Shown piece by piece: positions 1 through 36,857 of a DNA stretch of 36,857 nucleotides. The notes beneath the pieces are model-generated. The model ran no database searches, was not told where the DNA came from, and was given only the letters and a program-made list of their open reading frames with translations. Positions within the stretch are counted from its first letter, which is position 1. The number at the start of each line of letters is the position of its first letter. Source of the DNA: Betaproteobacteria bacterium (GTDB lineage Bacteria; Pseudomonadota; Gammaproteobacteria; Burkholderiales; Casimicrobiaceae). Location: assembly GCA_013298045.1 (NCBI GenBank), contig JAAFJI010000004.1:404-37260 (forward strand), read 5' to 3'. The translations under genes and the position numbers were made by a program.

Positions 1-165
1 CGTAGAGAGGTCGACTTCGACCGGCGCACCGGCCGCTTTCGCGCGCTCGGATGGAAACATCGATGTCACGAAGGGCGCGACTGCTGCGGCCCCCAACGCC
101 GCACCCGGGACGGCAGCGGTCGCGATAGCGGCTCGGCGTCTTGATTTATTGATTGGTTCGCTCAT
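1..165 (-). CDS. petA: Ubiquinol-cytochrome c reductase iron-sulfur (Rieske) subunit, N-terminal part, truncated by window edge
   Basis: Own translation of the minus strand from ATG at 165: MSEPINKSRRRAAIATAAVPGAALGAAAVAPFVTSMFPSERAKAAGAPVEVDLST; Tat-like twin-arginine leader and the PSERAKAAGAPVEVD motif typical of PetA. Not in the ORF track. Confidence 0.85.
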   Translation of the reverse strand, partial: MSEPINKSRRRAAIATAAVPGAALGAAAVAPFVTSMFPSERAKAAGAPVEVDLST

Positions 166-629
166 TGGCTTCCCGTGATTCCTAAAAGGCGTAACTGTTT
201 AATTCACCGCGTAGCGTTCGCCGAATGGCGCAGCAACAAAGCACGAACGCGGCAGACCGTGCATCGGGCTGGACAAACTCCCTAATTTTAGCCGACGCAG
301 AGGGAGAAACCCTCGAACGCGGACGCGCCATGTTAGGGCAGTTCAAGTCGCAAACGCAACACAGCACAATCTTTGCATGCCATATTAAATATGGCTATTT
401 AGTCGAAATACGTATTATTCGCTATTTATAATAAAAATTGCTATACCCATATTTATTGAGGCTTATGTTATTTTTTATGGCATCAACGCCGCTGACACAT
501 GCAGTCCGCCGCCTGGAACGAGGACGAGAGCCACTTACGCTATCCTTGAGCTTCGCTGCGCCGCAACATAAAGCAGCACCGTCGCACGGCGCAAACGACG
601 ACGGTGCACAATCTTTCTGAGAGTACATC

Positions 630-1778
630 ATGGCCTTACGCGTGGGCCTCGTTGGATGGCGAGGCATGGTTGGTTCCGTTTTGATGCAGCGCATGAGCGC
701 TGAGCGCGATTTCGACACGATCGAGACGACCTTTTTCTCCACCTCTTCCGCTGGCAAAGCCGCGCCGGAGATTGAAGGCTGCAAAACCTACGATCCGATT
801 CTGCAAGACGGCAACGACGTCGCCAAACTCAAAGGCATGGACGTCATCATCACCTGCCAAGGCGGCGACTACACGAAAACGATCTACAAGCCGCTACGCG
901 AAGCGGGCTGGAAGGGTCACTGGATCGACGCCTCGAAGATTTTGCGGATGAACGATGATGCGATCATCATTCTCGATCCGATCAACATGCCGGTCATCAA
1001 AAACGCGCTCGCCAAAGGCATCAAAGATTGGATCGGCGGCAACTGCACGGTGAGCTGCATGCTGATGGGCGTGGGCGCACTCTACAAAGCAGGCTTGGTT
1101 GAGTGGATGCAAACGTCGACCTATCAAGCGGCGTCTGGCGGCGGCGCGCCAAACATGCGCGAACTCTTAACGCAGTACGGCGCGCTCTACGCCGAAGTGA
1201 AGGACTTGCTCAACGATCCCGCGAGTGCGATTCTCGAAATCGATCGCAAAGTCACCGCAAAACAAAACGCATTCACGTCCGAAGAAGCCGCAAACTTCCG
1301 TGGCATTCCACTCGGCGGCAACTTGATCCCATGGATTGACGCAGATCGCGAAGACGGCACGAGCCTTGAAGAGTGGAAAGGCGGCGCAGAAACGAACAAG
1401 ATCATGGGCATCGCCAACAAAATACTCGGTTCGAACGAAGCACCGATCCCGATCGACTCGACCTGCATCCGCGTCGGCGCAATGCGTTGTCACTCGCAAT
1501 CGCTCACCTTCAAACTCAAAAAGAACGTGCCGCTCGCCGACATCGAACAGATGATCGCGAACGATAACGAATGGGTGAAATTCGTTCCGAACAATCGCAT
1601 CGATAGCGAAAAGCAACTCACGCCAGCCGTCGTCTCCGGCACGATGAACATTCCCGTCGGTCGCGTGCGCAAACTCGCGATGGGGCCGCAATACTTGGGC
1701 GCGTTTACCGTCGGCGATCAATTGCTCTGGGGGGCAGCGGAGCCTCTGCGTCGCATGCTCCGGGTTTTGCAGGCTTAG
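630..1778 (+). CDS. asd: Aspartate-semialdehyde dehydrogenase
   Basis: 382 aa; VGLVGWRGMVGSVLMQRM N-terminus and GGNCTVSCMLMGVGAL active-site region typical of proteobacterial Asd. Confidence 0.95.
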   Translation: MALRVGLVGWRGMVGSVLMQRMSAERDFDTIETTFFSTSSAGKAAPEIEGCKTYDPILQDGNDVAKLKGMDVIITCQGGDYTKTIYKPLREAGWKGHWIDASKILRMNDDAIIILDPINMPVIKNALAKGIKDWIGGNCTVSCMLMGVGALYKAGLVEWMQTSTYQAASGGGAPNMRELLTQYGALYAEVKDLLNDPASAILEIDRKVTAKQNAFTSEEAANFRGIPLGGNLIPWIDADREDGTSLEEWKGGAETNKIMGIANKILGSNEAPIPIDSTCIRVGAMRCHSQSLTFKLKKNVPLADIEQMIANDNEWVKFVPNNRIDSEKQLTPAVVSGTMNIPVGRVRKLAMGPQYLGAFTVGDQLLWGAAEPLRRMLRVLQA

Positions 1779-1793
1779 AGTGCGGGATACGCG

Positions 1794-1817
1794 GCGTGGG
1801 CAGTGAGCTGCCCACGC
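1794..1817. terminator. Perfect 10-bp stem hairpin between convergent asd and delta-60 gene
   Basis: GCGTGGGCAG-TGAG-CTGCCCACGC; lies between the 3' ends of convergent genes; weak T tract (TTCGTTTG). Confidence 0.5.
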
Positions 1818-1844
1818 TTCGTTTGCGCAACGGTCGAACTCGCC

Positions 1845-2039
1845 TTATGGAATCGATAAACCGCAATCGTTCATCAGATAGCGACGAATCGATGCCCAGT
1901 CGTTACGCAACGCCCCCGACGGAAACGTGATGCCATTGGTAACCGCTGTGCCGGTTAAGCCGAACGCAACTCGGAGGTTGATCAACCCGTCAATGGTAGC
2001 AACGAATTTGCCGTCGCCATCGATGTCTGCTGTGCAATT
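1845..2039 (-). other. Dockerin-like C-terminal module (NCTADIDGDGKFVATIDGLINLRVAFGLTGTAVTNG...IRRYLMNDCGLSIP)
   Basis: D-x-D-x-D-G calcium-loop-like motif; aligns by eye with 7773..7967 and 15208..15375. Confidence 0.6.
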
Positions 2040-3503
2040 GCGCCAGGCGCGTTGAAATGTGCTGCCCAACAAGCGCGCAGTACAAAACTGCGCGTTACCG
2101 CCTATGAAGCACGAACCGCCAAGCATGATGCGCCCATCGCGCAGTACCCTAATGGCGTTGATATGATCAACGCCGTCGGCGATACTTGTGGTGCCCGTAC
2201 CCATCGGCAATACCAGTTTTCCGCTGCCGTTGGCGCTGCCTGTTGCAAAGCTCTCATCGAGATTTCCGTCACTGTGGAATCGCGCAAAGCAAAAATCAGA
2301 TCGCAATCCGGAGGACGGGTCGCAACTTCCTGCTGCAAGCACTTTGCCGTCGGGTTGTATCGCAAGCGAGAGTATTCTTTCGGAACTACCAGTAATCGAG
2401 ACCCGCAGGATCCCGGCGCCTAAGGGGCTCAACGGCGCAAACCGTGGGTCGAGCGCGCCAAACTCAGAAAGCCGAACGAGCAGAAAATCGCCTCCTAATT
2501 GGCCACCGATCACGATGCGACCGTCGGGTTGAAGCGCAAGCGCGTGCCCCGAACCGTTCAAGCCGGAGACGGTTAAAACGCGCTTCCCGGTTCCGTTGAA
2601 ACCGGTATCGAGGGTACCGTTAGAGTTGTAGCGAACTGCGCAAACGCTTATCGTGGTCGCTGATACATCAGCGCAGTAGCCTGCGAGCACGATCCGGTTC
2701 TTTGCGTCAATCGCCAACGAAGGGGCTAATTTGGTTGTGAACAACGGAAAAGTGCCGATGCTCGTCGTAAAGTACCCCAGCCCGTTCGACGCCCCATTGG
2801 GATTGAAGGCCAAATCCAAACTACCGTCCGGGTTGTAGCGTGCGATGCAAAACACAACATCGGTAACCGGACCGCAGCTCCCGGCTGCGACGATCTTGCC
2901 ATCGGGCTGCAATGCCATTGAGGTAATGCGATCTCCGCCGCCACTGCCGCTAATCGAAGTGAACACCTTGCCGTTACCATTAAAAGACGAATCAAAGCCA
3001 TCGCCATTTGCAGTGAATCGCGCGAGGCAAAAAACGTTTGTGGCGCTCGATGGATCCCAACATCGCCCGCCAAGCACAAATTTCCCGTCAGCTTGCAATA
3101 CGGCCGCATATGCCTGATCGTTGCTTGAGCTGAGTGACGCAACCATCTTGCCACTATTGGTACCCCAACTGGTCACCAAATTGCCCAAAGCGTCGTAGCG
3201 TGCGGCGCAAAACACGTCCTTTCCGAGCGGCAGGTAAGTGCAGTGCCCTGCCAGGATGACGCTGAAGTCCGGTAGCACCATCATCGCATTGCCGAAATCG
3301 TCTGCACCAAATACATCGGTGTACAAGGTGCCGAAACCCGACGTCGCCGGCCAACTAAGCCCATCAAACGTTGCCCATGATGTATCAAGCTGTTCGGGGC
3401 CTTGACTAGCAGGCTGACCGTGCGCCGCTGGCAGGCAAAGCGATAGGCACAACGCAAGCAACGCGGCAGCATCGAACCACCGAAACACGTTCGTGAATTT
3501 CAT
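1845..3503 (-). CDS. Secreted delta-60 repeat protein with C-terminal dockerin-like module
   Basis: Repeated units such as ALQPDGKIVAAGSC...FCIARYNPDGSLDLAFNPNG; signal peptide from MKFTNVFRWFDAAALLALCLSLCLPAAHG (start likely 3503, not 3548). Confidence 0.85.
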   Translation of the reverse strand: MKFTNVFRWFDAAALLALCLSLCLPAAHGQPASQGPEQLDTSWATFDGLSWPATSGFGTLYTDVFGADDFGNAMMVLPDFSVILAGHCTYLPLGKDVFCAARYDALGNLVTSWGTNSGKMVASLSSSNDQAYAAVLQADGKFVLGGRCWDPSSATNVFCLARFTANGDGFDSSFNGNGKVFTSISGSGGGDRITSMALQPDGKIVAAGSCGPVTDVVFCIARYNPDGSLDLAFNPNGASNGLGYFTTSIGTFPLFTTKLAPSLAIDAKNRIVLAGYCADVSATTISVCAVRYNSNGTLDTGFNGTGKRVLTVSGLNGSGHALALQPDGRIVIGGQLGGDFLLVRLSEFGALDPRFAPLSPLGAGILRVSITGSSERILSLAIQPDGKVLAAGSCDPSSGLRSDFCFARFHSDGNLDESFATGSANGSGKLVLPMGTGTTSIADGVDHINAIRVLRDGRIMLGGSCFIGGNAQFCTARLLGSTFQRAWRNCTADIDGDGKFVATIDGLINLRVAFGLTGTAVTNGITFPSGALRNDWASIRRYLMNDCGLSIP

Positions 3504-3887
3504 CGATATTCCCTTTTGATCATCAGTTTCTTGTACGGTACATGCCACTCATACCGACGCAATGCGGCATGAATGCGGTACCAGCGGTAAAGACGCTTCA
3601 AGATGAAAAAACGCGCCATTCATTCGCAACCCGTCATAGGCCGAAACCACCTTGCCCAATTAATCCTAGTGACGTGTTCCGTGTCGGCTTCGTCACAAGG
3701 TTGCCGAGGCACTCGGTTTGCCGATACGACACGAGATTTTTCTGAATCGGTAGCGAATCGCTCGCGTTCGCAAGCCTAGCGCCGCGCGCACGGTTCGGAC
3801 ATAGGACAAATGAACCACGGCTCGCGCATCCTCGGCGTTTATCCTCCCGGGTAATGGAGCGAGCGCGTCGCTTGCAAAACGAACATC

Positions 3888-5009
3888 ATGAAAAACGAAA
3901 GCGGGTACGGATTGATCGAAACCAAGCCGACGCGAGCCTTGCTCGCACTTCACGAAACAAACACATCGCAAGCGCTATTCGACGCACTGGTTCGGCTGTT
4001 CGATGCGCGCTTTGTTCGACACTCCATCGTCGCCGGCTTTCGTTTTCATGCGGGTACGCCGACGACGCTTATGCGCGTTGGCATCGAAAATACCAACGAC
4101 GATGCCATTGACTACTCGATGGAGCATCCTGGGCTTGCATGGCTTCGCGAACATCCCGGAGCGCGCATCGTGCGTGTGAGCGATGCGATGCCAATCGCGG
4201 AGGTCAAACGCACGAAATACCACCAAATGATTATGACGATCGAAGGCTGGCTGTATGGCATCGGCCTCTTCTTCTGGATTGGCTACGATTTGATCGCAAT
4301 GGTCGGCGTCAATCGAACCGAAGCACAGGGCGATTTCGACCGCGACGACGTCGCTTGGTGCGAATCCGTCTATGCGGACATTGAAGTCGCGATGAAACGC
4401 GTAGCGGCCTCGGAGGCGGAGCGCATGGTTCGCTTCTCGCTCACCGATTTGCTATTCAATGCGCGGGAAGCACGATTGATTGTGGATTGGGAATTGCGTG
4501 CGCAGCATTGCAGCGACGCAGCACGGACGCTACTCGCCCGGTACTGGAATGTGCCGGTCGGCGAAGACGATCCGGTGAACTGCCCGTCAGAGCTACGTGA
4601 GGCTTGCGCAGCGCTTAAGCAGCGTATGATCGAAGCGCTGCAATTGAATCAGCCGCTACCTACGCCGGAGCCCGTGTCGATTGTCGCGAAAGGAAATCGG
4701 CAAACCAACGTGCGCATTGAGTTGCTGCGGTTGTCTACCGAACCGCTCGCCTGGCCAATGTTTGCGATTCGCTTTGTCGAGAGCGATTCGACCCAAGATA
4801 CGCTGCCCTCGGCCGCACTCAATACCCTCACCGCAACCGAGATGCACCTCGCGATGCTTGTAGCGTATGGGCATAGTAATAAGGAGCTTGCGCGAATTCT
4901 CGATAAAAGCGCGCTCACAGTGCGCAATCAGCTGAGTTCGGTTTTTGAAAAACTTGCGGTGCGAAATCGCGTTGAATTGGTCGCTGCGCTTGCTAAAAAT
5001 CGTTCGTAG
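3888..5009 (+). CDS. LuxR-family transcriptional regulator (C-terminal HTH)
   Basis: 373 aa; C-terminus LTATEMHLAMLVAYGHSNKELARILDKSALTVRNQLSSVFEKLAVRNRVELVAAL matches the LuxR HTH pattern. Confidence 0.85.
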   Translation: MKNESGYGLIETKPTRALLALHETNTSQALFDALVRLFDARFVRHSIVAGFRFHAGTPTTLMRVGIENTNDDAIDYSMEHPGLAWLREHPGARIVRVSDAMPIAEVKRTKYHQMIMTIEGWLYGIGLFFWIGYDLIAMVGVNRTEAQGDFDRDDVAWCESVYADIEVAMKRVAASEAERMVRFSLTDLLFNAREARLIVDWELRAQHCSDAARTLLARYWNVPVGEDDPVNCPSELREACAALKQRMIEALQLNQPLPTPEPVSIVAKGNRQTNVRIELLRLSTEPLAWPMFAIRFVESDSTQDTLPSAALNTLTATEMHLAMLVAYGHSNKELARILDKSALTVRNQLSSVFEKLAVRNRVELVAALAKNRS

Positions 5010-5133
5010 TCAAGCCGTGCATTAGCTCGGCTATCGCCAATTTAAATATAGCTTTTCTCATACTTTTATATATTTTCGATAATATTCACAAAATTCCTTA
5101 GTAGACTTTTTTATAAGGCTAACACTTACAAAG

Positions 5134-5376
5134 CTAATATGGAGTCTGCGCTTCGCCGCGCCCACGCGCGATCGCAGCGTTCCAGCCGTTTGCGTTTACG
5201 CCTTTCGCCACCATCCACACGGCCAGCAGGGTCTCAGCCACGAGCGGCGGTAACAAAATCGCAGGGAACAGCAGCGCAGCGATCTTCGGCACGACGATCA
5301 AGGCAAAGCTATTCACGAGATATGCGATGCCAGCGATGAAAAGCAACACACCTGACCTGCTCCCGTCGTAGCGTAC
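5134..5376 (-). pseudogene. DUF4386 family membrane protein, 3' fragment
   Basis: GVLLFIAGIAYLVNSFALIVVPKIAALLFPAILLPPLVAETLLAVWMVAKGVN matches the C-terminal part of DUF4386 proteins; separated from its 5' part by the IS element. Confidence 0.75.
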
Positions 5377-5412
5377 CAGTAGTTTTTCCGAAGAGTCCGT
5401 CAAATCAGGAGA

Positions 5413-5685
5413 ATGACGGAGATGAGAAAGAGCAAATACAGCGAAGAGCAAATCATTGGCTTCATCAAGCAAGTCGAGGCAGGCATGTCGTTGAAGGAGC
5501 TGTGTAGAAAGCACGGTTTCAGTGACGCGAGCTTCTACAAATGGCGCTCGAAATACGGCGGCATGAGCGTGCCCGAGGCGCGGCGATTAGAGGATCTCGA
5601 AAGCGAGAACGCGAAGTTGAAGCGGCTGTTGGCCGAAGCGCACTTGGACATCCACGCCTTGAAGACGGTGCTCGGGGGAAAGTAG
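5413..5685 (+). CDS. IS3-family transposase OrfA (HTH)
   Basis: KYSEEQIIGFIKQVEAGMSLKELCRKHGFSDASFYKWRSKYGGMSVPEARRLEDLESENAKLKRLLAEAHLDIHALKTVLGGK. Confidence 0.9.
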   Translation: MTEMRKSKYSEEQIIGFIKQVEAGMSLKELCRKHGFSDASFYKWRSKYGGMSVPEARRLEDLESENAKLKRLLAEAHLDIHALKTVLGGK

Positions 5686-6640
5686 TCACCCCACAAGAGA
5701 AGCGCGAAGCGGTGTTTCGGATGGTGCTGGATTGCCATCGATCAGAGCGCCGCGCCTGCGCCCTTGTCGGGATATCACGGGATGTCTATCGAAACCCAGC
5801 ACCGCCGACTGCCTTCAATCAGCGTCTGAGCGCTGAAATTGTTGAGCTCGCGCATCGCCGACGGCGCGCAGGCTATCGCATGATTCACGATCTCTTGCAA
5901 CCGAAGTACAAAGCCGAAGGCGTGGCCATTAACGCCAAGCGTACCTATCGGCTCTAAAGCGAGGCCGAGCTTGCCGTGCGGCGGCGCAAGAAGGCGAAGC
6001 AGCGCACGGCTGAGCGCGTGCCGCTCGTGCAGGCCGATGCAATCAACCAAACCTGGAGCCTGGACTTCGTGAGCGGCAGCCTTGCCAATGGCCGGCGCAT
6101 CAAATGCCTCACCGTGATCGATGATTTCAGCCGCGAGAGCGCACAGATTGGCGTGGACTTTGGCATCAACGCGGGCTACGTCACGCGCCTACTCGATCAA
6201 GCCGCACACTTTCGCGGCTACCCAAAGGCGATCCGAAGTGAAAACGAAGTTTCAGTGAAGGCTAACTTGCGCAGCAAGTTAAGCGAAGCGGCCGTAACTA
6301 CAATGACCCGGAGTTCACCGCGCGGGCGTTTGCAGCCTGGGCGCAGCGCAACCAAATCGAGCACATCCTGATCGAGCCCGGTTCGCCCACGCAAAACGCC
6401 TACATTGAATCTTTCAACGGCACCTTTCGCGACGAATGCTTAAACGAGCAGTGGTTCACGAGCTTAGCCGAGGCACGTATCGAGATCGCGCACTGGCGGC
6501 GCGACTACAACGAGGTCAGACCGCACAGCAGTTGCGGCAGAATCCCGCCAGCGGCGTTCGCCGCGCAGCATCGGCAGTTAACTGCCGATGCTGCGCGAAG
6601 CACTGCCGCACCCCCATCAATGCAACCCACCAACAGTTAA
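5686..6640 (+). pseudogene. IS3-family transposase OrfB (rve/DDE integrase), inactivated
   Basis: Frame 1: VVTPQEKREAVFRMVLDCHRSERRACALVGISRD...INAKRTYRL* (TAA 5955-5957), then SEAELAVRRRKKAKQ...NQTWSLDFVSG; after a ~59-bp insertion the frame shifts and continues as DPEFTARAFAAWAQRNQIEHILIEPGSPTQNAYIESFNGTFRDECLN...YNEVRPHSSCGRIPPAAFAAQHRQL. Confidence 0.85.
6562..6597. repeat. 36-bp perfect loopless palindrome in the 3' end of IS orfB
   Basis: CGCGCAGCATCGGCAGTT|AACTGCCGATGCTGCGCG. Confidence 0.95.
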
Positions 6641-6668
6641 ACCATCCGGACTCTCGGAAGAATCATTG

Positions 6669-7076
6669 GTACGCGGAACGAGGGCAGGTCACGCTCGCCA
6701 CATCGATGCCACTAACCAGCAGAATCGGCACGATCAAATTCAGTTTATTCAACGCGAGCACCGACGTTTGCACGATGTTGATGACGGTCGCGAAGATCGC
6801 TAGATCGCGATTTATCGATCGCAATAAGACGTACAAAATCACGATCACGGGAATATCAAGTACATGCATCGTCAAATCGGCCGTGATCCCCAATCGCCAC
6901 ATTAGCGGCGAGCTCGCAATTGCGTTGGCGGTTGCGACTGGATCGCCCGGCACTACCAGCGCCGAGCGAACACCAAGTTCGCCAAACGCGCCCAGCACGA
7001 TGATCGCGAGATACATCACACCGGCCAAGCGTGCGTAAAAATGCGGCGACCGTTCGATCGAAGAGAGCATGTTCAA
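6669..7076 (-). pseudogene. DUF4386 family membrane protein, 5' fragment interrupted by IS
   Basis: FYARLAGVMYLAIIVLGAFGELGVRSALVVPGDPVATANAIASSPLMWRLGITADLTMHVLDIPVIVILYVLLRSINRDLAIFATVINIVQTSVLALNKLNLIVPILLVSG resembles the N-terminal half of DUF4386. Confidence 0.8.
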
Positions 7077-7452
7077 CCCCTGTTTTATTCACGCGTCCTT
7101 GCGTGAACGCGATGCGAACATTCATTTTGCGCTGCATTGGCTGCGCATGGAGGATCGTGCGACGGATTGCGGGTGCTACGACGTCACGCGCCCGACGGGA
7201 GCATCAATCAATGCGGATTCCGTTGGGCGACGCCCTCCGACCCACCACTCGAATACCAAGCAAATCCATTTGGCACGTACGGAGTGCTCAGCGTCGTCGC
7301 GCCTCGAATCTTGTACGGAACAACGCGAACGCAGGCGCGGCTTGGTGTTCTCACGTTACATCCGCCCAATGGGTGTTCGGGCGTAACCGCGCGTTGACTT
7401 TGTGGGATGGTTTCGCTAGCCTGAGGCACTACGTCAACACTTGGAGTTTGTC

Positions 7453-7967
7453 GTGAAACGCTACCTCGGAATACTTTCAGCAGTCGTTTTCTCGCTGCCG
7501 GCGAGCGACGCAGCGCTTGCGCAGGAGACCATCACGTGGGGGATTGGCATGTCAACGACGCCGGTGACTATTCGCGCGGGTCAAAACGTCACCTGGAATG
7601 GTAGCTTCGCCTCGCATCCGCTTGCGGAGTCGAACGCGAATTTTCCACCGCGACGCCGGTGCTAACCTCGACGGGAACGAGCTACACGAGAAGCTTTCTC
7701 AGCAAGGGCACCTTCTACTTTCGCTGCACAATTCACAACACGATGCAGACCACGATCAATGTTGTTCCGCTCTGCGATCCCGGCGCGTACGCCTTGCTTG
7801 ATATCGACGCAAACGGGGAAAAAAACGCAGCGACCGATGGTTTGCTAGTCGTTCGCTACCAACTCGGTCTGCGCGGTCCTTCGCTCACCGACGGCGCGAT
7901 CGGAAGCAATCCGAACCGAACGCCGCAGCAAATCGAGGACTATCTCGAAGGCTGCTCAGTACCCTAG
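7453..7967 (+). pseudogene. Secreted cupredoxin/plastocyanin-like protein with C-terminal dockerin-like module, frameshifted
   Basis: Frame 1: VKRYLGILSAVVFSLPASDAALAQETITWGIGMSTTPVTIRAGQNVTWNGSFASHPLAESNANF; frame 2: STATPVLTSTGTSYTRSFLSKGTFYFRCTIHNTMQTTINVV plus module. The two parts join if one T is restored to the TTTT run at 7641-7644. Confidence 0.8.
7773..7967 (+). other. Dockerin-like C-terminal module (CDPGAYALLDIDANGEKNAATDGLLVVRYQLGLRGPSLTDGAIGSNPNRTPQQIEDYLEGCSVP)
   Basis: Same 64-residue length from the leading Cys/Asn-Cys region to the C-terminus, and same motif layout, as 1845..2039. Confidence 0.6.
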
Positions 7968-8013
7968 CGATGGCGCCATCGGACGCCGCGTTGACTCAAA
8001 AACGAAGCGACGC

Positions 8014-11000
8014 TCAATCGACCCGGCGCAGATCCAACGTGAACGGATATTCCTTGCTAACCTTCGCCGGCTTCACATGGATAGTTCCAGGCGTGTGCCC
8101 CATGCGTTTGAAGCGTGCGAGTCGTCGCGATTCGGCGTCGTAGGCATTAATCGGGAACGTGCCGGGATTCGCACCGCCGGGATGTTGCACGTGGTATTGG
8201 CAACCGCCGATGCTTTTGTGCATCCAGGTGTCGACGATGTCGAACGTGATCGGCGCATGAACGGCAATGCTCGGATGCAACGCGGACGGCGGATTCCATG
8301 CTTTGTAGCGAACGCCTGCGACGTAGCTGCCTTCGTCGCCCGTCGGTTGCAGCGGTAAGGCGTGGCCGTTCGCGGTGATTACGTAGCGCAAATCGTTGAG
8401 GCCAGTGACCTTCACCTCGAGTCGTTCTAGCGACGAATCGACATATCGCGCAGTGCCGCCCGGTGCGCCCTCCTCGCCCATGACATGCCATGGTTCGAGC
8501 GCGCCGCGAATACTGACTTCGATGCCATTGACTGCGATTTCGCCGAACAACGGGAAGCGGAATTGAAAGTGCGGCGCGAACCAAGCGGCGTCGAATTCGT
8601 AACCACCGTTCTCTGCTGCGCGAAGGTCTTCAATGACATCCTTGAAGTCCATGTCGATGAACGTCGGCAACATGAATCGATCATGCAACGTTGTGCCCCA
8701 ACGCGTGAGCGCGTGATGCGTTGGGCGTTTCCAGAAGCGCGCGACGAGTGCACGCAGTAAGAGTTGTTGCGCGATGCTCATGCGCGCATGCGGCGGCATT
8801 TCAAATGCGCGTAGCTCAAGCAAACCAAGCCGCCCAGTCGAACCATCGGGCGAATAAAGTTTGTCGATACAAAACTCGCTGCGATGGGTGTTGCCCGTCA
8901 CGTCGATCAAAATGTTTCGCAACGCACGATCAATCGTCCACGGCGGAATGCTTTTGCCGTGCGTTACTCGGCTCTTCCACACTTCCTGAATCGCGATTTC
9001 AAGTTCGTAGAGCTGGTCGTTGCGTGCTTCATCGACACGAGGCGCTTGGCTGGTAGGGCCGATGAAAAGCCCGCTGAACAAATACGACAAGCTCGGATGA
9101 TTGTGCCAATACGCGATCAAGCTCGTAAGCAATTCGGGCTTGCGCAGAAACGGTGAATCGGCTGGCGTTGCGCCGCCGAGCACGAAATGATTGCCGCCGC
9201 CGGTGCCAGTATGACGACCATCGAGCGCAAATTTTTCTGCGCTCAAGCGCTCTTCAAAGGCAACCTGGTACAAAAATTCGGTGTTCTCCACCAATTCTTT
9301 CCACGTGTGAACGGGTTGAATATTGACCTCAACCACGCCTGGGTCGGGTGTCACCTGCAACACTTTCAAACGTGGATCGCGGGGCGGCGGATAACCTTCG
9401 AGCATCACGTGCACGCCGAGCGTCTCGGCCGTCGCCTCGACCGCACCGACAAGCGCCAAATAGTCTTCCGCACGCGACGCCGGAGGCATAAACACATATA
9501 GCGCGCCATTGCGCACTTCAACACAAAGCGCAGTGCGAATCAAATACTTCGCAGATTCAAACCGCTTCGGCTTTGCTTCGTTTCGCAGCGGTTTCGACAC
9601 AGCCGCTTCGTCATCAAGCTTGCCAAGTTCGTCGCGGTGATCGAACGGATCGCGATCGTGCATCACGTTCGCGTCTTCTTTCGCCGCCCAGGGCAGTGTG
9701 TCAAGCGGCAATCGATAACCCATCGCCGAATCGCCCGGCACCAAGTACATCGTGCCATCGCGAAAATGCCATGCGCCGGTTCGCCATTCCGATTTGAGTT
9801 TGCCGAGCGTTTTCTGTTTCTTCGCACCCGCCGCCGCTGATGCCGCCGCTTTCGCAAAGATCGCATCTTCGTCGACCGCGAGCGGCAAGACATAACCGAC
9901 GACTTTCTTCAATCCCTGATCGAACACTTTACGCAGGCGCTCGCGCTCAATCTCATCATCCAGACGCGCATCGAGCGCGGTTACATTCACGGCGAGGCGA
10001 CGCTCGCGCCACAAATAGTGAAACGCGTCCTCATAGCCGGGTGTAACGGTCTCGCTTGTGAGACCAAGTTTTTCGGTCAGGGTGGTCACGAAGCGTTTGG
10101 CATCGTCACTCGTGTACTTCGACCGCGTTTTTTCATCCGCCAAAAGCGACGGATCGCTCCACACCGGCTTGCCATCTGGACGCCAAAACAGTGAGAGCGC
10201 CCAGCGCGGCAATTGCTCGCCGGGATACCACTTCCCTTGCCCGAAATGCAGCGCGCCGCCGGTGCCGTATTTCGCATACAAACGCTTGATCACTGAAACG
10301 GCATAGTCGCGCTTCGTGGGACCGAGCGCGGCAATATTCCACTCAGGCGCATCGCGATCCGTGTTCGCAACAAACGTCGGCTCGCCGCCCATCGTTAAAC
10401 GCACATCGCCTTCGATCAAATCGCGATCGACTTTTTCACCGAGCGCGAGCACATCGCGCCACTGCGCATCGCTGTACGGTTTGGTAACACGCGGCGCTTC
10501 GTAAATGCGCGACACACTCATCTTGTGATCGAACTCGACCTCGCACGGATCGACACCGCCTTCAATCGGCGCGGCGGAAGACGGTTGCGGCGTACAGGCG
10601 AGCGGAATGTGTCCTTCACCTGCAAGCAGACCCGAGGTCGGATCGAGGCCAATCCATCCAGCGCCCGGCAAATACACCTCGCACCAGGCGTGAAGGTCGG
10701 TGAAATCGACCTCGGTGCCGCTTGGTCCATCGAGCGATTTCACGTCGGGTGTGAGCTGAATCAAATAGCCGGAGACGAATCGTGCGGCAAGCCCCACATG
10801 TCGCAACAGCTGCACCAAGAGCCATCCCGAATCGCGGCATGAACCGGATTTGAGTGCGAGGGTTTCCTCCGGCGTTTGCACACCGGGCTCCATGCGAATC
10901 ACGTACGCGAGATCGCGATAGAGCATCGCGTTCAGATCAACTAAAAAATCGACGGTCCTACGCGGCGTGCGATCTACCTTTTCTAGGTATTGCGTAATCA

Positions 11001-11376
11001 GCGGCGATTTCTCATTCGCAATCAGATACGGCGCGAGCTCTGTCTGAAGATTCGGCTCGTAAGCAAACGGGAACTTCTCAGCCGCCGGCTCCAAAAAGAA
11101 ATCAAACGGGTTGTACACCGCCATCTCGGCAACCACGTCCACCGTGACCTTGAATTCACGCGTTTTCTCCTCAAAAACGAGTCGCGCCATGTAATTGGCA
11201 AACGGATCTTGTTGCCAATTGCAAAAATGATCGGCGGGTTCAACGCGTTGGCTGTAAGAAATGATCCGCGTGCGACAGTGTGGCGCGGGACGCAATCGAA
11301 CGATCTGCGGGCCGAGCTTGACCGGACGGTCATAACGATAGTGCGTGATGTGGTTGAGCGCAACGTGAATGGTCAT
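8014..11376 (-). CDS. Large transglutaminase-like/DUF2126 fusion protein
   Basis: N-terminal MTIHVALNHITHYRYDRPVKLGPQIVRLRPAPHCRTRI (bacterial transglutaminase N-terminal region), catalytic-type SGSCRDSGWLLVQLLRHVGLAARFVSGYL and DLHAWCEVYLPGAGWIGLDPTSGLLAGEGHIPLACTP, followed by a DUF2126-like C-terminal region. Start probably 11376. Confidence 0.9.
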   Translation of the reverse strand: MTIHVALNHITHYRYDRPVKLGPQIVRLRPAPHCRTRIISYSQRVEPADHFCNWQQDPFANYMARLVFEEKTREFKVTVDVVAEMAVYNPFDFFLEPAAEKFPFAYEPNLQTELAPYLIANEKSPLITQYLEKVDRTPRRTVDFLVDLNAMLYRDLAYVIRMEPGVQTPEETLALKSGSCRDSGWLLVQLLRHVGLAARFVSGYLIQLTPDVKSLDGPSGTEVDFTDLHAWCEVYLPGAGWIGLDPTSGLLAGEGHIPLACTPQPSSAAPIEGGVDPCEVEFDHKMSVSRIYEAPRVTKPYSDAQWRDVLALGEKVDRDLIEGDVRLTMGGEPTFVANTDRDAPEWNIAALGPTKRDYAVSVIKRLYAKYGTGGALHFGQGKWYPGEQLPRWALSLFWRPDGKPVWSDPSLLADEKTRSKYTSDDAKRFVTTLTEKLGLTSETVTPGYEDAFHYLWRERRLAVNVTALDARLDDEIERERLRKVFDQGLKKVVGYVLPLAVDEDAIFAKAAASAAAGAKKQKTLGKLKSEWRTGAWHFRDGTMYLVPGDSAMGYRLPLDTLPWAAKEDANVMHDRDPFDHRDELGKLDDEAAVSKPLRNEAKPKRFESAKYLIRTALCVEVRNGALYVFMPPASRAEDYLALVGAVEATAETLGVHVMLEGYPPPRDPRLKVLQVTPDPGVVEVNIQPVHTWKELVENTEFLYQVAFEERLSAEKFALDGRHTGTGGGNHFVLGGATPADSPFLRKPELLTSLIAYWHNHPSLSYLFSGLFIGPTSQAPRVDEARNDQLYELEIAIQEVWKSRVTHGKSIPPWTIDRALRNILIDVTGNTHRSEFCIDKLYSPDGSTGRLGLLELRAFEMPPHARMSIAQQLLLRALVARFWKRPTHHALTRWGTTLHDRFMLPTFIDMDFKDVIEDLRAAENGGYEFDAAWFAPHFQFRFPLFGEIAVNGIEVSIRGALEPWHVMGEEGAPGGTARYVDSSLERLEVKVTGLNDLRYVITANGHALPLQPTGDEGSYVAGVRYKAWNPPSALHPSIAVHAPITFDIVDTWMHKSIGGCQYHVQHPGGANPGTFPINAYDAESRRLARFKRMGHTPGTIHVKPAKVSKEYPFTLDLRRVD

Positions 11377-11538
11377 GAACGACGAATTTGATGAAAACGA
11401 GAATTGATATGTCGCGAGCAAATGGCATGCCCGATACGCAATTGTCACCGCTTACATGCGCGCAACGATGGCTACAAACCCGTAACGTAATCGGATTGCT
11501 TACCGGAGCCAAGCAATTCGCGGCACGTAGTGTCCGTC

Positions 11539-11943
11539 CTACGCGCGCCTCGACTTGCCACCGCTGTTGCATGCAATCGCTTCGCGAATGAGCGCTTTGA
11601 ACGCGGTTGTACTGACGGCTTCACCCTCGTGAATGTCGATCGCGCGGCGCATGTTTCCGTCGAGACTTGAATTGAAGAGTTGCTTGGGGTCTTTGAGCGA
11701 AGCGCCCTTAGCGAAGGTGAGTTTCACTTTGTCTTTGTAGGTTTCACCTGTACAGATGATGCCATCGTGCGACCATACCGGCGTGCCTATGCATTTCCAC
11801 TCTTCGACAACGTCCGGGTCGGCTTCCTTGATGAGTTTGCGAACTGCGGCAAGCGTTTCGCCCCGCCAATCGCCGAGTTCGGCGATGCGCTCTGCGATGA
11901 GTGTGGACGCCGAGTTACCTTCGCTTGATTCCGGTTTCTTCAC
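11539..11943 (-). CDS. DUF1801 domain-containing protein
   Basis: ADPDVVEEWKCIGTPVWSHDGIICTGETYKDKVKLTFAKGASLKDPKQLFNSSLDGNMRRAIDIHEGE pattern. Confidence 0.8.
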   Translation of the reverse strand: MKKPESSEGNSASTLIAERIAELGDWRGETLAAVRKLIKEADPDVVEEWKCIGTPVWSHDGIICTGETYKDKVKLTFAKGASLKDPKQLFNSSLDGNMRRAIDIHEGEAVSTTAFKALIREAIACNSGGKSRRA

Positions 11944-11970
11944 GAGAATCTCCGATGAGTTCGCGATGGA

Positions 11971-12528
11971 TTACCACGCCGACCGATATTGAATCATGTA
12001 CGCGGCAGGTCCGTCGGGTGTAACGATTTTTTCGACGATTCGAAACCCGGCCTTTTCATAGCAACGAATCGCGCGCAAATTCGTGGGCGCGGGATCGGTT
12101 TGCACTTTGGTGACGCTCGGGTCGCGAAACAACATATCGACGAGCGCCCGCACGAGCTTTGTCCCAAGACCTTTGCCGAGCAAATGGGCGTCGCCAATTG
12201 ATTGGTCGATACCGCGAACGCCGGGATCGGTTTCGTTTTCCCACCAACCGTCGCCGGAGCCGAGCGCCACGTACGACTGCGCGTATGCGAAGGGCGTGTC
12301 ACCGAGCATTCCGATGTACGGCGTCACGCGCTCGGTTGCCATCACGCGCGGCAGGTAATGCGTTCGAACTTCTTCCATCGACGGTCGCCAACCGCCCCAC
12401 CATTCAACGATATGTGGCCGGTCGAGCCAATCGTGAAGCAGCGGTAAGTCTTCCTCGGTCATATGCCGTAAGGTGACTGGAGCTGAGGCGAAACCTATCG
12501 ACGTATTCAATTGATATTTCGCAACCAT
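11971..12528 (-). CDS. GNAT acetyltransferase closely resembling aminoglycoside 6'-N-acetyltransferase AAC(6')-Ib
   Basis: VTLRHMTEEDLPLLHDWLDRPHIVEWWGG...YAQSYVALGSGDGWWENETDPGVRGIDQ...LGKGLGTKLVRALVDMLFRDPSVTKVQTDPAPTNLRAIRCYEKAGF...TPDGPAAYMIQ. Confidence 0.85.
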   Translation of the reverse strand: MVAKYQLNTSIGFASAPVTLRHMTEEDLPLLHDWLDRPHIVEWWGGWRPSMEEVRTHYLPRVMATERVTPYIGMLGDTPFAYAQSYVALGSGDGWWENETDPGVRGIDQSIGDAHLLGKGLGTKLVRALVDMLFRDPSVTKVQTDPAPTNLRAIRCYEKAGFRIVEKIVTPDGPAAYMIQYRSAW

Positions 12529-12579
12529 GCTGCGAGCACGTCCGCCGGACGTATTTGTCTTCTAATCGATCGTCAAATG

Positions 12580-13095
12580 TTACGTAATACGCGACACGCT
12601 CGCACGCAAGAGCGCGCGCGAATACGCCCGGTGAAATCCGAGTAGCGCTGAGAAGAGCCCGCCTAAGCGCTTCTCTCCCGTGCGTCGATCAATTTTCGGA
12701 ATGAGCGCAGAGCCGAAATAAAGCCGTGTCGCAAAAACGCCATGCGAGGATACGAACGACTCCGTCATCATCCATGAACGCGTTCGCCCCGACTGATCGG
12801 CGAGCAAAATTTGATCTGGTACGCGTCGCTCAACCTGCCAGACGGCGAAATCTTCGCGTTGACCGAGCGCAAGTTCGCGTGCTTCATGATCGGTGGTCGG
12901 TTTTCTTGCAAGAAAACGAAGAATGAGGCGTTCGAGCTTGAAAAGACGCGTGGTGTAGAACGCTTCGACGAATTCGGCGTGGGTGACCACACGATCGAGG
13001 TCGGTACGATAGCAGTCAACAAATGCACCGTCATCTCGCAACGGCAACAAGAGCGAGGACGATGGAGGTTCGCAATCCGCGATGGTTGCCATCAC
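12580..13095 (-). CDS. Conserved hypothetical protein
   Basis: 171 aa continuous ORF between the acetyltransferase and DJ-1 genes on the same strand; no family confidently recognised. Confidence 0.6.
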   Translation of the reverse strand: MMATIADCEPPSSSLLLPLRDDGAFVDCYRTDLDRVVTHAEFVEAFYTTRLFKLERLILRFLARKPTTDHEARELALGQREDFAVWQVERRVPDQILLADQSGRTRSWMMTESFVSSHGVFATRLYFGSALIPKIDRRTGEKRLGGLFSALLGFHRAYSRALLRASVSRIT

Positions 13096-13712
13096 GCGCT
13101 TAGAACACGCGGTTGTACAAGATAGGGCGAAATGTTTCTCATCGCGCGTTCGACGTACTCTTCCTTCTCGCCCACTGGCGCGACATAGTGCAACGCCGAG
13201 CGCGCGGCATCGACACCTTCCGTGCGGGCAATGATCCAGACCGCGAGATAAGGCGAAGAAAAACAGCCGCCAGCGGTTGCTACGTTACCGGAGGCATAGA
13301 ACGGTTGATTCAGGACTTCAACGCCGGCTTCCTGAACCCACGGCTTGGTGGTGAGATCGGTGCATGCAGGCACCGCGCCGAGGATGCCGAGCTTCGCGAG
13401 TACGAGTGTGCCGGAGCACTGCGCGGCAATCAGTTGCCGCGCGGGATCGAGGCGCAACGCCGACATGAGTTTGGTGTCGTTGACAACTTCGCGCGTTTTG
13501 ATACCGCTGCCGACGACGACGGCGTCGGCGGTTGCGATCTCAGCAAGCGTGGATTGCGCATGCACTGTGACCCCGTTCATCGACGTCACCATCGGCTCGG
13601 GGCAGCAAAGCGTGACGCGCCAATCGGGTTTCTTAATGCGATTCAAAACGCCTAGCGCGATCAGCGAATCGAGTTCGTTAAAGCCTTGAAACGTGAGTAT
13701 GGCGATATGCAT
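13092..13712 (-). CDS. DJ-1/PfpI family protein
   Basis: MHIAILTFQGFNELDSLIALGVLNRI...ADAVVVGSGIKTREV...IAAQCSGTLVLAKLGIL with nucleophile-elbow-like AAQCSG. Confidence 0.85.
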   Translation of the reverse strand: MHIAILTFQGFNELDSLIALGVLNRIKKPDWRVTLCCPEPMVTSMNGVTVHAQSTLAEIATADAVVVGSGIKTREVVNDTKLMSALRLDPARQLIAAQCSGTLVLAKLGILGAVPACTDLTTKPWVQEAGVEVLNQPFYASGNVATAGGCFSSPYLAVWIIARTEGVDAARSALHYVAPVGEKEEYVERAMRNISPYLVQPRVLSA

Positions 13713-13863
13713 GAATTGTGGACGCGACGCGCTCGGGGTGACGTTGATGGCAAAGCAAGTTTTTACGCGTTTTCGCGATTCGCATGGGGCGCTAAGGCGA
13801 TTTCAGCATAGCTGCAAAGGCATTCTTTGAGCGCAATGAATGCAACATCAGTCGCTCGCCCGA

Positions 13864-15648
13864 CTACTGTAGCGTCACAGTAAGACCGGTTTTGAACGCG
13901 CCGCGCGTGGCATCCCACGCCTGCGATTTCGCGGCATCGTCGCTGTTCGCGAAGCGAATCGAATATCGTGCGTTGGTAGCAAGGGCAGCCGCAGCATCCG
14001 GGGCGGCCACAAAAACATCGTAGACGCCTGTGGCCGCGCCGCCTGCGATGGCACCGTTGAGTAAGAAGGACCGCTCCTCGCCCGGTCGCAGTGCACGGGG
14101 ATCGTGCGATGTCGTGAGTTCGATCGGTGTTGCGTTTGGATTGCTGTGCGCGACGAGCCATAGTTTCAGTGCACGCGGGTTGTAGAGCCGGGCCCAGCCA
14201 ACGTTTTTGATCGAAATCGAGGCGCTCGCGGTTCGCCCACGCACGAGCGTGAGCGGCACATTCGATTTTGTGAGTACCCAGCGATAACCGAGTTTTCGTG
14301 AAACATCGTCGAAGCAGCCCTCGGTTTGCCATTGCGTGTGAAACGCGTCGTAGTACGTGCGATTCAGATAGCTCATGTGAAACTGCGCGCCCTCGCCGAG
14401 AATCGCGCTGCATGAGCGGCGTTGTTGGGCGGCAGCTGCGGCGTTGCAGGTTTCGCCACCGAAGGGAACGATGGCCGAGCGCGCGGCAACGTAGCCACGC
14501 TGTTGCGCGCGAATCGTCGGGTTATCGTCATAGGTGCCGACGTCCGTGTCACTCGACATAAAGCAATCGTTGTACATGCCGATGCGGGCTTTACGCGAAG
14601 CGCCGAAGGCGTCGGTCTCTTCTCCCGGTGTCGCGTCCCACGTAATTTGATCTGGCGGGTAGCGCCACATCAGAAATCGATTCGACGGCAACACGTTGAG
14701 CAAGGCATCGCGAATCGTGGCTTTGTTCGCAGGCGAATCGAGACCGTTAGTCGACGAATGGCCTTCGCCCCACATACCGATGAAGCCTGCTTGCCACACA
14801 AACACAACGTCCGAGTTCGCCTGCACGATCGGCGCGATTTGACCAATGTGTTCGAGCACGCGCGCAAGCGGTGCATCGTCAACGACGGGCGAGGCTTCAC
14901 TGCCGGGATAGTTGTATGCGAAACGCAGCACCACTTTCATGCCTCGCGCACGAACCTTCGCGAACGCGGCAGTGATGCCGTCGAGAAAACTCTGAGGCAA
15001 GGTTTGATTGCGATAGTTATCAAGTCGCACGACGGCGTAGCCGAGCGCGGCTTCGGGATAGGTGGTTTGAACCCAGACAATGTCGCTGTCGGCAACGTTG
15101 ATAAAGTTTTCGCTCAAAAAAACCCACCAGCCACGCTCCGGATTCGTGAACCCGGCGTTCGATTCGGTGAAGGAGGCAGCACGCCAAGTCATGTCGTTCG
15201 CTGTCTCGACCACGCAACCGCCATCGATGAACAATTGAATCGCTGTCGCCGAGTTGCGAGCACCCACGACGGCAAGTCCTTCCGTGAGCGCGTTGTCGCG
15301 AAAACCGAGCATCGCGCGTGCTGCGATCGTTGCGTCGACCATGTCGTACGCACCGTCTGCATTCAAGTCGAGCCTTGCAAGATTCACTGCGATGTGTTCG
15401 TGCGCGGTGCGCTCGCGCAGCTGCAGCGCGTTTGCGTTGTCGCGGCGCGCGATTTGCACGAAAGCGTTGCCGTCGCGGGTACCGATGCCGCTTCCGACCG
15501 AATCGATAGCGAACGGGCAAACGGCGTGCGCTGCGCATGCGCAAACTAGGAGCGCGATCACTAGCGCGCGACGTGCGACGCAATTCACGACGAAAGTCGT
15601 TGATCGAGGACGTCCAGATAGCTTAGCGCGTTGATCCATGGCTCGCAT
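13864..15648 (-). CDS. Secreted DUF4874/DUF4832-like protein with N-terminal dockerin-like module
   Basis: ASFTESNAGFTNPERGWWVFLSENF...YAVVRLDNYRNQTLPQSFLDGITAAFAKVRARGMKVVLRFAYNYPG (DUF4874-like), followed by WRYPPDQITWDATPGEETDAFGASRKARIGMYNDCFMSSDTDVGTY (DUF4832-like). Confidence 0.8.
   Translation of the reverse strand: MRAMDQRAKLSGRPRSTTFVVNCVARRALVIALLVCACAAHAVCPFAIDSVGSGIGTRDGNAFVQIARRDNANALQLRERTAHEHIAVNLARLDLNADGAYDMVDATIAARAMLGFRDNALTEGLAVVGARNSATAIQLFIDGGCVVETANDMTWRAASFTESNAGFTNPERGWWVFLSENFINVADSDIVWVQTTYPEAALGYAVVRLDNYRNQTLPQSFLDGITAAFAKVRARGMKVVLRFAYNYPGSEASPVVDDAPLARVLEHIGQIAPIVQANSDVVFVWQAGFIGMWGEGHSSTNGLDSPANKATIRDALLNVLPSNRFLMWRYPPDQITWDATPGEETDAFGASRKARIGMYNDCFMSSDTDVGTYDDNPTIRAQQRGYVAARSAIVPFGGETCNAAAAAQQRRSCSAILGEGAQFHMSYLNRTYYDAFHTQWQTEGCFDDVSRKLGYRWVLTKSNVPLTLVRGRTASASISIKNVGWARLYNPRALKLWLVAHSNPNATPIELTTSHDPRALRPGEERSFLLNGAIAGGAATGVYDVFVAAPDAAAALATNARYSIRFANSDDAAKSQAWDATRGAFKTGLTVTLQ
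15208..15375 (-). other. Dockerin-like module (LDLNADGAYDMVDATIAARAMLGFRDNALTEGLAVVGARNSATAIQLFIDGGCVV)
   Basis: D-x-N-x-D-G-x-x-D-x-x-D loop; aligns by eye with the modules at 1845..2039 and 7773..7967. Confidence 0.55.
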
Positions 15649-15937
15649 AGGAAGGAGACTTGGCTTGTAAATCGTGGTGAAATTATGACGTCGTCATCTG
15701 ACGCGGTTCTTACGGGAAATACAAAACAACAATCGCACGTTATGCCCTATTTAATTTAGTTTAAATGGTCTTTAAGCATAAAATTAACTAGTTGCTTTAA
15801 GTGCTACCGTATCCTCTTTATTATGGCATCTACTTATTAAGCTGAATTATTTTTCGTTCTAATTAGAACCAATTCGATAAACTCCCGTCCCACACAAATC
15901 CGCGACAAACACAACCTGCTTCTGGAGCCATTGCTAC

Positions 15938-16480
15938 GTGTTCGAAACTCCAAAACGCTACACCGCCACCGCGATTGCGCTGCATTGGATGCTCGGCGTC
16001 GCGATTGTGATTTCGTTTTGTGTCGGACTCTACATGACGGGGCTCACCATGTCGCCGACGCGCTTGAAGCTCTACAACTGGCACAAGTGGGCCGGGATGA
16101 CGATTTTGTTTCTGTCGGCCGCGCGCTTGCTTTGGCGGCTCACGCACACGCCGCCGCCAATGTCGTCGAACACACCGGCGTGGCAACGCACGGCGGCGCA
16201 CGCCGGACATGGTTTGCTCTACATACTCTTCTTCGCCGTGCCGCTCGCCGGCTGGGCGTACAGCAGCGCGGCTGGGTTTCCAATTGTTCTTTACGGTGTA
16301 TTGCCGCTGCCGGATTGGGTGCCGAAGGATCGGGAACTTGCCGAAACTTTGAAGTCGCTACATCAGTGGCTTGCGTATGGACTCGCTGCGGTTGTCGTCT
16401 GTCACGTGCTCGCGGCGTTCAAACATCAATTCATCGATCGCGATCATTTGCTCGCGCGCATGGGCATTGGTCGCTTGTAA
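15938..16480 (+). CDS. Cytochrome b561
   Basis: TATAIALHWMLGVAIVISFCVGLYMT...NWHKWAGMTILFLSAARLLWRLTH...AHAGHGLLYILFFAVPLAGW...LHQWLAYGLAAVVVCHVLAAFKHQFIDRDHLLARM. Confidence 0.92.
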   Translation: MFETPKRYTATAIALHWMLGVAIVISFCVGLYMTGLTMSPTRLKLYNWHKWAGMTILFLSAARLLWRLTHTPPPMSSNTPAWQRTAAHAGHGLLYILFFAVPLAGWAYSSAAGFPIVLYGVLPLPDWVPKDRELAETLKSLHQWLAYGLAAVVVCHVLAAFKHQFIDRDHLLARMGIGRL

Positions 16481-16511
16481 ATCTCTGGCAGCGGCGCAGC
16501 CGCAAAACAAA

Positions 16512-16534
16512 TTGTAGGAGCGCGCTTGCGCGAA
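16512..16534. repeat. REP-like palindromic unit
   Basis: TTGTAGGAGCGCGCTTGCGCGAA: GTAGGAG head plus a GCGCG..CGCGC hairpin, in the cytochrome b561-YceI spacer. Confidence 0.5.
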
Positions 16535-16581
16535 TCGTTGCAAGACGAACGAAGCCGCGCGAAGTTTTCCATTTGAAGTAA

Positions 16582-17160
16582 GTGAGTTGTATGAAACGTT
16601 CATTGATCTCAGTCTCTGTCGCTAGCGTGCTGCTCGCAAGCAGCCCGCTCGTTCTCGCGCAACAAAAACTCGAACTCAAGCAAAGCGAAATCGTGTTCGT
16701 GAGCAAACAGATGGGCGTTCCGGTGGACGGTAAGTTCAAGAAATTCGATGCACAGATGAATTTCGATCCGAAGAGTCCGCAAACGAGCAAAGTCTCGTTC
16801 ACCGTCGATCTTGCAAGCGCCGACATTGGCAACACCGACACAGAGCGCGAACTCACCAAACCCGGCTGGTTTGACACGTCGAAATTTCCGCAAGCAACCT
16901 TCGCATCGAACGCGATTAAGTCGCTCGGTGGCGGTAAGTTCGAAGTCGTCGGCAAACTCGGGATCAAGGGCAACGCCCGCGACGTCGTGGTACCGATCAC
17001 CGTCACGCAAGCCGGCGGCTTGAGCACCGCGCGCGGCGAATTCGTCTTGAAACGTCTCGACTTCAAAATCGGCGACGGCGAATGGAATGACCCATCGCTT
17101 GTCGCCAACGACGTCACTGTGAAATTCAAAATAGCCGTCACTGGCATGAATCCACTTTAG
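16582..17160 (+). CDS. YceI family protein
   Basis: Signal peptide then LKQSEIVFVSKQMGVPVDGKFKKFDAQMNFDPKSPQTSKVSFTVDLASADIG...ELTKPGWFDTSKFPQATF. Confidence 0.92.
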   Translation: MSCMKRSLISVSVASVLLASSPLVLAQQKLELKQSEIVFVSKQMGVPVDGKFKKFDAQMNFDPKSPQTSKVSFTVDLASADIGNTDTERELTKPGWFDTSKFPQATFASNAIKSLGGGKFEVVGKLGIKGNARDVVVPITVTQAGGLSTARGEFVLKRLDFKIGDGEWNDPSLVANDVTVKFKIAVTGMNPL

Positions 17161-17193
17161 TTTTCCACCTCCTCAAACTCTACGGAGCAGTCC

Positions 17194-17787
17194 ATGAAAA
17201 AAACCATCTTCACCACGACACTCACGCTGCTACTGGCAAGTGTTGCGCATGCACAAGATGCGGGCGCAAATCGCACCGCGCAGGGCGTATACAAGGTTGA
17301 GCCAACACACACTTTTGTCACCTGGGAAGCGAAGCACTTCGGCGTCTCAACCAGCCGTGGTCGCTTCGACAAAAAAGACGGCACCATCGAAATCGATGCC
17401 GTTGCCAAGAAGGGCAGCGCAGAGATTACGATCGACATGAAATCGATGAACACCGGCGTCGCACCGTTCGATAAGCATCTCACGAGCAAGGATTTCTTCA
17501 ACGCCGATGAATTCCCAACCGCGACGTTCAAGGGCAGCGAGTTCAAGTTCGACGGTGATCGCGTGACCGAAGTCGCGGGGACGCTCACGATGCTCGGACA
17601 AACCCAGCCGGTGACGCTCAAAGCAAACGGCTTTGGCTGCTACATAAGCCCGATGATTCGGCGTCAAGTTTGTGGCGGCGACTTTGAAACGACCATTGCA
17701 CGTACACGCTGGGGCATGAACTACGGCGTGCCTGCTATTCCAGACAACGTTCGTCTGTTGATTCAAATCGAAGCGATCAAACAGTAA
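17194..17787 (+). CDS. YceI family protein (second tandem copy)
   Basis: YKVEPTHTFVTWEAKHFGVSTSRGRFDKKDGTIEIDAVAKKGSAEITIDMKSMNTGVAPFDKHLTSKDFFNADEFPTATF. Confidence 0.93.
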   Translation: MKKTIFTTTLTLLLASVAHAQDAGANRTAQGVYKVEPTHTFVTWEAKHFGVSTSRGRFDKKDGTIEIDAVAKKGSAEITIDMKSMNTGVAPFDKHLTSKDFFNADEFPTATFKGSEFKFDGDRVTEVAGTLTMLGQTQPVTLKANGFGCYISPMIRRQVCGGDFETTIARTRWGMNYGVPAIPDNVRLLIQIEAIKQ

Positions 17788-17801
17788 ACGCGAGTTTGTG
17801 C

Positions 17802-17834
17802 AAAAAAAAGAGCCGCACTGGCGGCTCTTTTTTA
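17802..17834. terminator. Rho-independent, probably bidirectional terminator
   Basis: AAAAGAGCCGC-ACTG-GCGGCTCTTTTTT, with A tract upstream and T tract downstream, directly after the second yceI. Confidence 0.9.
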
Positions 17835-17985
17835 TTTTGCGAATACAGAATCAGCACTCGCAATTAATGCCCTGTGATAGTTGCTATCTATCAAATTTAA
17901 TCAACCAATCAATAAGATACTTAAATTCAACGTAACCAATATCTCATAGGGCAATGAGCGAATAAGATGTGTGACACTTTCGCTG

Positions 17986-19302
17986 TTACCCGTTCAACGC
18001 AGCAAATACATCGAAGTAAGTTGGAAACGTTTTGTTCACGCACTTTGGATCGTTGATGCGAACAGCGACACCACGTTCCGAGAGACTTGCGAGAGAAAAA
18101 CACATCGCGATGCGGTGATCGTCGTACGTGTCGATTGCTGCGTTTGCGTTGAGCTTCTGTGGCGGCGTCACGGCGATGTAGTCCACGCCCTCTTCAACCG
18201 TCGCGCCGAGTTTGCGAAGCTCGGCTGCCATCGCCGCGATCCGATCGGTTTCTTTCACCCGCCAGCTCGCAATGTTCGTGAGCTTTGTCGTCCCTTCGGC
18301 GAAGAGCGCGACGACAGCGAGCGTCATCGCGGCGTCCGGGATGTGATTCATGTCGGCTTGAATCGCTTTGAGCTTTCCGTTCGCAGGCGCGCTCGCGACG
18401 ATTGCGTTCGCTTCATACGAAATCTGTGCGCCCATTTGCGCAATTGCATCCGCAAATTTCACGTCGCCTTGCAACGCGTTTTGACCCACGCCTTCGACGC
18501 TAATCGGACCGCCGCCGATCGCGGCGGCGGCAATGAAGTACGACGCACTTGATGCATCGCCTTCGACGGCGTAGCTCCGAGGCGAAACGTAGCGAGTGGC
18601 TGGTACATGGAAGCGCTGCCAGCCGTCGCGCTCCACGTGGACGCCGAATTGCGTCATCATGGCGAGCGTGATTTCAATATACGGTTTGCTGATCAATTCG
18701 CCGACGACTTCGATCGTTGCTCGCTTGCCCGTGCGCGCCGTGACGAGCGGCAGCGCGATCAAAAGCCCTGTGAGAAATTGCGATGAAACATCGCCGCGAA
18801 TCGGAATTGGTTTATCGATTGCAATCGCACCGCCTTTGATCGAAAGCGGAGGAAAACCGACGTTGCCTGAGTAATCGACCGATGCGCCGATCTCTCGGAG
18901 CGCATCCACCAAATCGCCAATTGGTCTCTCGCGCATTCGCGGCACGCCATCAACGCGGTAGCGGCTCTCGCTCATCGCAGCGAGCGCGAGTGTGGCAACG
19001 AGCGAACGCGCTGCCGTGCCCGCATTGCCCACGAAGATATCGGCATCTTTGCCGCTGAATTCTCCGCCACAGCCTTGCACCGTGATTTCGCCGTCGCTAG
19101 AGAGATCGCTGCACATAACGCCCAACTTCGCAAGCGCACCGCGCATCACGCGCGTGTCGTCGGAATCGAGAAGACCAGTGAGCTCTGTGGTGCCGCCCGC
19201 GAGCGCCGCGAGGAGCAATGCACGGTTAGAGATGCTTTTTGAACCGGGGAGTCGAACGGTGCCGCTCACCCACGCGCGTGGCGCGAGATCAATGAATTCC
19301 AT
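17986..19302 (-). CDS. aroA: 3-phosphoshikimate 1-carboxyvinyltransferase
   Basis: [40 protein letters not shown] and [17 protein letters not shown]. Confidence 0.95.
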
Positions 19303-19420
19303 GATGACATTTTACGGACGGTAGTCGTTCGTGGTTTGCAGGGCGGAACTCGAAGAGATTCCGCCAAGCCGTTTGATCGTGCGCCGATGATTGAATTGAA
19401 TGCCTACTACATCAAGCACG

Positions 19421-19446
19421 CGTCGGATCCGCAAGCAATCCGACCT
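19421..19446. repeat. REP-like hairpin abutting the tyrA stop codon
   Basis: GTCGGAT-CCGCAAGCA-ATCCGAC-CTACG; minus strand CGTAGGTCGGATTGCTTGCGGATCCGACG. Confidence 0.5.
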
Positions 19447-20365
19447 ACGTCTCGCCGCCACTCGTGAATTTCGGCAACGGCTCGCCATGTTCGATGTGCC
19501 GCTGCCACGCGTTGCGCGCTGCGCTCGCGCGCGCGTAAGAGGCTTCAATCTGCGCAATGTCTTCGGCGGCTGCGGTGGCAAGCCAGCCATCAAATGCATC
19601 GAGCTTTTGGCGATAACGAGTGAGCTGCTCGCGCAGTGCGAAGCGATTAGCGGCGGAAATGTCCCGCCACATCTCGGGCGACCCGGCAGCAATTCGTGTG
19701 AAATCGCGAAACCCGCTCGCAGCGAACTTGAAGTAATCGTCCGCGCGCGGCGCGTCCGCGAGCATGTCGACCAACGCGAAGGCAAGCAAATGCGGCAGAT
19801 GACTTACCGCTGCAAACACATCGTCGTGGTCGCTCGCGGTCATACGATGAATGTCGGCACCGGCCGCGCGCCACATTGACTCCACCAATTCGACAGCACG
19901 AGTGTCGGTATCGGGCTCGCCGCAGACGACCACTTTTCGCTTTTCGTAGAGCGTCGCGAACGCGGCTGCGGCTCCGGTTTTCTCGGTCCCGGCAATCGGA
20001 TGCGCGGCGACAAACTGGCTGAATTTGTCTGCCAGCGATGCACGTGCGGCGGCGATCACGTCCTGCTTCGTGCTGCCACCATCGGTGACGACCGTCGTTG
20101 CAGCGAGATGCGGTTTTAGCGCGGCGAACACCGACGGCATTTGTGCGACCGGTGTGGCGAGAAAGACTATGTCCGCGCGCGCCGCCGCCTCCAAACTTAC
20201 GACTTCATCGATGATCCCGAGCGATAACGCCTGTTCAAGGTTTGCTTTCGATCGCCCTACGCCGAGCACGCGGCGAACCGAGCCGGCCGCCTTAAGCGAG
20301 AGTGCGAGCGATCCGCCGATCAGTCCGACGCCGACAACAGCGACGGTGTTTATGTGAAACGTCAT
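19445..20365 (-). CDS. tyrA: Prephenate dehydrogenase
   Basis: VAVVGVGLIGGSLALSLKAAG...VGRSKANLEQALSLGIIDEVV...ATPVAQMPSVF...AHPIAGTEKTGAAAA...AVSHLPHLLAFALV. Start likely 20365. Confidence 0.92.
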   Translation of the reverse strand: MTFHINTVAVVGVGLIGGSLALSLKAAGSVRRVLGVGRSKANLEQALSLGIIDEVVSLEAAARADIVFLATPVAQMPSVFAALKPHLAATTVVTDGGSTKQDVIAAARASLADKFSQFVAAHPIAGTEKTGAAAAFATLYEKRKVVVCGEPDTDTRAVELVESMWRAAGADIHRMTASDHDDVFAAVSHLPHLLAFALVDMLADAPRADDYFKFAASGFRDFTRIAAGSPEMWRDISAANRFALREQLTRYRQKLDAFDGWLATAAAEDIAQIEASYARASAARNAWQRHIEHGEPLPKFTSGGET

Positions 20366-20446
20366 AGCGATGATTCGATTTTCCCCAGGGCTCGATTGAA
20401 CCATAGGCACCTGACCGCCTCCATAGCAAGCTTGCACTTCGAATTG

Positions 20447-21040
20447 CTAGAGCAGCGCATATTGGGCGATCGGTGCGAAGGTTTTTCGATGCAGCTCACA
20501 GGGCCCCAAGCGCGCGATTGCGTCGAGATGCTGCGCCGTTCCGTAGCCTTTGTGTTTCGCGAACCCGTAGCCGGGGAAGCGGGCGTCTTGATCAATCATG
20601 AACGCGTCGCGCGCGGTTTTCGCGAGAATCGAGGCCGCACCCACTTCTTTTACTAGCGCGTCGGCTTTGGGCATTGCGCGCAGCGCGATATTTCGCTGCT
20701 CGGCCCAGGCGATGAGCGGCTTCGGGAGCTGGGTGCCGTCAACGATCACCTCTCGCACAACTTCAAGGCAATTGAGCCCAACGAACGATTCATACATCCC
20801 GCGAAGCGTCGCCTGAAGAATGTTGATCCGATCGATCACCGCCGCATCGACTGCGATCACAACCCATCCGAGCGCGTTTTCCTTGATCTCGACGGCGAGC
20901 GCGCTTCGCGCGGTCTCGGAGAGTTTTTTCGAATCATCGATACCTGCGATACGCGCGCCGCGCTCACCAAGCACGACAGCGGCGGCATATACAGGTCCTG
21001 CAAGCGGGCCGCGGCCGGCTTCGTCGATGCCGCACTTCAC
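20447..21040 (-). CDS. rnhB: Ribonuclease HII
   Basis: GIDEAGRGPLAGPVYAAAVVL...IDDSKKLSE...ASILAKTARDAFM. Confidence 0.95.
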   Translation of the reverse strand: MKCGIDEAGRGPLAGPVYAAAVVLGERGARIAGIDDSKKLSETARSALAVEIKENALGWVVIAVDAAVIDRINILQATLRGMYESFVGLNCLEVVREVIVDGTQLPKPLIAWAEQRNIALRAMPKADALVKEVGAASILAKTARDAFMIDQDARFPGYGFAKHKGYGTAQHLDAIARLGPCELHRKTFAPIAQYALL

Positions 21041-22209
21041 CCGCGAGTCCCGCGTTCGAGCATCGCCTGTACGGCGGCGACGTCTGGTGTTGGCTCACCC
21101 GGTGGCGGCAACAGGCTCTCTCGCAATGCGTCGAAGCGTGCCACCATCGCGTTGCGGCTGCTTGCGTCTTCGAGCAGATCGATCAGCGCCTGAGCGAGTT
21201 TTTGCGGGGTCGCATCGTGTTGCAATAGTTCTGGGACAAATTGCTCGCGCGCAAGAATGTTTGGCAGCGACACATACGGCAGGGTGAGTTTGCGTTTCAC
21301 AATCAGGTGAGTGAGTGCGCTGACGCGATACGTCACAACGTGCGCACATCCATGCATCGCGGCTTCGAGGCTCGCAGTGCCTGAGGCAATCAAACCGACG
21401 TCAGCCGCGCGCAGCGCGAAATCCGCATGACCGAACATGAGATCGACCCGCGAAGCAATTGCTTCGCCATGCCGCCACAGTGCGCTCTCGAAAATCGCGC
21501 GGGTTTCGCGATCGACGAGCGGCACCAGAAAGCGAGCGCGCGGACGAGCGCGCGCAACAATTTCAATGGTGTTGATAAACAATTCCGAATGAAACTTGAG
21601 TTCGCTCACCCGTGAACCAGGCAACACCGCAATAAACTCATCTGTCTGCTCGTCGTCCTTGAACTTCGACAAACTCGCGCGGAGATCGGCTCTTGGCGTA
21701 CCGACCAGTGGGCTCTGTGCGAGTGGGTGGCCGACGAAACTCGCCTCGACACCGTACGGCGCGAGTAGCGCTGGCTCGAACGGGAACACACAAAGCATAT
21801 GATCGAGCGATTCATGGAAACGTCGCGCACGCTCCGCGCGCCACGCCCAAAACGAAGGGCACACGTAGTGCATCGTCTTCACGCCGTGCGCTTTGATCTG
21901 CCTCTCCACGCGCAAATTAAAGTCGGGCGCATCGACACCGATATAGAGCGCAGGTCGCAAGGACTTCACCCGCGCGATCAGGTCGCGTTTAAGTCGAAAG
22001 ATGCGCGGCAGGGCTGAAAACACCTCTGCATAGCCGCGCACCGCGAGCGTTGCCGAGTCGAACCATTGTTCGACGCCAGCTGCGCGCATCTTCGGTCCGC
22101 ATACACCGAAAAAGCGTACGCTCGAATCTGTCTTTCGCACCGCCTCGACCAGATGCGCAGCGAGCTGGTCGCCGGAGGCTTCCCCGGCGACGATCACGAC
22201 GTCGCGCAT
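21037..22209 (-). CDS. lpxB: Lipid-A-disaccharide synthase
   Basis: VIVAGEASGDQLAAHLV...FGVCGPKMRAAGVE...YIGVDAPDFNLRVE...PSFWAWRAERARRF...LPGSRVSELKFH. Confidence 0.95.
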   Translation of the reverse strand: MRDVVIVAGEASGDQLAAHLVEAVRKTDSSVRFFGVCGPKMRAAGVEQWFDSATLAVRGYAEVFSALPRIFRLKRDLIARVKSLRPALYIGVDAPDFNLRVERQIKAHGVKTMHYVCPSFWAWRAERARRFHESLDHMLCVFPFEPALLAPYGVEASFVGHPLAQSPLVGTPRADLRASLSKFKDDEQTDEFIAVLPGSRVSELKFHSELFINTIEIVARARPRARFLVPLVDRETRAIFESALWRHGEAIASRVDLMFGHADFALRAADVGLIASGTASLEAAMHGCAHVVTYRVSALTHLIVKRKLTLPYVSLPNILAREQFVPELLQHDATPQKLAQALIDLLEDASSRNAMVARFDALRESLLPPPGEPTPDVAAVQAMLERGTRG

Positions 22210-23001
22210 CTAACGAGCCAACCCGCGACCGGTCACCGAGAGAAACGCAATCAACGGCGAGAGTGTCCGCTTCACGGCATCGTTGCCAACGTCATGCATC
22301 GTTTGCAAATCGATCTTTGCCTCGGCAAGCACTTTCCCGGAGCGCCAGATCAACTTGTGTACGGCGCGCACGGCCGCCACCGAGTCGGCATCGAATCCGC
22401 GACGCTTAAGCCCTTCAAGATTTACACCACTCACGGTGAACGGATTGCCGTTACCCAGTGCGTAGGGCGCGACGTCCTGCAGCACACAGGCGCAGCCACC
22501 GATCATCGCGTGGGCACCGACGCGCGAGAATTGATGAACCGCGGCGAGACCACCGACGATCGCGAACTCATCGACATCGACATGCCCGGCCAGGGTCGCC
22601 GCATTGGCGAGAATGACGTCGTTGCCGACGCGGCAGTCATGCGCGACGTGCGCGTAGGCCATGACCAGGATGCGCGAACCGAGCTTCGTTAGGCCACGAT
22701 CTTGCGCAGTACCGCGATGAATCGTGCAGCTTTCGCGAAACACGTTGTCGTCGCCAATGACGAGACGCGTCGGCTCGCCCGCGTATTTCTTGTCCTGCGG
22801 CGCGAGTCCGATCGATGCGAACGGATAGAACGTATTGCGTGCGCCAATCGTCGTGTCACCTTCGATTGCAACATGCGAAATCAGTTTACTGCCCGAGCCG
22901 ATCGTCACCTTCGCTCCGATCGTGCAAAACGGTCCGACCTCGACATCGTCGGCGAGCTCTGCGTGCGGATCGACAATCGCCAACGCGTGAATCTTTGCCA
23001 T
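22210..23001 (-). CDS. lpxA: UDP-N-acetylglucosamine acyltransferase
   Basis: MAKIHALAIVDPHAELADDVEVGPFCTIGAKVTIG; hexapeptide repeats; ESCTIHRGTAQD. Start likely 23001. Confidence 0.95.
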   Translation of the reverse strand: MAKIHALAIVDPHAELADDVEVGPFCTIGAKVTIGSGSKLISHVAIEGDTTIGARNTFYPFASIGLAPQDKKYAGEPTRLVIGDDNVFRESCTIHRGTAQDRGLTKLGSRILVMAYAHVAHDCRVGNDVILANAATLAGHVDVDEFAIVGGLAAVHQFSRVGAHAMIGGCACVLQDVAPYALGNGNPFTVSGVNLEGLKRRGFDADSVAAVRAVHKLIWRSGKVLAEAKIDLQTMHDVGNDAVKRTLSPLIAFLSVTGRGLAR

Positions 23002-23002
23002 A

Positions 23003-23485
23003 TCAGCCGACCTCGAGCGCCGCAATCAACGTGGCTTCTGTCGCGAGTTTTCCATCGACGGTCGCGCGGCATTTGAATTTGCCGATGTTGCGCATGATGC
23101 GATCGATTTCTACCGACAGAATCAATTGATCGCCGGGGACGACCATTTTTTTGAAACGCGCGTCGTCGATGCCCGCAAGATAGACGATGCGCTGTTTGTT
23201 CGGATCGCTCGCGATCACCGATTCGTACGCGAGCACCGCAGCGGCCTGCGCCAGGGCCTCGATGATGAGCACCCCGGGCATCACCGGCTCGGACGGAAAA
23301 TGACCGTTGAAAAACGGTTCGTTGATCGTCACGTTTTTAAGCGCCGTGATGCGTTTGCCTTTTTCGATCGATGTCACCCGATCAATCAACAGGAACGGGT
23401 AACGATGCGGCAGGAGCGCGCGAATCCGCGCGATGTCAAGGCTGACGGGTACGCCGTTCGCGGCCGTCGTGTGCTGATCGCTCAT
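23003..23485 (-). CDS. fabZ: 3-hydroxyacyl-ACP dehydratase FabZ
   Basis: [58 protein letters not shown]. Confidence 0.95.
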
Positions 23486-24508
23486 TTATGACTCCGTGGT
23501 GTCTTTCTTCTTGCTAGATGATTTTGCACTGCGTCGCAGATTCCCGGCCATGCGCAACCATTCGCGATGCGTTCCGTACGGAAACACGGCGGTGTATCGG
23601 CCTTTCTCGCGAATCGAGTCGGTCACATAAGTTGCCCCGGAGATCACCACGTCGTCGCAAATTTCGATGTGACCTTGAATCATCGCAGCGCCGCCAATCA
23701 TGCAGCGTTTGCCGATCACAGCGCTTCCGGCAATACCCGCGCAACCGGCAATCGCTGTGTGCTCGCCGATGTGCACGTTATGCGCGATCTGCACCAGATT
23801 GTCGATCTTGACCCCGTTGCCAATCACCGTGTCCTCGATTGCGCCGCGATCAATGCAGGTATTCGCGCCGATTTCCACATCGTCGCCGATCCACACACCA
23901 CCCACTTGCGGAACCTTAAGCCAACCGTTTGCGCTCGGCTGAAAACCGAAGCCGTCGGAGCCGATGACTGCGCCGGACTGGATCACACAGCGATCGCCGA
24001 TGCGCACGCCGCTATTGACGACGACGCCGGCATAGATCACGCAATCGCGCCCGATTTGGACATTTGCACCGATTTGGACGCCGGAATGAATTGTGGTGCC
24101 TGCACCGATATAGCTTTTTTCTCCAATGCCGCAGTGATCTGCGATATTCACATCGTTTAATACAGAAGTAGAGTGATACGTGGAATGCTTACTAAGCCCA
24201 ACAAACAGCGGCTTGTCGGAAAAAAGCTCGTTCAACAGCCTAATGAAATCAAGATGCGGTCCGGCGCTCACAATGTGCGCAACGCCGGGTGGTAGCGCTG
24301 TGTCCGCCGGCGCGATCAGAGCCGTCGCCTCGCAGGCAGCGAGGGCAGCGATGTGGCGCTTGTCGGAGAAAAAAGACAGATCGCCCGCGCGCGCAACCTT
24401 AAGGCTTGCGACGGCGGTCACCAACCGGTCGGGATCGCCGCGCACGGTCGCACCGAGGCGCTCGGCAATGGTGCCGACAGACAGCGGCGTGGGCAGTGTT
24501 CGTGGCAT
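23486..24508 (-). CDS. lpxD: UDP-3-O-acylglucosamine N-acyltransferase
   Basis: Hexapeptide repeats; [76 protein letters not shown]. Start likely 24508. Confidence 0.95.
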
Positions 24509-24714
24509 GGTCGATTTTTCTCGTAATCCGTTCAAGCGAATCGTGAACGGCCCAGTGTCTCAGGCTCAACGCCGAGCAACGATCCTTGTACGGCTAAATT
24601 GCAAGCGTGTTGTCGAAAGACCAAGTGCGTCGGCCGCCGCACCGTGACGCCCTTCGTGGTTCTGCGACAACGACAGCGCGTGGCAAACCGCGCGCGACTC
24701 GATCTGCCACACCG

Positions 24715-25275
24715 TCACTCGGCAAGCGCTTTGAGCACACGCTCGGTGATGTCGATGCGCGGGTGGACATAGACCGCGTCTTGGAGGATCAAATCAAACT
24801 TTTCGGTCTCGGCGATCCGCTGTATCACGCGCTGCGCGCGCTCCTGCAACGCTGCGACCTCTTCGTTCATTCGCAGATTTTCGTCCTCGCGGAGCTCGCG
24901 CTGAGCGCGCTGCAAGTCGCGGCTCATCGTCTCCAGCTCGCGCTGTCGGGTGCGCCTCGCGTCGTCGGACATGCCGAGTGAGTCCTTATCGAATGCGCTT
25001 GACGCATCGCGGAAGCGCTTCGCTAGTTTTTCGACTTCGGCCTGTCGCGTGGCGAATTCTCGTTCGAGTTTTTTCGTCGCCCGTTGCGCGAGCGTAGATT
25101 CGCGCAACAACTTCGCGGTATTGACGAAGCCAATTTTGAGCTCGCTGCCCCGCGATGCTGTCCCGGTGCCCGCAGGAGATTGCGCAATTGCGACCGATAG
25201 AAATCCCAAACTAGCGACGAGCGTCATCAACGCGCGACCGACCACCAGAGAACTCAATATTTCAAAACGCTTCAT
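24715..25275 (-). CDS. skp: OmpH/Skp family periplasmic chaperone
   Basis: LKIGFVNTAKLLRESTLAQRATKKLEREFATRQAEVEKLAKRF...; position between bamA and lpxD. Confidence 0.9.
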   Translation of the reverse strand: MKRFEILSSLVVGRALMTLVASLGFLSVAIAQSPAGTGTASRGSELKIGFVNTAKLLRESTLAQRATKKLEREFATRQAEVEKLAKRFRDASSAFDKDSLGMSDDARRTRQRELETMSRDLQRAQRELREDENLRMNEEVAALQERAQRVIQRIAETEKFDLILQDAVYVHPRIDITERVLKALAE

Positions 25276-25283
25276 CGTGTAGG

Positions 25284-27677
25284 CTAGAACAGCGTTCCGA
25301 CCTGGAACTGGAATCGCTGAATTCTATCGTCAGGCTTTTTGCCGAGCGGCAGCCCGTAGCTGAACTTAAGCGCGCCGATGGGCGACTTCCAGGCAATTGC
25401 GACGCCGGCGGATAGGTGCACACGTTCGTTGTCCTTCTGCAGCGGATCGCCTTTGTCGTAGACTTGGCCTGCATCGAAGAACACGCTGCCGCGCACCGAT
25501 TTGTCGTTTTTGGTGCCAGGAAACGGAAACAGCAATTCGTTGTTGATCGTGAATTTTCGACGACCGCCAATCGCGCTGCCGTTGTAGCGCGTCGTGCTGG
25601 TCTCGGTGCCATCGGGGTTGCGCGTGGTCGTCGTCACCGCTTCTTTCGGTCCGAGCGAATTGGTGTCATATGTGCGCACCGAGCCGACGCCGCCGCCGTA
25701 GTAATTCTGGAAGAAGGGCAGCGACGCGCCGCCGTAGCCGTTGCCGTAACCGGCTTCGATGTTGACGCCGTAGACCAGGCCCGCGTAGATTGGAACGAAG
25801 TACTGACCTTGGTAGTTGAACTTGTAGTACTTGACTTTCGTGACCGGCAGCGTCGCTTCGACACCGATGCTTTGCAACCAGCCACGGGTCGGGTATTCGA
25901 TACTGTCGCGGCTATCGCGCGCCCAGCCGCTTTGCAGCTTATAGGTGTTGGTGTTAGTTCCGAACTCTTTCGTGTAATCGAAAAAGCGCTGCGGACTGAT
26001 CCCGGGTGTAAGCGTCAGCCGGGAATTCTCGGCAGACAAGCCTGCGCTCACGCTGTCAGTTTCGCTAATAGGAATGCCGAAGCGGGTGCCCGCGCCGTAG
26101 GTCGACAAGATGTAGCTACCGCCGCCAGTGGAGGTCGGGTCATACGTGCGGCGATAAATATCGACACTGCGGCTCACCCCGTCCGGCGTGAAATAGGGGT
26201 TGGTGTAGCCGAGCACCGCAGTTTTAGATGCACGGCTGGTATTGACCTGAATGGCGAGCGCATTGCCGGTACCGAGTACGTTGTTCTGCGACATCGAGGC
26301 CGACAGCACAAGTTTTTCCGCACTCGAATAGCCGGCACCGGCGTTGATGCTACCGGTGTTTTTCTCTTTCACGGTGACGTCGATATCGACCTGATCGTTC
26401 ACCGCAGCGACCGCCTGGTTATCCATCGTGACTTCTTCGAAAAAGCCCAGGCGATCAAGGCGTACCTTCGAGCGCTGAATTTTTGCCTGGTCGTACCACG
26501 ACGCTTCAAGCTGGCGCATTTCGCGACGAATCACCTCGTCGCGTGTTTGGACGTTACCTGCGATGTTGATACGACGCACATAGACACGTCGCCCCGGATC
26601 AATGACGTAGTTGAAGGCAACGGTTTGCTTCTCACGATCGATTTCCGGCACCGTATTGACGTTTGCGAACGCGTAGCCTTCGCGCCCCAGGCGGTCGCTG
26701 ATGGCTTTTGCTCCATCGGCGAGTCTGGTGCGGTTAAAGACATCACCGGTACGCACTGGAATCAACGAACGAAGCTCCGCCTCGGGAAGCAGCAATTCGC
26801 CGCTGAGGGTAACGCCAGCGATCGAGAATTTCGCGCCCTCGGAAATATTGATCGTGATGTAGACCTGCGATTTATCAGGCGACAGCGACACTTGCGTCGA
26901 TTCGACATTGAATTCGAGATGGCCGCGATTGGTGTAATACGCGCGGATTGCCTCAAGGTCGGCTTGCAGTTTTTGCTTCGAGTACTGATCGTCTTTGGTA
27001 TACCAGGAAAACCAGCCGCCCCGAGAGAGCTGCATTTGATCCAAAAGCACTTTTTCGGCCACGGCGTTTGCGCCGATGATGTTTATCGATTCGATGCGTG
27101 CGACCTCGCCCTCTTTCACCTCAATCGAGATTCCGGTGCGATTGCGCTCAAGCGGAGTAAGCGTGGTGGTGACGTCCACATCGTAGCGACCGCGCGACAG
27201 GTATTGCTTTTTGATTTCCTGCTCCGCACGATCTAGCACCGTACGATCAAGAATCCGCCCTTCAGAGAGCCCTGCATCGCGCAGTGCCTTCTTCAGCGTG
27301 TCTTTGTCGAACTCTTTGGCACCGACGATGTCGATCGAGGCGACCGTCGGACGCTCGACGACCGTAACGATCAACACCCCCTCCTGTGCTTCGACCCGAA
27401 CGTCTTTGAAGAAACCCGTCTCAAAAAGCGTCTTGATTGCTTTCGAGGCAGCTGCCTGGTCGAAACGATCGCCGACTTTCACACCCAGATAGTTAAACAC
27501 TGTGCCCGGATCGGTGCGCTGCAAGCCCTCGACACGAATGTCGCGAACCACGAACGATTCTTGGGCGATCGCGACCGCGACGGTCGAGACTACACCGGCG
27601 ACCGCGAGAGCACGCGCAAGTCGTCGGAGGCGGATTGTGGGAGCAGACGAAGAAGAGAGAGACAAATGACGGGTCAC
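25284..27677 (-). CDS. bamA: Outer membrane protein assembly factor BamA
   Basis: POTRA-type FVVRDIRVEGLQRTDPGTVFNYLGVKVGDRFD; C-terminal Omp85 barrel ending RIQRFQFQVGTLF. Confidence 0.96.
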   Translation of the reverse strand: MTRHLSLSSSSAPTIRLRRLARALAVAGVVSTVAVAIAQESFVVRDIRVEGLQRTDPGTVFNYLGVKVGDRFDQAAASKAIKTLFETGFFKDVRVEAQEGVLIVTVVERPTVASIDIVGAKEFDKDTLKKALRDAGLSEGRILDRTVLDRAEQEIKKQYLSRGRYDVDVTTTLTPLERNRTGISIEVKEGEVARIESINIIGANAVAEKVLLDQMQLSRGGWFSWYTKDDQYSKQKLQADLEAIRAYYTNRGHLEFNVESTQVSLSPDKSQVYITINISEGAKFSIAGVTLSGELLLPEAELRSLIPVRTGDVFNRTRLADGAKAISDRLGREGYAFANVNTVPEIDREKQTVAFNYVIDPGRRVYVRRINIAGNVQTRDEVIRREMRQLEASWYDQAKIQRSKVRLDRLGFFEEVTMDNQAVAAVNDQVDIDVTVKEKNTGSINAGAGYSSAEKLVLSASMSQNNVLGTGNALAIQVNTSRASKTAVLGYTNPYFTPDGVSRSVDIYRRTYDPTSTGGGSYILSTYGAGTRFGIPISETDSVSAGLSAENSRLTLTPGISPQRFFDYTKEFGTNTNTYKLQSGWARDSRDSIEYPTRGWLQSIGVEATLPVTKVKYYKFNYQGQYFVPIYAGLVYGVNIEAGYGNGYGGASLPFFQNYYGGGVGSVRTYDTNSLGPKEAVTTTTRNPDGTETSTTRYNGSAIGGRRKFTINNELLFPFPGTKNDKSVRGSVFFDAGQVYDKGDPLQKDNERVHLSAGVAIAWKSPIGALKFSYGLPLGKKPDDRIQRFQFQVGTLF

Positions 27678-29044
27678 GAGAAGATGCGTAGAAAATCGTT
27701 ATAGAGCGCGAGCGCGGTGAGCGAGGTGACGAATCCAATGCCGATTCGCTGCCCGAGGATGAGTGCGCGCTCGGTCGGCGGCGACCCTTTGATTGCTTCC
27801 CAGAGATGATATAGCAACTGACCACCATCCAACATCGGAACCGGAAGCAGGTTAAGCACGCCAATCGAAATACTGACGATGGCGAGGAATAGCAAGAATG
27901 GCGTCGAGCCCTGCTTGAGTGTGACCCCCGCCCCTTCAGCCATCGTAATCGGACCTGACACCTGGCGCAGCGACACCTCGCCGCTCAACATGCCCCACAG
28001 CACGCGCACGGTCAGCGTCGTGGCTTCGCCAGTGCGATACAGCCCCTCGACGAGAGCCCCGACCACGCCGCGCTCGGCGCTCGACGCGAGTCCGATCTTC
28101 TCGTCCAATAAATTTGCCGGGGTTACCTCTATCCGGCCGATCTCGCGCTGACCCGAGCGCACCGCTTTCGGAATCACTGTCGTCGCGAGCGTCGTCCCGT
28201 CGCGCGAAATCGAAAGCGCTACTTCGCGCTGCGGCGCAGCTTGAATCCGCTGCGTCAACTCCATCCATTCGTTGATCGCCTGGCCGTTGATCTCGACAAC
28301 GCGATCGCCCGCGCGAAGCCCCGCGCGCGCCGCCGGTCCACCTTCAACAACACTGCCGATGACTGGCGGCTGAAACAGTCCAATGCCCCAGTTGGCTGTG
28401 CCTTTGCCGACGCCGTCGGCTTGAACTGCAGCGTCGCTGCGATTGAGCGCGATCTCTCGCTCAATGCCGCGATCGTTTACGGTCAACCGAATCGAATCGG
28501 AGAACATGTGAGCCAGCAAGTGCCAGCGAACGTCGCTCCAATCGAGCACTTCGCGACCATTGATCGATTTCACGGTTTCACCGCCTCGCAGTCCACCTGC
28601 CGCCGCAGCACTCTGCGCAGGCGGCGTTGCGAGCACAGCGATCACGCTTCGCTCGGGCATCGAAAGCGCTGCGCCGTAGAGCACGACCGCGAGTAGAAAA
28701 TTGGCGAGCGGTCCAGCGGCCACGATCAACGAACGTTTCCAAAGCACCTGCCGATCGAAGGCTTGGGCGGCTTCAGCATCGTTCTTCGGCGGAAATTCTT
28801 CGTCGCGCGTATCGAGCATGCGCACGTAGCCGCCGAGCGGAATCGCAGAGATCGCAAATTCGCTGCCTTTGAACACGCTGCGTTTTCCGATCCAGCGCAG
28901 AAGCACCGGACCGAAACCCACCGAGAAACGAATCACTTTGACGCCGCACCAACGCGCGACCAAATAATGACCGAACTCGTGCACCGTTACAAGAATCGCA
29001 ACCGCGAGCAGGAATCCGATGAGGGCACTTCCGAAAATACTCAT
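27674..29044 (-). CDS. rseP: RIP metalloprotease RseP (site-2 protease)
   Basis: VTVHEFGHYLVARWCGVKVIRFSVGFG (HExxH), PDZ-like regions, NLLPVPMLDGGQLLYHLWEAIKGSP. Confidence 0.95.
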   Translation of the reverse strand: MSIFGSALIGFLLAVAILVTVHEFGHYLVARWCGVKVIRFSVGFGPVLLRWIGKRSVFKGSEFAISAIPLGGYVRMLDTRDEEFPPKNDAEAAQAFDRQVLWKRSLIVAAGPLANFLLAVVLYGAALSMPERSVIAVLATPPAQSAAAAGGLRGGETVKSINGREVLDWSDVRWHLLAHMFSDSIRLTVNDRGIEREIALNRSDAAVQADGVGKGTANWGIGLFQPPVIGSVVEGGPAARAGLRAGDRVVEINGQAINEWMELTQRIQAAPQREVALSISRDGTTLATTVIPKAVRSGQREIGRIEVTPANLLDEKIGLASSAERGVVGALVEGLYRTGEATTLTVRVLWGMLSGEVSLRQVSGPITMAEGAGVTLKQGSTPFLLFLAIVSISIGVLNLLPVPMLDGGQLLYHLWEAIKGSPPTERALILGQRIGIGFVTSLTALALYNDFLRIFS

Positions 29045-30234
29045 GCAACGACGCTTTCGCGCTTTTGAGCAAATTGCTTCACGAACGATTGCGCGATCTC
29101 GCGTGTTGACCGGTCGCGGGAAAACACATCGTCAAGCGAGGCGGGTTCGCGGGTGTCCGCGCGCGCGAGCGTTTGCTCAACGAGCGGCACGATCTGCGTG
29201 AAACGAATTTCGCGATTCAAGAACGCGGCCACAGCAACTTCATTGGCGGCGTTCAATGCGAGACAACTGCCCTGCCCCGCTCGCAGCGCAGCATAAGCAA
29301 GATTGAGTGCGGGATAGCGTTGATGATCCACCTCGAAGAATTCCAAACGTCCGACCTTCGCGAGTGAAAACCGTTCAATGTCCAACGACAATCGATTCGG
29401 ATGCCCCATTGCGTGGGCGATTGGCACCTGCATATCGGATGGGCCGAGATGCGCCAAAATCGATCCGTCCGTCATTTCCAATAGGGCATGAACAGAACTC
29501 GTTGGATGAATGAGCACATGAATATCGTCGGCGGGGCGATTGAACAAAAGTGACGCCTCGATCACCTCCAACCCTTTGTTCATTAGTGTCGCCGAGTCGA
29601 CCGAAATTTTGCGCCCCATGTCCCAGGTCGGGTGCTTGCAAGCCTCATCGGGCGTGATGGTGTCGAACGTGTTGACAGCGCGCAAACGAAACGGTCCGCC
29701 CGAAGCGGTAAGCGTGATCGCGCGCACCCGTGAGGGCTCGCAATGCATGCCGTTCGCACACTGATACACGGCGTTGTGTTCACTGTCGATCGGCAGAATC
29801 GTTGCGCCCTTTTCTTCCGCGAGCTTGAGCAACAAATGGCCCGATGCGACAAGCGCTTCTTTGTTCGCCAGCAGCACGGTCTTTCCAGCAGCGACCGCAG
29901 CCCACGTTGAAGGCAAACCTGCAAATCCAGAAATACCGGCCACGACGATGTCTGCATTCGCCATCGCCGCGCATGCGTTCACTGCATCTACGCCGCCCTC
30001 GACGCGAACCAATGGCTGGTGACGCGACATCGCGGATTTCAATTGCACTGCCGCGTCAACATCGCTCATCGCAACGACTTCGGGCTCAAACTCGTCGATG
30101 ATCGACAACATCGCTTGCCAATTGCCATTCGCGGCGACGGCGAGCACGCGAAACTTGTCGCGATGCTGGCGAATGACTTTCAGCGTGCTATCGCCGATTG
30201 AGCCCGTTGCACCTAGGATGATGACGTTCTTCAT
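29041..30234 (-). CDS. dxr: 1-deoxy-D-xylulose-5-phosphate reductoisomerase
   Basis: NVIILGATGSIGDSTLKVIRQH...DMGRKISVDSATLMNKGLEVIEA. Start likely 30234. Confidence 0.95.
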   Translation of the reverse strand: MKNVIILGATGSIGDSTLKVIRQHRDKFRVLAVAANGNWQAMLSIIDEFEPEVVAMSDVDAAVQLKSAMSRHQPLVRVEGGVDAVNACAAMANADIVVAGISGFAGLPSTWAAVAAGKTVLLANKEALVASGHLLLKLAEEKGATILPIDSEHNAVYQCANGMHCEPSRVRAITLTASGGPFRLRAVNTFDTITPDEACKHPTWDMGRKISVDSATLMNKGLEVIEASLLFNRPADDIHVLIHPTSSVHALLEMTDGSILAHLGPSDMQVPIAHAMGHPNRLSLDIERFSLAKVGRLEFFEVDHQRYPALNLAYAALRAGQGSCLALNAANEVAVAAFLNREIRFTQIVPLVEQTLARADTREPASLDDVFSRDRSTREIAQSFVKQFAQKRESVVA

Positions 30235-30238
30235 CGCA

Positions 30239-31105
30239 TCATTTCCACATCGGAACAACGAAACTCAGCAGGAAGGTCGCCACCGGCAAGACCGCGAGCT
30301 GCGCATCGATTCGGTCGAGCACGCCGCCGTGACCGGGCAGCAAATGGCTCGAATCCTTCACGCTGGCCTGCCGCTTCAATTGCGATTCCCACAAATCGCC
30401 GATCACAGCTAAAGCTCCGATCGCCCCGCCAAATAGGGCGACAGCCACAATCATGGAAACATTCGATAATAGATTCAAATAGCTCATTGCGCCCAGCGAC
30501 CAAAGGCTTGCAGCGACGATGCCAGCTATTGCACCCTCGCGCGACTTGCCTGGACTGATGGCGGGTGCGAGTTTCACGCGACCGAACTTACGACCGAAGA
30601 AATACGCAGCAACGTCAGCGACCACGGTCAACACCACGACCGCGACCAAGTGCCAGACGCTCACGCGATAGAGCGCCACGGCCGAGAGCCACGCTGAAGC
30701 GATCAATACGGCAAAGATCACTCGTCCGGACACCGATGAAATGTCGATTGCGCGTCGCGAGAGTTGCAATGGCGCAATCGCAACCCAAAACACCGCGACC
30801 GCGACAAGAACCATCGTGAGCAATATCGCTGAGCTCGCGCCTTCATGCAACGAATAAGCGACGAAGGCAATCGCAGCAACGCTTAAGAGCATTTGCAGCG
30901 CAATCGCTGGCTTCGATGCGAGTCGCGCGCCTTCCCATGCTGCAGCGAGACAAAACACCGTAACCAGCGCGGCCCAAAGATGCAAATTACCAATCGCAAG
31001 CACGGCGATCACGACTGCAGCGAGCACCAACGCTGTCGCAAGCCGCGTTGGCAAATCCGATTTCTTTTTGACGACCGGCGGCGTGTTTTGGGCGGGCGAG
31101 CTCAC
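30239..31105 (-). CDS. cdsA: Phosphatidate cytidylyltransferase
   Basis: DVAAYFFGRKFGRVKLAPAISPGKSREGAIAG...GDLWESQLKRQASVKDSSHLLPGHGGVLDRIDA. Confidence 0.95.
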   Translation of the reverse strand: MSSPAQNTPPVVKKKSDLPTRLATALVLAAVVIAVLAIGNLHLWAALVTVFCLAAAWEGARLASKPAIALQMLLSVAAIAFVAYSLHEGASSAILLTMVLVAVAVFWVAIAPLQLSRRAIDISSVSGRVIFAVLIASAWLSAVALYRVSVWHLVAVVVLTVVADVAAYFFGRKFGRVKLAPAISPGKSREGAIAGIVAASLWSLGAMSYLNLLSNVSMIVAVALFGGAIGALAVIGDLWESQLKRQASVKDSSHLLPGHGGVLDRIDAQLAVLPVATFLLSFVVPMWK

Positions 31106-31106
31106 A

Positions 31107-31835
31107 TTAGACCTTCACCGTCTCGCGCAAACCAACATCGCCACGCACCTGTTCACCGGTTTGACCGAAGCGACGTTCACGATTGGCAAACCAGACAACT
31201 GCCGCGTCGAATTCGGCTTCGCCGAAATCGGGCCACAGCACATCTGTGAAGTAGAGCTCGGTATAGGCCATTTGCCAGAGCAAAAAATTGCTGATGCGAC
31301 GCTCTCCACCGGTTCGAATGAACAGATCCGGATCGGGTTGATCGGCGAAGGCCAGATGTTTTTCGAAGTTCGCTGCGTCGCCTGCGGCGCTCGCACGCGC
31401 AACCGCCTGCTCAATGTCCCAGCGGCCGCCGTAGTTCACGGCGACGTTAAATGTTTGCGTGACGTTATTGCGGGTCAACGCTTCGGCATCGGCGATGAGT
31501 TTCTGAATCTCCGGTGCAAGCGCCGGCAGATCGCCGATTGCGCGAAAGCGAATACCGTTCTCATGAAGCTTTTGAATTTCCTCGCGCAAGGCTTTGAAGA
31601 AAAGCTCCATCAGATACGAAACTTCGTCTTGGGGCCGTTTCCAATTTTCACTGCTGAACGCGAATACGGTGAGATGCGTCACACCATGTTTCGCCGCAGA
31701 GCGCAGCAAGGTGCGCACTGCTTCGACGCCTTGACGATGTCCCGCCACTCGCGGCAAAAAGCGCTTCTGCGCCCAGCGCCCATTGCCATCCATGACCACG
31801 ACGACGTGGCGAGGTGAGGCGTATTTAGTTGACAC
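31107..31835 (-). CDS. uppS: Isoprenyl (undecaprenyl diphosphate) transferase
   Basis: HVVVVMDGNGRWAQKRFLPRVAGHRQGVEAVR...VNYGGRWDIEQA...DLFIRTGGERRISNFLLWQMAYTELYFTDVLWPDF. GTG start at 31835 plausible. Confidence 0.94.
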   Translation of the reverse strand: MSTKYASPRHVVVVMDGNGRWAQKRFLPRVAGHRQGVEAVRTLLRSAAKHGVTHLTVFAFSSENWKRPQDEVSYLMELFFKALREEIQKLHENGIRFRAIGDLPALAPEIQKLIADAEALTRNNVTQTFNVAVNYGGRWDIEQAVARASAAGDAANFEKHLAFADQPDPDLFIRTGGERRISNFLLWQMAYTELYFTDVLWPDFGEAEFDAAVVWFANRERRFGQTGEQVRGDVGLRETVKV

Positions 31836-31878
31836 GGACGAGCGAGAAATTAGTGAAATGACGAGCGCTAGTTCGGCA

Positions 31879-32436
31879 CTAAACCGACAACAGCTCGGCT
31901 TCCTTAGCCGCAAACATTTTGTCGATTTCCTTGATCGTGTTGTCGGTCATCTTCTGCACGGCGTCCTGCGCGCCACGCTCTTCATCTTCCGAAATTTCTT
32001 TTCTCTTGAGCGCGTCTTTGAACGCGTTGTTCGCATCGCGGCGAACGTTGCGGACGGCCACACGCGAATCTTCGGCCTCGCTTTTCACGAGCTTCACCAA
32101 CTCTTTGCGGCGCTCTTCGCTCATCATCGGCATCGGCACGCGAATGATGTCGCTATTGACCGAGGGATTCAATCCGAGATCGGCCTCGCGAATGGCTTTT
32201 TCGACAACTTGGATCATCTTCTTTTCGAACGGCTGCACACCAATGGTACGAGCGTCGAGCAATGTGACGTTGGCCACACCCGTGATCGGCGTCATCGCGC
32301 CGTAGTATTCGACTTGCACTGTATCGAGCATTCCGGCATGCGCGCGGCCGGTGCGCACTTTGGTGAAATTGTTCTTCAGCGCTTCAAGCGCTTTCGCCAT
32401 TTTGGTTTCGGCTGTCTTTTTAGCTTCAGCAATCAT
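31879..32436 (-). CDS. frr: Ribosome recycling factor
   Basis: [52 protein letters not shown]...[16 protein letters not shown]. Confidence 0.96.
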
Positions 32437-32527
32437 GTTCTATGCCTCATTGAATGGTGTTTTTTCACACAAATCAAATATTTTCGATAAGCAATTTAAT
32501 TGCCTTCAATAAAAAATTTAAAGCGGC

Positions 32528-33253
32528 TTAGCAGGTTACGGTTGTACCTTCATCTTCGCCGCAAACCACCCGCTTGAGCGCACCTGCCTTGAAAATCGAA
32601 AACACGTTCAAGCGCAAATTCTGGTCGCGGCAAAGCGCGAGCGCGGTGGCGTCCATCACCTTTAAGTTTTTCACGATCGCCTCATCGAATGTAAGCGACG
32701 AATATCGCGTGGCGGTCGGGTCTTTCATCGGGTCGGCGGTGTACACGCCGTCGACCTTAGTCGCCTTCAATACGAGATCGGCGCTGATCTCGCGACCGCG
32801 CAGCGCAGCACCGGTGTCGGTGGTGAAAAACGGGTTGCCGGTGCCTGCGGCAAAGATCACGATCTTGCCCTCTTCGAGGTAGCGCAGCGCCTTGCCGCGA
32901 ATGTAGGGCTCGGCGACCGAATCGATACGAAGTGCAGATTGCACCCGCGCCGCGAGTCCTCCTCGGCGCATGGCATCCGCGAGCGCCAAGGCGTTCATGA
33001 CCGTTGCAAGCATGCCCATGTAATCCGCAGTCGCGCGATCCATGCCGACCGCGCTCGGCGCGATGCCGCGGAAGATATTGCCGCCGCCGATCACGACCGC
33101 GATTTCAACGCCCATGTCGTGCACTTCCTTGATCTCGGCGACGATGCGGTCGATCACCAACGGATTGATCCCGTAAGCGTCTTCGCCCATCAGCGCTTCG
33201 CCGGAAAGTTTGACCAGGATACGTTTGAAAGCGGGGGTGGGCGTGCTCGACAT
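32528..33253 (-). CDS. pyrH: UMP kinase
   Basis: [55 protein letters not shown]. Start likely 33253 ([11 protein letters not shown]). Confidence 0.96.
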
Positions 33254-33372
33254 AACCTGTAAGTTTAGCGCGTCCCTTTGATCGTCAGGAGCGGCGATCA
33301 CCGCGATCATTTCTTCGTTTGCCGGGATGATTTTGTGAGTGATCGCGACCAAGGTCGCTCCCACTAGGAAAC

Positions 33373-33396
33373 GAAAAACGGCTCCGAAGAGCCGTT
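33373..33396 (-). terminator. Intrinsic terminator between tsf and pyrH
   Basis: Minus strand AACGGCTC-TTCG-GAGCCGTT-TTTCG: 8-bp stem, UUCG tetraloop, T tract. Confidence 0.8.
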
Positions 33397-33409
33397 CTTT
33401 CAAATACCG

Positions 33410-33538
33410 CTGTGATTCCGTAGCGAGAAGCTGTCAGGCGAGGCGCAAGCGGACGAAAATACCGGAATGTGCATTTGCACATGAGGATTTTTCGGCCGCT
33501 TGCAACGAAGCATCACAGCTTCGTAGTAGGAATCAGAG
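33410..33538. repeat. Long imperfect inverted repeat (~60-nt arms) directly after tsf
   Basis: Left arm CTGTGATTCCGTAGCGAGAAGCTGTCAGGCGAGGCGCAAGCGGACGAAAATACCGGAATGTGCA; reverse complement of right arm CTCTGATTCCTACTACGAAGCTGTGATGCTTCGTTGCAAGCGGCCGAAAAATCCTCATGTGCA; perfect core ATGTGCA-TT-TGCACAT. Confidence 0.85.
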
Positions 33539-34420
33539 GCCCTTGGCTGCTGCTGCGACTTCCGCCGCATAGTCCACCACCTTTTTTTCGATACCTTCGC
33601 CGACCACGTAGAGCTGGAAGCTATGCACGGTTGTGTTCGCGGCCTTAAGCACCTTCTCGACGGTCTGCTCTGGATCCTTCACGAACGGTTGCCCGAGCAA
33701 AGTCACTTCCGCGAGGTATTTGTTGATACGACCCACGACCATCTTGGCAACGATGTCGGCCGGTTTGCCGGACTCTGCGGCTTGCGCGGTGAAGATCTTG
33801 CGCTCATTTTCGATGAGCTCCGCCGGGACTTGGTCTCGCGACACGCACACGGCGCGGGTCGATGCGATCGACGCCGCGAGATGCATTGCGACGTCGCGCG
33901 CGATATCGCCGTTACCGGTGTATTCCACCAGCACGCCAATACGCCCGCCGCCGTGCGAGTAGCTTGCCACCTTGTTCGAAGCAATACGTGCGAAGCGACG
34001 CGCGGTCATGTTCTCGCCGATTTTTTGCACGAGTGCGGCACGTTTCACTTCGGCCTTCTCGCCATCAATCGTCGTTTCCATCAGCGCAGCGACGTCGGCA
34101 GGACCGTTATCACCGACACTTTTTGCAAGCGCGGCGGCCATCGCGAGCACGTCTACGTTGCGCGCTGCAAAGTCGGTTTCGCAGTTGAACTCAACCAATG
34201 CGCCCTTCGATGCGTCCGCCGACACATACACGCCAATGGTGCCTTCGGCGGCCTGACGCGTAGCGGCTTTTACAGCCTTCGCGCCGGATTTGATGCGAAG
34301 CAATTCTTCGGCGGCTTTGATATCGCCTGCGGTTTCGGTGAGCGCTTTTTTGCACTCCATCATGCCGAGCCCGGTCATTTCACGAAGCTCTTTAACGAGC
34401 GATGCAGAGATGTCTGCCAT
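33533..34420 (-). CDS. tsf: Translation elongation factor Ts
   Basis: [42 protein letters not shown]. Start likely 34420. Confidence 0.96.
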
Positions 34421-34532
34421 GTCTATTCTCCAACTCATGTGTACAACGCGCGCGATGCGTGTTGTAAAAAATTCAACGATTCAATACGAAAAAGGGGTCG
34501 CCGCGCGACCCCTTTCATCTGTCGCGAGCGAC

Positions 34533-35288
34533 TTACTGCTTAGCTTCCATCTCGGCCGGATCGACCTCAACGAACTCCTCGGTCTGCTCTTTGACAGTCT
34601 CTTGCACGGCGTGCGCCTTGCCTTCGAGGATCGCGTCGGCCACGCCACGCGCGTAGAGTGCGATCGCTTTGGCGGAGTCGTCGTTGCCTGGAATCACGTA
34701 ATCAATGCCGATAGGCGAATGATTCGTGTCAACCACGCCGATCACCGGAATGCCGAGCTTGTTGGCTTCCTGCACGGCAATTTTTTGATAACCAACGTCG
34801 ATCACGAACATCGCGTCCGGCAGGGACACCATGTCTTTGATGCCACCCATCGAGGTCATCAGTTTGTCGAATTCGCGGCGCAGCGTGAGCGCTTCACGCT
34901 TCGGCAAACGATCAAGCGTGCCGTCGAGCGACATCGCTTCGAGTTCTTTCAAGCGCTTGATCGAGCCCTTGACGGTTTTGAAGTTGGTGAGCATACCGCC
35001 CAACCAACGATGATCAACATACGGCATTCCTGCGCGCTGCGCTTGCTCGGCAGTGATCTCGCGAGCTTGACGCTTCGTCGCAACGAAGAGGATCGTGCCA
35101 CGGTTTTGCGCCATACGACGAACATAGGTCATCGCGGCGTTGTACTGCTCCATCGTCTTTTCGAGATTGACGATGTGAATTTTGTTGCGAGCACCGAAAA
35201 TATACGGTGCCATTCTGGGGTTCCAGAAGCGCGTTTGGTGGCCGAAATGGACACCCGCTTCCAGCATTTGGCGCATGCTTGCGGACAT
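34533..35288 (-). CDS. rpsB: 30S ribosomal protein S2
   Basis: [42 protein letters not shown]. Confidence 0.97.
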
Positions 35289-35304
35289 TTAGATTTTCTC
35301 CTGG

Positions 35305-35374
35305 TGGGTTATTAAGACCGCCACTCGCATTGCGCACCGATTTTTACAATCGAAGCACCCATCAGATTTGCGAG
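35305..35374 (-). promoter_or_regulatory. Candidate structured rpsB (S2) mRNA leader
   Basis: Minus-strand leader: outer stem CTCGCA (35369-35374)/TGCGAG (35324-35329), inner hairpin CGATT..AATCG (35338-35352), and ACCCA/TGGGT complementarity (35357-35361 with 35305-35309) beside the Shine-Dalgarno AGGAG. Confidence 0.4.
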
Positions 35375-35408
35375 TGTGTGGATTTGCCCTGAAATAGGAC
35401 AGCCAAAA

Positions 35409-35414
35409 ATTATA
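35409..35414 (-). promoter_or_regulatory. Candidate -10 box of the rpsB operon promoter
   Basis: TATAAT on the minus strand, about 120 nt upstream of the rpsB start; no convincing -35. Confidence 0.4.
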
Positions 35415-35698
35415 GCTTGGAAATCATGCAGATGCTGAGCAATTGCGCGGTTGGCTGAGTCGAAATTCTACATTTAACTTTTTATTGTATCGCCAAATAA
35501 AATTTCAGCTTGAGCTGAATAATATTCAAAGTAAAGAATTAAAATAAATATAGAAAATTGCTTATTTTATAAGGCTTAGGTTTTTAGAGTTATATTTAGA
35601 CAGCACGAAGCACAACTGTACGTCGATCACGCCCTTGTTTCGAGGCGATACGAAGCAAAATACCAACGAAGTTCATCGCTCGAAACAATTCACATTCC

Positions 35699-36475
35699 AT
35701 GCAATACGTCTCTGCTCAGCATCAAGTGGTCGCCTTCGATGGACCGGACGCCCTTGCGTTCTTGCAATCGCAACTCACCAACGACGTTGCTGCGCTCGCC
35801 ATCGGCGCTTGGCAATGGCAAGGCTATTGCAACGCGAAAGGGCGGCTGCATGCGACTTTCGCCCTGGTGCGAAGCGACGACAATCGCTTCCTTGCCATCG
35901 TTCATCAATCGACCGCCGCGTTTTTGGTGAAGCGGCTCACGATGTTTCGCCTGCGCTCGAAGCTCACGATCGAAGTCGAGAAGAACGTCTCGGTACAGCA
36001 CCATTTCTCGCCACCGAGCACAGAGCGCGATACGCTTGCGACGCTTTCCCTCGGGCACGGTCGTTGGGTCACAATCGAAACGCTCGATCAGTTACAGCAT
36101 ACAAGCGCTTTGCCCGATGAAATAATTCGTTGGGAGACAATCGGCGCTGAGGCGATGCAGCCCGAAATTCTTGCTGAAACTAACGAAAAATTTGTCCCTC
36201 AGATGCTGGGTTGGGACGTGGTTACACCGGGTGGCGGTGTTAGCTTCTCGAAGGGTTGTTACCCCGGGCAGGAGGTTGTTGCCCGGGCGCACTATCGCGG
36301 CGCGGTCAAGCGGGAGCTCGTCCGGGTGACCCTTCCGGAGATGCCTGCCTGCGCACCCGGGGCGGAAATCGAGCGCAGTGACGGCAGCGTGATTGAAATT
36401 GTCAACGCGGTTCGCGCACCGGCTGGGTGGCTCGCGCTGGCGGTCGCGCCAATTGCGCTTGCGACAGCGCTCTGA
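35699..36475 (+). CDS. ygfZ: YgfZ/GcvT-domain folate-binding protein
   Basis: FLQSQLTNDVAAL...GYCNAKGRLHATF...VSFSKGCYPGQEVVARAHYRGAVKREL (KGCYxGQE motif). Confidence 0.9.
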   Translation: MQYVSAQHQVVAFDGPDALAFLQSQLTNDVAALAIGAWQWQGYCNAKGRLHATFALVRSDDNRFLAIVHQSTAAFLVKRLTMFRLRSKLTIEVEKNVSVQHHFSPPSTERDTLATLSLGHGRWVTIETLDQLQHTSALPDEIIRWETIGAEAMQPEILAETNEKFVPQMLGWDVVTPGGGVSFSKGCYPGQEVVARAHYRGAVKRELVRVTLPEMPACAPGAEIERSDGSVIEIVNAVRAPAGWLALAVAPIALATAL

Positions 36476-36694
36476 ACTGGGCCGCAGCGAATCCGCCCAC
36501 CGCTACTAAGAACCGCCCGGCGACCCGACCGCCCGAGGCAATAGCGTTGTAGACGCACCACAGCGCGCGGTCGCAGCGTCCTCGGATGATCGCGAAACGC
36601 GCCCAAGGGTGTCAGAATCGCGCTTCATGACGAAAACACAAGAATCGTCCGAGGTTGCCGGGAATAGCCGCCTCGCTCGATTTCGGGGAAGAAG

Positions 36695-36857
36695 TTGACT
36701 GTCCACGTTCCGGTTCTAAGCGGTTTCCTGGTGAGCCTTTGCGTCGCTGGTCTCTTGGTCGCGACACGACGCAAGCACACGCCGTGGACAGCCGATCATC
36801 CGAGCTCGGGGCCGCAAAAACTTCATGATCGCCCCATCCCGCGCGTTGGAGGGGTTG
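36695..36857 (+). CDS. MraY/WecA-like glycosyltransferase, N-terminal part, truncated by window edge
   Basis: Own translation from TTG at 36695: (M)TVHVPVLSGFLVSLCVAGLLVATRRKHTPWTADHPSSGPQKLHDRPIPRVGGV; hydrophobic helix followed by KLHDRPIPRVGGV; preceded by GGGGAAG. Not in the ORF track. Confidence 0.7.
   Translation, partial: MTVHVPVLSGFLVSLCVAGLLVATRRKHTPWTADHPSSGPQKLHDRPIPRVGGV

Follow-up and report, generated by a model that had tools for sequence, protein, structure and literature searches.

The locus considered here raises the question of how an aac(6')-like gene lying among ordinary chromosomal genes of a betaproteobacterium is related to the mobile resistance genes that it resembles, and whether it may encode a working enzyme. 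AAC(6') enzymes are among the commonest causes of clinical aminoglycoside resistance, with aac(6') annotated in 21% of 657,603 isolates (PMC11672645), and a large-scale screen for such enzymes notes that, for most resistance genes, the recent origin is not known (PMC10400643). The reading that we favour, with a probability of roughly 0.8, is that the gene encodes a functional AacA4-family acetyltransferase, is a resident and patchily distributed chromosomal gene, and belongs to a side branch of a chromosomal pool rather than to the source of the mobile lineages. The window, by which we mean the whole stretch of 36,857 nucleotides that was analysed, is part of a 44-kb contig in a draft genome of 3.7 Mb (346 contigs) that holds a single copy of the gene. 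Its relevant features are as follows.

11539..11943, minus strand: DUF1801 protein (Pfam PF08818, E 1.8e-19), directly downstream of the acetyltransferase gene after a 27-base gap
11971..12528, minus strand: AacA4-family (AAC(6')-Ib/II type) aminoglycoside 6'-N-acetyltransferase of GNAT fold, 185 aa (open reading frame, NF012165, TIGR04431, Pfam Acetyltransf_8, model against 2vqy/1v0c)
12580..13095, minus strand: hypothetical protein of 171 aa, directly upstream after a 51-base gap, with no Pfam or NCBIfam match
13092..13712, minus strand: DJ-1/PfpI-like protein (Pfam PF01965, E 1.5e-13), overlapping the hypothetical gene by 4 bases
17986..33403, minus strand: core cluster of aroA, tyrA, rnhB, lpxB, lpxA, fabZ, lpxD, skp/OmpH, bamA, rseP, dxr, cdsA, uppS, frr and a pyrH-like gene (Pfam)

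The contig is chromosomal, because the core cluster from pyrH to lpxB, together with tyrA and aroA, lies on it. The genes for the DJ-1-like protein, the hypothetical protein, the acetyltransferase and the DUF1801 protein are co-oriented, the gaps between them being -4, 51 and 27 bases, and a four-gene minus-strand operon is plausible given the overlap between the first two. The base composition of the acetyltransferase gene (GC 0.570, GC3 0.640) matches that of its surroundings (GC 0.569 across the window) and is thus native. Among the neighbours in the window, only the DJ-1 gene and the hypothetical gene recur near other acetyltransferase copies: in genome G011 a DJ-1 orthologue is found 7.4 kb away from the acetyltransferase gene, and in locus L029 a homologue of the hypothetical gene, 53% identical, is 1.1 kb away from it. 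As a clue to function the gene neighbourhood yielded no neighbour family beyond a few loci or spurious antisense reading frames. The window also encodes, at 8014-11448, a protein of 1144 aa found in most genomes of the genus at 74-81% identity over the matched parts, the start of which resembles transglutaminase-like proteins by eye.

The acetyltransferase gene begins with ATG and is an intact reading frame of 185 codons, and all of the blocks singled out by the first-pass annotation (PHIVEWWGG, YAQSYVALGSGDGWWENETDPGVRGIDQ, LGKGLGTKLVRAL, NLRAIRCYEKAGF and TPDGPAAYM) occur in its translation. On the curated NCBIfam equivalog models, the protein scored 305 bits against AAC_6p_set_A (NF012165; E 1.3e-91, cut-off 280) and 301 bits against the AacA4 family (TIGR04431; E 2.9e-90, cut-off 260), and its Pfam match is Acetyltransf_8. 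The NCBI models would thus already call it an AacA4-family acetyltransferase, which makes it, as judged from sequence, a new member of a known family. The AAC(6')-Ib allele model (NF033074) gave 269.7 bits against a cut-off of 400, which places the protein outside the Ib allele group proper, and the allele-level models for IIc, A40 and 31 likewise gave scores under their cut-offs. Identity is 67-68% to AAC(6')-IIa, the closest named allele, 66% to IIc and 64% to AAC(6')-Ib, the last of which supplies the closest solved relatives (PDB search, E 9e-78). The initial description of the protein as nearly identical to AAC(6')-Ib in blocks is therefore right in that the similarity is far above chance, but the global identity is moderate. 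The accompanying label, AAC(6')-Ib-like, suits the AacA4 (Ib/II) family and is slightly off within it, as AAC(6')-IIa is the nearest named allele and position 119 holds Ser, which is the gentamicin-type state of AAC(6')-II. Of the outcomes that the first-pass annotation gave as refuting it, neither low global identity to AAC(6')-I enzymes nor placement in a non-aminoglycoside GNAT clade was found. The Trp and Asp residues that the -cr variant of AAC(6')-Ib replaces (W104R and D181Y) are both unchanged in the alignment, as had been read from the DNA, and the protein is not of the -cr type.

The gene is patchily distributed. Intact copies are present in 7 of 18 genomes of the genus (the window genome included) and in 2 of 47 in the rest of the family. 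Genome G048, from another genus of the family, carries a decayed copy (L113, 1877-2178 in G048:C134) in which the N- and C-terminal parts lie in different frames and the middle is missing. Compared with the window gene, the copies of the genus show 62-73% identity; their loci are unrelated, except that G011 shares the DJ-1 gene. Only four matches came from 400 genomes sampled evenly across the order: three in the genus of the window and one in G151, the coordinates of which agree with those of the class 1 integron copy of Comamonas testosteroni NFYY023. When 85,462 species genomes were scanned, 80 loci were recovered. Some are known mobile copies accompanied by integron features; the others are chromosomal and come mostly from Burkholderiales (Ramlibacter, Variovorax, Hydrogenophaga, Xenophilus, Acidovorax, Rubrivivax, Ideonella, Polaromonas and MAGs), with deeper copies in Gemmatimonadota and others.

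The AlphaFold model of the protein (pLDDT 89) has the GNAT fold and superposes on AAC(6')-Ib crystal structures (2vqy, 1v0c, 2bue) that carry kanamycin C, paromomycin or ribostamycin, with an rmsd of 0.8-0.9 A and TM scores of 0.88-0.94. Across the wider set of AAC(6')-Ib, -Ib' and -Ib11 structures (PDB 1v0c, 2bue, 2vqy, 2prb, 2qir, 2pr8), sequence identity rises to 68-69% over the structural core. In AF479774 numbering, which is used throughout for AAC(6')-Ib residues, changes at Y80, D117, Y166, E167 and F171 abolish or shift resistance (mutant table of Ramirez et al., 2013; PMC3656343). These five residues and Q118 are all kept in the window protein, with D117 represented by Asp108; L120 is conservatively replaced by Ile, and Gln118-Ser119 corresponds to the Ib'/II state, in contrast to the amikacin-type Leu119 of AAC(6')-Ib. 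As the single change L119S renders AAC(6')-Ib gentamicin-resistant and amikacin-susceptible, that is, type II (PMC3656343), a type II profile is predicted for the window protein. We infer that the gene is expressed and its product active, in which case the enzyme would use acetyl-CoA to acetylate aminoglycosides of the 4,6- and 4,5-disubstituted classes at their 6'-amino group, with Asp108 in the essential position, and would, on the strength of Ser119, act on gentamicin, tobramycin and kanamycin and weakly on amikacin.

The main rival to this reading is that the protein is a GNAT with some other native substrate, such as a sugar amine, polyamine or peptide, and that aminoglycosides are acetylated only incidentally. 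Resistance is suspected not to be the function for which some chromosomal AAC(6') enzymes evolved, as discussed for AAC(6')-Ii (PMC11672645); the more distant structural neighbours of the model are siderophore acyltransferases and spermidine acetyltransferases, and no antibiotic-related genes adjoin the window gene. However, the residues that give the aminoglycoside site its shape are conserved, and the gene is dispensable, being patchy within its genus and decayed in G048, which fits an accessory protective function better than a housekeeping one. We therefore regard another native substrate as unlikely, though as deserving more weight than any other rival.

No homolog of the class 1 integrase (intI1), qacE, sul1, tnpR or IS26 was found anywhere in the window, and no attC-like pair was found beside the gene or elsewhere in the window, so that the original description of its neighbours as chromosomal and free of intI and attC stands alongside the core cluster. 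The gene is accordingly without the marks of an integron cassette, namely a following attC site and a nearby integrase or 3'-conserved segment. The attC scan included a margin upstream of the stop codon, since the R'' box overlaps it, and was positive in 19 of 31 mobile control copies. By comparison, AAC(6')-IIa, which shares 67-68% identity over almost its full length, Gln-Ser at 118-119 and the same catalytic residues, is a mobile integron cassette on plasmids of Enterobacter, Aeromonas and Pseudomonas, whereas the window gene is chromosomal, is not followed by attC and has a two-residue deletion in the WWGG-xx-RP loop, common to the copies in G005, G011 and G013.

Integrons are nonetheless present among its relatives, and it is conceivable that chromosomal integrons moved the gene among Burkholderiales chromosomes and that it is a former cassette, its attC site having since been lost. 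Integron integrases above the TIGR02249 cut-off occur in 8 of the 18 genus genomes (G005, G007, G013, G015, G010, G001, G009 and G006), that of G005 lying at C1:694194-695132 (L150). The integrases of seven of these eight, which were compared, are 59-70% identical to IntI1, the range being 56-70% for eight when that of G048 is added, and well-formed attC sites were found in three of the eight integrase regions compared. Further, a 1,053-base contig from a related genus of the same family (L008 = G019:C448) carries an AAC(6')-family gene with an attC-like site on either side. The site at 305-362 is clear (7/7 core, 7/8 L-box complementarity), while that at 921-1001 is weaker, and its first box overlaps the stop codon in just the way seen in clinical cassettes. 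The L008 homolog belongs to a deeper-branching lineage and is approximately 60% identical to the window gene; the family thus probably occurs in the environment as a cassette too, with the qualification that the contig is short and its binning uncertain. However, none of the 7 genus copies and none of the 47 other chromosomal copies passed the attC test beside the gene, L008 itself narrowly missing the L-box cut-off. In the window genome no integron integrase exceeds the TIGR02249 cut-off, and in the complete genome G005 the aac(6') gene and the integrase are unlinked, some 2 Mb apart. A lost-attC history is thus improbable, and we return to the view that the gene is a resident, if patchy, accessory gene of a Burkholderiales chromosome and not an integron cassette.

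The phylogeny places the window gene inside the family of the AAC(6')-Ib and -II enzymes, in a separate and supported clade. One tree was rooted on AAC(6')-Ie and -Ian, and a second was built without the long-branch rows and far outgroups; the main result was unchanged. The window clade (support 98/91) holds ten genes, those of the window, G005, G011 and G013, two from Ramlibacter, one each from Pseudorhodoferax and Xenophilus arseniciresistens, and two from MAGs, all of them chromosomal Burkholderiales genes and none mobile. The mobile genes form three clades (IIa, IIc and Ib) nested among chromosomal genes, with weak backbone support near them; the Ib clade includes two Pseudomonas-borne genes and one non-mobile gene, L087. 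The L087 gene, on a contig (JAAFJU010000097.1) of a MAG labelled Synechococcales, is approximately 72% identical to Ib and 77% to IIa, and the contig is possibly a mis-binned Burkholderiales contig. A single clade of the seven genus copies is rejected (p-AU 1.4e-5), so that the gene has either passed from one lineage to another or been lost repeatedly from an ancient set. Relatives of the window gene are maintained under purifying selection, as dN/dS is approximately 0.13-0.21 in four of five unsaturated family pairs and 0.38 in the fifth, with 0.17 for L003/L035, the pair closest to the window gene.

These relationships bear on whether the mobile aac(6')-Ib/II cassettes descend from the window gene, or from its host, as a recent progenitor. 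The gene is chromosomal, lacks integron features and belongs to the family of the mobile genes, and the part of the earlier suggestion that called it an environmental relative is upheld. The progenitor role is very improbable, however, and is rejected on identity and tree position: the gene is just 64-68% identical to the mobile alleles at the amino acid level, its clade holds no mobile gene, and the chromosomal gene of Variovorax paradoxus 110B, at 79-80% to AAC(6')-IIa, is much nearer to a mobile gene. In the published framework for such origins (Ebmeyer et al., 2021; PMC7782503), identities are far higher, confirmed origins of aminoglycoside genes showing 95-99% nucleotide identity and a value of 78% or less being judged inconclusive for FOX in Aeromonas caviae. 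By those standards even the Variovorax gene is too distant for a recent origin, and the window gene combines a best mobile match of 67-68%, where some 95% or more would be expected, with a locus that is not conserved in its genus. The converse, that the host recently acquired a clinical aac(6') gene from the mobile pool, accords with the patchiness and differing loci of the gene in its genus but is the least credible alternative of all, and is refuted by the identity ceiling (none of 72,556 plasmid records searched exceeds 80% identity to the window protein, AAC(6')-IIa being the best match) and by native composition, with the absence of integron remnants from the window and the chromosomal nature of its nearest relatives also against it.

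The gene, which we regard as resident, sits instead on a side branch of an old chromosomal pool made up mostly of Burkholderiales genes; the mobile lineages IIa, IIc and Ib branch inside this pool as well. The window gene shares a clade or the pool, and the lack of an adjoining attC, with chromosomal AacA4 genes of Ramlibacter, Variovorax, Hydrogenophaga, Xenophilus, Rubrivivax, Polaromonas and Methylibium MAGs, but comes from another species and is at most some 75% identical to any of them. The nesting of the mobile AAC(6')-II/Ib lineages in such a pool may be new. A literature search, with most subscription papers outside its reach, found no paper that describes this nesting, no stated Burkholderiales origin for aac(6')-Ib and no other named source for it, and the available portion of the 2021 survey lists AAC(6')-Ih and shows no source for aac(6')-Ib (PMC7782503). 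An attC-based study predicts other source taxa, Xanthomonadales and Spirochaetes, for several aacA cassettes (PMC8352920); these predictions concern the origin of attC and need not agree with that of the gene.

Residue 119 offers a further view of the mobile lineages. The amikacin-type Leu119 is found in 1 of 54 non-mobile genes and in 11 of 31 mobile genes, the 11 all in the Ib clade, which suggests, from sequence comparison, that Leu119 is the derived state. Across 88 homologs the position is Ser or Phe in nearly all non-mobile genes, and the sole chromosomal exception with Leu119 is L071, from a Rubrivivax MAG. It is possible, although we put the odds somewhat below even, that one Burkholderiales-centred chromosomal pool gave rise at least twice to the clinically dominant cassettes aac(6')-Ib, -IIa and -IIc, transfer having run from chromosome to cassette; that capture could have taken place there, since some genera of the order, the window's among them, carry both the gene and IntI1-like chromosomal integrons; and that the ancestors had Ser119 or Phe119, with Leu119 arising later within the mobile Ib line. 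Forcing all mobile genes into one clade costs 20.5 log-likelihood units (p-AU 0.034), a marginal result for a grouping chosen after the tree had been seen. Such a pool is plausible because Burkholderiales, including several of the same genera, are the original hosts of the dfrB trimethoprim-resistance genes (Kneis et al., 2024; PMC11662351), non-mobile copies of which occur in Variovorax, Polaromonas, Ramlibacter, Acidovorax and Rhodoferax and mobile variants in class 1 integrons. The precedent concerns an unrelated enzyme, for which chromosomal copies near the named variants exist, whereas the best for aac(6') is 80%.

By itself, the window gene is one more environmental member of its family. 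Together with its relatives, it points to Burkholderiales as a place to look for the sources of aac(6'), with the predictions that the window enzyme would have gentamicin-type activity and that nearer progenitors would be found in Variovorax, Rubrivivax, Acidovorax and their kin.
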